A stretch of 64,000 bases of DNA from Thomasclavelia ramosa DSM 1402 (GTDB taxonomy: Bacteria > Bacillota_I > Bacilli_A > Erysipelotrichales > Coprobacillaceae). Positions 1-64,000 of this stretch are shown one piece after another. Within the stretch, counting starts at the first letter, position 1; the number at the start of each line of letters is the position of its first letter. The position numbers and the translations under genes are program-made. Location: positions 1,798,001 through 1,862,000 of the forward strand of contig NZ_CP036346.1 of NCBI RefSeq assembly GCF_014131695.1. The letters are read 5' to 3'. The notes beneath the pieces are model-generated. The model was not told the DNA's origin. It ran no database searches and was given only the letters and a program-made list of their open reading frames with translations.

Positions 1-520
1 GGAAATTATCTTTTTCCAAAAAACAAATCTTATTAACATCATCACGATGAAGATCATAACCTTCTTTTAATGATCCAATAAAATGATTAGGAGTTTCAGC
101 TTTAGTTCTACGTGCAACTGGATCATTTTCCAAATCCCCATACATTATTCTTTCTAATCGTGGAATTAAATTCTTACTTGCATATAATCCACCATTACTT
201 TCAATGTAATAATCAAATTCATTAGCCTCAAAATAATCAACAACATGGTTGATTGCTGTGCGAGAAACTTGTTTGTGATATAACATTCGATCTCCAATTT
301 CAACGAAACCACCACCAGCTCCAATAATTCCATCAAAACCAACATCCATGATATGATCAAAAATCTCAGCTTTACTTCTTCCCGTACACAAAAAACATAA
401 ATTTCCTTTAGCTCTTGTCGCTTGGACAGCCTTAACGGTCGAAGCAGGAATATATTCTTGTGATGGTCGAACATCTACTAAAGTTCCATCAACATCAAAA
501 AAAATAATTTTCTTTGTCAT
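1..520 (-). CDS. HAD-superfamily Cof-type phosphatase, partial (3' end beyond window)
   Basis: The reverse strand reads in one frame from an ATG at 520 to the window edge, 173 codons, so the C-terminal part is missing. The N-terminus carries the HAD nucleophile motif FDVDGTLVD (nucleophile Asp9, acid/base Asp11), followed by LCTGRSK, the motif II region of Cof/IIB phosphatases, and an IIGAGGGF stretch that starts the cap domain. This family removes phosphate from sugar phosphates or flavin-type metabolites in the cytoplasm; the substrate cannot be told from sequence. A GGAGGG ribosome site lies just before the ATG. The neighbour upstream is a decayed TetR gene, so no operon partner is visible. 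Confidence 0.9.
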   Translation of the reverse strand, partial: MTKKIIFFDVDGTLVDVRPSQEYIPASTVKAVQATRAKGNLCFLCTGRSKAEIFDHIMDVGFDGIIGAGGGFVEIGDRMLYHKQVSRTAINHVVDYFEANEFDYYIESNGGLYASKNLIPRLERIMYGDLENDPVARRTKAETPNHFIGSLKEGYDLHRDDVNKICFLEKDNF

Positions 521-637
521 AATACCCTCCAATATTTTTATAATTAATACGATTATACTATTAATTAAAATGTATTTAACTTTTTTTCTAAATAAAAAAA
601 TTTATGTCTGAATTATCATAATTAACTATGAAAATAT

Positions 638-1196
638 CTAAATTATACTAGATTTACTACTAAAAATAGTTTTATGAGGACAAGAAAAGTTTTTCCCATA
701 TTCCTCCATCGATTCAAGATCAGGATTTTCTAACCATTCTCTCAATAACACAACAAGCCCTAAAATAAAAATATTTAAAGTTTGTCGAACTTCTTGACTA
801 CATGAATACTCTTTTAATAATTGTAAAATAATAACTTTCTTAATATCTTGATAAAAAGAAAATGAAAAATCTTGATTCACTAAAATCTTATATGTTTCAT
901 AATCTTTTTTAAGATACTTATTACCTCATTGAGTAATAGATCTATTTTATCATTTAATCCTCGTCCTTTATTTTTTCAGTAAAGCTGCTTGGTTGAGCCA
1001 AAAATTCTTTTTGAAAGCTTTCCGACAAATCTATTGTATCTTAATAATGTGCATAAAAAGTCCTACGACTAATACTAGCACTTTTAATATTATCAGTGAC
1101 TATAATCTTACGTGTAGGTTTCTTCTTCAATAATTCAATAAGCACCTCTTTGTTCAAAGCTTTAGATCTTAGGGTATTTCTATATTTTATTGGCAT
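638..1196 (-). pseudogene. TetR-family regulator, broken by a stop codon and a frameshift
   Basis: From an ATG at 1196 (GGGAGGAAT ribosome site) the reverse strand encodes a TetR-like DNA-binding region: RSKALNKEVLIELLKKKPTR, then ASISRRTFYAHY, which matches the usual helix-turn-helix ending of the family. A TAA falls right after HY. The frame goes on to about 960, and after a frameshift the C-terminal ligand domain continues (DYETYKILVNQDF, then LLKEYSCSQEVRQTLNIFIL) to a stop at 638. Two lesions make a functional repressor unlikely. A palindrome at 1284-1314 upstream is a candidate for its old operator. Confidence 0.75.
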
Positions 1197-1283
1197 AATT
1201 ATTCCTCCCAATTTTATACAATGATTACAAATTTATCTATGATTAAATAAATCTAAAGATATTGAATATTGTTGTTTTATTTT

Positions 1284-1314
1284 CTTAACAGTATAGTATA
1301 AATATACAGTTAAG
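1284..1314. promoter_or_regulatory. Palindromic operator candidate
   Basis: Arms CTTAACAGTATA and TATACAGTTAAG form an inverted repeat with 11 of 12 positions paired and a 7-base spacer. It sits between the dead TetR gene and a decayed ORF on the plus strand, the usual place for a TetR operator. The assignment is inferred from position and symmetry only. Confidence 0.5.
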
Positions 1315-1341
1315 ATAAGCATTTTATAAAAAAGTAGAGGA

Positions 1342-1538
1342 ATGCTTATGCCAAATTGGAAACTTATAAATTATTGATCACAAAATCTATCTCCTACAGT
1401 CTTTAAAAAATATATACTAATCATAACATAAATTTAGCTGATAATGATTTAAAAATTATTCTTGATATTATTAAGAACAACCTTTATTCTATTCTTAATG
1501 AAACGTATTTCCCAATTATATTTTTTAAAGACACATGA
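1342..1538 (+). pseudogene. Decayed ORF remnant, unidentified
   Basis: After an AGAGG ribosome site, ATG at 1342 or 1348 opens a reading MPNWKLINY that meets a TGA, resumes SQNLSPTVFKKY, and after a frameshift continues ADNDLKIILDIIKNNLYS to a TGA at 1538. The composition looks protein-like, but the gene is broken at least twice and I do not recognise the family. It lies just downstream of the palindrome at 1284-1314 and may once have been the target of the adjacent TetR regulator. Confidence 0.3.
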
Positions 1539-1621
1539 AAGAATATCTAACTATTTTAAACTCTTAATAGCAAAGCATTAACTGATTCAAAAAATTTCAA
1601 AGGCGTATTCTTAGAATATGC

Positions 1622-2135
1622 CTAAACCTTTTTATATGTTAATTCTCCGGCCCATTCAAAACCTTTTTTTGCAAATATTACACCAATCAATTCATTAATC
1701 ACTGCGGCAGTAGCAATCGTTCTTTGAATAATCTAAGCAGCTGGAGTTGAAACAGCAATTCCAGTAAATACTAAAGATACTCAAGAATGCGGTAATAGTG
1801 TAAAACCAAGATATTTAATGACTGTAGCAGGACACATAATCAAAGTTACCCCTAATCGTGCAATTCATAATATTGGATTAAACTCATGCATTAGTGAAGA
1901 TAATTCAGACTCACTAAACATATTTGCAAAAACAGCTGAAAGTATCATTCCAATCAATATAAAATTAAGAATTGGTTTTGGTAAAAAATAGTCATTAATG
2001 ATCATTCCTAAAACTGTAGCTATAATAATTGTTTTCACCTTAAATAAACATTATCTATTTTTTAGATCAATTGGCATCAAAAACTATATCCATCTTATTC
2101 TTAATTCTTAAAAATATCATAATTGACCCTAATGA
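1622..2135 (-). pseudogene. Kef/CPA2-type cation:proton antiporter remnant
   Basis: The reverse strand gives long hydrophobic stretches in one frame interrupted by two TGA and one TAG codons: VKTIIIATVLGMIIND, then FILIGMILSAVFAN, then VSLVFTGIAVSTPAA, then a tail ending GFEWAGELTYKK before the last stop. The membrane pattern and the HS(stop)VSLVF region, where GVSL is usual, resemble the C-terminal half of Kef/CPA2-type antiporters. The start is not preserved; an upstream piece reading KMDIVFDAN is out of frame. The gene is dead. The family assignment rests on memory of the fold pattern, so it is moderate. Confidence 0.5.
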
Positions 2136-2143
2136 ATGACTGA

Positions 2144-2623
2144 TTAAAATAACTTTTCCAATGCTTTTACAATGACTTGGTGATCTTCATGAGGTCTTAA
2201 TCCAGTAACAGTAATTGCCCCTGCTGGTACTCCTTTTATAAATATAGGAAAACTTCCCCCACAAAGACCATATTCTTCATCAAAAATCATTTGATTATAA
2301 TTATGGGTATCTATATTATCAAGAAAAATAAAATACGAGGAATGTTTTGTTTCAAGACATACCCGCTCTTTACGGCCTAACCATTTAATACTTTCTTCAT
2401 TATAACTATTAACAAAACATTGCCTGATTATTTTATTGTTATAAACTATTCTTGCAGCAAATGGTCGATTATAATATTTAGCTTCATCAATTATTTTATC
2501 CATAATCAAAGCAGCAGTCTGGAGATTAAAATATTCAAAAATATATTTATGTTCTTCTTTTAAAATATCTAGTTTATTTGGATGATTTCCTTTATTTACA
2601 AAATAGTTATAATAATTTTCCAT
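2144..2623 (-). CDS. UPF0303 / GlcG-HbpS-type heme-degrading-domain protein
   Basis: The 159-residue protein matches the length and layout of the UPF0303 branch of the GlcG/HbpS family: an N-terminal helical region, AALIMDKIIDEAKYYNRPFAARIV, a central VCLETKHSSYF, then GLCGGSFPIFI and the closing GAITVTGLRPHEDHQ signature. Members are small soluble single-domain proteins that bind heme or related ligands, with no agreed reaction for this branch. A clear AGGAGG precedes the ATG. It is the last gene of the minus-strand redox cassette that starts near 6483, only 31 bases after the flavodoxin-fold gene, so co-transcription is likely. Confidence 0.8.
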   Translation of the reverse strand: MENYYNYFVNKGNHPNKLDILKEEHKYIFEYFNLQTAALIMDKIIDEAKYYNRPFAARIVYNNKIIRQCFVNSYNEESIKWLGRKERVCLETKHSSYFIFLDNIDTHNYNQMIFDEEYGLCGGSFPIFIKGVPAGAITVTGLRPHEDHQVIVKALEKLF

Positions 2624-2653
2624 TTTATTCCTCCTGATAAGAAATCTAATTAA

Positions 2654-3202
2654 TTATATTGTTGAACCCATTTGATAAGCTTCATCATAACTTGGGTGTG
2701 TGTAAGCATCACCTTTATTAAATGCTCCTAAACCATAAATAATTCCTCCTTCATCCACCTTTTTGAGCACCTTAATAAACCCTCTAAAGCTTTCAATTGT
2801 TCCGTGCATTTGTTCACGATCAGTACTTCCACTTGTTAAAATTAAATAAGCTGTTTTTCGTTTAGGGCTATTTCTGATTTCATATTCACGTGCAAACATA
2901 CGATCAATTAAAATTTTAAGCTGTGCACTCAAACTATAAAAATAAACTGGTGTTGCCATTACAAATACATCAGCATTAACAATTTCCTCAATTACCTTAT
3001 TCGCATCATCTTTTAAAACACACCTATTGTGATGTCCTCGACAGTATTCACAAGCTAGGCATGGAGCAATTCTATAATTTGCTAAATTGATTTTTATTAC
3101 TTTGTGTCCCACGCTCGTCGCACCTTTGATAAATTGATCAGCTAAAATTTCACTATTACCATTTTTTCTAGGACTTGATGATATAACGACTATCTTTTTC
3201 AT
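2654..3202 (-). CDS. Flavodoxin-fold NADPH-dependent FMN reductase-like protein with Cys motif
   Basis: This is a soluble flavin-binding oxidoreductase of about 182 residues. The N-terminus has the FMN phosphate loop ISSSPRKNGNSE, and FVMATPVYFYSLSAQ forms the second flavin loop. The segment APCLACEYCRGHHNRCVLKDD holds four Cys in a CxxCxxC-x5-C spacing, as in iron-sulfur flavoproteins; whether it binds a cluster is not settled by sequence. I chose the ATG at 3202 over an in-frame one at 3220 because GAGGAAG lies 6 bases before it, inside the longer version. It is downstream of the aldo/keto reductase in the same direction. Confidence 0.85.
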   Translation of the reverse strand: MKKIVVISSSPRKNGNSEILADQFIKGATSVGHKVIKINLANYRIAPCLACEYCRGHHNRCVLKDDANKVIEEIVNADVFVMATPVYFYSLSAQLKILIDRMFAREYEIRNSPKRKTAYLILTSGSTDREQMHGTIESFRGFIKVLKKVDEGGIIYGLGAFNKGDAYTHPSYDEAYQMGSTI

Positions 3203-3336
3203 ATAGGCTTCCTCTTTCATTTTTTATTAATTTTCTTTTTATTATCATAGCCCTTCAACTTTACTTTAAGTCAAGGGGTTTATTAAGTCTAAAATAAAAG
3301 ATTATGGATAAGTTCATAATCTTTTATTTCTATTAA

Positions 3337-4305
3337 TTATCTAAAACCATATTGATTGTGTGGCACATATGGTTCTTCCAAATATGCTATCTCATCTGGA
3401 GTCAGGACGATATCTAGTGCTTGTAAAGCATCTTCTAAATAGTTAATTTTAGAGCTACCTACTAACGGCGATGTAATATATGGCTTACTTAAAACCCATG
3501 CTAAAGCAATTTGACTAGTTGGTTTTTGATATTTTTTAGCTAATTCATAAACTCTTTTAATGATTTCGCAATCATGAGCTAATTGATAATCATTTTGCAG
3601 TTTACCACAGCCATCTGTCCGCGGAGTATCAACCGCCTTATTAAAGACACCGTGAGCAAGTGGTGAAAATGGTGTAAGAGCAATATTTTCGTATTGACAC
3701 ATTGGAATCATTTCTTTTTCTTCTTCACGATACACTAAATTATACATATTCTGCATACTAATAAATTTTGCCCATCCATTCTTTTCTGCAATACTATTAG
3801 CTTTCACAAACTGCCAAGCATACATCGCACTAGCTCCAATATAACGAATTTTCCCCATTCTTACTAAATCATTCAACGCTTCCATTGTTTCTTCGATCGG
3901 AGTAGTATAATCCCAGCGATGAATAATATACAGATCGATATAATCCGTCTGTAATCTCTTTAGCGAATTTTCAACTTCTGTAAAAACAGCTTTGCGTGAT
4001 AATCCTTTTGCATTAACACCATCAAACATTGGGTAATACAATTTAGTTGCAATTACAACATCTTCTCGATTAGCATAATCTTTTAATGCTTGTCCAAGAA
4101 TTTCTTCGCTCGCACCAAGACTATAATAATTAGCTGTGTCAAAAAAGTTAATACCATGTTCTAGCGCATATTTAATAATTTCTCGAGCTTCTTTTTCTGC
4201 AGTTTTTCCAGGGATTCCCCCACGATCTAATTCACCAAATCCCATACATCCTAAACATATTTTAGAAACTTTTAATCCTGTTTTTCCTAAATTTACATAT
4301 TCCAT
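3337..4305 (-). CDS. Aldo/keto reductase
   Basis: A 322-residue NADPH-dependent aldo/keto reductase with a TIM-barrel fold, likely reducing carbonyls of small metabolites. The catalytic tetrad is visible: Asp56 and Tyr61 in FFDTANYYSLG, Lys88 in VIATKLYY and His129 in YIIHRWDY. The C-terminal SPLVGSSKINYLEDAL matches the cofactor-phosphate loop. It is close in sequence and tetrad numbering to the second copy at 35684-36661, which sits in a similar cassette. The downstream gap to 3202 is 134 bases, so the cassette may be split here. Confidence 0.93.
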   Translation of the reverse strand: MEYVNLGKTGLKVSKICLGCMGFGELDRGGIPGKTAEKEAREIIKYALEHGINFFDTANYYSLGASEEILGQALKDYANREDVVIATKLYYPMFDGVNAKGLSRKAVFTEVENSLKRLQTDYIDLYIIHRWDYTTPIEETMEALNDLVRMGKIRYIGASAMYAWQFVKANSIAEKNGWAKFISMQNMYNLVYREEEKEMIPMCQYENIALTPFSPLAHGVFNKAVDTPRTDGCGKLQNDYQLAHDCEIIKRVYELAKKYQKPTSQIALAWVLSKPYITSPLVGSSKINYLEDALQALDIVLTPDEIAYLEEPYVPHNQYGFR

Positions 4306-4320
4306 ACTTTTCTCCTTAAA

Positions 4321-5160
4321 TTAACTTTTATTTTTTGGTTTTAGTGGTCCATAAAAATATGCAGCAGTAGCCCCACCGTCAATTAAAAAATCTGCACCTG
4401 TAATAAATGCTCCTTGGGGTCCCATCAATAGTTCTGCTACATTTGCAACTTCATCAGCCGTTCCAGGCCGCCCAGCTGGACACTTTGCAAACATATTTTT
4501 ATAAAAATCTCCTCTTGGACCATTAAATTCATCAATAGCCAATGGAGTTACAATAATTCCAGGTGAGATGGCATTTATCCGAGCACCCTTTTGTCCCCAT
4601 TTAATTGCCTCAGCCATTACTCTTTTTTCATTACAGCGTTTAGCAAGCTGATACGCATGAAGTGTATCTTGAATATTATGTGGCTGCAGTACTTCTAAGT
4701 CCAATAATTTATTCGTTTCTGTAATAGCCAGCATTTCATCAATTTCAACTCCTAAAGCTGGCATTCGATGACCTGACTGACTTGAAATCGTCACCCCAAC
4801 TCCACCGTCTTTTATTACTTTACCTATTTCTTCTAATAAAACTGCAGTTCCATATAAATCAACTTTTAAAATTGTTTCAATCGATGCTTGACTAGGTGAA
4901 ACTCCTGCTCCATTAACAAGCATACTAATTTCCCCATAATTCTGAGCAACCTTAATCATCTTTAAAATAGACTTTCTAGATGATAAGTCCATTTCAACTG
5001 GTATTACATCAAAGCCAGCATCATTCATTATCTTTGTAATCCTATTAGCATTATCAATATTTTTATCACCAATAATAATTTTTTTACCATATCCAAGTCT
5101 TCTTGCAATAGCCATACTAATCTGACCAGCACCGGTTACGATCATAACTTCCTTATTCAC
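4321..5160 (-). CDS. Short-chain dehydrogenase/reductase (SDR)
   Basis: A Rossmann-fold NAD(P)-dependent oxidoreductase, 279 residues from the start used here. VTGAGQISMAIARRLG is the glycine-rich cofactor loop, VNGAGVS replaces the common NNAG, VTISSQSG carries the catalytic Ser, and YQLAK gives the catalytic Tyr and Lys. The segment between Ser and Tyr is longer than usual, about 50 residues, which may cap the active site. A GTG at 5160 is preferred over the GTG at 5196 because AGGAGG ends 8 bases before it. It lies 15 bases upstream of the aldo/keto reductase, so the two are almost certainly one transcript. Substrate unknown. Confidence 0.88.
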   Translation of the reverse strand: MNKEVMIVTGAGQISMAIARRLGYGKKIIIGDKNIDNANRITKIMNDAGFDVIPVEMDLSSRKSILKMIKVAQNYGEISMLVNGAGVSPSQASIETILKVDLYGTAVLLEEIGKVIKDGGVGVTISSQSGHRMPALGVEIDEMLAITETNKLLDLEVLQPHNIQDTLHAYQLAKRCNEKRVMAEAIKWGQKGARINAISPGIIVTPLAIDEFNGPRGDFYKNMFAKCPAGRPGTADEVANVAELLMGPQGAFITGADFLIDGGATAAYFYGPLKPKNKS

Positions 5161-5208
5161 TTTTCCTACCTCCTCATTATTTGTATGGAATCCCACATAC
5201 TTTTTAAA

Positions 5209-5958
5209 TTATTTTATTACTTCATTAATACAACGTAAAGCATTTAAACTTCTTGGATATCCAAGAAAAGGAATTCCTCTAGAAATCACCTTTATTAAAA
5301 AAGCTCTATCGTTCCCTAATCTAATATTTGCTTCAATATGTGATACCAACTGTGGCTCACATCCTCCTTGTGCTGCTAAAAAGCAAAATGTAATCATTTC
5401 ACGCTGTTTGTAATCTAAGCCTTTTCTAGTATAATAATCTCCAAAACAATTATCTGTTAACCAATAATTGATGTGTTTTATATCTGCTGTTCCACTTTTA
5501 TAAAATTCACACATATCCTGACCAAAAATATCAACCTGTGCTTGTATTCCTTTTTCTAAACGATTGCTTTGATTAGTCGTAGATTGTCCTTGTAAAGGTA
5601 AAGTAATACCATTTTTAGTACAAAAATCGTTAACTACGTGTAAAAAAGGAAATACTCTCCCAATCCCTAAATAAGCTGTTGCTTGATAAATAATTTCTTT
5701 CATTTCAATTGGTGTTACACCAAAATTATACGCAGCAGTCAGCATCGCTTTAAATTCATCAATACCTTGGCAGCCTAGAAGCATTGCTAAAATTGCAATC
5801 ATACTTGTTTTATCATCTAAATCATTTTGATTAACTACTTCGTCAAATGCGAAATTATCAAATAATTCAATAAATTCTGGATCTGTTTTTAATAATTTTG
5901 ACTCATAGCCTGGAAACATTCGTTCATGATAGTTTTGAGCATTTTTAGTTATTGCCAT
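5209..5958 (-). CDS. Carboxymuconolactone decarboxylase (CMD)-domain protein, two repeats
   Basis: A 249-residue protein with two CMD/AhpD-like helical repeats. The first covers roughly residues 40-115 (TSMIAILAMLLGCQGIDEFKA, then GVTPIEMKEIIYQATAYLGI); the second covers roughly 165-245 (GLDYKQREMITFCFLAAQGG, then HIEANIRLGN). The CxxC redox pair of AhpD is absent, so a peroxidase role is not supported. A paralogue of the same length and layout is at 37104-37847. In both places it is next to an aldo/keto reductase, which suggests a shared pathway handling small lactones or quinone-like compounds; that is inference. Confidence 0.88.
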   Translation of the reverse strand: MAITKNAQNYHERMFPGYESKLLKTDPEFIELFDNFAFDEVVNQNDLDDKTSMIAILAMLLGCQGIDEFKAMLTAAYNFGVTPIEMKEIIYQATAYLGIGRVFPFLHVVNDFCTKNGITLPLQGQSTTNQSNRLEKGIQAQVDIFGQDMCEFYKSGTADIKHINYWLTDNCFGDYYTRKGLDYKQREMITFCFLAAQGGCEPQLVSHIEANIRLGNDRAFLIKVISRGIPFLGYPRSLNALRCINEVIK

Positions 5959-5961
5959 ATT

Positions 5962-6474
5962 TCAATTCTCCTTTAACCACTTAAATATTTTTTCGTCACT
6001 GTCAAATACTTGACTACCAAAAATATCCAATCCCTGATGAATTATTGCATTAGGACAAATTTTATTTAAATCACTAATACTTTTACCTAACCCACTTCCT
6101 TCATGAGTACAAAATGGATATATGTGTTTATTGGTGAAATCGTAACTTTCTAAAAAAGTCCAAAGACACATCGGCATCGTTGACCACCAATTTGGATAGC
6201 CAAGATAAATATTTTCATATTCCTCAAAATGACTAATAATATTTATTATTTTTGGTCTTGCATTAGTCTCTAATTCATCTTTAGCTAATTTTGTACACTC
6301 ATCATATTTAGACGGATATTCATGAAGAGGATGAATTTCAAATAATTCTGCTCCTATTATGGCTTGAACTTTTTTAGCAATCACTTCCGTATTCCCTATT
6401 TTTAAATCTTTAATAGCACCTGCTACATAATTTTCTTTCCGATGCGAAAAGTATACAATCAAACTTTTTTTCAT
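5962..6474 (-). CDS. Flavodoxin
   Basis: A flavodoxin of about 170 residues. LIVYFSHRKENY begins the FMN phosphate-binding loop, but the usual T/S-rich S/T-x-T-G-x-T loop is stretched and degenerate. IYLGYPNWWSTMPM is the second isoalloxazine loop with the stacking Trp residues, and PFCTHEGSGLGKSI is the third. It is a cytoplasmic one-electron carrier or quinone-type reductase. The ATG at 6474 follows GAAAGG by 9 bases; an overlapping GTG at 6483 is the alternative. It is the first gene of the cassette and lies 3 bases upstream of the CMD gene. Confidence 0.88.
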   Translation of the reverse strand: MKKSLIVYFSHRKENYVAGAIKDLKIGNTEVIAKKVQAIIGAELFEIHPLHEYPSKYDECTKLAKDELETNARPKIINIISHFEEYENIYLGYPNWWSTMPMCLWTFLESYDFTNKHIYPFCTHEGSGLGKSISDLNKICPNAIIHQGLDIFGSQVFDSDEKIFKWLKEN

Positions 6475-6551
6475 CTTACTCACCCTTTCTTTTACAGTTA
6501 TATTTTAAAATATTAATAAAACTATAACAATTTTAATTGCTAATCATTCTC

Positions 6552-6566
6552 ATAAGTAAAACTTAT
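6552..6566. promoter_or_regulatory. LysR-type box candidate
   Basis: ATAAGTAAAACTTAT is a perfect dyad (6-base arms, 3-base centre) that contains the T-N11-A pattern of LysR-family binding sites. It is about 80 bases upstream of the flavodoxin-led operon and downstream of the lysR gene, so it could be the activation site for that operon. Confidence 0.45.
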
Positions 6567-6568
6567 AT

Positions 6569-6592
6569 GAAAAAAGAACTCCAAAGAGTTCT
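6569..6592 (-). terminator. Intrinsic terminator after lysR
   Basis: Arms AGAACTC and GAGTTCT with a 4-base loop are followed, on the reverse strand, by a run of six T. It lies about 20 bases beyond the lysR stop codon, separating it from the flavodoxin operon. Confidence 0.75.
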
Positions 6593-6612
6593 AAAAATAT
6601 AATAAGCCATAT

Positions 6613-7503
6613 TTAATCATTATTTAATAAATTACGTAGTAATTCAGCAAATTCTTCAATATAATAATTAGTCTTTTCCTTATGCCAAAAGGCACAATAA
6701 TTACGTTGTAATGGCTTGTGATGGTGATAAAGTGGAATTCGTGTAATTCCAGTCGCAGGTGGTGGTAATGTTCCAACTGCTTCAATTGGCATAAATCCTC
6801 GATTACTTACAACCATTAAACGTCCCTCTTCTAAAGTATCAGCAAATAAAAATTGATTAGCAAAACCAAGTGTATTTTGATAAAAATCTTTTTCAACCTC
6901 TTGTTGTTCTTTAGTTGAAATTAAAATACAGGTATTTCTCTTTAAATCAGTAATTGTTAGAATATCCCGCTGACTTAATGGATGCCGACTTGAAATCTCA
7001 ATATAACAATCACTATACAATAACTCATAATTGTAATAATCATCATTAAATGCTCGTCGTTGATCACTGATTACCAAATCAACTTGTCCAGAGCGTAAAA
7101 GATCATATAACTCCTCATGAGTTCCATTAACAATTGATAGTGATACCTCGGAATATGTTTTGCTAAATTTAGCGATTGCATGATGTAATTCTTGAGCTCC
7201 ATAACATCTTAAATATCCTATCTTTAAAGATAACTCCTGATCTTGTCCGCGACGTACAGTTTCTCTCTTTAAATTATCTATTTCGCTTACCAGCTCCACT
7301 CCATGACGATAAAAATACTCACCAGCAGGAGTCAAGGTAAATTGTCGATTATTACGTTTGATCAAATCAACACCTAATTCCTGCTCTAATGCTTTAATTT
7401 GTTGGGAAATTGCAGATTGAGATATATAACATTGTTCAGCTGCTTCTGTAAAACTATTACACTCGACTACACTAATAAAATATTTCATTTGTTTCAACAA
7501 CAT
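6613..7503 (-). CDS. LysR-family transcriptional regulator
   Basis: A 296-residue LTTR. The N-terminal winged helix is plain (FTEAAEQCYISQSAISQQIKAL, then LTPAGEYFY), and residues 90-290 form the periplasmic-binding-protein-like effector domain. It lies immediately upstream of the flavodoxin, CMD, SDR and aldo/keto reductase genes in the same direction, separated by a terminator and a T-N11-A dyad at 6552-6566. It is the natural regulator of that cassette; the effector, perhaps a quinone, aldehyde or other electrophile, cannot be told from the sequence. Confidence 0.93.
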   Translation of the reverse strand: MLLKQMKYFISVVECNSFTEAAEQCYISQSAISQQIKALEQELGVDLIKRNNRQFTLTPAGEYFYRHGVELVSEIDNLKRETVRRGQDQELSLKIGYLRCYGAQELHHAIAKFSKTYSEVSLSIVNGTHEELYDLLRSGQVDLVISDQRRAFNDDYYNYELLYSDCYIEISSRHPLSQRDILTITDLKRNTCILISTKEQQEVEKDFYQNTLGFANQFLFADTLEEGRLMVVSNRGFMPIEAVGTLPPPATGITRIPLYHHHKPLQRNYCAFWHKEKTNYYIEEFAELLRNLLNND

Positions 7504-7560
7504 ATATTATCCTCCCAAAAAACTTGTATAAAAATTATATCATATTTTTTACAATTAAAG

Positions 7561-9024
<1,464 letters not shown>

Positions 9025-9097
9025 TTATCCTCTTTTCTTAAAATTTTATATCTTCTAAAAACAAATCATTATACAATAATATTGAAAGGATGATTTT

Positions 9098-10291
9098 ATG
9101 ATTCAAACGAAACAAGAATTAATCAATCTACTTCCCACTATTTATCAAAATTTAAATACTCCACTATTTTTAATTTCTCCTGATTTAAAGATCATTGCTT
9201 CTCCAAAAAAATTTTTAAAATTAGAAATAAATTATTTTCAACAAATTTTCAATTTTACAATTATGAAACAGCATGAAATATATATTCACTTTCATCAAAA
9301 TGCCACATATTTCTTTTTTTGTACTAAGCTAGATGAAATTCCTTATATTTGTGTAGGACCTATTTTTAATCGAAAAATAACAACCCAAGATTCACCTGCT
9401 GAGTACGAGTTATTTCAACATGTAATCTCATCGTATACGCTAGATGATTTCTTTAATCTCCCCAGCATTACTGTAGAAACAAAAAATCATTTTATTTTTA
9501 TTTATCAAATAATTACTGGTAAAATTCTTGATTCTAAATTACTAAAAATTACTTTTAAAGGTTCTAAGGATAATCCTTTAAAACAAGAAAATTCTCTTGA
9601 AAAAGAAATCTTTCAAATTCGCGAAACACCTTTGCATGAATTTAGTTATACTTATGAACAAAAAATTCTAAATTATATTCAAAATGAGGATAGTACCAGT
9701 GCTAGAATCTTAATGATTGAACTGCTTCAAATCAAAGATGAACGTCATTTATCTAAAAATCAGCTTCAGTCAGCTAAATATAAAGTTGTTGCAGCTATCG
9801 CGGTATTTACTCGTGGAGTAATCAGTATCGGTGTTCCTGTCGATAAAGCTTATTCGTTAAGTGATGTGTATATTGTTAAAGTCGACCAGTCTAATACTAT
9901 TAATCAACTTCACAAACTTATTTCTGACGCAATCATTGATTTTACACAATTAGTTAAACGTTATCGAAATATTCAAAATCCCTATTGGGTAAAAATTTGC
10001 AAAAACTATATTTCTCATAATTTACATAAGAATATTACTTTATTAGATTTAGCCAAGGTAACAGAGATGAATACTACTTACTTATCAACCCAATTCAAAA
10101 AAACAACCGGTCAATCAATTAAACAATACATTAATCATAAAAAAATCCAAGAAGCTCAATTTTTAATTAAAAACTCTCAATACTCTTTAGCTCAAATTGC
10201 TGATATTTTACAATTCTCAAGTCAAAGTCACTTTAATAAAGTTTTTAAACAAATTGTTGGAAAAAGCCCTATTCAATATAAAAATAGTTAA
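9098..10291 (+). CDS. AraC-family regulator with N-terminal sensor domain
   Basis: A 397-residue regulator. The last 100 residues hold two helix-turn-helices: ITLLDLAKVTEMNTTYLSTQF and YSLAQIADILQFSSQSHFNK, followed by the VGKSPIQYK ending of the family. The N-terminal 280 residues are an uncharacterised sensor (LFLISPDLKIIASPKKF near the start). An AAAGGATG ribosome site precedes the ATG. It is divergent from the GH1 gene and lies between the two halves of the beta-glucoside locus, so it likely activates that locus on a beta-glucoside signal. Confidence 0.92.
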   Translation: MIQTKQELINLLPTIYQNLNTPLFLISPDLKIIASPKKFLKLEINYFQQIFNFTIMKQHEIYIHFHQNATYFFFCTKLDEIPYICVGPIFNRKITTQDSPAEYELFQHVISSYTLDDFFNLPSITVETKNHFIFIYQIITGKILDSKLLKITFKGSKDNPLKQENSLEKEIFQIRETPLHEFSYTYEQKILNYIQNEDSTSARILMIELLQIKDERHLSKNQLQSAKYKVVAAIAVFTRGVISIGVPVDKAYSLSDVYIVKVDQSNTINQLHKLISDAIIDFTQLVKRYRNIQNPYWVKICKNYISHNLHKNITLLDLAKVTEMNTTYLSTQFKKTTGQSIKQYINHKKIQEAQFLIKNSQYSLAQIADILQFSSQSHFNKVFKQIVGKSPIQYKNS

Positions 10292-10302
10292 ACGATGAAA
10301 GT

Positions 10303-13878
<3,576 letters not shown>

Positions 13879-13897
13879 ATATTCTCCTTATTTTTTT

Positions 13898-13911
13898 GAA
13901 ATACGTATTTC
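13898..13911. promoter_or_regulatory. Perfect 14-bp palindrome before EIIC
   Basis: GAAATACGTATTTC is fully self-complementary and lies about 20 bases before the EIIC start codon, overlapping the probable leader. It may be an operator for a local regulator; no second copy was noticed. Confidence 0.4.
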
Positions 13912-14024
13912 ATTCTATCGACAATTATCATTATAGAGATTAAAAAATATTGATTTAATAAATATTTTTGTTTTTTTATATTTTTTATCACTTGATTATT
14001 ATACTTTTCAATAAATACAAAAAT

Positions 14025-14054
14025 AAAAGAGTTTCTTGTTAAGGAAACTCTTTT
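14025..14054 (-). terminator. Intrinsic terminator after the MacB-like ABC gene
   Basis: Arms AAAAGAGTTTC and GAAACTCTTTT, 11 bases each, with an 8-base loop, lie just past the stop codon at 14060 and are followed on the reverse strand by ATTTTT. Confidence 0.8.
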
Positions 14055-14059
14055 AAATC

Positions 14060-17000
14060 CTATTCACTTCTTAAAGCTGTTACAGGATCTTCTAATGCTG
14101 CTTTCTTAGACGGAATCAAACCACCTAGCAAAGTCAACAAGACACTTAATACAATTAGAATAATTGCTCCCATGATTGGTAATGTTGCACTAACACTAGT
14201 ATTACCAGCTATTTCATGAATTAATGCATTCCCCGGAATAAGTAGAATCAAAGTTATCCCTATTCCTAATACTCCAGCTAGTAATCCAATAATAAAAGTT
14301 TCTGCATTAAAGACTTGTGAAATATTTTTCTTAGAAGCACCAATCGCTCTTAAAATTCCAATTTCTTTTTTTCGCTCTAGAACACTAATATAAGTGATAA
14401 CTCCTATCATAATAGAAGATACTACTAATGAAATAGCGACAAAAGCAATTAATACATAACTAATCACATTTATAATATCTGTAACTGAAGACATTAATGT
14501 CCCAACATAATCAGTATATGAAATTACTTTATCCTCATCAATCTTTTTAATATTTTCATTATAACTATCTAAAATATTGATTACTTCCTGTTTCGTTTCA
14601 AAATCCTTAGGATAAATATTTATTGCACTAGGCTTATCAAAATCAGCATATCCTAGATTTTTAAGATTCCCCTCATATGAAGAAGACTCAGTGGTCATTA
14701 ATGACATCATTAATTCTGAGAGCTCTTCTTCATTCATATTCATTTTTATCGCTTGGGCAAAAACACTTGTATCAATCTTTATCGCATCTTGCATACTATT
14801 GGCAAGATTTCCCATTTGCTTAGTTATTTGTATACTTATTTGTTGTTGTAATGATTTAGTGATCGTTTCGGTATATTGAGTCATTACTGTTTGCATTTGC
14901 CTTTCCAACTGAGCTTGAAACTGTTCAGTTGCCCCACTTGACTGGAGAAGTTTGATCATCTCATCCTGCATTAATTTTTGAGCCTGATCAGTTTGTAAAA
15001 ATGCCATAAAGTATTCATTCATTTTAGTTGGATCGATTAATCCATTATCTTTTAAATATTGTTGAAACTGTGTCATAACTGCCTGCGTAAAACTCTCAAT
15101 ATTCTCTTTAGGAATATCGACTTTCATATTAGCAAAAATGTTATCCATATTAATACTCGGTAAAGAAGCTGAATCCAGTTTAATCTGACTTAAATCTAAA
15201 TCTCCCATATCAAAAGAAAGTTTATTTTGATCAAATGAAAAAGCTTTCTTCATCATCTCTCCATCGACAGTAAATAAAGAGTTCATATCTAATTGATTGC
15301 TATTTTTATCACTGAATTCTTTTCCTGTAAAAACATCAATATTAGGATTACTTATTTGTTTATTAACAATCTCACTTGAAGCTGCCTGCTCAATTACATG
15401 ATTAGTCAACGCTGCAGGATATCCAATTCCAGATTGTAACATCGTTGCGCTGGCAGAATCTTTAGGCTGTACAATTCCAACGATTTTAATATTCTCGCCA
15501 TTTTGAATCAGATTTTTCATATAATTTTCATCATCAGTTTTATCTTTATAAACATTATATTTACTATCATATTGATAATAATCTGAGGCATTAACAAGTT
15601 TAAACTCTATTCCTAAAATATCTTTATAAGAATATGACTTAATATCTGTAGGCACATTAACGGTTTCTTCTTTTGAAAACTGTTCAATCATTTTATCAAG
15701 TTCTGAATAATCACGTAAGCCTAAAGTATAAAGCATAAAATCGTTAATATTTCCATTTTTAGTTAACACTAGAACACATTCATTATAATTCTTTGGCCAA
15801 TTTCCAGCTTTAATATCATATTGATCTTCATAAAGGCTTGTATTACTTGGCATTTGATAAAATACATCCGTACTCATCATCGAAGACATTAGGCTATTTG
15901 AATTGGCTGATGAGCCTAGTCCTAATGATGAAAATGACTTATCAGGATTTACTTGACGAATTAAATCAGTATTAGTACTGTAAATTTGTGGCGCAACATT
16001 ATAAGTATATTCAATTGAATTAGTATTCTCTTTGATATTACTTTTTCCACTATCAAGATACTTCTTTAATGAAGTCAAATCATTAGAACCTATTTTCGAG
16101 AACATATTTGTAATCATTTGTGATACATGTATTTTAGTATCATCTTTTTCCTCATTATTCTGATTAGGCTGTGTATCAGTCATCATTGACGTTATATCAA
16201 AACCTGTACTTTGAATCTGTAATGGATACTCTGAAAGAGTTTCTTCTTCAATTGACTGTATATATTGATTAACCCCATTTGAAAGTGAAAGAATTAAGGC
16301 AATTCCAATAATTCCAATTGAACCTGCAAATGAAGTTAAAATCGTTCGTGCCTTTTTTGTACGAAGATTGTTAAAACTTAACAACAGTGATGTTAAAAAA
16401 GACATTGATGATTTCCCCATATTTTCATGTCTTGGAACTTCTAGTTTATCTGAACTAACTTCATAAGGATTAGAATCACTGCGAATGATTCCATCTCGTA
16501 ATTCTACAATTCTAGTTGCATAAGCTTCGGCTAGTTCAGGATTATGAGTAACCATAACTACCAAACGATCCCGGGCAACTTCTTTGAGTAATTCCATTAC
16601 TTGAACACTGGTTTCACTATCAAGCGCCCCTGTTGGTTCATCTGCTAAAAGTATATCCGGATCATTTACTAATGCTCGAGCAATCGCGACTCGCTGCATT
16701 TGTCCCCCAGACATCTGATTAGGTCGTTTATGAAGATGTTCTCCGAGTCCAACTTCCTTTAAAGCATCAATTGCTCGTTTACGTCGCTCATTCTTGGAAA
16801 TTCCTGAAATTGTTAATGCTAATTCAACATTAGCTAAAACTGTTTGATGGGGAATTAGGTTATAACTTTGAAAAACAAAGCCAATTGTATGATTACGATA
16901 TGAATCCCAATCACGATCTTTATATCGCTTTGTTGAAATACCATTAATAATTAAATCTCCACTGTCATAACGATCTAAACCGCCAATTATATTTAAAAGT

Positions 17001-17137
17001 GTTGTTTTTCCAGAACCACTAGGTCCAAGAATTGCAACAAATTCATTATCACGAAGATTTAACGAAATACCATTTAATGCTATTTGATGTAAATCTCCAG
17101 TAATATATTCCTTAGTTATCTTCTGTATTTGAAGCAT
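14060..17137 (-). CDS. MacB-like ABC transporter, fused ATPase and FtsX-type permease
   Basis: A 1025-residue fusion. Residues 1-230 are an ATPase with Walker A GPSGSGKTT at 38-46, LSGGQ-like MSGGQMQRVAIARAL and Walker B ILLADEPTGALD. A membrane segment follows near residues 250-275 (SFAGSIGIIGIALIL), then an extracytoplasmic insert of about 600 residues, rich in Gln, Ser and Asn and predicted coiled in part, and three closing membrane segments over the last 130 residues. This is the layout of Firmicute MacB-like mechanotransmission systems that act on peptides or cell-envelope substrates. It appears to be a single-gene transporter; no periplasmic partner is nearby. Confidence 0.93.
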   Translation of the reverse strand: MLQIQKITKEYITGDLHQIALNGISLNLRDNEFVAILGPSGSGKTTLLNIIGGLDRYDSGDLIINGISTKRYKDRDWDSYRNHTIGFVFQSYNLIPHQTVLANVELALTISGISKNERRKRAIDALKEVGLGEHLHKRPNQMSGGQMQRVAIARALVNDPDILLADEPTGALDSETSVQVMELLKEVARDRLVVMVTHNPELAEAYATRIVELRDGIIRSDSNPYEVSSDKLEVPRHENMGKSSMSFLTSLLLSFNNLRTKKARTILTSFAGSIGIIGIALILSLSNGVNQYIQSIEEETLSEYPLQIQSTGFDITSMMTDTQPNQNNEEKDDTKIHVSQMITNMFSKIGSNDLTSLKKYLDSGKSNIKENTNSIEYTYNVAPQIYSTNTDLIRQVNPDKSFSSLGLGSSANSNSLMSSMMSTDVFYQMPSNTSLYEDQYDIKAGNWPKNYNECVLVLTKNGNINDFMLYTLGLRDYSELDKMIEQFSKEETVNVPTDIKSYSYKDILGIEFKLVNASDYYQYDSKYNVYKDKTDDENYMKNLIQNGENIKIVGIVQPKDSASATMLQSGIGYPAALTNHVIEQAASSEIVNKQISNPNIDVFTGKEFSDKNSNQLDMNSLFTVDGEMMKKAFSFDQNKLSFDMGDLDLSQIKLDSASLPSINMDNIFANMKVDIPKENIESFTQAVMTQFQQYLKDNGLIDPTKMNEYFMAFLQTDQAQKLMQDEMIKLLQSSGATEQFQAQLERQMQTVMTQYTETITKSLQQQISIQITKQMGNLANSMQDAIKIDTSVFAQAIKMNMNEEELSELMMSLMTTESSSYEGNLKNLGYADFDKPSAINIYPKDFETKQEVINILDSYNENIKKIDEDKVISYTDYVGTLMSSVTDIINVISYVLIAFVAISLVVSSIMIGVITYISVLERKKEIGILRAIGASKKNISQVFNAETFIIGLLAGVLGIGITLILLIPGNALIHEIAGNTSVSATLPIMGAIILIVLSVLLTLLGGLIPSKKAALEDPVTALRSE

Positions 17138-17439
17138 ATGATTTTCTCCTTTTTCAATAATAAGTAAATTCTACTCCTCTTAAATAAACTGAAGATTAAC
17201 AAAAATATTTTCAATAAAAAGTTTATATCAACATAATTACTAAAGTTAATTAAAAGAAAAAAGAATCCAAATAAATTAATCCTAAATCATTAATACTATA
17301 TATTTCTATAATTATACCACTTAGAGTCGTTATAAAGTTAAAGAAATAATATTTTTTCTTTAACATATATTAAAAATACTATTGTCATTCCAATTTAATT
17401 TATTTTATAAAAAAAGATCATATCTTAATGATATAATCT
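17138..17439. other. Intergenic region, 302 bases
   Basis: This AT-rich stretch holds the ABC gene's leader and an imperfect hairpin at 17415-17440 (AAAGAT/ATCTTT with a bulge) that probably ends the RpiR-like transcript. No convincing ORF or RNA gene was seen. Confidence 0.6.
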
Positions 17440-18192
17440 TTATTGATAATATTTTTGATAATAACGAATCCGCAAAATATCAAAAATCATCATAATTTGA
17501 TAATTAAATTGCAAACCATCAAATTTACCAAGAACATGCGCAAAATAATCAGCACAAACATTCTCATAATCACGATATGCCAGATTTTGTGTAATTAGAA
17601 CCAAATAAGCATCACAAATATTTTGTGGCTTTAATTTTTTTACATTTCTTTCCATCATTCTACCAGTTGCTGTAATAAAGAAGACAACATCGTCATCACT
17701 AAACTCAAAATTCAAATCAAAATGATGATACTCAACAACTTCTTTTCCCAATGAAATTAAATCTGTCTGGAAATCAACTGCTACACTACTTGGATATAGC
17801 GCTCCAAGAATAACAATTCTCTGCTTATTAAAAATCAATTCACAAAGTTCATCAATCCACTGTATAAATTCTTCCTTAGAATAATCAGTATTTACATGCT
17901 CAAGGAAATCATTTATATCAGTGTTTAACATCCGCGCATGAATTTGTTCAAGACGTCCCTGATGATCGGCTAAAAGACGTTCTTTAAATTCATCAAAACT
18001 ATGTATTCCAAAATGTTGACAAAAGTCCAAGAGTTCTTCTTGACTGCATTTTGCTGCATCAATAAATGATACCATAGTATGATTTTCTATCAATGTATAA
18101 TTTTTAATTATAAAATTACCAATCCTATACATATGATCATCATCTAAACACCCATTTAAATATTTTAAAATCCGTGAAATCATTAATTCCAT
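17440..18192 (-). CDS. RpiR-like regulator with degenerate SIS domain
   Basis: A 250-residue protein with the RpiR plan: an N-terminal helical region (IENHTMVSFIDAAKCSQEELLDFC, then FGIHSFDEFKERLL) corresponding to the RpiR helix-turn-helix, and a C-terminal SIS-like fold, IVILGALYPSSVAVDFQTDLISLG and VVFFITATGRMMERN. The SIS sugar-phosphate loop is weak, so ligand binding may differ from classic members. It could regulate local PTS or sugar genes. An AGGAGG site lies 11 bases before the ATG. The EIIB-like gene at 18442 lies upstream in the same direction, with a terminator between. Confidence 0.7.
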   Translation of the reverse strand: MELMISRILKYLNGCLDDDHMYRIGNFIIKNYTLIENHTMVSFIDAAKCSQEELLDFCQHFGIHSFDEFKERLLADHQGRLEQIHARMLNTDINDFLEHVNTDYSKEEFIQWIDELCELIFNKQRIVILGALYPSSVAVDFQTDLISLGKEVVEYHHFDLNFEFSDDDVVFFITATGRMMERNVKKLKPQNICDAYLVLITQNLAYRDYENVCADYFAHVLGKFDGLQFNYQIMMIFDILRIRYYQKYYQ

Positions 18193-18395
18193 TATTATTC
18201 CTACCTCCTTTTATCAAACATTAAATAATCCATTACCTATATTATATAATAATTAAGTTAAAAATTAAATTAATACATCTTTTCTAACTAATTTTTTTGC
18301 CTTTATAGCCTATCTTCTTAACCATGCCATCATTGCTCAATTGATAATCTAAACGATTAATAATTAATAACAAATACGACTTTAATATTAAAGAA

Positions 18396-18418
18396 ACTCA
18401 CTATAATATACAGTGAGT
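18396..18418 (-). terminator. Intrinsic terminator after the EIIB-like gene
   Basis: Arms ACTCACT and AGTGAGT with a 9-base loop are followed on the reverse strand by TTTCTTTAA. It is 24 bases after the stop codon at 18442. Confidence 0.6.
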
Positions 18419-18441
18419 CATAAATATTCAAAATTTAGTCT

Positions 18442-19071
18442 TTATAAAAATACTTCCTGCACACGAGAAACAATATTATTACAATTATATTGTGCAAAAT
18501 CAACAGGATTCATTATTAAAAAACGTTTGTGATACTTCGCTGCCATACTTTTAGTATAGTGTTGAACTTGTGGTGCCATCAACACTAAATCATATTCTTT
18601 CGATAGCGTATCATCATCATAGATACTAGTGGCTGAAAAATGGTATGGTAAATGATTATTATTACTAAAATCTTGTAACATTTGAGCAAACATTGCTGTT
18701 GTTAACCCACTAGAACAACACAGTAAAATATTTCGTTCACCATCATCTTCACTCACTTCATACTCTTTCTGGCAAACACAAAACATTCTTCGCTTAAAAC
18801 TTTTGATTAATTCTTTAATCTGATTACGATCTTCCATCTCATAATGAAGATAAAAAATTTGTTCATTATTTGTACAATCAGTGATGATTTCTTCTACAAC
18901 CGAATTATTCCATACGACAATTTGTCCAAAAAGATTATCTTTAAGATAATTATATGTCTCTTTTTGATCATCCTCTTTGATACAAAATTCAGTTCCCGGC
19001 TGTTCTTCGTGTAAAGTGGATAGCCATGCTTTAAATTCATCAGTATTAAAATTTCTTCTACAACATCCCAT
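18442..19071 (-). CDS. EIIB-like protein with a novel N-terminal domain (family member 1)
   Basis: A 209-residue protein. The C-terminal 95 residues look like a PTS lactose/cellobiose-type EIIB: NILLCCSSGLTTAMFAQMLQ carries Cys118/Cys119 where the phosphorylated Cys sits, and YDLVLMAPQVQHY is the next strand. The N-terminal 105 residues have no family I recognise, but FYLHYEMED recurs in the paralogue at 46870-47469 (FYLHFQMHD). No EIIA or EIIC is adjacent, so it is probably not a transport subunit; a phosphorylation-dependent signalling or regulatory role is inferred. A GCCGGC-type Cys pair opens the protein. The gene lies between an RpiR-like regulator and an ABC exporter. Confidence 0.65.
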   Translation of the reverse strand: MGCCRRNFNTDEFKAWLSTLHEEQPGTEFCIKEDDQKETYNYLKDNLFGQIVVWNNSVVEEIITDCTNNEQIFYLHYEMEDRNQIKELIKSFKRRMFCVCQKEYEVSEDDGERNILLCCSSGLTTAMFAQMLQDFSNNNHLPYHFSATSIYDDDTLSKEYDLVLMAPQVQHYTKSMAAKYHKRFLIMNPVDFAQYNCNNIVSRVQEVFL

Positions 19072-19145
19072 TTTTAGCCCTCCTATCTACTTATATCTAT
19101 AAATAAATAATATCATCATCAAACTAAACTTTCAATTTAGTTAAT

Positions 19146-20726
19146 TTAATTTCGAATCTTAAAAGTATTCCCAGCCCACTTAAGTACTAAAATACAAGCA
19201 ATGACACAATAGCCAATACAAAATAGAATACAAACAATTCCAAAGGAAAGAATTGGTAACTCAAGTTTAGTAAAAGCATAACAAATAATATAGGTCAATG
19301 AAATAATTGTTGAATAAATAGGACTTTTTACTTCAGTATGCGCATTATATGGCTGCAATAAATAATATAAGATTAAATAGTGTGTTGAAAAAAATATGCT
19401 CATTGAAATTATTGAGATAAAAGATATAAATGCCAGAAATGCTTGATCAATTCCTCCACAAATAAATAAAATAGCCATATATCCTAATGCTAAAACAACT
19501 GCTGGCAATAAATTGATTTTAACTATTTCTCTTAAACGAATTTTAAATAATATTAAAATATTTTTAGGAATTCGATAAAAAGAATAAGTCAACATTGAAT
19601 GATCGCAGTTTACAAACATTGCTTGTGTAATATTTTTAGCAGTATTTAATAAATACATAATAAAAACAAAAAAAGGTAAAATACTTGTCATAGCATTATT
19701 TGCATCTTTTTGAGTTTCAACATCATAAAATAAGATACCAATTATCACAACTATTATAAATGCAATCATATAAGTTTGTCGTTTAGCTGTTTTCCATAAA
19801 ATTTTCTTATGTCTTTGCATAAATAATTCATTAAAATACTCAAAACCAGTTTTATTACTTTTAGTATCAGCTTCTAAAGTAATCATTTTATGATATGAAT
19901 CATTAATAATATCTTGAGTATCTGTATTTAATAACGAATCGATATTTTTTAATAATTTATGACTAAGCTGATGATAATCATCATACTTTAATACATAACT
20001 CATCAAAATAACCGCTAATATACTAAGGATTATTAAAACAATCAGCATCATCTTAATCGGAATAATCAGATTAGAAAAAATAAGTGCATAACCCACTAAT
20101 AAACATCCGATACTAAATCCAATTATTGCTGGTGAATTATTATTTTCACTTCGTACCTTTCGATTCCTTTTAAAATCTTTAAGATAAGCACTAACAGCCA
20201 TTAGCTTTAAACCAATAATAAATAACGGTAATATATAACTTAACCAAAAAGGGTATTGTAATGTAAAAGATAAAATCATGAATGCTGTCATATATCCAAC
20301 ATAATGTCGGAACAGAGTATATAAGTATTGTGATAGTACAAACTCTCGTCCATCCATTTTCATTAAAATAACTGCATAATATTTATCTTTCGAGGGATCA
20401 AACATTCCTGTATTAAAAAATGCTCCGCCTAAACTTAGAAAAAATAATAATTGTAACATTGCACGAAAGTTAAATACATTCATAAAATTCAAAGGTATTA
20501 TGAGCATAATTGCAAAATATATTATTTTTCCTAAAAAAACTGATATAATTTCCCAAATAGTATTTAAGATAGTAACAAATATTTTTAGACTTTGATTTTT
20601 ATAAAGTGACATAGGTAACACTCTTCTAATAATTGGAATTTGTTTAAACATATAAATAATGCTATTAACACGATAAGTATTTTTCAAACGAAATGAAATT
20701 AGAAAGGTATCAAGCATGATCTTCAT
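19146..20726 (-). CDS. ABC exporter membrane subunit
   Basis: A 526-residue polytopic membrane protein with about ten to twelve hydrophobic segments spread along its length and a soluble region near residues 255-300. It overlaps the ATPase gene upstream by 17 bases, so the two form an exporter of the EcsB/ABC-2 general type. The sequence gives no clue to the cargo. A GATCATGCTTGATACC overlap joins the two reading frames. The family name is uncertain; the pairing with the ATPase is firm. Confidence 0.8.
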   Translation of the reverse strand: MKIMLDTFLISFRLKNTYRVNSIIYMFKQIPIIRRVLPMSLYKNQSLKIFVTILNTIWEIISVFLGKIIYFAIMLIIPLNFMNVFNFRAMLQLLFFLSLGGAFFNTGMFDPSKDKYYAVILMKMDGREFVLSQYLYTLFRHYVGYMTAFMILSFTLQYPFWLSYILPLFIIGLKLMAVSAYLKDFKRNRKVRSENNNSPAIIGFSIGCLLVGYALIFSNLIIPIKMMLIVLIILSILAVILMSYVLKYDDYHQLSHKLLKNIDSLLNTDTQDIINDSYHKMITLEADTKSNKTGFEYFNELFMQRHKKILWKTAKRQTYMIAFIIVVIIGILFYDVETQKDANNAMTSILPFFVFIMYLLNTAKNITQAMFVNCDHSMLTYSFYRIPKNILILFKIRLREIVKINLLPAVVLALGYMAILFICGGIDQAFLAFISFISIISMSIFFSTHYLILYYLLQPYNAHTEVKSPIYSTIISLTYIICYAFTKLELPILSFGIVCILFCIGYCVIACILVLKWAGNTFKIRN

Positions 20727-21414
20727 CCTTTAAAATCTTGATTATCTTTTCTTGAAAAGCATCATCATCCAGATCCTCTTTATTAATTAATGATAATTGT
20801 CCTTTATTAAGGATAACTATCTCGTCACATAAATCAACTGCCAACTCCATTATATGAGTTGAAAAAATAATAATATGCTCTTTTTTTATACTTTTTAAAA
20901 GCTTTTTCATCTCATCTGCAACAACAACATCTAATGATGTTAACGGCTCATCTAACAATAGAACATCAGGGTGTGCAATGAACTGAATCAACATCTGCAT
21001 CTTATTTTTCATTCCGTGTGAAAAATCTTTTAATAAACGATCACGATCTTCTTCCAATAAATTAACCATATCAAAATATTGATCAATAGTTTTTAAATTT
21101 TTTATATTCTTAATATTGATCTCAATAAAAAACTTTAAAAATTCTCGTGCCGTTAGAAATTCCGGTACTGTTGGAGTTGATAAAACATAACCAATATCAC
21201 TCATCGTTAATGGCTTACGGCCATTATCTTCAAGATAAAAATCGCCTTTATCTATTTCTAAATCTTGGTTCAAACAATTAAACAAAGTTGTTTTGCCAGC
21301 TCCATTACGACCTAATAAACCATAGATTTTTCCTTTCTCAAAGCAAAAACTGATATCTTCTAAAACTTTTTTATCTTCAAAATTCTTTTGTAGATGTTCA
21401 ATAATTAGTTTCAT
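20710..21414 (-). CDS. ABC transporter ATP-binding subunit
   Basis: A 234-residue ATPase with Walker A LLGRNGAGKTTLFN at residues 34-47, Q-loop region, a signature FSHGMKNKMQ (degenerate LSGGQ), Walker B VLLLDEPLTSLD and a switch His in IIFSTHIM. It powers the membrane subunit encoded next. I moved the start to the ATG at 21414 because GGGAGGG lies 7 bases before it; a longer frame from 21492 would add 26 residues without a ribosome site. The signature motif change (SHG) is seen in other EcsA/BcrA-like exporters. Confidence 0.92.
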   Translation of the reverse strand: MKLIIEHLQKNFEDKKVLEDISFCFEKGKIYGLLGRNGAGKTTLFNCLNQDLEIDKGDFYLEDNGRKPLTMSDIGYVLSTPTVPEFLTAREFLKFFIEINIKNIKNLKTIDQYFDMVNLLEEDRDRLLKDFSHGMKNKMQMLIQFIAHPDVLLLDEPLTSLDVVVADEMKKLLKSIKKEHIIIFSTHIMELAVDLCDEIVILNKGQLSLINKEDLDDDAFQEKIIKILKDEDHA

Positions 21415-21525
21415 AACTTCCCTCCCTATTTTTACTAAGTATATCATCGTTAAACTGTCATCACAATAATAAGCATAATAAAACACCTTCATGCACTTTA
21501 CAAAATATTATTTATAAAACAAAAA

Positions 21526-21556
21526 TAAGAATAAACTAACTAATAGTTTATTCTTA
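21526..21556 (-). terminator. Intrinsic terminator after the GH4 operon
   Basis: Arms TAAGAATAAACTA and TAGTTTATTCTTA, 13 bases each with a 5-base loop, lie 12 bases past the GH4 stop codon. The reverse-strand tail is TTTTTGTTTT. Confidence 0.85.
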
Positions 21557-21567
21557 CTTAAATTTCT

Positions 21568-22884
21568 TTATTTAAAAAATTGTGGTAAATACTTCTTGTG
21601 TGCTTCTAACATTTCATCGAGTATTTGTCGAGCTGTTATTTCACTTTGAACTAATGGATTAATTGCCATAGCAACTAGGGCATCATCATAATTGCCACTA
21701 ACTGCCACATTGGTAGTTAAGATTTCAAATGTCTTTAATTGCTGAATTAATCCAACTACTTGAACTGGTAATTCTCCTACTGGGATAGGAACAGGTCCAT
21801 CTTTAGTTATAATACTACTAACTTCAACGACTACATCATTAGGTAAGTTAGTAATTGCACCATTATTTAGTGTGTCAACTACTTGAATATCTCCTTTATC
21901 ATTGTATAATGAAGAAATTAAATTGCAAGCTGCATCACTATAATAAGCTCCACCACGTTGTTCTAATTCCTTAGGCTTCACATCCAAATTTTCATCTTTA
22001 TATTTCTCAAATAGTTCTTTTTCAACCTTCTTCACAACTTGAGCACGACATTGATGTTTAGCTGCATCCTCTTGACAATGTTCCAGCATTTGCTGTTTTT
22101 GTAAATAATAGCGTAAATATCCAATCCCTAAATAACCATAGCTATTTAAAAATTCATTGCTCCATGGTAAATCAACAATATTTTTTAAAGATTCTTTATT
22201 TCCATCATTTATCATCGTATCAATCAAATTACGATTAGCATTTTTACCGTTTAATTGAATATCTAATGCATAGATCATATGATTAATTCCACCAATTTTA
22301 ACATCTAAATGGTCTTCTTCTTTAACTTTTAAAATTTTTTCAATGTCTTTGATCATATTTACAGGTCCATTACATAACCCAATAAATTTTTTCCAGCCAG
22401 TATGTCTAAACACTGCTTCAGCATTGATTCCAGAAGGATTTGTAAAAGAAATGATCCAAGCATTTGGACACAATTCTTCACAGTCTTTAATAATTTCAAA
22501 AATAACCGGAATAGTTCTTAATGCTTTGAACATTCCACCTGGACCATTTGTCTCTTGACCAATCACTCCATATTTTAGGGGAATCAACTCATCTTTTTCT
22601 CTAGCATCTAATTGTCCGACTCTAAACTGAGTTGTTACAAAATCAGCATCTTTTAGTGCTTCACGACGATTTAAAGTCAAATGCACTTCCATATCAAGTC
22701 CAGCTTTTTTTATCATTCGTTTAGCCAGATTACCAACAATTTCTAATTTTTCTTTTCCCTCTTCAATATCTACTAACCATAATTCTTTAACTGGTAATTC
22801 TGCATATCTTTTAATAAATCCTTCTACTAATTCTGGAGTATAACTGCTGCCTCCTCCAATTGTAACGATTTTAACGCCTTTCAT
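21568..22884 (-). CDS. 6-phospho-beta-glucosidase / chitobiase, GH4
   Basis: A 438-residue GH4 enzyme, which cleaves phosphorylated disaccharides through an NAD and divalent-metal redox mechanism. IVTIGGGSSYTPEL is the NAD-binding loop, TNPSG (Asn150) and LCNGPVNM (Cys171) supply sugar and metal ligands, and GGINH (His202) the second metal ligand. The CelF/ChbF-like branch hydrolyses cellobiose or diacetylchitobiose 6-phosphate. The last 14 bases of the upstream nagB overlap its start, which follows AAGGAGG. Linkage to nagB favours an amino-sugar disaccharide. Confidence 0.93.
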   Translation of the reverse strand: MKGVKIVTIGGGSSYTPELVEGFIKRYAELPVKELWLVDIEEGKEKLEIVGNLAKRMIKKAGLDMEVHLTLNRREALKDADFVTTQFRVGQLDAREKDELIPLKYGVIGQETNGPGGMFKALRTIPVIFEIIKDCEELCPNAWIISFTNPSGINAEAVFRHTGWKKFIGLCNGPVNMIKDIEKILKVKEEDHLDVKIGGINHMIYALDIQLNGKNANRNLIDTMINDGNKESLKNIVDLPWSNEFLNSYGYLGIGYLRYYLQKQQMLEHCQEDAAKHQCRAQVVKKVEKELFEKYKDENLDVKPKELEQRGGAYYSDAACNLISSLYNDKGDIQVVDTLNNGAITNLPNDVVVEVSSIITKDGPVPIPVGELPVQVVGLIQQLKTFEILTTNVAVSGNYDDALVAMAINPLVQSEITARQILDEMLEAHKKYLPQFFK

Positions 22885-23620
22885 AAGTTTCCTCCTTCAA
22901 ATTGGCTGCTGCACATTGATCTAATACTACAATTACATTATTGTGTGTTTGAATTATAGAGCTAGGAAAGTCTTCACTAACTGGACCATATAACATTCTT
23001 TCCACTAATTTAGCTTTTTTATTTCCTTTGGCAATCATAATTAGTTGTCTTGCCTTCATAATCGTTTTGATTCCTTGCGTAACTCCTTGCGTTGGAACAT
23101 CTTCAATTTTTGTAAAACCATAATCCAATGAACTTTGAATTGACTCGGGGTGTAAATCAACAACATGACTTTCACTATCAAATGAACTACCTGGTTCATT
23201 ATAAGCAATATGACCATCCATTCCTATTCCCAATATTTGAATATCGATAGGATTATTAATGATCAATTGATCGTATTCTTTACATTCTTTTGTCATATCC
23301 TTAGCATTTCCATTTAAAGAATAAATATTTTCTTCTTTAATATTAATTTTACTGAAAAGATAATCTTTCATTGCTCTTGCAAAGCTTTGAGGATGATCTT
23401 TTTCAATCCCAACATATTCATCAAGATTAAAGGCTCTAACTTTTGAAAAATCTGTTTTTCCACTTTGGTATGAATCAATTAAATAGTCGTATGCTCCTAA
23501 TGGTGTAGACCCCGTGGCAAAACCAATCACTGGAGCATCATTATCTTGAATAAATGTACTAATTTGCTGTCCAACATATGTATCAACATCTTGTTCGGTT
23601 TTAAATACATAAACTTGCAT
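22871..23620 (-). CDS. nagB: Glucosamine-6-phosphate deaminase
   Basis: A 249-residue NagB, which turns glucosamine 6-phosphate into fructose 6-phosphate and ammonia. The active-site Asp67 lies in FNLDEYVG; GIGMDGHIAYNEPG carries Asp133, His135 and Glu140 for ring opening; GFATGSTPLG binds the phosphate. The length matches the short bacterial class without the allosteric C-terminal extension. It sits between the EIIC and the GH4 enzyme, making a PTS uptake, cleavage and deamination sequence. No nagA deacetylase is beside it, so if the sugar is N-acetylated that step is supplied elsewhere. Confidence 0.96.
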   Translation of the reverse strand: MQVYVFKTEQDVDTYVGQQISTFIQDNDAPVIGFATGSTPLGAYDYLIDSYQSGKTDFSKVRAFNLDEYVGIEKDHPQSFARAMKDYLFSKINIKEENIYSLNGNAKDMTKECKEYDQLIINNPIDIQILGIGMDGHIAYNEPGSSFDSESHVVDLHPESIQSSLDYGFTKIEDVPTQGVTQGIKTIMKARQLIMIAKGNKKAKLVERMLYGPVSEDFPSSIIQTHNNVIVVLDQCAAANLKEETYERR

Positions 23621-23629
23621 AAAGTCCTC

Positions 23630-24946
23630 CTATTCTTGTAGCAATTCTTTTTTCTTAGCATTTTTTAATAAATCACGATCTAACACTTTTACAAATGGGA
23701 AATAAATAGCAGTAGCAACAGCAAAATTGACAATTTGAAGAATCAATGCGTTCCATCCCCCTGCTATCCAGCCAGAAATAAATACTGGTGTTGTCCAAGG
23801 AATCTCAATCCCCTGTAATAATGGTACAAGACCTAAACTCATTGCCAGATATGTCGTAACACATAAAACTATTGGTACTATTACAAATGGTATCATCATT
23901 ATAGGGTTTAAGACAATAGGTATCCCAAAAATAACCGGTTCATTAATATTAAATATAGCAGCTGGTCCAGATAACTTAGCAACTGTCTTTAATTCTGGAC
24001 TCTTTGCCCCAAACCAAATAGAAACAAGCAATGATAATGTTGCTCCCGTTCCTCCTGCAATTAAATATACATCTCTAAATTGTTGACAAATAATATTAAT
24101 TGGCTCTTTACCAGCTTGGACTAGAGCTAGATTTTCTGCTGATAAACCGCGCCAAATTGGACCCATAATAGCACTAACGACGTTATCACCATGAACTCCG
24201 AAGCACCAAAATAAACCAATTAGCCCCTCACTGATCATCTGTGATGGCAATGAATTTCCTAGTGCAGATAACGGCTGTTGTAAACATTGATAAATTAAAT
24301 CAAATACAGTTGCATATGGTGTATATTCAAAAATAACTTTAATTAAAAATACTACTGTTAAGATAATTGCCGCAGGAATTAATGAAGAAAATGAGCGACT
24401 TACAGCCGGCGGAACAGAATCAGGCATTTTAATTACCCATCCTCTTTCTTTGATCCAATGATAACTCTCAACTGTCAAAATAGTACAAATCATTGCAACA
24501 AACAAACCTGCAGCTCCAAGATATCCCATAGGAATAACTCCCCCTGAAGTGACTGTTTCACCAGCTTCAGTTGTCAATGTAATTGTAAAATTATTTAACA
24601 ATAAAAACGTAATAATTGGTAAAATCAATGCACTTGTATCTTTAATATGATGATATTCTAACAATGATTTAGCAATTCCAATAATTACAAGCAGTGCCAT
24701 AATATTAAAAGTCGGTTCTAACAAATAACCCAACTTAGCAATATTTTCAGCACCAAAAATACTTCCTAAAAAATTATTTAAAGCTTCCGAAGGTAAATTT
24801 GATAACAACAAGAATATTGAACCAATGATTAAAAAAGGCATGATGCTCGTGAAGCCCTCACGAATTGCACTTAAATAACGGTTTTGTTCAACCTTCTCAG
24901 CAATTGGCATTAGAGTTTTCTCTAACATTTGTGTAAATCTATCCAT
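23630..24946 (-). CDS. PTS EIIC, lactose/cellobiose/chitobiose family
   Basis: A 438-residue membrane permease with about ten segments, related to the EIIC at 12589. FNINEPVIFGIPIVLNPI near residue 335 is the sugar-binding NEP motif. Phosphate would arrive from the EIIA-EIIB fusion encoded upstream at 25053. It is 9 bases before nagB, so the two are one transcript. A LicR-type operator at 25014-25037 lies in its promoter region. The cargo is likely cellobiose or a glucosamine-containing disaccharide, given nagB and GH4. Confidence 0.93.
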   Translation of the reverse strand: MDRFTQMLEKTLMPIAEKVEQNRYLSAIREGFTSIMPFLIIGSIFLLLSNLPSEALNNFLGSIFGAENIAKLGYLLEPTFNIMALLVIIGIAKSLLEYHHIKDTSALILPIITFLLLNNFTITLTTEAGETVTSGGVIPMGYLGAAGLFVAMICTILTVESYHWIKERGWVIKMPDSVPPAVSRSFSSLIPAAIILTVVFLIKVIFEYTPYATVFDLIYQCLQQPLSALGNSLPSQMISEGLIGLFWCFGVHGDNVVSAIMGPIWRGLSAENLALVQAGKEPINIICQQFRDVYLIAGGTGATLSLLVSIWFGAKSPELKTVAKLSGPAAIFNINEPVIFGIPIVLNPIMMIPFVIVPIVLCVTTYLAMSLGLVPLLQGIEIPWTTPVFISGWIAGGWNALILQIVNFAVATAIYFPFVKVLDRDLLKNAKKKELLQE

Positions 24947-25013
24947 AATAGTTTCCTCCCTTTCTTTACAATTACATTATATTATTTATAAATGAAAGTT
25001 ACCTTACACATAA

Positions 25014-25037
25014 TTTCGCTATACTTAGAGCAATTCT
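25014..25037. promoter_or_regulatory. LicR-type operator, copy 1
   Basis: TTTCGCTATACTTAGAGCAATTCT (19 of 24 positions shared with 27663-27686) lies in the leader of the EIIC-nagB-GH4 operon. The second copy lies before the LicR-type regulator gene. A shared site of this length before regulator and target is a strong sign of a specific operator. Confidence 0.65.
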
Positions 25038-25052
25038 ATGCAAACTCTGGCT

Positions 25053-25703
25053 CTAATGCTTGATTTTCATAAATAATTCTTTTGCTTGATTATAAATTTT
25101 TTGGCCATCCAACTTCCCATATGCTTTCATATCGATTAGTCCTACTATTTGTGTACGCAGCGTCATCATTCGTTCAATTACAGGCATTCGATAACGGATC
25201 TGTGGACTCACCAAAACAACATCATAATCACCTATCACACCTACTAGTTCTTCAAACGATGATGATTCAATATAATCCCCTTCATCAGCATATAAATACA
25301 TTGTTTGTACTAACAAACTTGTTGACATCCCCTGTCCGCATACAAGCAATACTCGCATATTTTTTTGTTTTTGAAAATTTTCTATACCTAAATATGTTTT
25401 TATTTCTTGAACTTGCTCATAAAGACTAATAATTTCTTTTGCCATTTCTAATTGTGTTTGTGCCCCACAAAGATGATCTTGAGCATGAACTAAAAGCATA
25501 TTTGGATTAAAATGATCTACTTTTGCACTTTTAGCTAACAATTTTGATTGAATTTTATGCGCTAATAATAACTCTTCTTGAGCCTCGTTCATTTTAAAAT
25601 CTGCTTCTTGAATATCCCCCTGACGAGCATATTCAATTGCTTCCATCGAAGATGATTTAGAATTTCCAGAATGTAAAATTAATTCAAAACTTGTTTCATT
25701 CAT
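25053..25703 (-). CDS. PTS EIIA-EIIB fusion, lactose/cellobiose family
   Basis: A 216-residue cytoplasmic fusion. Residues 1-105 are an EIIA of the three-helix trimer type: ILHSGNSKSSSMEAI and LLVHAQDHLCGAQ, with the phosphorylated His73 and the metal-site HxxxH pair. Residues 115-216 are EIIB with Cys122 in VCGQGMSTSLL and VSPQIRYRMP. The order IIA-IIB is less common than separate genes. Phosphate runs HPr to IIA to IIB to the sugar bound in EIIC. It lies 15 bases downstream of the LicR-type regulator and upstream of EIIC, with a promoter region between them. Confidence 0.93.
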   Translation of the reverse strand: MNETSFELILHSGNSKSSSMEAIEYARQGDIQEADFKMNEAQEELLLAHKIQSKLLAKSAKVDHFNPNMLLVHAQDHLCGAQTQLEMAKEIISLYEQVQEIKTYLGIENFQKQKNMRVLLVCGQGMSTSLLVQTMYLYADEGDYIESSSFEELVGVIGDYDVVLVSPQIRYRMPVIERMMTLRTQIVGLIDMKAYGKLDGQKIYNQAKELFMKIKH

Positions 25704-25717
25704 CTTTTCTCTCCCCC

Positions 25718-27604
25718 TTATCCAATCAGTTTTCCTAAATTCTTTGTAAAAGTTTGATAATCACCTCTACAAATAACATCTTGAACACTTTGCTGATCCA
25801 TCATAAATTTTGAAATACACTCAAATAATACTCTTAAATCTTTTTGATTTCCTTTTTCAACACAAATCAAAAAAATCAATTGTGCCTTTTGCTTCGACCA
25901 TACGATCGGTTTATCTAAAATAGCGGTAATAACAATCGTTTTTTGAGAAATCAAATGATCAGGATGCGGTAAAGCAATCAGCTGTCCATATGCCGTACTG
26001 CCTAATTCCTCGCGACGAATACATGATTGAAACAAGTCTTCTTCAAACTCATTATATTTATTTGCAACTTCACACATCAATTGAATAACTTCTTTTTGAT
26101 TTTTGGCATCAATCATGCCCATAAAACACTCCTCTTTAAAATACTTTAATAATTCACCTGCTTCACTTTGACCTTGTAAAGAATTTTTTATTCTTTGAAT
26201 ATCTTTTTGATCAATAAAAAAATTTATTCTTAAAGCTCGTTTAGGAATCAGTGGATGATTCAAAAATGTTGCAAAAATACAGTCATAATCATCTAAATTA
26301 TATTGTGGTATCTCTAACGCATTGATAATCTCTAAATCACTGATCATTTCATTAAACTCTTTTAAAAAAGTATGTTGAATCATTAAATAATCGCCTCTAC
26401 GAGCATTACAAATTATTAAGACTTTTTTAGGATTAATTTTATTTTCTTTTTTTGAAAGCGATAAAGAAAAATGCACTGCTAAATAACCTACCTCATCACT
26501 GCTTAGTTGATAATGTTTTTGTTCACTGATATACGATGCCGCAATAACTGCCACATCATACGCTAAAGGATAATTCGCCTGAATATCTTGAATCATTGTA
26601 TTTTGTAATTGCATTTGGCTTTCTAGCCGAACTAATAAGGGCACCAGATGTAAAGCCAATGAAATCTTCAATTCAACATCACCATAAAAATCAATATCAG
26701 TTTTAATCTTAATTTCCTCCAACATGCCATTAACAAAATAATCGATTTCTTTGCTGATTAAATCATTTTCTTCATAACTACGCTTTCCAAGTAGATGAAT
26801 TGCTAAAAAAGATATTTCATTTTCAGTAACAATAAAATGATATATTGAAGCTAATTCATCCAAAATTTTTTTGGCAATTACATGCTCATGCCCATATTGC
26901 CTTGCCATTTGTGGATTATCAATGTATATTCCATGCTGCATTCGTTGAATTGAAACACATATGTGTAAAACCAAGTTTTGTAAGACCACATCGCTAATCC
27001 GATATTTTGCTTTCATCAGACTATCAACAACTATATCACTTATAGTAGCTAGCCATTCCTTTTTAATTGTTGAATGTCCTAATTGCAATTCTAATTGCTC
27101 TTTAATAATACAATCTCTTTTATCCTTCTCTAAGCCAACAACAATCATGCCATAATTAGGCTTATGTTCTATTTTTAATTGATATTTTTCGAGAACTCTC
27201 TTGACTATCTTTAAATCACTTGAAACACTGGATCGTGAAACATACATTTGACTAGCCAAATCATCCGCTTTAACAAAATGATTATCAGATAATAATGTAC
27301 TTAAAATATATGTAATTCGATAACCCTGATTATTAAAATCTTTTTTATCATCACTTTCTAATAATAACTGTTTAAAATCATTATATTCTTGTTGATCATG
27401 GATAATCAGATTATATCCTTTGCTTGTCATTGAAATAATTTCTAGTTGATATTTTTCTAAAATTATTTTCATCTCTTTTACTGTATTTTGTAATGTTTTC
27501 AAACTACAATTTACTTTATTAGCTAATTCAATCCCTTTAATAAAACTATTTTTATTCTCATCTAAGCATAAAAATATTTGTTTCTGTCGTTCATTTAGCA
27601 TCAT
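25718..27604 (-). CDS. LicR/MtlR-type PTS-controlled transcriptional activator
   Basis: A 628-residue regulator. Two N-terminal helix-turn-helices (SFIKGIELANKVNCSLKTLQ and FVKADDLASQMYVSRSSVSS), two PRD domains near 200-300 and 310-400, an EIIB-like domain near 405-500 (VLIICNARRGDYLM; the usual Cys is present in IICNA) and an EIIA-like domain near 505-628 with ALPHPDH. PTS phosphorylation of the PRD His residues would couple activity to sugar flow. It is the first gene of the operon containing the EIIA-EIIB fusion, EIIC, nagB and GH4, and its own promoter holds operator copy 2. Confidence 0.93.
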   Translation of the reverse strand: MMLNERQKQIFLCLDENKNSFIKGIELANKVNCSLKTLQNTVKEMKIILEKYQLEIISMTSKGYNLIIHDQQEYNDFKQLLLESDDKKDFNNQGYRITYILSTLLSDNHFVKADDLASQMYVSRSSVSSDLKIVKRVLEKYQLKIEHKPNYGMIVVGLEKDKRDCIIKEQLELQLGHSTIKKEWLATISDIVVDSLMKAKYRISDVVLQNLVLHICVSIQRMQHGIYIDNPQMARQYGHEHVIAKKILDELASIYHFIVTENEISFLAIHLLGKRSYEENDLISKEIDYFVNGMLEEIKIKTDIDFYGDVELKISLALHLVPLLVRLESQMQLQNTMIQDIQANYPLAYDVAVIAASYISEQKHYQLSSDEVGYLAVHFSLSLSKKENKINPKKVLIICNARRGDYLMIQHTFLKEFNEMISDLEIINALEIPQYNLDDYDCIFATFLNHPLIPKRALRINFFIDQKDIQRIKNSLQGQSEAGELLKYFKEECFMGMIDAKNQKEVIQLMCEVANKYNEFEEDLFQSCIRREELGSTAYGQLIALPHPDHLISQKTIVITAILDKPIVWSKQKAQLIFLICVEKGNQKDLRVLFECISKFMMDQQSVQDVICRGDYQTFTKNLGKLIG

Positions 27605-27662
27605 AATCTCTCCTTATCCATAATAAATATACTCTATTAATAATTATTTGTCCTTGCAGTCT

Positions 27663-27686
27663 TTTCGCCAAGCTTAGAGTAATTTT
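27663..27686. promoter_or_regulatory. LicR-type operator, copy 2
   Basis: TTTCGCCAAGCTTAGAGTAATTTT aligns without gaps to the site at 25014-25037 and lies between the LicR-type gene (minus strand) and the RDD gene (plus strand). The core CTTAGAG and the TTTCGC flank are identical in both copies. Confidence 0.65.
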
Positions 27687-27753
27687 CTGTAAGGATATTT
27701 TAAAAGAATTGTCTATACTAAAATTATAAGAAGATTCTTAAGGAGCGTCAATC

Positions 27754-28323
27754 ATGAAAAGAATATTTAACCATTCATCAGTACATAATCACCAAGCACC
27801 ATTTGTTAAACGACTAATTGCATATTTTATTGACTGGTATATCATCAGTGTCATGACAATTTTACCTATAAACTTGATTTATAGCATTATCTATCATCAA
27901 AAGAATTTTACTAGTTCAATTGTCAATCTTCCTCTAATTCCCGCAATTAGTGCATTTTTAATAGGCTTACTGCTCTCTTTACTATATTTAGTTTATTTTC
28001 CTTACAAATATAATGGTCAAACAATTGGTAAAAAAATCTTTGGTTTAAAAATTGTTAAGAATAATGAAATTAATATTGATTTAAAAACTTTATTAATTAG
28101 AAATGGAGTTGGATTAATTTTAATTGAAGGTACATTTTATAGCTGCTCAATCTATTTTTGGGAACTGATAAACATTATCTTTGAAGCATCAATAGCTTCA
28201 TTTGCATTATCAATTTTAGGAATAGTATCGTTTATTTCAATGTTTATGAGCCTCCTTAATTCTAATCATCGTATGTTGCATGATTATCTTTCAAAAACTA
28301 GTGTGGTCACGGTTCATAAATAA
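27754..28323 (+). CDS. RDD-family membrane protein
   Basis: A 189-residue integral membrane protein of the RDD family: FVKRLIAYFIDWYIISV opens with the conserved Arg and Asp, followed by a second segment near 60-82, GQTIGKKIFGLKIV as the cytoplasmic family motif, and two later segments near 100-120 and 130-155. RDD proteins are small channel-like or accessory transport proteins, some linked to sodium or compatible-solute exchange; the job here is unknown. It is divergent from the LicR regulator and ends at a strong terminator. Confidence 0.85.
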   Translation: MKRIFNHSSVHNHQAPFVKRLIAYFIDWYIISVMTILPINLIYSIIYHQKNFTSSIVNLPLIPAISAFLIGLLLSLLYLVYFPYKYNGQTIGKKIFGLKIVKNNEINIDLKTLLIRNGVGLILIEGTFYSCSIYFWELINIIFEASIASFALSILGIVSFISMFMSLLNSNHRMLHDYLSKTSVVTVHK

Positions 28324-28326
28324 CAA

Positions 28327-28364
28327 AAATGGTAGCAAGTTTATTTACAAACTTGCTACCATTT
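28327..28364 (+). terminator. Strong intrinsic terminator after RDD gene
   Basis: Two perfect 16-base arms, AAATGGTAGCAAGTTT and AAACTTGCTACCATTT, with a 6-base loop, 3 bases after the RDD stop codon. Confidence 0.9.
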
Positions 28365-28380
28365 CTTATTTTGAAAATGA

Positions 28381-29229
28381 TTAAAAATCAAATTCATCCG
28401 CCCATGCAAAATAAGCCGATTCTTCAAGATTTGGTGTATATGGATTGATATCAATATAAGGGATACTAACTATCTCTGTTTGATAATCGATTACGATGAC
28501 TTCTACAACACTTAAAGCAATTGGATATTGAAATCTTATACTGAGCATTTTTTGTAACCAATTTACTAATGATAAATAAGTATCAGCAATATTAGAAAAA
28601 TCTCCATATATCACCATACAAGCCATTATTTCAACAGCTGAGGTGTATCGAAATTTAAAAAGCTTCTCGATAGTGACAGCTTTTTAAATTTCGATACTCA
28701 CAATTCTACATCAACATCATATTCACGGTAATCTTCATCATAATAAATTGAAAAATATTTTGCTGAAACATCTCTTCTATGCTCAGCAGTAAAGTTTAAT
28801 AATTCTTCCTACAACTTACTTTCAGCATAATAATCAGAAATTATTTTTCTAAATGAAAGTACAAAATAACTTGGAGTTTATTTTATTAGAACATTATAAT
28901 TCATCCCATTTTTATTACCTAATAATTCTTTTTTTGCTAATTCGATTTTTTAATTTTACTTGTTCCTCCAATATATTTTTGCTCCAGTTATTCAATAATA
29001 AACTGATTTCCTTGGTTATTTAAAACAAGTGCTATCTCTGTTAATTAAATCCACTACCTTACAAATATATAATTTTATTTAAGCGAAGAATTTGTTCACT
29101 TGAATACATGGCGCGATATCCAGTTGTTTAATCAACTGCAGCCAGTTTTAAAAGTCCCATTTCATCATAATATCTTAACATTCTAACAGTAGCCTATGTT
29201 AATTTAGAAAACGCTCCAATTTTAAACAT
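28381..29229 (-). pseudogene. MerR-family regulator with GyrI-like effector domain, decayed
   Basis: From an ATG at 29229 the reverse strand reads MFKIGAFSKLT, a TAG, then ATVRMLRYYDEMGLLK, the MerR winged helix, another stop (VD-stop-TTGYRAMYSS), and QILRLNKI. Scattered fragments of the effector-binding domain follow, ending in MACMVIYGDFSNIADTYL and a TAA at 28381. Stops and frameshifts disable it. A 53-bp palindromic element at 28645-28697 lies where part of the effector domain should be, so that stretch was replaced rather than only mutated. Confidence 0.75.
28645..28697. repeat. Perfect 20-bp inverted repeat inside the MerR pseudogene
   Basis: The arms gtatcgaaatttaaaaagct (28645-28664) and agctttttaaatttcgatac (28678-28697) are exact reverse complements, separated by 13 bases. 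It would fold into one long stem. It interrupts the reading frame of a decayed regulator and has no T tail after it, so it looks like a mobile palindrome (a MITE or REP-like remnant) rather than a terminator. No further copy was seen in the window. Confidence 0.7.
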
Positions 29230-29797
29230 GATTTCATCCATCTTTACAATATTTCCTTCTGTGTATTTATCAATAAAATCAAAATATTCTATTTCATGAT
29301 CAGCATAATACTGTTCATCAATTTGATCTAATTGATTACTGATTTCTTGATTTGAGTACATCTCGATTCGTTTATTTGGGTAGATATTAATTGCAGCTTG
29401 TAAATAATCTTTACTTATCGTTAGTTCCAAATCTCTAAAAGCTTCAAGCGTAAAATCAGAATGATGATAATAATTTGAAATAAACTGCTCAACTCCCCCC
29501 ACATTCAACTTCCATATGAAAATTATAGAGAAACCAAAAATTTTGCTCTACCAGAGTACAATCATTAAACCGTTCACCATAATTAGATTTTTCGTCAATT
29601 AATGTAAAGAGATTAAATAATCTTTCTTCCCTCTCTTGAACTATAATTTCTGTGATTGACAAATCAGGATTATAACCATTAAGTAGATAATTAAATAATT
29701 CTCCATCTTCATCAGATAATCAAGGCTTATTTAATAAAAAATAACCAATCCCTAATAGACATATGACTATTCCCATAATAATTGTTTTCTTCTGCAT
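29194..29797 (-). pseudogene. Membrane-anchored DMP19/DUF4375-like protein, broken
   Basis: From ATG at 29797 the reverse strand reads MQKKTIIMGIVICLLGIGYF, an N-terminal membrane anchor, then LNKP, a TGA, and LSDEDGELFNYLL in frame. A frameshift at a GGGGGG run near 29505 moves the reading to GGVEQFISNYYHHSDFTLEAF, which matches the DMP19/DUF4375 fold (short helical pairs; wider family of uncertain function). The shifted frame then runs into the first residues of the MerR pseudogene. Both a nonsense codon and a homopolymer frameshift are present. Confidence 0.55.
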
Positions 29798-29817
29798 TAT
29801 TTCTTCCCTTCCAGCCT

Positions 29818-30585
29818 TTATATCACTATTCTATTCATAGTCTCATCAAGAAACAAAAAATGACCTCTGCCTTGACACAAATGGAGTTCTACAAATGAAA
29901 ACTGTGATAAGATTTGCGCAGTTTTTCGAATATTTTTAAAACTGGCTTGACTATAAATTATATTAACCGGGCAGTTGATTTGTTGACATCGCTTAATATG
30001 ATTTTGTTTTTCATACTCATTCATAAGCTTTAAATAAAATGAATTAACAGTACGATTCCATTCCCTTGACGATATTCTTATTCGTTCTGATGAACTAATG
30101 TTTTTGAATTTCGTACAACATTCTAATATTTTAAATAACTTAATCTGCTTTTGAAATATTCGATAGCCGCTGCAGTATCCTGGCAACAGTGTCAACCATA
30201 ACCATTTCGGTAAATAAATCATTGTTTCTATCAAAATTAAACGCTCAATAAAATATGGATTACGAATCGCAAAATCAAGTGCAAATACACCCCCTAAACA
30301 ATATCCAACAATAGTACAAGATTTGATATTTTCGCACTTCACTAATTTTAATACCAGCTGATTAAATACTACCATATTAAAATTCTTTGTTTCTATCGAA
30401 GAATCCCCATATCCGCATAAATCAACTAAAACCAAAGAATAATTTTTTAATAAATGTTGCAGTTGATCTGTTTTATACATTTCTCTAGTCATATTCATTC
30501 CATGAAAACAAATACAGACTGGTTTATTTAAATTTTCAATTTCATAGCAAAGAATATTTCCTAAATAAGTCACTTGCTTTCTCAT
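29818..30585 (-). CDS. Alpha/beta hydrolase with Cys nucleophile
   Basis: A 255-residue soluble hydrolase. CICFHGMN is the oxyanion region and VDLCGYGDSS follows. The nucleophile elbow reads VGYCLGGVFALDFA, so Cys96 replaces the usual Ser, as in dienelactone hydrolase and PHA synthase. The catalytic His is in GRGHFLFLDE; the usual Asp position reads YSQASF, with no acidic residue. A thiol-based acyl transfer or hydrolysis is inferred, with no substrate. Its ATG overlaps the radical SAM stop codon by 4 bases, so the two are translationally coupled. Confidence 0.75.
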   Translation of the reverse strand: MRKQVTYLGNILCYEIENLNKPVCICFHGMNMTREMYKTDQLQHLLKNYSLVLVDLCGYGDSSIETKNFNMVVFNQLVLKLVKCENIKSCTIVGYCLGGVFALDFAIRNPYFIERLILIETMIYLPKWLWLTLLPGYCSGYRIFQKQIKLFKILECCTKFKNISSSERIRISSREWNRTVNSFYLKLMNEYEKQNHIKRCQQINCPVNIIYSQASFKNIRKTAQILSQFSFVELHLCQGRGHFLFLDETMNRIVI

Positions 30586-31790
30586 TTTTTATAACCTCGC
30601 ATTAGTTTATAAAATCGAGGTAATTGTTTACAAATATCACAATTTTTAGCAATACATTGACAATGCGGGCCATTTATTGCTTTTGACATTTTTACCCAAA
30701 TATATTGAATATTTTCATTCAACACATTTCCAAATGTCGGCTCAATAAAGTCACAGGGACCAAAATTACCATGTCCATCAATATATGAATGCTGTACTCC
30801 AGCTCCACAGCCAAATTGTTCAGCACTTTCAAAATATGGAAAGACACTGGCTTTAGGATATCGAGAATCTCTATTTAATGTAATATGCAATTGCTTTAAT
30901 TGTTCTTTTTCGTTATCAGTTAGAACTTCTTCCAATTTGTTTTTTAAAGCACCACAAGGTAAGGGCTCCATGATTCGCATTTCATCTATTTCTAATTTTT
31001 TTAAATACAGTGCCAGCTTTAAAATTCCTCCATTAATCAGTAATTCTCGTGTACATACCGTTTGACTCATTGTATAAAGCCCTGCCTTTTTAGCATTTTT
31101 AATAGCTTCAACAGCATAATCGTAAGCATGATCATTATGGCGCATTCCATTATGTCTTTGGGCATCTAAAGAATCGAGACTTATTGCAATACCAAATAAC
31201 CCCGCTTCTTTTAAAGCCAGAGCACGTTGATAAGTTAATTTATATCCGGTTGTAAAAATATAACTAACACTACGTTCATCAATACTTGCAATAAGCTCCT
31301 CTAAATCTTCACGCAATAAAGGTTCACCACCTGTAAAACCAATAATTGCTACACCTAATCTTTGTAATTGGGCAATGATTTTTTTTAATTCTAAAGTCGA
31401 AAATTGACTATTTGATGTGGCATCTTTCATAAACTTAGATGCACTGCAATGCCAGCAATGGTACATACATTTATCTGTAACAGCAATATATGTAGAAATC
31501 GGAGCCAGCCGAATCCCTTCAGTGTGATTAACAAAAAAATTTTTTCCTTTACCAGGAACCATCTTAACTACTGTCCTAAAAGCTTCAGTATTAATCGGTG
31601 GAATAAATGAATTCACTAAATAATAACCATCATGCTGGACTAAATGATCATTTATAATTATATTTAATCCACATTTTACCATATTTCTAACCTTATAATC
31701 TTCATGCTTGCGAAATTGGCAATGCAAATTTAAAAATGTTTTAATAATGTGGGGATTGATACACATTTTAATAATCATCCGTTTGTTCAC
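30582..31790 (-). CDS. Radical SAM protein with SPASM-like Cys-rich C-terminus
   Basis: A 402-residue radical SAM enzyme. CMYHCWHC (Cys108, Cys112, Cys115) binds the SAM [4Fe-4S] cluster, and GFTGGEPLLR is the SAM-contacting motif. The C-terminus has Cys328 (FGCGAG), Cys346 (GPCDF), Cys377, Cys379, Cys384 and Cys387 (CQCIAKNCDIC), enough for one or two auxiliary clusters of the SPASM/twitch kind used to modify peptides or sugars. The N-terminal 95 residues resemble no family I know. It lies between a methyltransferase and a Cys-hydrolase in one coupled operon; substrate unknown, no precursor peptide seen. Confidence 0.85.
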   Translation of the reverse strand: MNKRMIIKMCINPHIIKTFLNLHCQFRKHEDYKVRNMVKCGLNIIINDHLVQHDGYYLVNSFIPPINTEAFRTVVKMVPGKGKNFFVNHTEGIRLAPISTYIAVTDKCMYHCWHCSASKFMKDATSNSQFSTLELKKIIAQLQRLGVAIIGFTGGEPLLREDLEELIASIDERSVSYIFTTGYKLTYQRALALKEAGLFGIAISLDSLDAQRHNGMRHNDHAYDYAVEAIKNAKKAGLYTMSQTVCTRELLINGGILKLALYLKKLEIDEMRIMEPLPCGALKNKLEEVLTDNEKEQLKQLHITLNRDSRYPKASVFPYFESAEQFGCGAGVQHSYIDGHGNFGPCDFIEPTFGNVLNENIQYIWVKMSKAINGPHCQCIAKNCDICKQLPRFYKLMRGYKK

Positions 31791-31795
31791 TCAGG

Positions 31796-32662
31796 TCACC
31801 CCTTCTTAAATATTCCCATCACGAAATGATGAGTAATGCATGGTTTAGTAAAAAACTTCTGCAGCTGCTCAACAAGAGTATTAAAAATTTTTTCATTTTT
31901 CAAATCCAACATTGCATCATAACCAGCCAAAGCACCTGTTGAGGTAACAAATTTTGCGGCCCGATTCCAATCTGTGAAATAAAATTCTTGTTTTTTTGAA
32001 GTTACTCGACAATTTTTTAATCCTGCTTTTTTAGCCCAACGTTCCAATTGCTGCGCATTGTTTGGCATTGGTAAATCAAACATTAATTTATTAATTGAGC
32101 CTACATATTCAATTAATAATTTTGGATAAATTTTTCGAATTTGTGGCAATGTTTGCTGATCATTTACTAAGATATACAAATATCCCCCATTTTTTAATAA
32201 CCGCTGACATTGATTTAATACTTTTTGTGGTTGTTCGTACATCAATGCCCAAGTACATACGATTGCATCATAGCAACAACTTTCTTGTACCGTTAAAAAT
32301 TCAAGCATTCCTTTACACACTTTATTAATGCTTGAATTCTGACATTGTTTTAACATTTGCTTTGAAATATCCACAAGATCAATTGAATAATCATTATATT
32401 CTTGGATAAAATTTGAATTATAACCAGTTCCTCCAGCCAAGTCTAGAATACGGCCTTTAGAAATATGTTTGATTAGATGATTTAAAAGAATATCATTATA
32501 TGTATGCATTATTTTTAAATATTCTTGCTGATAAGTTTTACTAACCAGATCATAAGAATTGCCAATATCACTTCTAGTCACAATTTTTCTTGTTATAAAT
32601 AAATATCCTACCTTTATTCCTAAATGGAATAAACTAATTATTTTTCTTTTTTTAACATGCAT
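31796..32662 (-). CDS. Class I SAM-dependent methyltransferase (larger)
   Basis: A methyltransferase of about 288 residues. ILDLAGGTGYNSNFIQ is the SAM-binding loop, VDISKQMLKQC motif II and YDAIVCTWALMYEQP motif III; the C-terminal 90 residues form an extra domain. It starts inside the end of the smaller methyltransferase gene; ATG at 32662, with GGGA 7 bases before it, is preferred over GTG at 32674. The N-terminal 45 residues before the Rossmann fold are hydrophobic (IISLFHLGIKVGYLFIT) and could anchor it. It is 5 bases upstream of the radical SAM gene. Confidence 0.85.
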   Translation of the reverse strand: MHVKKRKIISLFHLGIKVGYLFITRKIVTRSDIGNSYDLVSKTYQQEYLKIMHTYNDILLNHLIKHISKGRILDLAGGTGYNSNFIQEYNDYSIDLVDISKQMLKQCQNSSINKVCKGMLEFLTVQESCCYDAIVCTWALMYEQPQKVLNQCQRLLKNGGYLYILVNDQQTLPQIRKIYPKLLIEYVGSINKLMFDLPMPNNAQQLERWAKKAGLKNCRVTSKKQEFYFTDWNRAAKFVTSTGALAGYDAMLDLKNEKIFNTLVEQLQKFFTKPCITHHFVMGIFKKG

Positions 32663-33219
32663 ATATAGTCCCACTTTCCTTGATGTAGAAATACTATATT
32701 CAGCTTATTTTGAAGCGAAAAATCAACCAACTGTTCAGGTTTGACTGGTTTTATTTTTTCAAAACAACAACGTTCAAAAAGAAAAAGTAATTTTATTCTA
32801 AATGCTCTTTGATTAAAATCATGAATCAAAATAAAACCGTTATTATTTAGATAATTTAGCATCAATTTAAGACATTTTTCTTGATTCATTAAATGATGTA
32901 AACAATCTCGACAAATGATAACATCGACTTTATTTATTGGAAGACCTTTTTGTATCGATGCATGAATTAATTTTACATTAGTGTTTTTCTTTTTAGCTTC
33001 TTTAAGCATTGATAAACTAGAATCCACAATTGTGACTTGATGACCAGCAGCTTGTAAATCAGCGGCTAGTGTTCCACTTCCTCCGCCAACATCCAAAATA
33101 TGATATTGCCCCTTCGATAATTTGTGTTCAATAACACTTGTATCATCTAAATGAAACAAGCGCATAAAATGATCATATATCTTTGCATAACTATCAAATA
33201 AATAGCTCATAATTATCAC
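32638..33219 (-). CDS. Class I SAM-dependent methyltransferase (smaller)
   Basis: A 193-residue methyltransferase: ILDVGGGSGTLAADLQ is the SAM loop, VTIVDSSLSMLKEA motif II and VDVIICRDCLHHLM motif III, the UbiE/Ubi-like arrangement. It lacks the extra C-terminal domain of its neighbour. It is the first gene of the four-gene cluster and overlaps the larger methyltransferase by about 25 bases. A weak ATCACC-type site precedes its ATG. Acceptor unknown. Confidence 0.85.
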   Translation of the reverse strand: MIIMSYLFDSYAKIYDHFMRLFHLDDTSVIEHKLSKGQYHILDVGGGSGTLAADLQAAGHQVTIVDSSLSMLKEAKKKNTNVKLIHASIQKGLPINKVDVIICRDCLHHLMNQEKCLKLMLNYLNNNGFILIHDFNQRAFRIKLLFLFERCCFEKIKPVKPEQLVDFSLQNKLNIVFLHQGKWDYICMLKKEK

Positions 33220-33548
33220 CCTTTATTTCATTATATTATATATAATTAGTTATAGCTAATAAAAAAGATACCTAGTAAAGTGAACCCAAGTATTTTATCC
33301 AATTATCAGATCATGATAACAGAGCAGCTTTCAAAGCATAATTAAACTTCTTCCAATATAAACTGCTAATTTGGAGATTTTCTCTTTGAGCATTAGTTAA
33401 TTTCATCAATAACTAAAAATCTCTCTAAAACTTTTATTTTATATGCGGTAACCCATCTTTATTTCTTTCTATAGCTTAAATTATTTAGATTATCACCATT
33501 ATTTTAAAATAAAATTAATATAAAAATGGACTATTAAAAATCCATTTT
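33220..33548. other. Intergenic region, 329 bases
   Basis: It contains the PHP-gene terminator at 33524-33549 (AAAATGGA/TCCATTTT). The reverse strand has a degenerate ORF (TNAQRENLQISSLYWKKFNYA, then a stop) that I cannot assign; no promoter was sharp enough to call. Confidence 0.5.
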
Positions 33549-34388
33549 CTACAATTTATGAAAAATTGGTTTCATTTGTTTAAAAGTACAAAATTCTTTA
33601 AAGCCAATCTTTTTTAAATCCTTTTTCATCGTTTCAATATGAGCACCTAGATGAACTTTTTCGTGACTATCACTACCTATTGTAATAATTCTTCCCCCAA
33701 GATCGTAATATAGCTGAAAAATATCACGTGATGGCATTAAATCATCAAGACCATATCTAACTGAAGATGTATTTAATTCAATTCCCTTTCCATCTTCAAT
33801 AATATATTTAAGTATCCTAGTGATTATCTCCTTGTGTTCATTGAAGGCATCATAACCATCTTTATCATCATAACGTTTAATTAAATCCATATGTCCCAAA
33901 ACACTGTAATCATGATAGTTTCTTACAACATCATACATTTCTTGGTAGTATCTTTGATAATATTCAGCCTCACTTAGTCCAGCTTGAAAATCATTAGTCC
34001 AAAACTCTTTATTTTCAACTTGATGAATTGAAAGAATAATAAAATCAAATGGATATTTATTAAAAAGTTTTTGAAATTTATCAATAGTATGCATTTGTAT
34101 TCCAAATTCCATTCCTTTTTTTATCGTAATTTGGTTACAATATTTCTCTGTTAAAGAATCAATTTTTTGAAAATACTGTGGATAATTGACATTGGCAATA
34201 GTCTTTTCATTCTCTTTAATTATTAAATTTGGATCATCCCAATCTAATTTGATTCCATAATCAACATGATCTGTAAAACATATTTCTTTAATACCTAAAA
34301 CGATTGCATCCCTAATAACATCCTCCATTAGATAGCAAGAATCATCGCTATACTCTGTATGTACATGATAATCACAAAACATTTTCAA
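33549..34388 (-). CDS. PHP-domain phosphatase, HisJ (histidinol-phosphatase) family
   Basis: A 279-residue metal-dependent phosphoesterase. DYHVHTEYSDDSCYL carries the first metal-binding His pair, CFTDHVDYG the next, SIHQVEN and GHMDLIKRY the later His residues, and GSDSHEK closes the trinuclear site. In a histidine-making organism this would be histidinol-phosphatase; no other his gene is nearby, so a general phosphatase role is equally possible. A TTC-AAGG site lies before the ATG. It stands alone between the radical SAM cluster and the EIIB relics. Confidence 0.85.
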   Translation of the reverse strand: MKMFCDYHVHTEYSDDSCYLMEDVIRDAIVLGIKEICFTDHVDYGIKLDWDDPNLIIKENEKTIANVNYPQYFQKIDSLTEKYCNQITIKKGMEFGIQMHTIDKFQKLFNKYPFDFIILSIHQVENKEFWTNDFQAGLSEAEYYQRYYQEMYDVVRNYHDYSVLGHMDLIKRYDDKDGYDAFNEHKEIITRILKYIIEDGKGIELNTSSVRYGLDDLMPSRDIFQLYYDLGGRIITIGSDSHEKVHLGAHIETMKKDLKKIGFKEFCTFKQMKPIFHKL

Positions 34389-34587
34389 GCTCCCTTCTAT
34401 TAATGACTAAATTATAACAGTTATCCTATCTTTTTGTTACTATACCAAATTTTGAAAAAATTTTTTCTATTCTTCTAACTACTTTAATCAAAAAGCTGCA
34501 AAAATATTCCATAATGTTTAAAGAGTCTATAATCTGTTCCCATTTTTTGTATAATAAGCACAATGATAGATAAAGGAGTGAGATAAT

Positions 34588-34922
34588 ATGAATAACTTTT
34601 TAAAACAAGTAAACTATTTGGTTATGTATCAGTGGGCAAAAGATAAATTTCCAAATGAATATTATGAAAACAATGAAAGATTTTAGATGTATTGATAATA
34701 CTTGAAAAAAGTTTTAATTTATTGCAGCTAGGGATTTACTTCTTCTTTTTTGCTTACAACATACAAAAATTCCTTGATTTAAATCAAGGAAAACTAAAAA
34801 TAGAATCTGTTGATATTAACACTCTAAATAAAAATATTAATAACAAAGATGATTTGATTCTTTTATTACCACTTATCAATCGCTGTAAAGCTAACTTAAA
34901 AATAAATTTATTACTAACATAA
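34588..34922 (+). pseudogene. Relic of the EIIB-like/novel-domain protein family (member 3)
   Basis: ATG at 34588, after AGGAGTGAG, gives MNNFLKQVNYLVMYQWAKDK, which lines up with the start of the intact protein at 46870-47469 (M-x-x-F-Y, V-x-Y-x-W-x-K). The frame meets TAG, then TGA and TAA, and resumes as KKVLIYCS, TAG, GFTSSFFAYNIQKF, then DDLILLLPLINR, which is the EIIB Cys loop and strand of that family. The middle 80-odd residues are missing. So this is a third copy, internally deleted and broken. Confidence 0.7.
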
Positions 34923-34997
34923 TTTCCATTCTAAACAGTGAGCATACTTGCAATAAATATCCCAACGTTTTATCTATCATTAATAAAGATACTTAAG

Positions 34998-35069
34998 ATG
35001 AAAATATTGTTGGTTAGCAATACAGGAATGACAGTTAACCTACTTGCTGTGCAAATGAAAAAATATCCA
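34998..35069 (+). pseudogene. PTS EIIB N-terminal fragment with Cys to Ser change
   Basis: The plus strand reads MKILLVSNTGMTVNLLAVQ, the start of a cellobiose-type EIIB except that the phosphorylated Cys is Ser. It runs into the downstream terminator after about 24 codons and has no ribosome site or second half. It is a remnant of a transport-type EIIB, distinct from the one at 34588. Confidence 0.55.
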
Positions 35070-35091
35070 CTTCATTATGAAGTGGATATTT
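35061..35091. terminator. Bidirectional terminator
   Basis: Arms AAATATCCACTTC and GAAGTGGATATTT, 13 bases each with a 5-base loop, end the phosphatase gene at 35092 and are flanked by T or A runs on both sides. Confidence 0.85.
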
Positions 35092-35670
35092 TTAATTATA
35101 TTTGTGTCTAATTACTTCTTCCAACTTAAATACTCCATCATTAAATTGATAAACAAAAATACAGCAATTTCCAAACCCTTTATTTAATTCTTCAGTTGGA
35201 TCTTGAATTGCTCTTAAAAAGTTAAAGCAAGCTCCACTATGGCTAACAGCTAAAACATTAAAATGATCATCTCGTTCCATAATATTTGTCAATGTCTGCA
35301 TCATTCGATCTCTAACTGTATTTGAAGACTCTCCACCATATTGTAAATAGAAAGTTTCGCAATCCTTTGGTGTCAAGTGACAATTTAACCTTTCACTCTC
35401 ACCTTCTAATTGACCATAAAAATTTTCTTTTAACCCTTTTAAACGCGTATACGGCATATCTGTAACTAATTCTAAGGTATCACTACATCTCTCACTAGTA
35501 GAACAATAGGCATGATCAAAAGTAATTTGATGATCTTTAAAATATTGTCCGGCTACTTTAGCTTGATACTGCCCCAACTCTGTTAATGGCGAATCACACC
35601 AGCCTTGAATTTTATTTTGAAGATTAAATAGTGTTTGTCCATGACGCATTAAATATAATTTTTTCACCAT
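35092..35670 (-). CDS. Histidine phosphatase (phosphoglycerate-mutase-like)
   Basis: A 192-residue member of the histidine phosphatase superfamily. LMRHGQTLFN holds the phosphorylated His and the RHG motif, STSERCSDT the second Arg, ENFYGQLEGESER the acid, and VSHSGACFNFL the second His. The family acts on phosphosugars or as a mutase; the substrate cannot be read off. It lies 14 bases after the AKR at 35684 and is probably the last gene of the redox cassette transcript. Confidence 0.9.
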   Translation of the reverse strand: MVKKLYLMRHGQTLFNLQNKIQGWCDSPLTELGQYQAKVAGQYFKDHQITFDHAYCSTSERCSDTLELVTDMPYTRLKGLKENFYGQLEGESERLNCHLTPKDCETFYLQYGGESSNTVRDRMMQTLTNIMERDDHFNVLAVSHSGACFNFLRAIQDPTEELNKGFGNCCIFVYQFNDGVFKLEEVIRHKYN

Positions 35671-35683
35671 TTTTTCATCCTTT

Positions 35684-36661
35684 CTAATTATGTCCCATAA
35701 TTACATGAGGCTGATAGCATTCTTCTAAATATTCTATATCTTCTTGTGTTAGTTTAACTGTTAAAGCACCCGCAAAATCGTCTAAATATTTTTCTTTTGT
35801 AATCCCTACAATTGGTGCAGTCACGCCTTTAGCCCATAACCATGCAACAGCAACTTGAGATTTAGTGACTTGATATTTATCTGCAATTTCAGCAACTCTT
35901 TCAACAATTTTTCGATCTGTATCTACAGTACTATCATATTTTCGTTTTGCAACCAAATCTTCTTGAGCTCTTTTTGAATCTGAATTCCAATCACGAGTTA
36001 ATCGTCCTGCCGCTAGTGGACTATAAGGCACCAAAGCTACTTTCATATCTTTGCATAAAGGAATCATTTCTCGCTCTTCTTCACGATATAATAAATTATA
36101 ATGACCCTGCATTACAGAAAATTTAGTCCATCCATTTTTTTCTGCAAGATACTGTGCTTTTTGAAATTGCCAGGCATACATCGATGAAGCACCTAAATAA
36201 TGAACCTTTCCTGCTCTAACCAAATCATTTAGAGCACACATCGTTTCTTCAATTGGAGTATTATAATCCCAGCGATGAATATAAAGTAAATCAATATAAT
36301 CGGTTCCCAATCTTTTTAAACATTGTTCAACTTCATGCAAAATTGCTTTTCGCGATAATCCTTTCCCATTTGGTCCTTCATGCATTTGACCGCTTACTTT
36401 TGTAGCGATTACAATTTCTTCCCGTTTAGCATACTCCTGAAGCGCTCGTCCTAAAATTTCTTCACTGGCCCCTAATCCATAAACATTAGCAGTATCAAAA
36501 AAATTGATTCCTAAATCTAATGCTTTTTTTATAATCTTACGAGAATCAGTTTCATTCAGTACCCAACTATGGATCCAACGTTGAGGATCCCCGAAACTCA
36601 TACAACCTAAACATATTTTAGATACTTCTAAACCTGTATTTCCTAATTTTACATATTCCAT
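35684..36661 (-). CDS. Aldo/keto reductase (second copy)
   Basis: A 325-residue AKR with the same tetrad numbering as the enzyme at 3337: Asp56 and Tyr61 in FFDTANVYGLG, Lys88 in VIATKVSG and His129 in YIHRWDY. APIVGITKEKYLDDF closes the cofactor site. The region 22-42, which lies over the substrate, differs most from the first copy (FGDPQRWIHSW against FGELDRGGIPG). It belongs to the MerR, MFS, CMD and cupin operon. Confidence 0.93.
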   Translation of the reverse strand: MEYVKLGNTGLEVSKICLGCMSFGDPQRWIHSWVLNETDSRKIIKKALDLGINFFDTANVYGLGASEEILGRALQEYAKREEIVIATKVSGQMHEGPNGKGLSRKAILHEVEQCLKRLGTDYIDLLYIHRWDYNTPIEETMCALNDLVRAGKVHYLGASSMYAWQFQKAQYLAEKNGWTKFSVMQGHYNLLYREEEREMIPLCKDMKVALVPYSPLAAGRLTRDWNSDSKRAQEDLVAKRKYDSTVDTDRKIVERVAEIADKYQVTKSQVAVAWLWAKGVTAPIVGITKEKYLDDFAGALTVKLTQEDIEYLEECYQPHVIMGHN

Positions 36662-36675
36662 TGTCTTATCTCCTT

Positions 36676-37086
36676 TTATAATTTTTCATATTCTTCATCT
36701 GTAACTGGTTCACACCACTCATTAGAAGCATCCTTAGCCGGCACTTCAACAGCTAAATGACTAAACCAGCTATCCTTTACTGCTCCATGCCAATGTTTTA
36801 TCTCAGGTGGAATATTTACAATATCACCTGGTTTTAAACATTGTACTGGTTTTCCCCACTCTTGATAATAACCTTTTCCACCAGTAACGATTAAGATTTG
36901 ACCACCTTTATGATGAATATGCCAATTATTACGACAACCGGGTTCAAATGTGACATTGACAACACCAACTCCTTCTGTTGTTAGATGTTTCAAATAACTT
37001 TGACCAATAAAATATTTTGCATACGCATCATTAGGTTCTCCTAATTCAAATACTGCAGATGGTCCTAAACTTTCTTCACGATTCAT
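36676..37086 (-). CDS. Cupin-domain protein
   Basis: A 136-residue single cupin. WHIHHKGGQILIVTGGKGYYQEWG is the first metal-binding motif with three His, and IPPEIKHWHGAVKDSW the second. It probably works as an isomerase, decarboxylase or small-molecule-binding partner; cupins of this type are commonly next to CMD and AKR genes. The ATG at 37086 is preferred over 37101 because GGAGGAA is 6 bases upstream of it. It lies between the CMD and AKR genes. Confidence 0.9.
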   Translation of the reverse strand: MNREESLGPSAVFELGEPNDAYAKYFIGQSYLKHLTTEGVGVVNVTFEPGCRNNWHIHHKGGQILIVTGGKGYYQEWGKPVQCLKPGDIVNIPPEIKHWHGAVKDSWFSHLAVEVPAKDASNEWCEPVTDEEYEKL

Positions 37087-37103
37087 TTTACATTCCTCCA
37101 TTT

Positions 37104-37847
37104 TTATTTCTTAGTTATTTCATTAATAATTGCAATTGCATTTAATGTTCTTGGAAATCCTATATACGGTTGACATTGAGTGATTGTTTCAATTAAAGTA
37201 TCACGATTATTTCCAACTGTTAGATTTGCCCCAACATGAGCTCGCAATTGATTCTCACAACCTCCTAAAGTAGCTAACATCACCATTGTAATCAATTCTC
37301 TTGTTGGTAAATCCAAACCATTTCTTGTATAAAAATCTCCAAAACAGTATTCAGATAAATAATTTTGAATGTGCTTTAATTCCTTTGGAGCATGGTCGTG
37401 ACCTGCTTGAATATGCTCTTGTCCAAATGCAGCACTTTGAACTGCAAATCCCTTTTCAAATCTATTATCACCTTGTACCGTTGCTTGTGGTAATAGTGGT
37501 AAACTAATATTTTTCTCTTCAAAAACAAGATTAACTATTTCTAATGCTTCTTCTACTTTGCCTAATCCTATATAGGGAGTGCATTGATATACTGCTTCTT
37601 TAATTTCTACAGGTGTTACTCCGACACTCAAGCCACTTGTCACATGTTCCTTTAAAGCCTTTAAAGTATGATTGGTAGTATTAACGACAATTAAAATAAG
37701 CTCTCTTAATTTAAAATCAAGGTTACCATGGTGATAGACATCCCCATAAAGATAATTAATCATAATTTCCCGAAGTTCTGGATCCTTTACTAAAAAATCC
37801 TTTCCATCATTTAAATCACTAAATAACTGTTCTGCTTTCTTATTCAT
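37104..37847 (-). CDS. Carboxymuconolactone decarboxylase-domain protein, two repeats (second copy)
   Basis: A 247-residue paralogue of the protein at 5209. The first CMD repeat (LRELILIVVNTTNHTLKALKEH, then GVTPVEIKEAVYQCTPYIGL) and the second (LPTRELITMVMLATLGGCENQ, then HVGANLTVGN) have the same layout and no CxxC. AGGAGGAAAG precedes the ATG. The repeated pairing with an AKR in two loci argues for a shared enzymatic step. Confidence 0.9.
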   Translation of the reverse strand: MNKKAEQLFSDLNDGKDFLVKDPELREIMINYLYGDVYHHGNLDFKLRELILIVVNTTNHTLKALKEHVTSGLSVGVTPVEIKEAVYQCTPYIGLGKVEEALEIVNLVFEEKNISLPLLPQATVQGDNRFEKGFAVQSAAFGQEHIQAGHDHAPKELKHIQNYLSEYCFGDFYTRNGLDLPTRELITMVMLATLGGCENQLRAHVGANLTVGNNRDTLIETITQCQPYIGFPRTLNAIAIINEITKK

Positions 37848-37860
37848 AATCTTTCCTCCT

Positions 37861-39063
37861 CTATTCTTTTGTTTTGGCAGTTAATGTTAAAGTAATTACA
37901 CAAACTGCAATCATTGCTAGAGCAATGATAAATGCATATAAATAAGAGCCAAAGAAATCATATATATACCCTACCATAGATAAAGAAATTGCTGCTCCTA
38001 AATTAGAAGCAAAAGAAATCTTTGGGAAAACTCTTGCATAATTATCTATTCCAAAGAAGTATTTGGTTAATAAAGGCAATGCCACTGCTCCAATTGAATA
38101 ACATGAACCAAACAAAAATGCTCCAATAATTAATAGCCACGCTGTTGAACCCCACATTAATAAAATAATTCCTACAGTATTAGCTATGATCATTGTAACA
38201 GTTGCTTTAATTGCCCCTAAATGATCACTTAAAACTCCAATAATCAATTTGGAAATAATATTTCCTACCATTCCCGATGACAAAAGCATTGCTCCTAATG
38301 CAGCACTATAGCCCAATGATTGACCATATCCAGGTAAATGCTGAGTAACACTAGTAATACAACTACATAATAATCCGAAGACAAAGAAACTAATAAATGC
38401 AACTGTTGTAAAGCTAAATGAATTTGACACTTGTGTCACCATATCTTGTGGCTGCTCCACATGTCCATAAGGTAAACAACCATCTTTTTGTGGATCAAGG
38501 TGAAATGGATATAAGACAGCGGGCAAACATAATCCTAATATAATTGCAGCTTTGATTAAATAACCAGTTTGCCATCCAAAATTTTCAATAAAGCTTGATA
38601 AAATCGGTGAACAAATCGATCCTGCTAAACCACTGAATCCAAAGACAATACTAGTAGCCAAACCATGACTTTTTTCAAACCAATTATTAATAATTATTGT
38701 TAAGGGAACAATTGAAAACATACCTGTACTAAGTCCTCTGATAGCTCCCAGCAGATAAAATCCCGGAATTGATTTAGTTACTGCCATCAATCCTGTAGCA
38801 ACTACTGCTATTACAACACTAATTGTCAGTAATAGTTTGTAAGATACTTTATTCATAATTCTAGGTATGAATAAAGCCCCAATTGCTGTTGTTAATGAAA
38901 AGATAGTCATATGCATAGAAAATGTTCCACGCATAATTCCAAGACTAGTTGAAACAGGTGTATAAAAGACACCTGACGAATTAATTGAAACCCCTATTGA
39001 AGATGCCGCTAAACCACAACATACAATTAAAACTAACCAATGTTTACTACTTTTGCTCACCAT
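37861..39063 (-). CDS. MFS transporter, 12 segments
   Basis: A 400-residue major facilitator with 12 predicted segments. GALFIPRIMNKVSYKLLL is the loop 2-3 signature region, and IIGVLSDHLGAIKATV its repeat in the second half. It resembles the oxalate/formate-antiporter-like (OFA) subfamily of small-acid transporters, though that is from memory of layout, not from a search. AAGGAGAAG precedes its start, which lies in the last codons of the MerR gene; it is cotranscribed with MerR, CMD, cupin and AKR genes. Confidence 0.9.
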   Translation of the reverse strand: MVSKSSKHWLVLIVCCGLAASSIGVSINSSGVFYTPVSTSLGIMRGTFSMHMTIFSLTTAIGALFIPRIMNKVSYKLLLTISVVIAVVATGLMAVTKSIPGFYLLGAIRGLSTGMFSIVPLTIIINNWFEKSHGLATSIVFGFSGLAGSICSPILSSFIENFGWQTGYLIKAAIILGLCLPAVLYPFHLDPQKDGCLPYGHVEQPQDMVTQVSNSFSFTTVAFISFFVFGLLCSCITSVTQHLPGYGQSLGYSAALGAMLLSSGMVGNIISKLIIGVLSDHLGAIKATVTMIIANTVGIILLMWGSTAWLLIIGAFLFGSCYSIGAVALPLLTKYFFGIDNYARVFPKISFASNLGAAISLSMVGYIYDFFGSYLYAFIIALAMIAVCVITLTLTAKTKE

Positions 39064-39418
39064 GTTTTATCTTCTCCTTATCTTTTAACTGGTAAATCAA
39101 ATAATCCAAAGAATCTATATTTTTCTGTTGATTATGAATACTATCTAATAGCTTTTGACGTTCTAACTTCAAAACCTGAATTTGCTGTTTCTTCGTATGT
39201 GCCCCTTGTTCATTTAATTCGATATATTTCAAAATAGTTTCATTGCTCAAGCCAATATTTTTCAATGTTAATATTAAACTTAATCTTTCAATATCTTTAT
39301 CTTCATATTCTCTAATACCATTAACACGGTTAACATCTTCAAATAGACCAACTTTTTCATAGTATCGTAAAGCTGTTATTGAAACATTAAATCTCTTACT
39401 TACCTCTTTTATTCTCAA
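39047..39418 (-). CDS. MerR-family regulator
   Basis: A 123-residue regulator with TTG start after GGAGGTG. IKEVSKRFNVSITALRYYEKVGLF is the winged helix; residues 75-120 form the coiled coil (LKLERQKLLDSIHNQQKNIDS). It has no C-terminal ligand domain or Cys metal site, so it is a short MerR of the drug- or stress-sensing kind. It leads the operon that carries MFS, CMD, cupin and AKR and overlaps the MFS gene by 17 bases. Confidence 0.92.
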   Translation of the reverse strand: MRIKEVSKRFNVSITALRYYEKVGLFEDVNRVNGIREYEDKDIERLSLILTLKNIGLSNETILKYIELNEQGAHTKKQQIQVLKLERQKLLDSIHNQQKNIDSLDYLIYQLKDKEKIKHGEQK

Positions 39419-39475
39419 GATGTTTCACCTCCATTACCTTATCTATACACTTATATTTTAAGTTAATTATATTGT

Positions 39476-39492
39476 TATGTCTAATACCTATA
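39476..39492. promoter_or_regulatory. 17-bp shared motif, copy 1 (upstream of MerR operon)
   Basis: TATGTCTAATACCTATA is identical at 40422-40438. On the reverse strand it contains T-N11-A. It is about 60 bases before the MerR start, where a LysR-type activator would bind. Confidence 0.6.
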
Positions 39493-39537
39493 TTGTATTA
39501 TCAATAATACCTAAAAAGCATTATTGATATATCAAAA

Positions 39538-39566
39538 AACCAAGCTATACTAATGACAACTTGGTT
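39538..39566 (-). terminator. Terminator after metallo-hydrolase gene
   Basis: Arms AACCAAG and CTTGGTT with a 15-base loop, followed on the reverse strand by a run of T, 10 bases past the stop codon at 39576. Confidence 0.75.
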
Positions 39567-39575
39567 CTAACAATT

Positions 39576-40373
39576 TTATTTTTTTAATACAAAAGCTTCC
39601 CCTGGAGCTACAACTCTAATCCTTTCTGGATTAACAACACGTCCATTCAAAGACTTAGGATCACCATTAAATGCATTCATTTCCGGAGCATCAACAGTTC
39701 CCCAATGAATTAAAATTAATTCTGTATTAGGATATGTATTGGCCAATTTAATCGCATTATCTAAGCCGATATGCCAAGAATTATCTGAAAAATCAAATAA
39801 CATAACATCTGGTTCTGGCATTTGCAGATGTTCTTGTAAAAGTCTCGAATCTCCAACCATCCAAATCGTCCCATCAGGTGTATCAATCCAATAACCGCAA
39901 TAATCTTCAAACTGATATTTACGAATTTTACTATACTTACTACTTTCATTTTGCCAAGCATGATCAGCAGGAGTTAATTTTATTTTCATGTTTCCAATTT
40001 CAAATGATTCACCAATATCATATCCATTTCCTTTTAAATCTTCTTCTGCGAATAATTCTGCTAAATAATGAGGACCATGAAATGATTTAGTCACTGGAGC
40101 TAAATTTTTACAGGTTAATCGACTAAAATGATCATTATCGCAATGTGTAATCAATACTCCATCTAAACTAGGTACATCTTTAGGTAAAATTGGCATTTCA
40201 ACTAATAAAGGTAGATCAAATCCTTCTAATAATGGATCAATCATCAAAGTAGTACCGTGACTATTGATCATCACACCAGCGCTTGATAACCAATAAATTC
40301 TAGTTTCATCAATGGGCTGAAAATCCTTTTCCGTCATAAAAATTGTTCGTGGTGCAACAGCTTGTTTTGTCAT
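39576..40373 (-). CDS. Metallo-beta-lactamase-fold hydrolase
   Basis: A 265-residue MBL-fold enzyme, UlaG-like. LITHCDNDHFSRL is the HxxxDH metal motif, WMVGDSR the bridging Asp and LILIHWGT the last His region. The fold hydrolyses lactones or phosphodiesters. It is transcribed from a promoter bearing the same 17-bp motif as the MerR operon and lies just downstream of the LysR gene; a lactonase acting with the CMD/AKR enzymes is inferred. Confidence 0.88.
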   Translation of the reverse strand: MTKQAVAPRTIFMTEKDFQPIDETRIYWLSSAGVMINSHGTTLMIDPLLEGFDLPLLVEMPILPKDVPSLDGVLITHCDNDHFSRLTCKNLAPVTKSFHGPHYLAELFAEEDLKGNGYDIGESFEIGNMKIKLTPADHAWQNESSKYSKIRKYQFEDYCGYWIDTPDGTIWMVGDSRLLQEHLQMPEPDVMLFDFSDNSWHIGLDNAIKLANTYPNTELILIHWGTVDAPEMNAFNGDPKSLNGRVVNPERIRVVAPGEAFVLKK

Positions 40374-40421
40374 TATAATTCATCCTTTCTTTTCAATGTT
40401 ATTATAAATCGTCAGAAATTA

Positions 40422-40438
40422 TATGTCTAATACCTATA
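40422..40438. promoter_or_regulatory. 17-bp shared motif, copy 2 (upstream of metallo-hydrolase)
   Basis: TATGTCTAATACCTATA repeats 39476-39492 exactly, about 50 bases before the metallo-hydrolase start and between it and the LysR gene. The two copies tie the LysR to both transcripts. Confidence 0.6.
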
Positions 40439-40450
40439 ATCTATAATCAA

Positions 40451-41332
40451 TCATGCTTTTAGAGAATGCTTTATTTTTTCAATAAATCGCGCTGTAGCAG
40501 GTGAAAAAATTTGATGCTTTTTCCATACGATTACTGTTCCAGTTAACAATGGAGGATAAAATGGAATAAAGCGAATTTTTGTTTCATCATTAATATTGAC
40601 TAACTTTTCTAAACAAATCGCATACCCAATCCCCTCTTCTACCATAATTGCAGCATTATAAATAAGATTGTATGTCGCAATAATATCTAATTGCTCATAA
40701 TCTTGCCCAAACCAATTAGCTATTTCATTTTGAACGATTGTTCTTCGAGTACTTAATAATGGCAATTTTAATAAATCTTGTGGTGTTGCATATTCCTTAG
40801 CTGCAAGTTTACTATCTTTAGGTGCTAAAATACCCCAAACTTCCTTTTGCTCTAAGCGTACAAACTCATACTTTTCAATATCAACTGGTTCAGTCAGCAA
40901 ACCAATATCAATCAATCCTTTATCTAAACGCTCTTTAATATCATCAGCATTCCCACTATAAAATTGATATTTGATTTGAGGATATTCTTCTTTAAATTCT
41001 TTGATTATTCTAGCAAGAATATGCATAGCATTTGTTTCCCCACCACCAATAAAAATTTCTCCTGTAACTAGATTATCTTGTTCTAAAAATTCTTTTTCCG
41101 TTTTATTAGCTAGATCTACAATTTCCTCAGCTCTTCTTCGAAGCAGCATTCCTTCATCTGTTAAAACAATTCGATTTTTTCCTCGGATAAATAATTGCGC
41201 GTTTAACTCCTCTTCAAGCTGCATCAGTTGTCTTGATAAGGTTGGTTGAGTTATATGTAAAAACTCAGCGGCTTTTGTGATATTTTCTTCACGTGCTACC
41301 GCTAAAAAATACTTAAGTACTCTTAATTCCAT
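40451..41332 (-). CDS. LysR-family regulator
   Basis: A 293-residue LTTR with ENITKAAEFLHITQPTLSRQLMQLEEELN as the helix-turn-helix and an effector domain from about 92 onward. It is close by eye to the regulator at 45990, and it lies upstream of the metallo-hydrolase and the MerR operon. The shared 17-bp motif at 39476 and 40422 suggests it acts on both. GTGAGGTG precedes the ATG. Confidence 0.92.
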   Translation of the reverse strand: MELRVLKYFLAVAREENITKAAEFLHITQPTLSRQLMQLEEELNAQLFIRGKNRIVLTDEGMLLRRRAEEIVDLANKTEKEFLEQDNLVTGEIFIGGGETNAMHILARIIKEFKEEYPQIKYQFYSGNADDIKERLDKGLIDIGLLTEPVDIEKYEFVRLEQKEVWGILAPKDSKLAAKEYATPQDLLKLPLLSTRRTIVQNEIANWFGQDYEQLDIIATYNLIYNAAIMVEEGIGYAICLEKLVNINDETKIRFIPFYPPLLTGTVIVWKKHQIFSPATARFIEKIKHSLKA

Positions 41333-41857
41333 GCTTACACCTCACTTTATTTTATTATATAAAATTTATGACAAAATTCCTAATCCAATCTAAAGCAATT
41401 TAAAATAAGTCCATCGTACTATAAAACAGTCTATCCTATTATAGACTGTTTTCATTATATAAATTCTACTTCTCTTTCATTTAATCTTATGACATTCATA
41501 CTTACATAAGTAAATACATTAATAATTCCACTGAATATATGCCAAAAACTAGTGAATTCTTTTGATTTGTGTTGTCTAGTTATATAAAATATTTCAGTAT
41601 TTTTCTAAGATTCCTTCCCAAAATACAAATATTCAATTTTATTTAAATGAATTTTCATCAAATACACTTGCTTCAGACAGTACGAACATATTTATAAATG
41701 GTTGAAAACCATATATTAACATTAATCCATTTTCTTTTAAACAACTTGTTACCTTTAAAAATTGTACTTCTAAATCTTCAAACTAAGTAGTTACTTCAAT
41801 CATTTGATTGATTATGTTATCCATAATATCAAATCATACCTTCATTTTACAATATTT
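41333..41857. other. Gene-poor region with terminator and decayed ORF
   Basis: A hairpin at 41423-41452 (AAAACAGTCTAT/ATAGACTGTTTT) is clear. On the reverse strand around 41600-41820 a frame starts MDNIINQMIEVTT, stops, and continues FEDLEVQFLKV, CLKENGLMLIYGFQPFI; it looks like a broken small gene that I do not recognise. Confidence 0.45.
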
Positions 41858-42280
41858 CTAGACTGCAAGGGTCAGTAACGTATTTTTAATACGATTTAAT
41901 TCTCGAATAGCTTTATCAACTTGAAATCGAGCATCTTTGATCTTTGATTGAACCATCCAATCAGCAATGATTCCATCAAAGAAATAATCTGCAAAACTTA
42001 AAAAATCACTAATATTTAAATCAACATCAACCAGCTGATCTACATCACTTAATTCTTTTTTTAGATTTCGTATCGAATTACGTGCTGCTGCCATTGCTCT
42101 TTCAGCTTCATTCATTTTACCATGTTTGATCATCGTTGTAATAAAACCACCACCAATCATATCAAAAAGTCCCCAGTTTCCTGCACTACTTAAATAATCC
42201 TGAGCCCTTGATAAATGACCTAAAGTTTCTTCAATTGCATGAAGTGCTTCATTAACTTCTTTTTTCTGATTATTTTCCAT
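41858..42280 (-). CDS. Conserved helical protein of unknown function
   Basis: A 140-residue soluble, almost wholly helical protein with AAAGGGGAAAG before its ATG. The central WGLFDMIGGGFITTMIKHGKM is unusually conserved-looking with a Gly-rich turn, flanked by helices with heptads (AERAMAAARNSIRNLKKEL, ARFQVDKAIRELNRIK). Proteins of this length and pattern are common in Firmicutes without a function. No signal peptide or membrane segment is present. It stands alone on the minus strand between the LysR and the PatB-type gene. Confidence 0.8.
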   Translation of the reverse strand: MENNQKKEVNEALHAIEETLGHLSRAQDYLSSAGNWGLFDMIGGGFITTMIKHGKMNEAERAMAAARNSIRNLKKELSDVDQLVDVDLNISDFLSFADYFFDGIIADWMVQSKIKDARFQVDKAIRELNRIKNTLLTLAV

Positions 42281-42475
42281 AAACTTTCCCCTTTGTTATC
42301 AAATTTCAAGAATATTTTACCATATAAAAAAATAATAATCAGTTAATTATATAATGGCTTGTAATTTTCTTTTCTAATTAATATAACATTCCAATAAAAA
42401 ATATGCTCCCTTCTAAGTACAAGTTTTTATTTCACTTATTTTCCTAGAAAAGAGCAATTTAATATAATTTTTTAA

Positions 42476-43843
42476 TTAAATTTTTATTAATTGATCCAAC
42501 ACCCTTAATTCTTCGTCAGTCAACGTAAAATCTTGCATTGCTAGAGAATCTGCATTTTCTCTTTGCAAATAGTATTGTTCCATAATTTCTTGAGTAGTTT
42601 TATTATAAAATATTTCCATATTAATAACATCTTCAAATTGATGCATTTTTTCTATGTCAATCTCTTCCATTTTTATTTCTCCTTGCTGATAGGCTCTTAT
42701 ACCCTCTTTAAATCTCTCTAAACCGTCGAATAATCGTGATTGTGGACAAGCTATATTCATTCGAATAAATCCATTACCATTTTCACCATACTCAATTCCG
42801 CTAGTCAAATACAAACCCGTCTTATCGCGAATAAATTGTGTTAACATTGTACTGTCAGTTGTTATTCGTGAACAATCAAGCCACAATAAATAAGTAGCCT
42901 CACTAGGAATTAAATAAATTTCTGGTAAATAGCATCGAATAAATTTAGATACTATATTTTTATTTTCTTCAATATATTCCCTCAATTCATCAAGCCACAC
43001 TGCCCCTTTAGTAAACGCAGCAACTGTTGCCGTAATAGCAAAACTATTAGGTTCTGCCACTTCATCAGTATTAATGCCCCGATTTACCTTATGTCGTAAT
43101 TGTGGATTAGCGACAACAATACAAGCAGTTTGTAGTCCAGCTAAATTAAAAGCTTTAGTTGGAGCAATACAAGTAATACTATTCATCTGATTAACTTTTG
43201 AAACACTAGCAAACGGAATATAATTCTTATTAGGTGCAGTAAGATCACAATGAATCTCGTCACTAATTACTAAAACATTATATTTAGCGCACATTTCACC
43301 GATCCGCTCTAATGATTCAATGTCCCATATTTTTCCAATTGGATTATGTGGATTACAAAGAATCATCATAGTTGTTTGAGGATCTGCCAGCTTCATTTCT
43401 AAATCTACAAAATCAATATAATATTCTTTTCCATCAAAAATTAAATCACTCGAAATAATATGCCGTCCATTATTTAAAATAGAATTATAAAAAATATTAT
43501 ATACTGGTGCTTGAATTAAAATATTTTCTCCTACACTTGTCATCTTTCTAACGAGTGAAGAAATTGCTGGGACTACCCCTGTACAAAATAACATCCACTC
43601 TTTTTCTAGATAATAATTATGCCTTTTTAGCCACCAGGTCTGAATACTTTCAAAGAATTCATCAGGAACGATGTTATATCCAAAAATACCATGCTCAACT
43701 CTTTGTTTTAGAGCCTCGATTATTTCTGGCGCAGTTTCAAAATCCATATCCGCTACCCACATAGGAAGTTCATTCTCTTTAATTTCCCACTTCAAAGAAC
43801 CACTATTCCAGCGGTTCGTCAGTTTTGAAAATTGATTTTTCAT
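42476..43843 (-). CDS. PatB/MalY-type C-S lyase (cystathionine beta-lyase), PLP-dependent, with C-terminal extension
   Basis: A 455-residue fold-type I PLP enzyme. LPMWVADMDFETAPEI opens it as in MalY/PatB, ILCNPHNPIGKIW and VISDEIHCDL hold the cofactor Asn and Asp, and CIAPTKAFNLAGLQ the Schiff-base Lys. It would release a thiol, ammonia and pyruvate from cystathionine-like substrates. The core ends near residue 385; about 70 further residues (MEEIDIEKMHQFEDVIN onward) are extra to the usual 390. ATG at 43843 has AGGAGGAG before it. Confidence 0.9.
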   Translation of the reverse strand: MKNQFSKLTNRWNSGSLKWEIKENELPMWVADMDFETAPEIIEALKQRVEHGIFGYNIVPDEFFESIQTWWLKRHNYYLEKEWMLFCTGVVPAISSLVRKMTSVGENILIQAPVYNIFYNSILNNGRHIISSDLIFDGKEYYIDFVDLEMKLADPQTTMMILCNPHNPIGKIWDIESLERIGEMCAKYNVLVISDEIHCDLTAPNKNYIPFASVSKVNQMNSITCIAPTKAFNLAGLQTACIVVANPQLRHKVNRGINTDEVAEPNSFAITATVAAFTKGAVWLDELREYIEENKNIVSKFIRCYLPEIYLIPSEATYLLWLDCSRITTDSTMLTQFIRDKTGLYLTSGIEYGENGNGFIRMNIACPQSRLFDGLERFKEGIRAYQQGEIKMEEIDIEKMHQFEDVINMEIFYNKTTQEIMEQYYLQRENADSLAMQDFTLTDEELRVLDQLIKI

Positions 43844-43854
43844 TTTCTCCTCCT

Positions 43855-44736
43855 CTAACAACATATACATTCGATATTTGTTTGGCTTTTTATTGGAGGA
43901 TTTGTTATCACAATTTTTGTTTCACTAGGATTTATTTTGGTCTTGTCTAGAATTAATTCACCGATACTATGTGCTTTAATTACACCTGAGATTGGATTCA
44001 CAACACTATCAATATGCGAATTTACCTCAACTTCAACTGTAGAATATTCAAATGCAAGTGTTGTATTAATAAGTTTGCAGTTAATCAGTTTTAAATTTTC
44101 AATATAACAAAGTCCTTGTAAACTCTCAATCGTACAATTTATAAACGTTATATTTTTAGAATTCCATCCTAAATATTCACCAATGATCGTTGAATCATAA
44201 ACTGTAACATTTTCACAATTCCAAAAGGCATCTTTTGAAATCAGCTTTGAATTATGCACTTCAATATTTCTTCCACCATCAAAACTATAATTTCCTGTTA
44301 AATTCAAATCATCAATCTTAATATTTATACTATTAAACCCAAAATAGTCACCATGTACCCTCGCTGCCTTTAAAACAATATCCGTGCAATTCCAAAGCGT
44401 TTCTTGCGCTATTGGCAAATCTACATTTTCTAAATAAATATTTTGTGCTCGACGAAATGTTTTTGGTGCCTCAATAACACTATCTATAATACTAATATTT
44501 TTAGTGTACCAAATTCCTGAGCGTGCCGTTTCCAACAATGTTGAATTAGTGACTTTAACATCATTACAATACCATAATGGATATTTCCATTTAAAAATAG
44601 TCTCATTGATTTCTATATCCTTACTTTCCTTTAACGGTGATTCACCATCAGCAAAAATAGAATCTTCAATTTTTAGATTATTACTTTTAAAAAGTGCTCT
44701 TTCACCGCTTAAATATTTTTGTTTAATTATTTCCAT
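43855..44736 (-). CDS. DUF3737 right-handed parallel beta-helix protein
   Basis: A 293-residue DUF3737 protein. It consists of beta-helix rungs with repeated pattern (SIFADGESPLKESKDI, then ETIFKWKYPLWYCNDV, then TNSTLLETARSGIWYTKNI), Trp, Asn and Cys on the inner turns. The family has no known reaction; the shape suggests polysaccharide binding or modification in the cytoplasm. The ATG at 44736 follows GGAGAAG by 3 codons; an in-frame ATG at 44748 lacks a site. It lies between the cyclophilin-like and PatB genes, a set often seen together. Confidence 0.9.
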   Translation of the reverse strand: MEIIKQKYLSGERALFKSNNLKIEDSIFADGESPLKESKDIEINETIFKWKYPLWYCNDVKVTNSTLLETARSGIWYTKNISIIDSVIEAPKTFRRAQNIYLENVDLPIAQETLWNCTDIVLKAARVHGDYFGFNSINIKIDDLNLTGNYSFDGGRNIEVHNSKLISKDAFWNCENVTVYDSTIIGEYLGWNSKNITFINCTIESLQGLCYIENLKLINCKLINTTLAFEYSTVEVEVNSHIDSVVNPISGVIKAHSIGELILDKTKINPSETKIVITNPPIKSQTNIECICC

Positions 44737-45100
44737 TTTCTTCTCCATTTCTATATTTCATAAAGCTAACTACTAGATCTCCTGCACCCACAATTTGATT
44801 TATATTACCTGCATCATCTATTTGACCAATTCGCGTATACTGATACTTAGATAAGAAGTCTTGATAGAATAATACTAAGCAATTGTCATGAAATAGCATC
44901 AAGTCTCCTTTATTAATTTGATTAACTGATTGACTAGTTACTGGCAAAGAGTATTCTAAATTATAGAATTTTTCATTACCATTTAACTCTTTCATTGTAA
45001 GTACCATCGGCAATTTTTCCAATAAAGCCTGGGATGTTGGAGTATCATCTAATGTAGCTAAAAACATTTGTCCATTAATCTCAATCTTTATTTTTATCAT
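44723..45100 (-). CDS. Cyclophilin-like fold protein, lipid-anchor region frameshifted away
   Basis: From ATG at 45100 the protein has 125 residues of the Cyclophilin_like2 fold: IKIEINGQMFLATLDDTPTSQ, LPMVLTMKELNGNEKFYNL, GDLMLFHDNCLVLFYQDF. Upstream, an ATG at 45198 opens an anchor (MKKKYIF) in a frame that becomes continuous with this ORF only if the T6 run near 45182 had one more T, giving FLLLVLILIGYLVKQ. So the exported form appears lost by a one-base frameshift, leaving internal initiation. It lies 9 bases after the MerR stop. Confidence 0.75.
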   Translation of the reverse strand: MIKIKIEINGQMFLATLDDTPTSQALLEKLPMVLTMKELNGNEKFYNLEYSLPVTSQSVNQINKGDLMLFHDNCLVLFYQDFLSKYQYTRIGQIDDAGNINQIVGAGDLVVSFMKYRNGEENGNN

Positions 45101-45206
45101 TTCTTTTGATTCTTCTTTTCCTTGTTTATCTATATTTTGTTTAACCAGATAGCCTATCAATATTAATACTAGAAGTAAAAAATATATTTCTTTTTCATCT
45201 TATTTA

Positions 45207-45590
45207 TTAACTGCAAATAATTGCAGTATGATTTTTATTGATAATATTGCTATATTTTAAACGTTCCGTTTCAATGATCTCTAGCGTATGCTGAAGTTCT
45301 TCAATTTGTTCAATAATTACAGTATGTTGTTGATCAAGTATCATAATTTTTTGTTCAAATGACAGTTTTCCCTTTGAATATAATTGATTGAAATTCTTAA
45401 TATCTTTTAATGTCATCCCCATATCTTTTAGTTTTTTTATTCGCTTTAAATCAGTAATATTTTCATTTGTAAACACACGTTTTCCTTCAATTCTTTGAAT
45501 TACTGGTAATAACCCCAAATTTTCATAATAGCGAATCGTCGAAACTGGTATTTTTAAAATTTCAGATACTTCTCGAATAGTGTAACCCAT
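45207..45590 (-). CDS. MerR-family regulator, short
   Basis: A 127-residue MerR with TIREVSEILKIPVSTIRYYENLG as the winged helix and a C-terminal coiled coil (QQHTVIIEQIEELQHTLEIIE). A lone Cys near the end offers no metal site. AAAGGGGAG precedes the ATG at 45590. It likely controls the cyclophilin-like, DUF3737 and PatB genes that follow. Confidence 0.92.
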   Translation of the reverse strand: MGYTIREVSEILKIPVSTIRYYENLGLLPVIQRIEGKRVFTNENITDLKRIKKLKDMGMTLKDIKNFNQLYSKGKLSFEQKIMILDQQHTVIIEQIEELQHTLEIIETERLKYSNIINKNHTAIICS

Positions 45591-45622
45591 CAAAATCTCC
45601 CCTTTGTCATATAAATAATCAA

Positions 45623-45862
45623 TTAGTCATTTAAATAAAGCTTTTTTATTTTATAAATTAAATAATCCAAACAGTCTAATTCTTTTTGAACTAGATGAAG
45701 TTCATCTAATAATTCCTTTCTTTGTTCTGACAAAATTTGTAATTGTCCTTGATAGTTTTTATGTGCAAATAATAGCATAAATCTATCTACTAATTTACTA
45801 TCACAACCTGCATCTAATAAGTTTTGATATACCGCTTCAGGTGTATCATTTGAACACATCAC
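45623..45862 (-). CDS. Small helical protein of MerR coiled-coil kind
   Basis: A 79-residue helical protein that looks like the dimerisation and effector-arm end of a MerR, MMCSNDTPEAVYQNLLDAGCDS followed by a long amphipathic helix (RKELLDELHLVQKELDCLDYLI). Such stand-alone partners are common next to MerR genes and have no DNA-binding part. It may modulate the MerR at 45207. A GGAG site precedes its start; GTG at 45862 or ATG at 45859 are possible. Confidence 0.65.
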   Translation of the reverse strand: MMCSNDTPEAVYQNLLDAGCDSKLVDRFMLLFAHKNYQGQLQILSEQRKELLDELHLVQKELDCLDYLIYKIKKLYLND

Positions 45863-45989
45863 TTTATCATCTCCTTCAGCTATATTCTAAAATATAGCTT
45901 TTCGGATAGCAAATACTTATATTAAATAGTTTCCTATGCTTGAAAGGCATATTGATGCATGTTAAAATATTTTAAAGGAGTTGATCTGT

Positions 45990-46862
45990 ATGGAACTTAG
46001 AGTTCTAAAATATTTTATTACTGTAGCTCGTGAAGAAAGTATTTCTGCTGCAGCTGATTATTTACATATGACCCAACCAACCCTGTCAAGACAATTAAAA
46101 GATCTTGAAAATGAACTTGGTAAGCAGTTACTAATTAGAGGTAATCGTCGGATTACCTTGACAGATGATGGAATTCTCTTTAGAAAAAGAGCCGAAGAAA
46201 TTATTGACTTAGTTAATAAAACTGAAGCAGAAATGACTTCTGATAATGAAACTATTAGTGGTGATATTTATATTGGTGGTGGTGAAACAGAAGGAATGCG
46301 ATTAATAACGAAAGCGATTAAAGAAACGCAAAAAATTCATCCAGAAATCAAATTTCATCTCTATAGTGGAAATGCCCAAGATGTGACTGAAAAACTTGAT
46401 AAAGGTCTATTAGATTTTGGAATTTTAATTGAGCCGACTAATTTTTCAAAATATGATTTTATTAAGCTCCCTTATACCGATTGCTGGGGTGTATTGATGA
46501 AAAAAGACGCTTTTCTAGCATCCAAAGAATATATCAACCCCCAGGATTTAAAAGACCTGCCACTAATTTGTTCTAACCAAGACCTTGTTCGAAATGAACT
46601 TTCAGGGTGGCTAAAAGATGATTTTGACAAATTAAATATTGTCGCTACTTATAATCTAATCTACAATGCTTCATTATTAGTTGATGAAGGTTCTGGATAT
46701 GCCTTAACACTTGATAAATTAATTAATACATACAATAGTACATTATGTTTTAAACCATTAGAGCCAAAGCTTGAAGTTGGACTAGATCTTGTTTGGAAAA
46801 AATATCAAATTTTTTCCAAAGCTGCAGATTTCTTTTTAAAAAAAGTAATTGAACTTATCTAA
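45990..46862 (+). CDS. LysR-family regulator
   Basis: A 290-residue LTTR from ATG at 45990, chosen because AAAGGAG lies 10 bases upstream. ISAAADYLHMTQPTLSRQLKDLENELG is the helix-turn-helix; GDIYIGGGETEGMR begins the effector domain. It is similar by eye to the regulator at 40451 (VLKYFLAVAREE / VLKYFITVAREE). Divergent from the small helical protein and facing the EIIB-like gene; no clear target. Confidence 0.93.
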   Translation: MELRVLKYFITVAREESISAAADYLHMTQPTLSRQLKDLENELGKQLLIRGNRRITLTDDGILFRKRAEEIIDLVNKTEAEMTSDNETISGDIYIGGGETEGMRLITKAIKETQKIHPEIKFHLYSGNAQDVTEKLDKGLLDFGILIEPTNFSKYDFIKLPYTDCWGVLMKKDAFLASKEYINPQDLKDLPLICSNQDLVRNELSGWLKDDFDKLNIVATYNLIYNASLLVDEGSGYALTLDKLINTYNSTLCFKPLEPKLEVGLDLVWKKYQIFSKAADFFLKKVIELI

Positions 46863-46869
46863 TGCTTCA

Positions 46870-47469
46870 TTAATTAACTGCTTTTTTTATAATGGCATTA
46901 AAATCATTCGTTGCAAAATCTAGCGAATCAATAATAAAAATCTTATTTCCATATTTATTTTTCAACTGTGGCAGTAAATAAGCAACTTGTGGTGCTAATA
47001 AAACCATATCATAATCATCAATAACTTTATCAATTTCCATATATCCTACCGCATCAACAACTATATCCAAGCCCTGACGTTTAAAAATTTCCTGCATTGA
47101 ATAAGCAAAATATGAAGTTGTCAGACCGCCACTACAACTAAGTAAAATTTTATTAGTATTTACATTATTGAAAATGCTCTCACCAAGCTTAATTGTGGGT
47201 AAACAAAGATAATTAAAAAATGTATTAAATTGATCCATTGTAGATTTAAAATCATGCATTTGAAAATGTAAATAAAACAGTATTTCATCACTATCTTTAT
47301 TCTTTACACTCAATTCAACGATTCCCTCATTATGAAAACTGATTATTCCGGTACTGTTACTTCCATCAATACATAGAGTGCATTGATTTTCACAGACTTT
47401 GATATGTTCATGCGTCTTAACCCAGCGATAAACAACCGGTTCTAATAAATCTTGATAAAATTCATCCAT
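46870..47469 (-). CDS. EIIB-like protein with novel N-terminal domain (family member 2)
   Basis: A 199-residue protein. Residues 105-199 are EIIB-like: KILLSCSGGLTTSYFAYSMQ, with Cys112 at the phosphorylation position, YDMVLLAPQVAYLLPQL and IIDSLDFA. Residues 1-104 share FYLHFQMHD and other positions with the protein at 18442. I chose the ATG at 47469 because AAGGGGGAAA lies 9 bases upstream; the longer frame to 47559 has no site and would include the leader. It stands apart from any EIIA or EIIC, so it is likely regulatory. Confidence 0.7.
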   Translation of the reverse strand: MDEFYQDLLEPVVYRWVKTHEHIKVCENQCTLCIDGSNSTGIISFHNEGIVELSVKNKDSDEILFYLHFQMHDFKSTMDQFNTFFNYLCLPTIKLGESIFNNVNTNKILLSCSGGLTTSYFAYSMQEIFKRQGLDIVVDAVGYMEIDKVIDDYDMVLLAPQVAYLLPQLKNKYGNKIFIIDSLDFATNDFNAIIKKAVN

Positions 47470-47560
47470 ATTAATTTTCCCCCTTACATTGCCTAGTATA
47501 AACCTAAAGTTAACTTTAATGTCAAGAGGGTAAGTAACTGAAAAATATTCTATATACAAA

Positions 47561-47584
47561 AAAGCTCTATCTTAGTAGAGCTTT
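47561..47584 (-). terminator. Terminator after the 93-residue ORF
   Basis: Arms AAAGCTCTA and TAGAGCTTT, 9 bases each with a 6-base loop, just past the stop codon at 47596. Confidence 0.7.
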
Positions 47585-47595
47585 AACACATAATT

Positions 47596-47877
47596 TTAAA
47601 TATTTTGCAACGTAAAAATTGAAAAAGCATCTTTCAGGGTACATTCAAAATAGGCTAACCCAACCTTTGAATTGAACCTACTCAAAGTATAACTATAAAA
47701 AATGTCATTATCTAAATACATTTTTACAAGTTCTTTTTCACCAAATTCTAATATATCATTTTTACATTGCAAAATAAGATGTTCAGAATCATAAGAAAGA
47801 TAACGATTTGCTGTCTTAATAAAATCTAAGTCATATCCTTCCCTTTCCAAAAAATCGATTACGTCTCCGGTTGCCAT
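47596..47877 (-). CDS. Hypothetical small acidic protein
   Basis: A 93-residue ORF with a strong TTGGAGGGAT site before the ATG. The sequence is acidic (MATGDVIDFLEREGYDLDF) and mixes helix with strands; no family was recognised. It has no signal peptide or membrane segment. It lies between the EIIB-like gene and the cwlJ-gerQ pair on the same strand, with its own terminator, and could be independently expressed. A possible spore-associated protein by position only. Confidence 0.6.
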   Translation of the reverse strand: MATGDVIDFLEREGYDLDFIKTANRYLSYDSEHLILQCKNDILEFGEKELVKMYLDNDIFYSYTLSRFNSKVGLAYFECTLKDAFSIFTLQNI

Positions 47878-47965
47878 ATAATTATCCCTCCAACCTTATT
47901 ATAGTATTAAGAATAAGGATTGTATATCTACTTGTACATTTTTTTAGAAGCTTTATTATAACAAC

Positions 47966-48008
47966 AAAGGATAACCTCAAAAATTTATCATTAAAGTGGC
48001 TATCCTTT
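47966..48008 (-). terminator. Terminator after gerQ
   Basis: Arms AAAGGATA and TATCCTTT with a long loop that includes a further CC/GG pair, just past the gerQ stop codon. Confidence 0.6.
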
Positions 48009-48016
48009 ATTATTAG

Positions 48017-48370
48017 TTATTGTGGCGGTACCGTAAACGAGATTGCGCCCTTAAATCGAGCCCATAAAAAATATACTAACGGTAATAAAAACCGATCTTC
48101 ACTATTTACATCTTTAATAATAAAATAGTCTCGACCTGCATCCTCAACTATACCAACAAAAACTTCATCTCGCCATTTCTCACTATCACTATAAGTGAAA
48201 TAAAAAGTCCCAAGCTTACCGATATTCAAACGAATGATATTTCCCATATATATTTGTGGTACAGCTGCCGGATTAGGGTTTTTAGGCGGTATCAGTGTAC
48301 CGTCAGGATTCACTTCAGCATCTGGATCCTGTCTAACAAAATAAGGATTTAAATCTTCAAAATAATTCAT
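48017..48370 (-). CDS. gerQ: Spore coat/germination protein GerQ
   Basis: A 117-residue GerQ, which is crosslinked into the spore coat and needed for CwlJ function. The diagnostic core is IYMGNIIRLNIGKLGTFYFTYSDSEKW, then VGIVEDAGRDYFIIKDVNSEDRFLLPLVYFLW; an N-terminal Pro- and Asn-rich tail precedes it, shorter than in Bacillus. The ATG at 48370 has AAAGGAG 8 bases upstream, correcting the longer in-frame choice at 48394, and lies 14 bases after the cwlJ stop. The pairing with cwlJ matches the Bacillus arrangement. Confidence 0.85.
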   Translation of the reverse strand: MNYFEDLNPYFVRQDPDAEVNPDGTLIPPKNPNPAAVPQIYMGNIIRLNIGKLGTFYFTYSDSEKWRDEVFVGIVEDAGRDYFIIKDVNSEDRFLLPLVYFLWARFKGAISFTVPPQ

Positions 48371-48383
48371 AAATGCATCTCCT

Positions 48384-48806
48384 TTAGATTTCACATACTA
48401 AATTTGGTCCGGGATTATAAAAACAATGATTCTTAAATCGACCCGAAAATTCTCCATAAAATGTTTTTGGGCAAGTAACATTATCCCCAGGGTTTTTGAA
48501 CCATAACGCATATGTTGCTGGAGCATTCCGATAACCTTTAATTGTTTTAAGCGCTAGTTCTTTTTCTTTGGTATTAACAGGTCCATTAAATAAATCTGTT
48601 CCAACTCCAGCAAAAGCATTTTTCTGATAAATTGCTTCCGTAATAGTAACAACATTTTTAAATACATCACAAACTGCAGCAACTCTATTAACGACAACAT
48701 TCCCAACTAACAGCATTCCTTCTTGACCTTCGCCTAATGCTTCAGCCTTGATCAACCGTGCTAGTAATTCTACTTCCTTACTGTTGTAAGCAATCCTTGA
48801 GCTCAT
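48384..48806 (-). CDS. cwlJ: Spore cortex-lytic cell wall hydrolase CwlJ
   Basis: A 140-residue SleB/CwlJ-type Hydrolase_2 enzyme that breaks down spore cortex peptidoglycan at germination. EVELLARLIKAEALGEGQEGMLLVGNVVVNRV is the family catalytic core with the key Glu residues, FAGVGTDLFNGPVN and HCFYNPG close it. No signal peptide, as in CwlJ rather than SleB. A GAGGTGAT site precedes the ATG. It shows that the organism forms spores. Confidence 0.92.
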   Translation of the reverse strand: MSSRIAYNSKEVELLARLIKAEALGEGQEGMLLVGNVVVNRVAAVCDVFKNVVTITEAIYQKNAFAGVGTDLFNGPVNTKEKELALKTIKGYRNAPATYALWFKNPGDNVTCPKTFYGEFSGRFKNHCFYNPGPNLVCEI

Positions 48807-49091
48807 CTTCTGATATCACCTCTTTAAGACTATATGCCGATAAAGCAACAATATAACTAATTTATACAGTAATTTAAGCTTTTTTCGACTTATTCAAAAA
48901 ATATTATTAGATATAAAATTAATCTTTCGAATAATAACTTTATTCCCGATATTTTGTTAACAACATTAACAGAACTATGATAAAAAAACTTCTAATTTTG
49001 TTAATAGTATTTAAATCAACTATTTTTTACTTTCCAAAATTATCAGTAACGATTATGATACGAGTGTAGTTAAGGAAAGAAGGTAATTAAA
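48807..49091. promoter_or_regulatory. Promoter region of small coiled-coil gene 1 with two GTTAA sites
   Basis: TTTGTTAA occurs at 48953 and again at 48997, 44 bases apart; the first is part of the inverted repeat GTTAA-N5-TTAAC at about 48956-48970. The second sits 95 bases before the ATG at 49092. The same spacings recur before gene 2. Confidence 0.6.
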
Positions 49092-49451
49092 ATGAATAAG
49101 AGAGAAATTGAAAAACAAGCACTCAATTCATTAAACACTTACTTTAAAGATAATCCCGATAAAGTATTGAATGATTTTGAGCGAAAGCCTTTGGATAAAG
49201 AAGATATAACTAAAATTGTCAACGAAGAAATCCAAGCTCAAGAAAAAAAAGTTGAATCACTTGAAGTGCTGAGAAAAAATATTGCTATTGAGGCAGAAGA
49301 ATCGTTAGAAAAGGTTTTAGGTAAAAGGATTACCAGCAAAAAATCTCCAAATAAATTAACTGTTGATGAGATGGCAGTTAAACTACAAGAAGAAAAAACT
49401 CATCAAATTGAAACTGCAAATAAATTAAAAACAGCTAAATTAAGGAAATAA
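49092..49451 (+). CDS. Small coiled-coil protein, tandem copy 1
   Basis: A 119-residue, charged, almost all-helical soluble protein with AAGAAGG before the ATG. It has two parts: an N-terminal helix (KREIEKQALNSLNTYFKD) and a coiled coil from about 40 to 119 (EIQAQEKKVESLEVLRKNI). DEMAVKLQEEKTHQIETANKLK near the end is shared nearly letter for letter with copy 2. No family is recognised. No cysteine, no transmembrane segment. It may be a phasin-like or structural spore protein; that is a guess. Confidence 0.75.
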   Translation: MNKREIEKQALNSLNTYFKDNPDKVLNDFERKPLDKEDITKIVNEEIQAQEKKVESLEVLRKNIAIEAEESLEKVLGKRITSKKSPNKLTVDEMAVKLQEEKTHQIETANKLKTAKLRK

Positions 49452-49452
49452 C

Positions 49453-49514
49453 ATTTGTTAATGCCATTAACAAATAATCTAAATTGAAAGTAGAAATTTT
49501 GTTAACAGCATTTA
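49453..49514. promoter_or_regulatory. Duplicated GTTAA sites before copy 2
   Basis: TTTGTTAA at 49454 and 49498, again 44 bases apart. GTTAATGCCATTAAC at 49457-49471 is a perfect GTTAA-N5-TTAAC dyad. The second site lies 96 bases before ATG 49594. The offset from the first gene's sites is 501 bases for both. Confidence 0.6.
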
Positions 49515-49593
49515 TAAATGATTATTATATATAGAATTATTTTGCACAGAAGCATATATTACAAATGAAAACAAAAGAAAGAGGGAAATTATT

Positions 49594-49944
49594 ATGAATA
49601 CTAAAAAAATCAATGAACAAGCTATTGAATCTTTAAAAACTTATTTTAACGAAGGTAAAGATCTTATTAAAGAAAATGTTACACCACTTACTAAAGATCA
49701 AATTAAAGCTATCGTTAATGAAGAAATTGCTCATCATGAAGCTAAATTACATGAATTAAATGATTTAAAACAAAAAATTGATTTAGAAGCAGAAGAAGCT
49801 TTTGAAAAAGTTTTTGGTAAAGCTAAAGAAGAACCAAAAACACATAAACTAACTACTGATGAAATGGCAGTCAAACTTCAAGAAGAAAAAGAACATCAAA
49901 TGGATGTTGCTAATAAATTAAAAGAAGAAAAATTATCTCATTAA
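49594..49944 (+). CDS. Small coiled-coil protein, tandem copy 2
   Basis: A 116-residue paralogue of 49092-49451 with AGAGGG before the ATG. Shared signatures are YF, IVNEEI, LEAEEAFEKVFGK against AEESLEKVLGK, and TDEMAVKLQEEKEHQMDVA. The central region between residues 20 and 35 differs, and the C-terminal KEEKLSH differs from KTAKLRK. It is transcribed from its own copy of the same promoter and ends at a terminator. Confidence 0.75.
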   Translation: MNTKKINEQAIESLKTYFNEGKDLIKENVTPLTKDQIKAIVNEEIAHHEAKLHELNDLKQKIDLEAEEAFEKVFGKAKEEPKTHKLTTDEMAVKLQEEKEHQMDVANKLKEEKLSH

Positions 49945-49959
49945 ATTAATTATTCTAAA

Positions 49960-49991
49960 AAAAGTCACGACAAATCAATATCGTGACTTTT
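49960..49991 (+). terminator. Strong terminator after copy 2
   Basis: Arms AAAAGTCACGA and TCGTGACTTTT with a 10-base loop, followed by TTT on the plus strand; it could also end the convergent gene at 50050. Confidence 0.85.
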
Positions 49992-50049
49992 TTATTAATC
50001 TGATAACATTATAAAAAGCAGTTATCAAAATAGCCATACAAACGTACAG

Positions 50050-50451
50050 TTATTTCATTAGTTCTTTTTCAAACATTTTTTTACTTGTTAAAAAAGCAAT
50101 TACAAGAATCGCAAAAGAAATATCAAAAGGACTCTTTAAAGTAAGTATTACAATGAACAAACCAACAATAATTCCAAAAATTTGAAAAGAGAAAGGCTTT
50201 AATGACAACCGATTTTCCTTAATTAGTTTGTATTGATTAACTAGATTATGTAATGTAACATAGAAAGCAATAATCGCAATCAAAACATCAACAGAAAAAC
50301 TGACTAAATAATTATCAGTTAATAATTCTTTGATAAAAAGTAAAACAATATAGCCACACATCGTTTGCCATAAACCAGCAATAATATACTTTTCAAGTAC
50401 TTCTTTTTTTATCTCTTTTAATCGCTTTTTACTAGTTTTTTCTTTTTTCAT
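50050..50451 (-). CDS. Small membrane protein, four segments, DUF-type
   Basis: A 133-residue protein with a charged N-terminal tail (KKEKTSKKRLKEIKKEV) and four hydrophobic segments at about 25-42, 52-70, 88-103 and 106-122. It resembles Firmicute membrane proteins of DUF6773 type, from memory only. Its start shares one base with the stop of the M18 aminopeptidase, so it is translated as a coupled partner. Function unknown. Confidence 0.7.
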   Translation of the reverse strand: MKKEKTSKKRLKEIKKEVLEKYIIAGLWQTMCGYIVLLFIKELLTDNYLVSFSVDVLIAIIAFYVTLHNLVNQYKLIKENRLSLKPFSFQIFGIIVGLFIVILTLKSPFDISFAILVIAFLTSKKMFEKELMK

Positions 50452-51770
50452 TATTTAGTAACCTTTAAAATATGTCCACTCATTTCTTCAATATGACTAT
50501 TAAAGAATTCTTCCATCACTTTAATCATATAAGCAGTATCTTTGACACCAGCTGTTTCATAAGATGAATGCATTGCTAATTGAGGTAATCCTATATCAAC
50601 ACTGTTCATTGAAACTTGTACCATTGCAATATTACCTAACGTGCTACCACCAGCAGTATCACTGCGATTAGAGAAAAATTGTACTGGAACTCCAGCCTTT
50701 TTACATAATCCCTTAAAAACAGCTATACTAACTGCATCACTAGTATATTTTTGACCAGCATGAGATTTTACAACAATACCCTCATTCATATAAACACAAT
50801 TATTAACATCTGTTTTCGCAGGATGATTTGGGTGTACAGCATGAGCATTATCAGCACTTAACATAAAGCTTGAAGCCAATGCCCGATAATATTCTTCTTC
50901 ACCTTTTCCTAAAGCATTGTTGATTCTACGCATAGCATCATATAAAAATGTTGATCCTGCACCCTGTTTAGTACCTGAACCTACTTCTTCGTTATCAAAA
51001 CAGGCAAATACATTGATTGATTGCTTATTTGCTCCCTTGAGAAAACCTTGTAATGAAGTATATGCACATTGTAAATCATCTAGTTGTGGACATGAAATAA
51101 ATTCTTCATTAGCTCCCCAAATTGATGGTTCCATGCGATTATATAAATATAGATCTGTTCCATAAATAGTTTCAACATCAACACCTAATTCATCAGCAAT
51201 CAGTTTCTTTAAATCTCCTGGTTTAGTTTCAGATCCACCAAATAACGGTAACATATCAACTTGTTTATTATAAGCATAACCATCATTGACAGTACGATTC
51301 ATGTGAATTGCAACATTCGGAATCATTACTAGATCTCGATCAATATTTACTAGTTTGGTAACATAGTTATCACCTTCTTGAACTAAAACCCTACCTGCAA
51401 TAGATAATGGGCGATCAAACCAGGTAGCACATAACATCCCACCATAACCCTCTGTATTTAATTGCGTATACTTACCTTTTATTTCAATTTCAGCATTCTC
51501 TTTGACTTTAAAAGTTGGTGAATCACTATGTGATGCAGCAACATTAAAACTATAATTATCTAAATTCTCACCAAGATTAAAAGCAATAATGCTGGAATTA
51601 TTTCTAGTGACAAAGTAATGACCACCCTTCTTAATTTGCCACGTTTGTCCTTCTAATAATTCTTCATACCCATGTTCAATTAAAATGTTCTGCATATTAG
51701 CTACAGCATGAAAAGCAGTTGGGCTTTGCTTAATAAAAGTTACTAATTCCTGTGATATTTGTTTATCCAT
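50451..51770 (-). CDS. M18-family aminopeptidase
   Basis: A 439-residue dinuclear-zinc aminopeptidase of family M18 (aspartyl aminopeptidase/ApeA type), removing acidic or neutral N-terminal residues in the cytosol. AASHSDSPTF holds the first His, CPQLDDLQCAY the bridging Asp, FDNEEVGSGTKQGAGS the catalytic Glu, SADNAHAVHPN and HSSYETAG later metal ligands. ATG at 51770 has GGAGG 8 bases upstream; two earlier codons lack spacing. A perfect 32-bp palindrome lies just beyond its start toward the permease gene. Confidence 0.92.
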   Translation of the reverse strand: MDKQISQELVTFIKQSPTAFHAVANMQNILIEHGYEELLEGQTWQIKKGGHYFVTRNNSSIIAFNLGENLDNYSFNVAASHSDSPTFKVKENAEIEIKGKYTQLNTEGYGGMLCATWFDRPLSIAGRVLVQEGDNYVTKLVNIDRDLVMIPNVAIHMNRTVNDGYAYNKQVDMLPLFGGSETKPGDLKKLIADELGVDVETIYGTDLYLYNRMEPSIWGANEEFISCPQLDDLQCAYTSLQGFLKGANKQSINVFACFDNEEVGSGTKQGAGSTFLYDAMRRINNALGKGEEEYYRALASSFMLSADNAHAVHPNHPAKTDVNNCVYMNEGIVVKSHAGQKYTSDAVSIAVFKGLCKKAGVPVQFFSNRSDTAGGSTLGNIAMVQVSMNSVDIGLPQLAMHSSYETAGVKDTAYMIKVMEEFFNSHIEEMSGHILKVTK

Positions 51771-51803
51771 TTTCATGACCTCCATAATTACGGCTTTATT
51801 GTA

Positions 51804-51835
51804 ACATATCCTTTAACATGTGTTAAAGGATATGT
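51804..51835. terminator. Perfect 32-bp palindrome between permease and peptidase
   Basis: ACATATCCTTTAACA and TGTTAAAGGATATGT form 16 base pairs including the centre. It sits just past the permease stop codon at 51844, so on the reverse strand it would form a terminator-like stem, but it has no T run. It may equally be an operator for the aminopeptidase. Confidence 0.5.
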
Positions 51836-51843
51836 CTAAGATA

Positions 51844-53265
51844 CTATTGACTTGTCTTACCACGTTTAGCTAGAGCAGGCATAATTGCTCCTAATCCAAC
51901 TAAAATAATTGGGGTAATAATATTCATTGCGATTTCAAATGCACTTCCTTTAAACATTCCTAAAGCACAACAAGCTGCAGTGACAATAAAACACCACCAT
52001 CCAAAAAATTTCGCAAAAAATTGACTTTTAGTAAAGCGATATTCTGCTGGAAATTTATCAATTGCTTTACGCAATGCAATATATGCAATAAACACCCATA
52101 AATAACGCAGTGGCATACAAACTGAATTTAGTTGGGTCAAGAATTTTAAAAATGCCGTAACACTTCCTATTCCTAACGCCGGAATTAAAATTAATGGTGT
52201 AACAATTGCTACTACCAACAAAATTCCATTGGTATATGCGCCTTTGTCATTTTTCTTTAATAATTTTGCAGGAATAAATTGACGCGCATTTTCATTGTCT
52301 AATAACATTCTAAGTGGCGCATCGATAGAAATTACCAAAGTTGATAATTGCCCGACCATATTACATACTGCATAAACAATTAAGAAGGTATTACCAATAC
52401 CATAATACTCTCCTAATTTTTGGAATGACCAATATGCTCCATTAGCTACATATGAATCAAAATTAGCATTAATTTCAGCAACATTAAACATCATTCCCAT
52501 TGAAATTGTACCCAAAATGGCACAAATAATTACCATGATTGCCAATGCAATCATCCCCTTAGGAAATCCTTTTGAAGGATTTTCTACTTTATTTACATAT
52601 GGTGAAATTTTTTCACATCCACCTACGGCAAATACTAATATCGATAATGAAGTAAAATATTCTAACCTAAACGATGGAATTAAATTTTTAAAACTCCAAT
52701 CAATAGTTTGATATCCTCCATTAGGATTTAAAGCCGGTGCTGCCATCATTAAGATAATAAATAAAATTGACATTACAAACATCGACGATCCAGCAATAGT
52801 CGCCAATGATTTTAATGGATTTAACCCCCGTGATGCTACCCAGGCAAATACTAAAAATACTACCAGGGTAATAATTTGGACTAGGCGAATATCCAAAGAA
52901 TCATAAAAAGATGAATTTTGGAACAATACCCAACTTAAAGCTTTTAGCCCACCTGATGCTTTAGAAGCAATATAAGGCATATGAACAACCCAATAAGTCC
53001 ATCCAGCATAGTAAGCTAATTTTGGTCCTAAAGTTTCTTGAATCCATGAACTCACACCACCACCAGCATTTTTAAATGCTGAGCCTAACTCTCCTACCAT
53101 TAATGCATATGGTACGAAGTATAGTGCAAACATCATGATCCAACTAAAAATTACTTGGACTCCGTTAAAGTATACAAAACCATTAACCACATTTCCGAAT
53201 CCCCAAACAGTCGAAAAGGCCATAAAGGCTAAGTTATACCAAACGATTTTCTTCGAATTTGACAT
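51844..53265 (-). CDS. Amino-acid permease, APC family (YjeM-like)
   Basis: A 473-residue APC permease with 12 segments. WGFGNVVNGFVYFNGVQV near residue 20 lies in the first broken helix that binds substrate. MVGELGSAFKNAGGGVSSW is the loop 2-3 signature of the glutamate:GABA-antiporter-like subfamily. It imports an amino acid, possibly glutamate or a related acid. The leader of about 100 bases before its start contains two short hairpins (see rejected). GGAGGGTT precedes the ATG. Confidence 0.88.
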   Translation of the reverse strand: MSNSKKIVWYNLAFMAFSTVWGFGNVVNGFVYFNGVQVIFSWIMMFALYFVPYALMVGELGSAFKNAGGGVSSWIQETLGPKLAYYAGWTYWVVHMPYIASKASGGLKALSWVLFQNSSFYDSLDIRLVQIITLVVFLVFAWVASRGLNPLKSLATIAGSSMFVMSILFIILMMAAPALNPNGGYQTIDWSFKNLIPSFRLEYFTSLSILVFAVGGCEKISPYVNKVENPSKGFPKGMIALAIMVIICAILGTISMGMMFNVAEINANFDSYVANGAYWSFQKLGEYYGIGNTFLIVYAVCNMVGQLSTLVISIDAPLRMLLDNENARQFIPAKLLKKNDKGAYTNGILLVVAIVTPLILIPALGIGSVTAFLKFLTQLNSVCMPLRYLWVFIAYIALRKAIDKFPAEYRFTKSQFFAKFFGWWCFIVTAACCALGMFKGSAFEIAMNIITPIILVGLGAIMPALAKRGKTSQ

Positions 53266-53477
53266 AAAACCCTCCTAATCTTGAACAACACCGTGTTCGT
53301 TTTAGTCCCGTCGGGTTGCAAAACTAATTGTTTATAAATAAAAACAGTTCATTTGCTTCGCAACGTTTCTATTATAACAAAAATCTTATATTTAGCCTAC
53401 ACATTTACATTTTTTTATTATAATAATGAAAATTATTCCCGCTGTATAAAAAAAGATACCCAATTATCCTCAGATAT

Positions 53478-54590
53478 CTAATTTACTTTTTTTAAATAAC
53501 GATATTTAACCCATCCTATTTCGTTATCTTTGATCACATAAGCATAAGGACCGTATATTCCCACTAATTTAATTACCTCACCTTTTTCCAAAGGAATCAA
53601 ATAATCAACATAGTCATCCAAACAATAATATTTTTGATTATTTAAATACAAAAATTCATTCTTGATCTTAAAAATCTTACCTGTTTTAATTTGTTTGCAG
53701 GTTGAAAATAATTTTCCCTGCTTAAGCACCTCGACTTCAAAATTAGGCCATGCCACTTTATTGACAACTTGTTTTTCTACATTAACATCAACTACTGCCT
53801 GATATAACGGTAACGGCTGTATATATTCTTTTGATAACTTAAATCTATCGCCATCACCAGTAATTATTAATGCATTTAATTGACTAATAGATTTTACCCC
53901 AGTTCCCCCATCAATACTAATAATACGCTTTTGCTTATCAATGATAATATCATTATTGATTGCATTAGCATATTGATTTGATGTCGGTAAATGTCCAACC
54001 ACAACATATTTATCTAAACAGTGACCAGTTTGATAAAACGTTCGCATTTCAATAAGCGATGAAGTAGATGAATTTTGCCAGTCTTTTCGATTTTCAATTC
54101 CTGCATGAACAAAAATAAAATTATTGAATTCTAGTATTGTTGGTAAAGTTTTAAAATATTGAAAATATGGCCGCAAAAACTGTTTTATTTTTACCTGCAT
54201 TACTTCAGGATTTTCTTTTTTTATGTCTATATTCAATTTTTCTAGAGCTTGTCGAATCATTCCGCCTTTACCAATACGATTTAAATAGTGAACTATTTGG
54301 TTAGCATATTTAGGATTATCTACCATTTCTTCTAACGCATATTCACAATTACCAAGAATCACATATACGCGCTCACTTTTTGCCTGAAGTTCTTGTAAAA
54401 ATCTAACAGTTTCTAAAGCTTGCGTACCTTTTTCAATAAAGTCACCTAAAATAATCAAGTAATCATCGTATCGATAATCAACCTTTTTTAGCAGTGCTTT
54501 AAATCGATCTAAGTGAGAGTGAATATCACTGATTACAATACAGCGATATTCTCCTACTACTTTTATTTTTATATGCTGTGCCTCCAACAT
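53478..54590 (-). CDS. Calcineurin-like metallophosphatase with C-terminal SH3-like part
   Basis: A 370-residue phosphatase. SDIHSHLDRF, LGDFIEKGTQ and LGNCEYALEE are the three metal-site motifs of the PPP fold; the first is DxHS rather than DxHG, the second DxxEKG rather than DxxDRG, and the third has Cys in place of the usual His of GNHE. GHLPTSNQ and HAGIENR supply the remaining His. The C-terminal 120 residues end in an SH3-like domain (GEVIKLVGIYGPYAYVI). It may be a regulatory protein phosphatase or nucleotide hydrolase. AGAGGTG precedes the ATG. Confidence 0.85.
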   Translation of the reverse strand: MLEAQHIKIKVVGEYRCIVISDIHSHLDRFKALLKKVDYRYDDYLIILGDFIEKGTQALETVRFLQELQAKSERVYVILGNCEYALEEMVDNPKYANQIVHYLNRIGKGGMIRQALEKLNIDIKKENPEVMQVKIKQFLRPYFQYFKTLPTILEFNNFIFVHAGIENRKDWQNSSTSSLIEMRTFYQTGHCLDKYVVVGHLPTSNQYANAINNDIIIDKQKRIISIDGGTGVKSISQLNALIITGDGDRFKLSKEYIQPLPLYQAVVDVNVEKQVVNKVAWPNFEVEVLKQGKLFSTCKQIKTGKIFKIKNEFLYLNNQKYYCLDDYVDYLIPLEKGEVIKLVGIYGPYAYVIKDNEIGWVKYRYLKKVN

Positions 54591-54703
54591 TCACTTCACC
54601 TCTAGTCCTACTATAGCATAAATATATAAATAATTTACAGTAATATTATCTTAAGTATTTATAAATTCTGCGTTATAATCATACTAGAAACGAGGTAATA
54701 AAA

Positions 54704-55204
54704 ATGTTAAAAGAAATTGAACAACGTCAAAGCATTAGAAAGTATTTGAACAAACCAGTTGAACCTGAAAAAATCTTAGAACTTTTAAAAGCAGCAATGA
54801 ACGCGCCGACAGCCCGTAATACACAAGAATGGAAATTTAAAGTTATTACAAATTCTCAAGCACTAAATGATATGACGAAATTATCACCATATACAACAAT
54901 GATGAAAGAAGCTCCTTGTGCTATTCTCGTAATAGCTGATTTAAATAAAGCTATTTCACCTGAATATGGTCTAATCAATTGTAGTGCAGCAATTGAAAAC
55001 CTTTTAATTGAAGCAGTCAATCAAGGGCTTGGTTGCTGCTGGTGTGGAATCGCTCCAGTTTCGGAAAGAATTGAAGGTTTTAAAAACTATTACAATCTAG
55101 CTGATAATGAATATCCCGTTGGTGTTGTAGCTATTGGTTACAGTAATGAAACAAAGCCACTGATTGATCGCTTTGATTCTAAAAATATTAGCTATTTTAA
55201 ATAG
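54704..55204 (+). CDS. Nitroreductase-family protein
   Basis: A 166-residue FMN-dependent reductase. RQSIRKYLNKPVEPEK starts the family, APTARNTQEWKF is the FMN-contact loop, and NQGLGCCWCGIAP is the central strand. CxxC-like Cys pairs (GCCWCG) are unusual here. The substrates of the family are quinones, nitroaromatics or flavins. AACGAGGTAA precedes the ATG and TATAAT at 54674 fits a promoter. It stands alone upstream of the Fe-S AKR on the same strand. Confidence 0.9.
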   Translation: MLKEIEQRQSIRKYLNKPVEPEKILELLKAAMNAPTARNTQEWKFKVITNSQALNDMTKLSPYTTMMKEAPCAILVIADLNKAISPEYGLINCSAAIENLLIEAVNQGLGCCWCGIAPVSERIEGFKNYYNLADNEYPVGVVAIGYSNETKPLIDRFDSKNISYFK

Positions 55205-55320
55205 AATCAAAAATTATTCTTTGTTAAAACTATTTTTATTTATTCAAATATTGACTTCTAGTTAACTCTAAGATGTATGATAAATTTATTAATACAACTA
55301 TAATAGAAAGAAGGTTAATT

Positions 55321-56415
55321 ATGGAAAATAAATTTGGTTTTGGTTGTATGCGACTACCAATGAAAAATGATGAAGTCGATTATGACGAGTTTAATCAAAT
55401 GATTGATTTGTATATGCAGGAAGGATTTAATTATTTTGATACTGCCCACGGGTATCTAGGCGGAAAAAGTGAGACCGCACTTCGTGATTGTTTAGTCTCA
55501 CGCTATCCCCGTGAATCATATGTCCTTACTAACAAACTAACTAAAAGTTTTTTTAACAGCAAAGAAGATATTCTTCCACTATTTAATGAGCAATTACAAA
55601 AAACAGGTGTTTCATATTTTGATTATTATTTAATGCATGCACAAGACCGTGAAAATTATAAGCATTTTCAAAAATGTCAAGCTTATCAAGCTGCTCAAGA
55701 ATTAAAAGCAACAGGAAAAGTCAAACATATTGGAATTTCATTTCATGATACTGCAAATATTTTAGAGATGATCTTAAGTGAACATCCCGAAATAGAAATT
55801 GTCCAAATTCAATTTAATTATGCTGATTTTAATAATCCTAGTGTTGAAAGTAAGAAGGTTTATGAAGTATGTCGCAAATTTAATAAACCTATTTTAGTAA
55901 TGGAACCAATTTAAGGCGGTGGTCTTGCGAATCTTCCCGAAGCAGCAAGTAGAATTTTAACTGATCTAAATAAAAATGCCAGCAACGCTAGTTATGCTCT
56001 ACGCTTTGCAGCGTCTTTTGAAGGTGTATATAAAGTTTTATCAGGTGTTAGTAATTTAGAGCAAATGAAAGATAATTTGAAGGTTATGAAAAATTTCATT
56101 CCTTTTAACGATGAGGAATACGAGGCGGTAGCAAAAGTTCGAAAAATATTAGATTCCTTAGGAGGAATTCCTTGTACCGCTTGTCGTTATTGTACAGACG
56201 GCTGCCCGATGAAAATTTCAATTCCTGACTTATTTGGCTGTTATAATGATAAAAAAATATTTAATGACTGGAATAGTGATTATTATTATGGAGTTCACAC
56301 AAAAACTAGTGGCAAGGCATCTACTTGTATTGGATGTCAACAATGCGAACATATTTGTCCGCAGCATCTGCCAATTATTAAATATTTAAAAGAAGTCGCT
56401 GAAACATTTGAGTAA
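55321..56415 (+). pseudogene. Aldo/keto reductase with C-terminal 4Fe-4S domain, one in-frame stop
   Basis: From ATG at 55321 (AGAAAGAAGG before it) the frame reads an AKR (FGCMRLPMK, FDTAHGYLGGKSE, LTNKLTK, YLMHAQ) up to VMEPI, then TAA at 55912-55914, and at once continues in the same frame GGGLANLPEAASRIL to a ferredoxin-like domain (CTACRYCTDGCPMKISI, CIGCQQCEHICPQHLP) and a stop at 56415. In relatives the position is MEPVKGG, so AAA or AAG became TAA. Both halves are otherwise intact, which points to one recent nonsense change, a sequencing error, or read-through. Confidence 0.85.
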
Positions 56416-56448
56416 TTAAAAAGATACTCCATGATGCAAATGTAATGA

Positions 56449-56480
56449 AAAGGTAGATATTAGTTCCAATATCTACCTTT
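56449..56480. terminator. Terminator between convergent AKR and hydF
   Basis: Arms AAAGGTAGATATT and AATATCTACCTTT, 13 bases each with a 6-base loop, and T- and A-rich flanks on both strands, so it ends both transcripts. Confidence 0.85.
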
Positions 56481-56511
56481 ATTTTACTTCTGTATCATTT
56501 GAATAGTCCTT

Positions 56512-57699
56512 TTAATATATAACTTTATCCAAGATTCCATTTACATATGCAATAAAAATGCCATAATTTGTCATCGGAATCATTTGCCCTTTTGCCTGAT
56601 TAACTCTTGTCATAATATACCGGCGATTAAACATACAGCCACCACAAGTAATAATTAAATCGTACTTGGTTAAATCATCTGGAAAATCTGTTCCACTAAC
56701 AATTTCAACACCAATTCCAGGAAATTTTTTCTTTAACATTCGAGGAATTTTAACCCGTCCAATATCTTCACTTAATGGTGCATGACTACAACATTCTGCA
56801 ATTAAAACTGTCGAATCACCATTCAGCCGTTCTAAGATTTCAACACTTTTAGCATAATAATTTAAATCTCCCTTATAACCTGCCATTAAAACAGAAAATG
56901 ATGTCAATTTGCTTTCTGAAGAAATATTTTCATAAACATATTTAAATACTTGTGAATCTGTAATAACAAGATCAGGGGCTTGATTTAATTTTTGTAAAGC
57001 TGATTTTAGTTGTTCCGTTGTTACAGCCATAATTTGACAACCTTTATCAAGCAATTCACGCATTACCTGAACTTGGGGTAAAATTAATCTGCCTTTGGGA
57101 GCTTGAATATCTTGTGGCATTACTAATAGTATAAGATCACCTTTTTTTGCTAATTCACCTGTAATGCTTTCTTTTTCAAAATCAGCCGGTACCTTTTCAA
57201 GCAATTTTTCTTGTAACTCTTTTATTCCTTGCTTCGTTAACGAACTAATCAGTAATGGTGTTTCACTAGTTGCTTCAGTAATTTTCTTTAGAAGATTATC
57301 ATTCCTTTGTAAATCAGCTTTACTTATTACTAATATCGTAGGAATATGCTTCTCTTTAAAATAATGATACCAGTCTAATTCTTGACAAATCTTTCTATCA
57401 TTAAAAAGAATGATTGCAATATCAATCTTTTCACTAGCTTTTTTTGTCTTATCGTTTCGCAATTGCCCTAGAGTCCCAATATCATCAAAACCTGCAGTAT
57501 CAACTAACAAGCATGGTCCCAAACCATCAATTTCCATCGCCTTATAGACAGGATCAGTAGTTGTTCCCGGTTCACTTGAGACAATTGAAACTTCTTGATT
57601 AACAAAGGCGTTGATCAATGCCGATTTGCCACTATTACGTTTTCCAAAAAAACCAATATGGAGCCGATTAGCTCCTGGTGTTTTATTTAACCCTGCCAT
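56512..57699 (-). CDS. hydF: [FeFe]-hydrogenase maturation GTPase HydF
   Basis: A 395-residue HydF, the scaffold that receives the 2Fe subcluster and delivers it to hydrogenase. Walker A GKRNSGKS at 19-26, DTAGFDD at 67, and in the C-terminal domain Cys304 and His306 (CCSHAPL), then Cys352 and Cys355 (TCGGCMF), a CxHx45CxxC site for the [4Fe-4S] cluster. It lies 2 bases downstream of hydG, the last gene of the operon. No hydrogenase structural gene (hydA) is in the window. Confidence 0.95.
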   Translation of the reverse strand: MAGLNKTPGANRLHIGFFGKRNSGKSALINAFVNQEVSIVSSEPGTTTDPVYKAMEIDGLGPCLLVDTAGFDDIGTLGQLRNDKTKKASEKIDIAIILFNDRKICQELDWYHYFKEKHIPTILVISKADLQRNDNLLKKITEATSETPLLISSLTKQGIKELQEKLLEKVPADFEKESITGELAKKGDLILLVMPQDIQAPKGRLILPQVQVMRELLDKGCQIMAVTTEQLKSALQKLNQAPDLVITDSQVFKYVYENISSESKLTSFSVLMAGYKGDLNYYAKSVEILERLNGDSTVLIAECCSHAPLSEDIGRVKIPRMLKKKFPGIGVEIVSGTDFPDDLTKYDLIITCGGCMFNRRYIMTRVNQAKGQMIPMTNYGIFIAYVNGILDKVIY

Positions 57700-57701
57700 T
57701 A

Positions 57702-59123
57702 TTAGAACCTGAAATCACGTTTCCCGTCTTCAATCATCGTAAGACGTTCTTGACAAATTTTTCTAACTTTATCACTAGTGATATTATCTAATTCCTTCAT
57801 AATTAAATTATCAGCTTTTAACTTAGTATCATCACCGGCATAATCTTGACTATATTCCTTTAATGTCATCAAAGCATTAGGATGACAACAATTCGAGATT
57901 TGACCAGATTTACATAATTGCATAAAACGATCTCCCGTTCTTCCTTCGCGATAACAAGCAGTACAAAAACTTGGAATATAATTTAATTCACATAACCACT
58001 TAACAACCTCATCTAAAGTTCTATTATCACTAATATCAAATTGTGCAGAAGTAGTATCTTCTTCAGTTTCAGGTTCATCATAACCGCCAACACTTGTCTT
58101 AGAGCCACCACTAATTTGTGAAATACCTAACTCTAACACTCTTTCTCGAACCCGTTTAGATTCACGTGTTGAAATAATCATTCCCGTATATGGTACTGCC
58201 ATTCTGATGATCATTACAATCTTTTCAAAAATTTTATCGCTGATAGCATTACTAAAGTCTGATTTATCAATATCATCTGCTGGACAAATTCTCGGAACAC
58301 TAATCGTATGTGGTCCAACTCCTTTTGCGGCCTCTAAATGTTCGGCATGCATCAATAAACCCACAAAATCATATCGATACATTTCTAGCCCAAATAAAAC
58401 CCCAATACCGACATCATCAATTCCACCATCCATAGCCCGATCCATTGCTTCAGTATGATAAGCATAATCATGTTTTGGTCCCGTTGGATGCAGTGCTTCA
58501 TAATTTTTCTTATTATATGTTTCTTGGAAAAGAATATAAGTTCCTATCCCAGCCTCTTTTAGCTTTTTATAGTTTTCAACTGTTGTTGCAGCAATATTAA
58601 CATTAACCCGCCTAATTGCTCCATTTATATGTTTGATCCCATATATAGTTTTAATGCTTTCCAATACATATTCAATTGGATTATTGATTGGATCCTCTCC
58701 TGTTTCTAATGCTAAACGCTTATGCCCCATATTTTGAAGTGCGATGACTTCTTTTTTTATTTCTTCTTGAGTTAATTTTTTTCTTGCAATATGCTTATTT
58801 TTTAAATGATAAGGACAATAGACACAACCATTAACGCAATAATTTGATAAGTATAAAGGTGCAAACATTACAATTCTATTACCATATAATTTTTGCTTAA
58901 TCATTTTAGCAACTTTTTCCATTTCATCAATTGCTTCAGGAATTTCACACTCCAATAACAGCATTGCTTCACGGTGCGTTAATCCTTTACAGTCTTTAGC
59001 ACGCTCAATTAAAGAAAAGATTAATTCTCGATTATCTTTATTTTCTTTAGCATATGCAATTGTTTCCAGTATTTCTTGATCATCAATAAATTCTTCAGCC
59101 TTATTAGATTTTACATTATACAT
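57702..59123 (-). CDS. hydG: [FeFe]-hydrogenase maturase HydG
   Basis: A radical SAM tyrosine lyase of about 473 residues that makes the CO and CN ligands. NYCVNGCVYCPYHLKN carries the CxxxCxxC cluster near residues 96-103, and CTACYREGRTGDRF followed by NCCH near residue 410-440 holds the auxiliary-cluster Cys. The ThiH-like barrel continues between (EDPINNPIEYVLESI). The start ATG at 59123 or an upstream GTG at 59138 are both possible, without a decisive ribosome site. It is 17 bases downstream of hydE. Confidence 0.95.
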   Translation of the reverse strand: MYNVKSNKAEEFIDDQEILETIAYAKENKDNRELIFSLIERAKDCKGLTHREAMLLLECEIPEAIDEMEKVAKMIKQKLYGNRIVMFAPLYLSNYCVNGCVYCPYHLKNKHIARKKLTQEEIKKEVIALQNMGHKRLALETGEDPINNPIEYVLESIKTIYGIKHINGAIRRVNVNIAATTVENYKKLKEAGIGTYILFQETYNKKNYEALHPTGPKHDYAYHTEAMDRAMDGGIDDVGIGVLFGLEMYRYDFVGLLMHAEHLEAAKGVGPHTISVPRICPADDIDKSDFSNAISDKIFEKIVMIIRMAVPYTGMIISTRESKRVRERVLELGISQISGGSKTSVGGYDEPETEEDTTSAQFDISDNRTLDEVVKWLCELNYIPSFCTACYREGRTGDRFMQLCKSGQISNCCHPNALMTLKEYSQDYAGDDTKLKADNLIMKELDNITSDKVRKICQERLTMIEDGKRDFRF

Positions 59124-59154
59124 TTTCCTTTTTCTCACTTTCTTTTACTTAGGT

Positions 59155-60213
59155 CTAACCCTCGTAATCAAATTTACAATAATCTCCACGCTCATATACA
59201 ACTTCATATCCCGCCGTCTTTAGCGTATCAATTAATTCTTTTAATCCTTCACTCGCTTCTTGTCCACTCGCTGCTTTTCCATCATATAACGAGTATTTTT
59301 TTCTTACCTCCTGAGGTGATAAATTAGGCATCACAACATTACAACCATGGTTAATTCCCTCTAAGCGCCCATTAGAATCTAAAGTTGCTAAAGCAGTTGT
59401 TGCAGGCAATAGAACATCCTTTGTCATAATTCTAATCAAACTTAATAAAAAAAGAGTAAGTTTTAAATCACCATTTGGTTGGTTTTTAAAAGGCGTATTT
59501 TGATGCACTAAATATGGTCCAATCCCTACCATTTCCGGCTTTAGCTCTTTAATAAACAATAAATCATTAACCAGACAATCAATATCCTGATGATAACTTC
59601 CTACCATAAATCCACATCCTGTTTGAAACCCAATTGCTTTTAAATTCAAAAGACAGTCAATTCGATTATCAAATGACATCTCATGAGGATGAAGCTGATA
59701 GTAATGCTCTCTATTATAAGTTTCATGACGAAGCAAATAACGATCAGCACCTGCATTAAAATACTTTTGATAAGTTTCTTTACTTTTTTCTCCTAACGAT
59801 AGCGTAATTGCACAATCAGGATATAATTCTTTTATTTTCTCAATAATTTCTACCATTCGTTCATCTTGGTAATATTCGTCTTCTCCACCTTGTAAAACAA
59901 ATGTTCGAAAGCCTAAGCGATAACCTTCTTTGCAGCATAATAATATTTCTTCTAAATTTAGCCGATAGCGTAATGCTAATTTATTACTGCGACGTAATCC
60001 ACAATAATAACAATCATTTTTACAATAACTGCTGATTTCAATTAATCCCCGAATATAGATCTTATTTTTAAATATTTGTTCAGTGATTTTCGCAGCAATC
60101 TTCTTAGCGTAATCAAAATCGTTTTGATCAAATGTTTTTAATAATCTTTTAAACTCATCAAAATCCAATGCGCCTTCTTGATGAAGCTTGTTAATTAAAT
60201 CAATATTACTCAT
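59155..60213 (-). CDS. hydE: [FeFe]-hydrogenase maturase HydE
   Basis: A 352-residue radical SAM enzyme that builds the dithiolate bridge precursor. Cys64, Cys68 and Cys71 (YCKNDCYYCGLRRSN) bind the SAM cluster, and VLQGGEDEYY is the SAM-contact motif. The barrel ends in a C-terminal helical region without auxiliary Cys, as in many HydE proteins. AAAAGGATAG precedes the ATG, one base after the TM1266-type gene. Confidence 0.93.
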   Translation of the reverse strand: MSNIDLINKLHQEGALDFDEFKRLLKTFDQNDFDYAKKIAAKITEQIFKNKIYIRGLIEISSYCKNDCYYCGLRRSNKLALRYRLNLEEILLCCKEGYRLGFRTFVLQGGEDEYYQDERMVEIIEKIKELYPDCAITLSLGEKSKETYQKYFNAGADRYLLRHETYNREHYYQLHPHEMSFDNRIDCLLNLKAIGFQTGCGFMVGSYHQDIDCLVNDLLFIKELKPEMVGIGPYLVHQNTPFKNQPNGDLKLTLFLLSLIRIMTKDVLLPATTALATLDSNGRLEGINHGCNVVMPNLSPQEVRKKYSLYDGKAASGQEASEGLKELIDTLKTAGYEVVYERGDYCKFDYEG

Positions 60214-60214
60214 T

Positions 60215-60460
60215 CTATCCTTTTGAATATAGTGCCTTTACACTGACACCTTTGAGCATTCCGATTTTTCCCGATAAAGCCCCTATTACATCATTTGGTC
60301 CATCAACGATAACAGACATAACTGATACTTGCTTATCTTTATAGGGAATTCCCATTCGCCCAATAATATAGCGACTATATTTATGCAACAAGTCATTAAT
60401 CTTATTAGCACTGTCTAATTCATAAACAAAAATTCCTAAAATTGCAATTCTACTTTCCAT
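60215..60460 (-). CDS. TM1266-type ACT-like protein of the iron-only hydrogenase system
   Basis: An 81-residue ferredoxin-fold (ACT-like) protein. RIAILGIFVYELDSANKINDLLH and RMGIPYKDKQVSVMSVIVDG follow the TM1266 family pattern and the family is known for standing next to hydEFG genes. It has been proposed as a hydrogenase-system regulator; the ligand is not known. AGGAGG precedes the ATG. It is the first gene of the operon TM1266-hydE-hydG-hydF and follows a structured leader. Confidence 0.88.
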   Translation of the reverse strand: MESRIAILGIFVYELDSANKINDLLHKYSRYIIGRMGIPYKDKQVSVMSVIVDGPNDVIGALSGKIGMLKGVSVKALYSKG

Positions 60461-60475
60461 TTTACCTCCTTAAAC

Positions 60476-60560
60476 TAAAAACCATTAGGGCGTACTAATG
60501 GTTGAACAAAACAAAAATAATTGTTCACCCTTTGACTCAGAAATTTCCTCATCATTAGCT
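60476..60560 (-). promoter_or_regulatory. Attenuator-like leader of the hyd operon
   Basis: In RNA sense the leader holds CTAATG (60558-60553), then CATTAG (60500-60495), then CTAATG (60488-60483) followed by a run of five U. CATTAG can pair with the second CTAATG as a terminator (9 base pairs, 6-base loop) or with the first as an antiterminator. A second hairpin (GAACAA/UUGUUC at 60526-60504) shares bases with the terminator arm. So three exclusive pairings exist between promoter and first gene. Confidence 0.5.
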
Positions 60561-60588
60561 GCATACTTATATTCTACCACATTTGAAA

Positions 60589-60602
60589 TGAAAACGTTAT
60601 CA
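60589..60602. promoter_or_regulatory. cre site (CcpA) between hyd operon and RpiR gene
   Basis: TGAAAACGTTATCA matches the catabolite-responsive consensus TGWNANCGNTNWCA at every fixed position. It lies about 130 bases before the TM1266-type gene and about 70 bases before the RpiR ATG, upstream of a possible promoter for each. Confidence 0.75.
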
Positions 60603-60641
60603 TTTTAATTCTTTTTGGTTTACTCTTTTGTCTTCGACACG

Positions 60642-60647
60642 TATAAT
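60642..60647 (+). promoter_or_regulatory. -10 box for the RpiR gene
   Basis: A TATAAT hexamer 23 bases before the ATG; the -35 element is weak (TTTACT about 17 bases upstream). Confidence 0.45.
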
Positions 60648-60669
60648 GAAATAAAGCGAGGTAAAAAAT

Positions 60670-61554
60670 ATGTTAATAATTCACAAACTTGAACATACTC
60701 ACTTTTCATCAAGTGAAGCTATTATTATTGACTACATTCTTGAACAAGGTTTAAAAATAAAGAATATGTCAGCCAACAGTATTGCTAAAGCAACATTCAC
60801 TTCTGCCCCACTTTTAGTACGTATTGCCAAAAAATTAGGTTATTCCGGCTGGAACGCCTTTAAAGAAGATTTTATTGCAGAACTCGAATATTTATTTAAA
60901 GAACAAAAGGTCGATGCTAGTATTCCTTTTGTTGTTAGTGATGATATTATGACAATTTCTAATAATATCGGTCAACTTCAAATTGATGCGATTCAAGACA
61001 CGATGTCCATGCTGAATCATGATGACTTACAAACGGCCTTACGTTATCTTCGAAATGCTAAAGAATTAGATCTCTATGGAGTTTCTAATAACCTTTTATT
61101 AGCAGAAGGATTTAGAAGTAAATTATTTTATATTCATCGTAATGTAAATATCTGTCGTCTGCCTGGCAATCCCAAGGTTCAAGCGGCAATGAGTGATGAA
61201 ACCCATTGTGCTATTTTAATTTCATATTCTGGAGAAACAGAATTTATTATTGAGGTTGCTAAGGTATTGAAAAAGAAAGAAACTCCAATCATCGCGATTA
61301 CCTGTATTGCAAATAATCGCCTTTCTAAAATTGCTGATGTAACATTACGAATTTCATCACGTGAAATGTTACATACAAAGATTGGAGATTTTGCAACAAC
61401 AACATCGATTAAATACTTACTGGATACTCTTTATGCAGGAATTTTTTCATTTGATTATCAAAAAAATCTTGATTATAAAATTCAAATTGCTAAAGCTGTT
61501 GATGACCGTCACTCGGGTTATGAGTTTATTGATGAAGATGAATTTCCTCAATAA
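60670..61554 (+). CDS. RpiR/MurR-family transcriptional regulator
   Basis: A 294-residue regulator. SSSEAIIIDYILEQGLKIKNMSANSIAKATFTSAPLLVRIAKKLG is the RpiR helix-turn-helix over residues 13-60; residues 120-260 form a SIS sugar-phosphate domain (LDLYGVSNNLLLAEGFRSKL, ILISYSGETEFIIEV). It would respond to a phosphosugar. The promoter region holds the cre site and the diverging hyd operon, so carbon control of hydrogenase assembly is possible. GCGAGG precedes the ATG. Confidence 0.9.
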   Translation: MLIIHKLEHTHFSSSEAIIIDYILEQGLKIKNMSANSIAKATFTSAPLLVRIAKKLGYSGWNAFKEDFIAELEYLFKEQKVDASIPFVVSDDIMTISNNIGQLQIDAIQDTMSMLNHDDLQTALRYLRNAKELDLYGVSNNLLLAEGFRSKLFYIHRNVNICRLPGNPKVQAAMSDETHCAILISYSGETEFIIEVAKVLKKKETPIIAITCIANNRLSKIADVTLRISSREMLHTKIGDFATTTSIKYLLDTLYAGIFSFDYQKNLDYKIQIAKAVDDRHSGYEFIDEDEFPQ

Positions 61555-61581
61555 ACTCGTCAATTCAAAACCAAACAAAAA

Positions 61582-61602
61582 AACACCCCTTACGTGGGTG
61601 TT
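61582..61602. terminator. Terminator between RpiR gene and tRNA-Glu
   Basis: Arms AACACCC and GGGTGTT with a 7-base loop; A and T runs flank both sides, so it may serve both strands. Confidence 0.75.
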
Positions 61603-61611
61603 ATTTTTATT

Positions 61612-61687
61612 TGGTAGCCTGTACGGGGTTCGAACCCGTGAATGCTAGGATGAGAACCTAGTGTGTTGACCGCTTCACCAACAGACC
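61612..61687 (-). tRNA. tRNA-Glu (anticodon CTC)
   Basis: A 76-nt tRNA on the reverse strand. The acceptor stem GGTCTGT pairs with ACAGGCT, the anticodon stem CTAGG/CCTAG surrounds loop TTCTCAT, giving CTC, and T stem ACGGG/CCCGT surrounds TTCGAAC. CCA is encoded. It reads GAG and supplements the more usual TTC isoacceptor. Confidence 0.93.
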
Positions 61688-62020
61688 ATGTAAATATTAT
61701 AGCACTATTTATAAAAAAAAGACAATCATTATTCAAAACAATTTTTATCAATATAATTATTAGATGTTTTAGATAGTGTAGTGAATCTATGGCAAAATTA
61801 TCTATACAGTTGAGTATATTTTAGACATGGACCCAGAAATATCAACATCAATAATTATAAAACTTATATTCATTATAATAATAAGTACCAACTTTAAAGC
61901 AATCAGAGCTAATAAAACAGTAATATATGCCACTTTTAAAAGCCTTTTTAATGGAAACAAAATTCCTGTAAAAAAGGCTTTTATGTATATTCAAAATACT
62001 ATTTCAATTTAAGTATCAAA

Positions 62021-63457
62021 TTATTTCATACTTAATAACTTAATGGCCAGATCGATTCTTTTAAGTGATTCATTTTTCCCTAAAATATGTGCAATTTCAA
62101 CAGCTCCGCCCGGAGTAAATGACTTAAAAGTCAAAGCAACTCTGACAGGATACATAATCCGTCCATTCTTCACTTCTTTTTCTTGAGCTAAATTAATAAA
62201 TAAATCATGTAACGCTAGATCATCATTAAAATTATCAAAAGTACTTAAAGCATCTCTAACCCAAATAAGAGCTTCTAATGAGTTTTCAGGATTTGTTTTC
62301 ATCTTTTTATTTTTAAATAATGTTTCATCAGCATTACATGGTTCATTAATAAAATCAATCATCTCCGGTATTTCATTTAAATAGGAAATCCTCAATTGTA
62401 GTACTTGACTCAGTTCTAATAAATCAACATCGCGTGTAATTATTTTTTGATAATACGGCATTGCTAGTTGATGAAAATTTTCTAACGTTAAATTTCGTAA
62501 ATAAAGTCCATTCATCCACTTTAATTTATCGAGATCAAAAATTGCTGGTGCCTTTGATATTCTTTTAATATCAAAATTTTTAATCAGTTCGGATAAAGAA
62601 AAAATCTCTTCCTCACCTTCTGGAGCCCACCCTAATAAAGCAATATAATTAATGACTGCTTCATTTAGGTATCCTTGCTTAATTAAATCTTGATATGAAG
62701 CATCTCCATTGCGCTTTGATAGCTTATGCTGCTCATCTTTCATCACTGGCGGAACATGAATGTACGTTGGAATTTCCCAATTAAAAGTTTGATAAATTAT
62801 ATTATATTTCGGCGTACTAGCTAAATATTCATTTCCTCGTACTACATGGGTTATACTCATCAAATGATCATCGATGATATTAGCAAAATTGTATGTTGGA
62901 TAACCATCACTCTTTAGTAACACCCCCTCATCTAAAGTATCATTATCGACAGTTATTTCTCCGTATACTTCATCATTAAAAGTTGTTTGCCCCTGCTTAA
63001 TTGTTTGTCTGATAACATACGGTTTATTTTCTGACAATAGTTTCTCTATTTCTTCATCAGATAATTGATGACATGGATCTTTAAATATTTGATCCTCTTT
63101 ATTACCCTTAACATTTTCTTGATTACAAAAACAGTAGTGAGCTCCATTCAGCTTAACAAGCTCATGAGCGTACTTTTGGTAAATTTCTAATCTTTGTGAT
63201 TGAATATATGGTCCATATCCGCCATCTTTATCAGGTCCTTCATCATATTCAAGTCCAGTATCTGATAATGTTTGATAAATTACATCTATTGCCCCAGCTA
63301 CTTCCCGGGCTTGATCTGTATCTTCAATCCTCAAAATAAAATCACCATCGTCTTTTTTAGCAATCAAATAACCATACAAAGCTGTTCGTAAGTTACCTAT
63401 GTGCATATAACCAGTTGGACTAGGTGCAAATCTTGTTCTAATTTTCATAAATTTCAT
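62021..63457 (-). CDS. gltX: Glutamyl-tRNA synthetase (probably non-discriminating)
   Basis: A 478-residue class I synthetase. RFAPSPTGYMHIGNLRTALYGYLI holds the HIGH-like motif, and KDEQHKLSKRNGD the KLSKR motif that binds ATP. Cys-containing zinc insert is replaced by AHYCFCNQENV. In this group GltX usually charges both tRNA-Glu and tRNA-Gln. The start is ATG at 63457, with AAGGGGATGG upstream; a longer frame to 63508 has no site. tRNA-Gln and tRNA-Glu genes lie on each side. Confidence 0.95.
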   Translation of the reverse strand: MKFMKIRTRFAPSPTGYMHIGNLRTALYGYLIAKKDDGDFILRIEDTDQAREVAGAIDVIYQTLSDTGLEYDEGPDKDGGYGPYIQSQRLEIYQKYAHELVKLNGAHYCFCNQENVKGNKEDQIFKDPCHQLSDEEIEKLLSENKPYVIRQTIKQGQTTFNDEVYGEITVDNDTLDEGVLLKSDGYPTYNFANIIDDHLMSITHVVRGNEYLASTPKYNIIYQTFNWEIPTYIHVPPVMKDEQHKLSKRNGDASYQDLIKQGYLNEAVINYIALLGWAPEGEEEIFSLSELIKNFDIKRISKAPAIFDLDKLKWMNGLYLRNLTLENFHQLAMPYYQKIITRDVDLLELSQVLQLRISYLNEIPEMIDFINEPCNADETLFKNKKMKTNPENSLEALIWVRDALSTFDNFNDDLALHDLFINLAQEKEVKNGRIMYPVRVALTFKSFTPGGAVEIAHILGKNESLKRIDLAIKLLSMK

Positions 63458-63512
63458 TCCATCCCCTTGTATTTTTTCCAATAAAGTTTTAAAATTATAA
63501 ATGTCCACTAAT

Positions 63513-63588
63513 TAGGGTATAGCCAAGCGGTAAGGCATCAGACTCTGAATCTGACATTTCCTTGGTTCGAATCCAAGTACCCTAGCCA
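63513..63588 (+). tRNA. tRNA-Gln (anticodon CTG)
   Basis: A 76-nt tRNA: acceptor TAGGGTA with TACCCTA, anticodon stem TCAGA/TCTGA around CTCTGAA, giving CTG, T stem CTTGG/CCAAG around TTCGAAT, and encoded GCCA. It reads CAG. It is divergent from gltX, 55 bases away. Confidence 0.93.
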
Positions 63589-63595
63589 TGCATTT

Positions 63596-63621
63596 AAAAG
63601 TAGAGCTTTCTACTTTTTTTA
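63596..63621 (+). terminator. Terminator after tRNA-Gln
   Basis: Arms AAAAGTAGA and TCTACTTTT with a GCTT loop and further T residues, 8 bases beyond the encoded CCA. Confidence 0.85.
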
Positions 63622-63651
63622 TTATATTCCTTTCTTATAAGTAAATCTATA

Positions 63652-63692
63652 AAAAACAAGTTGAATTAACATACGTTAACCAACTTGTTTTT
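63652..63692 (-). terminator. Terminator after the 43-codon ORF
   Basis: Arms AAAACAAGTTG and CAACTTGTTTT, 11 bases each around a 17-base region that also pairs (GTTAAC with GTTAAT), just past the ORF stop at 63694. Confidence 0.75.
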
Positions 63693-63693
63693 A

Positions 63694-63825
63694 TTAATTG
63701 CCTCCGGGACCATCTTGACGCTCGCGTTCATCAGGATAATATTTGGTATTATTATTTGTCCATTGATTATTACCAGCTGTTTTTACTGCTTCATTTGACT
63801 TATTTTGTTTTTTCTTATTCTTCAC
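63694..63825 (-). CDS. Small 43-residue ORF, hydrophilic
   Basis: GTG at 63825, 4 bases after a GGGGTGAT site, starts a 43-codon ORF: N-terminus KNKKKQNKSNEAVKTAG, then a Trp-Asn-Tyr region (QWTNNNTKYYPDERERQDGPGGN) and TAA. The closing DGPGG matches small clostridial proteins of the CPC_1213 type, from memory. Too short and charged for a catalytic domain; possibly spore or DNA associated. A terminator follows it, which supports expression. Confidence 0.6.
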   Translation of the reverse strand: MKNKKKQNKSNEAVKTAGNNQWTNNNTKYYPDERERQDGPGGN

Positions 63826-64000
63826 TATTATCACCCCATAATAGTTTGTCTCCAATAAATAAATTAATACTACATTTCTAACTTATTCATAACTTTCTAA
63901 CTACTTATTGTTAAAAAGTATGTAGCTAAATATTTTTAAGCTTATAACATTATTGAAAATAATATTTATCTAAAATTTATAACTATAAAACTATCTTAAC

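Follow-up and report, generated by a model that had tools for sequence, protein, structure and literature searches.

Among the reactions of anaerobes, those of radical SAM enzymes with auxiliary clusters include some of the most unusual, and most of these enzymes have, to our knowledge, no assigned substrate. Class I methyltransferases switch substrates easily. One described member is BioC, a carboxyl O-methyltransferase of malonyl-ACP, which together with the pimeloyl-ACP methyl esterase BioH follows a mask-and-unmask logic. Auxiliary-cluster domains of radical SAM enzymes are either Twitch domains, with three or four conserved cysteines and one auxiliary cluster, or SPASM domains, with seven to eight cysteines and two clusters (PMC10452713). 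In the sactipeptide enzyme SkfB the cluster ligands are CX33CXC (PMC6231123), and AhbD has the C-terminal motif CX2CX5CX2CX17C (PMC10452713). The sequence of a Twitch or SPASM domain does not foretell the reaction (PMC6231123).

Here we describe a cassette that resembles each of these systems in part. It lies in a stretch of 64,000 nucleotides from the gut-type anaerobe Thomasclavelia ramosa DSM 1402 (hereafter the window), whose complete genome of 3.25 Mb carries a single copy of the radical SAM gene. A check of the sequence and its ORFs found four intact ORFs on the minus strand between 29818 and 33219 (Table 1). The original prediction described them as four overlapping genes in one coupled operon; they are coupled, intact and tightly packed, with overlaps of ~25 bp between MTase1 and MTase2 and of 4 bp between rSAM and the hydrolase gene, but MTase2 and rSAM are separated by a gap of 5 bp. 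Gene starts were judged from ribosome-binding sites and homologues. For MTase1, ATG 33210 was favoured because GTG 33219 falls inside the ribosome-binding site AAAGGGTG, and for MTase2 ATG 32662 was preferred over GTG 32674 because of its better spacing from AGGAAAGTGG. Upstream of the operon, a promoter and terminator scan gave promoter matches no better than in shuffled sequence, and no conserved short ORF was found in the intergenic region.

Table 1 Features of the cassette and its flanks, with positions in the window.
Feature	Position	Strand	Start and stop	Description
Upstream intergenic region of the operon	33211..33548	-		carries ribosome-binding site AAAGGGTG at 33224-33217
MTase1	32638..33210	-	likely ATG 33210; stop 32638	small class I SAM methyltransferase, 190 aa
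MTase2	31796..32674	-	most likely ATG 32662, alternative GTG 32674; stop 31796	BioC-like class I methyltransferase, cationic N-terminal helix
rSAM	30582..31790	-	GTG 31790; stop 30582	402 aa; residues 1-95 an orphan domain, then a barrel carrying C108/C112/C115 and a Twitch-type domain C328-x17-C346-x30-C377-x-C379
Hydrolase	29818..30585	-	ATG 30585; stop 29818	alpha/beta-hydrolase, Cys nucleophile (Cys96 in GYCLGG), His242, Glu120 invariant
Decayed DMP19-like and MerR/GyrI-like gene fragments	28381..29810	-		downstream; mark the operon boundary

The order MTase1-MTase2-rSAM is the same in Clostridia, an Actinomycetota MAG and the host. Near relatives of rSAM, 52-57% identical, come from an Actinomycetota MAG (L003), a Clostridiales MAG (L004), Clostridium aminobutyricum (L005) and genome G1062 (L039). 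A second clade, ~34-39% identical, was found in eight further clostridial genomes. Closer to the host, searches found no rSAM in its eight congeners, in 34 further genomes of the family or in 391 other genomes of the host phylum. In the sister species G036, a PHP-domain gene is directly followed by the homologue of window positions 18442-19071, and the corresponding site of G041 is also free of the cassette. These two neighbourhoods place the cassette inside a ~14-kb stretch (about 19.1-33.5 kb) missing from both species. A scan of viral contigs gave no relative, and a plasmid collection gave distant rSAMs only, which were used as neighbourhood contrasts. A defence role was unsupported, with PADLOC giving only generic viperin and mads_2 matches.

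We counted 12 core loci, including the window and leaving out the rSAM of L024, which sits at a contig edge. MTase2 lies directly upstream of the core rSAM in all 12, although the contig of L022 begins within MTase2. MTase1 precedes MTase2 intact in nine loci, is truncated in L025 and absent from L026, and the L022 contig is too short to show it. No fifth gene is common to the core-clade loci. Among 297 genomes, MTase2 was present in seven and the core rSAM in eight; all seven were among the eight, and in the eighth rSAM lies at a contig edge (hypergeometric P ~2e-13, relatedness ignored). With an order that recurs across phyla and with MTase2 and rSAM co-occurring, the association of these genes exceeds chance. 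The four genes had been expected to travel together. Instead, the unit is a three-gene core of MTase1, MTase2 and rSAM, in which MTase2 and rSAM form the tightest pair, with an optional hydrolase present in only 3/12 core loci (the window, L003 and L039).

Both methyltransferases were recognised as such, which supports the predicted combination of two methylating enzymes with radical chemistry. MTase1 matches Pfam Methyltransf_11 (E=1.2e-16) and is a generic UbiE/CmoM-like enzyme that also matches tRNA methylases, CmoM among them, weakly; its orthologues are 40-44% identical and are the first gene of the cassette in L003, L004, L005 and L039, with more distant ones in L020, L021, L023 and L038. 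The nearest named relative of MTase2, by sequence and by fold, is BioC. The BioC family gave the best NCBIfam match for all nine MTase2 members, and for the window protein the match was full length, at 71 bits against a cut-off of 185, which leaves it outside the family. The MTase2 profile further matched the C-terminal region of the solved BioC 8x8i, and the top Foldseek hits were BioC, the structures aligning at ~17% identity. The matches also included juvenile-hormone acid methyltransferase, which likewise methylates a carboxyl group, and the porphyrin carboxyl methylase BchM was matched by six of the nine members. The N-terminus of MTase2 had been read as a hydrophobic anchor. It forms a helix that is cationic and moderately hydrophobic (mean over 19 residues <=0.38) and is missing in C. 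aminobutyricum, so that the anchor is weak, lacks a clear transmembrane segment and is not universal.

The radical SAM enzyme matches Pfam Radical_SAM PF04055 (E=4.9e-21), and its C108/C112/C115 (CxxxCxxC) is invariant in every relative aligned, which places it in the radical SAM superfamily. These three cysteines and the six C-terminal ones (328, 346, 377, 379, 384 and 387) are where the original prediction had put them. Reading all six as ligands went too far: C328, C346 and C379 are invariant across relatives, C377 is shared within the near clade, and C384 and C387 are private to the window protein. The SPASM Pfam gave 17.7 bits against a cut-off of 21.5, short of a full SPASM domain. Since the conserved set fits the published Twitch definition (PMC10452713), rSAM is a Twitch-domain enzyme with three to four conserved auxiliary ligands. 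Its N-terminal domain of ~95 residues has invariant M9, F62, P64, F71 and F86 and no match in Pfam or the PDB, RRE/PqqD included. A structure model built from four sequences had a mean pLDDT of 59.6; beyond the barrel it was too weak, with low confidence at the N-terminus, and its fold matches confirm the barrel only.

Among solved proteins, SkfB is the best relative of the rSAM family profile (84.8 bits). Both enzymes have a barrel preceded by ~100 residues and a Twitch domain in which two ligands form a CxC pair, and C346-x30-C377-x-C379 of the near clade resembles the CX33CXC of SkfB. In contrast to SkfB, the cassette has no conserved adjacent peptide gene, the N-terminal domain has no RRE match, and there are two methyltransferase partners. 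The best named profiles were those of the NirJ2/AhbD/MoaA group at 90-114 bits, namely NirJ2 (113.6 bits) and AhbD (93.1 bits), both with cut-offs of 500, and MoaA (100.6 bits, cut-off 284). These scores put rSAM outside the heme-pathway (NirJ2, AhbD and AhbC) and MoaA families, and rSAM further differs from them in its extra 95-residue N-terminal domain, its cysteine motif and the absence of their pathway partners. As MoaA, PqqE and other profiles score near NirJ2 and AhbD, the scores mainly show the branch of the superfamily. The three invariant auxiliary cysteines would, similarly to MoaA, leave an open iron site.

The hydrolase matches Abhydrolase_1 (E=4.9e-12), and the predicted nucleophile Cys96 in GYCLGG was confirmed. 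Orthologues 32-34% identical occupy the corresponding position in L003 and L039, with the elbows GYCLGS and GFCLGG, and Cys96 and His242 are kept in all three proteins. The orthologues do not conserve the acid that usually follows the next strand; Glu120 is invariant and is a candidate catalytic acid; Ser hydrolases can carry Glu at this position too. A genome-wide search of L004 and L005 found no orthologue, the best matches having Ser nucleophiles, and hydrolase-like genes in L026, L009 and L010 were rejected as orthologues for the same feature. BioH is among the relatives of the hydrolase, but at 40.9 bits against a cut-off of 207, and with Cys96 rather than Ser, the protein falls outside that family. 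Dienelactone hydrolase, which it matches weakly, and poly(hydroxyalkanoate) synthase likewise have Cys in the nucleophile elbow, yet overall its sequence is nearer to ordinary Ser esterases. Compared with BioC/BioH, the cassette has an MTase2 that resembles BioC in fold, along its whole length and in its C-terminal region, and a BioH-like hydrolase in 3/12 loci that parallels the mask-and-unmask logic, but it differs in the low BioC score, the Cys nucleophile, and the coupling to rSAM and a second methylase.

Further clues to the substrate came from the host and from distant relatives. No UbiA-family prenyltransferase (PF01040) was found in the complete host genome, whereas the same search was positive in 14/14 control genomes. 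A polyprenyl quinone, one of the substrates suggested originally, is therefore unlikely in this host. The distant rSAM of L041 has as neighbours two ketosynthases, a polyketide cyclase, a methyltransferase and a hydrolase, that of L006 a KAS III-type enzyme and an MMPL transporter, and those of L042-L045 and L027 a GMC oxidoreductase and a small membrane protein. These neighbours point to a lipid- or polyketide-like small molecule for this rSAM branch.

The cassette probably builds or remodels a small molecule by means of a radical enzyme and two methylating enzymes. We tentatively favour a stand-alone, horizontally spread cassette of anaerobes that would modify a carboxylate-bearing, probably hydrophobic small molecule, such as a lipid- or polyketide-like acid, which would be made elsewhere because the set has no backbone-building enzyme. 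Judging from its likeness to BioC, MTase2 would methylate a carboxyl group, and MTase1 might place another methyl on a C, O or N atom. As its domain type suggests, rSAM would cleave SAM at the C108/C112/C115 cluster and abstract a substrate hydrogen, after which the single auxiliary Fe-S cluster of the Twitch domain may accept an electron or hold the substrate in place, and an oxidised or coupled product would result. The optional Cys-hydrolase could finally cleave or move an ester or acyl group. The gene order across phyla, the finding that MTase2 never occurs without rSAM in the 297 genomes, the closeness of MTase2 to BioC, the conserved Twitch cysteines, the ketosynthase and GMC oxidoreductase neighbours and the kinship of the hydrolase with BioH all argue for this proposal. 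Against it are the BioC score far below its cut-off, the ease of substrate switching, and the position of the lipid and polyketide neighbours with distant rSAM branches outside the core clade. The weak and non-universal MTase2 helix, the lack of the hydrolase in 9/12 loci, a MTase1 truncated or absent in two, and the poor guidance that Twitch/SPASM sequence gives to the reaction (PMC6231123) also count against it. A narrower form of the proposal, about which we are rather doubtful, takes the BioC-like carboxyl methylase and the Twitch rSAM as an obligate pair, with the orphan N-terminal region as substrate domain, acting on a lipid/polyketide-type acid that would be masked as a methyl ester and, in some hosts, released by the Cys-hydrolase; this would be a new class of anaerobic pathway.

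The best NCBIfam scores of the cassette proteins are far below every curated cut-off. The literature searched gave no description of the gene combination, which is weak evidence as subscription journals were mostly outside its coverage. The original remark that no named pathway has these genes thus agrees with both the curated families and the literature found. The Twitch-rSAM/BioC-like cassette is a genuine uncharacterised pathway, with every enzyme from a known superfamily. Its three-gene core, small, intact and shared across phyla, could lead to a new product as well as a new reaction, with concrete handles in its orphan N-terminal domain and in MTase2 and rSAM as an invariant pair.

Several other explanations were weighed. 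The kinship with SkfB and the similar cysteine spacing would fit RiPP maturation, in which rSAM cross-links or thioether-modifies a ribosomally made peptide whose gene lies elsewhere in the genome, with the methyltransferases methylating that peptide; a precursor gene might lie far from the cassette, and the model of rSAM is poor in its N-terminal domain. However, short ORFs in the flanks of 10 cassettes are not conserved, as the original prediction of no small precursor ORF had it, the N-terminal domain matches neither RRE/PqqD nor any other Pfam or PDB entry, and no peptidase or exporter accompanies the cassette genes. We regard this explanation as unlikely. The lack of a backbone-building gene, with a substrate made elsewhere, and the weak matches of MTase1 to tRNA methylases would also suit the modification of a macromolecule (tRNA, protein or a cell-envelope polymer) rather than of a free metabolite. 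This is quite unlikely in our judgement, as the sparse, patchy distribution is unlike that of a housekeeping modification and a search of the cassette proteins for an RNA-binding domain found none.

Modification of a tetrapyrrole, with rSAM acting on a siroheme-derived macrocycle in the manner of AhbC/AhbD/NirJ and the methyltransferases esterifying or methylating its carboxylates, accords with the rank of the NirJ2 and AhbD profiles and with the BchM matches. The host makes siroheme, with hemA, hemC, cobA/hemD, hemB and hemL in a row (read from translations), and these genes adjoin others resembling asrABC (anaerobic sulphite reductase). Nevertheless, the MoaA, PqqE and other profiles score similarly, the AhbD motif is not fitted by Cys 328, 346, 377, 379, 384 and 387 of rSAM, and cytochrome-maturation genes ~3 kb off in L003 are the only tetrapyrrole genes near the cassettes, so that we consider this explanation very unlikely. 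Finally, two broken genes downstream and the absence of the cassette from all eight congeners searched might suggest a relic, acquired once and disused in a decaying region. This appears highly improbable, as the four ORFs are intact, the catalytic residues are present and the ribosome-binding sites are good.

The two sister species that lack the cassette (L074 and L075) are missing, at the corresponding site, approximately 14 kb of the window (~19100-33500), a stretch that takes in both the four-gene operon and the genes at 19146-27604. In these species, homologues of window 17440-19071 come shortly after the PHP-domain gene.

Downstream of the operon, the genes at window 28381-29810 are in decay. 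A hairpin on their far side, separating the RDD gene from this decayed region, is a likely bidirectional terminator.

Features of the window and of compared loci
Feature	Location	Remarks
Long perfect hairpin	window 28325-28366	T-rich ends, both strands
DMP19-like protein gene	within window 28381-29810	broken by one stop and one frameshift
Gene fragments resembling a MerR regulator with GyrI-like effector domain	within window 28381-29810	
Gene resembling a multihaem cytochrome; CcmE/CcmF-like genes for cytochrome c maturation	L003:5065-5850 and 13264-16322	
Clostridial gene cluster including a relative of the window radical SAM enzyme	L041:7102-16322	
138-aa membrane protein	L042-L045 and L027 set	fused to the radical SAM enzyme in L027
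180-aa protein	L042-L045 and L027 set	no Pfam match
GMC oxidoreductase	L042-L045 and L027 set	predicted 4Fe-4S motif

In the Actinomycetota MAG carrying all four genes (L003), the cassette is flanked, some way off, by cytochrome-related genes. Among loci with more distant relatives of the radical SAM enzyme, the clostridial cluster apparently represents an anaerobic polyketide or lipid pathway; besides a pair of ketosynthases and two carotenoid-type proteins (PF04240), it encodes a polyketide cyclase, a methyltransferase, an alpha/beta-hydrolase, and a 3-beta-HSD-like reductase. A second conserved gene set, also with a distant relative, occurs at L042:5197-8824 and in L043, L044, L045, and L027. 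On a Haliovirga plasmid (L006:7833-16909), the neighbours of the relative comprise a KAS III-type enzyme, a LolA-like protein, DUF1302, and two transporters, one of the DMT and one of the MMPL type. On an Indioceanicola plasmid (L007:3165-8887), a trio of radical SAM genes, together with one for a PqqD-family chaperone, immediately adjoins TIR and SIR2 domain genes.
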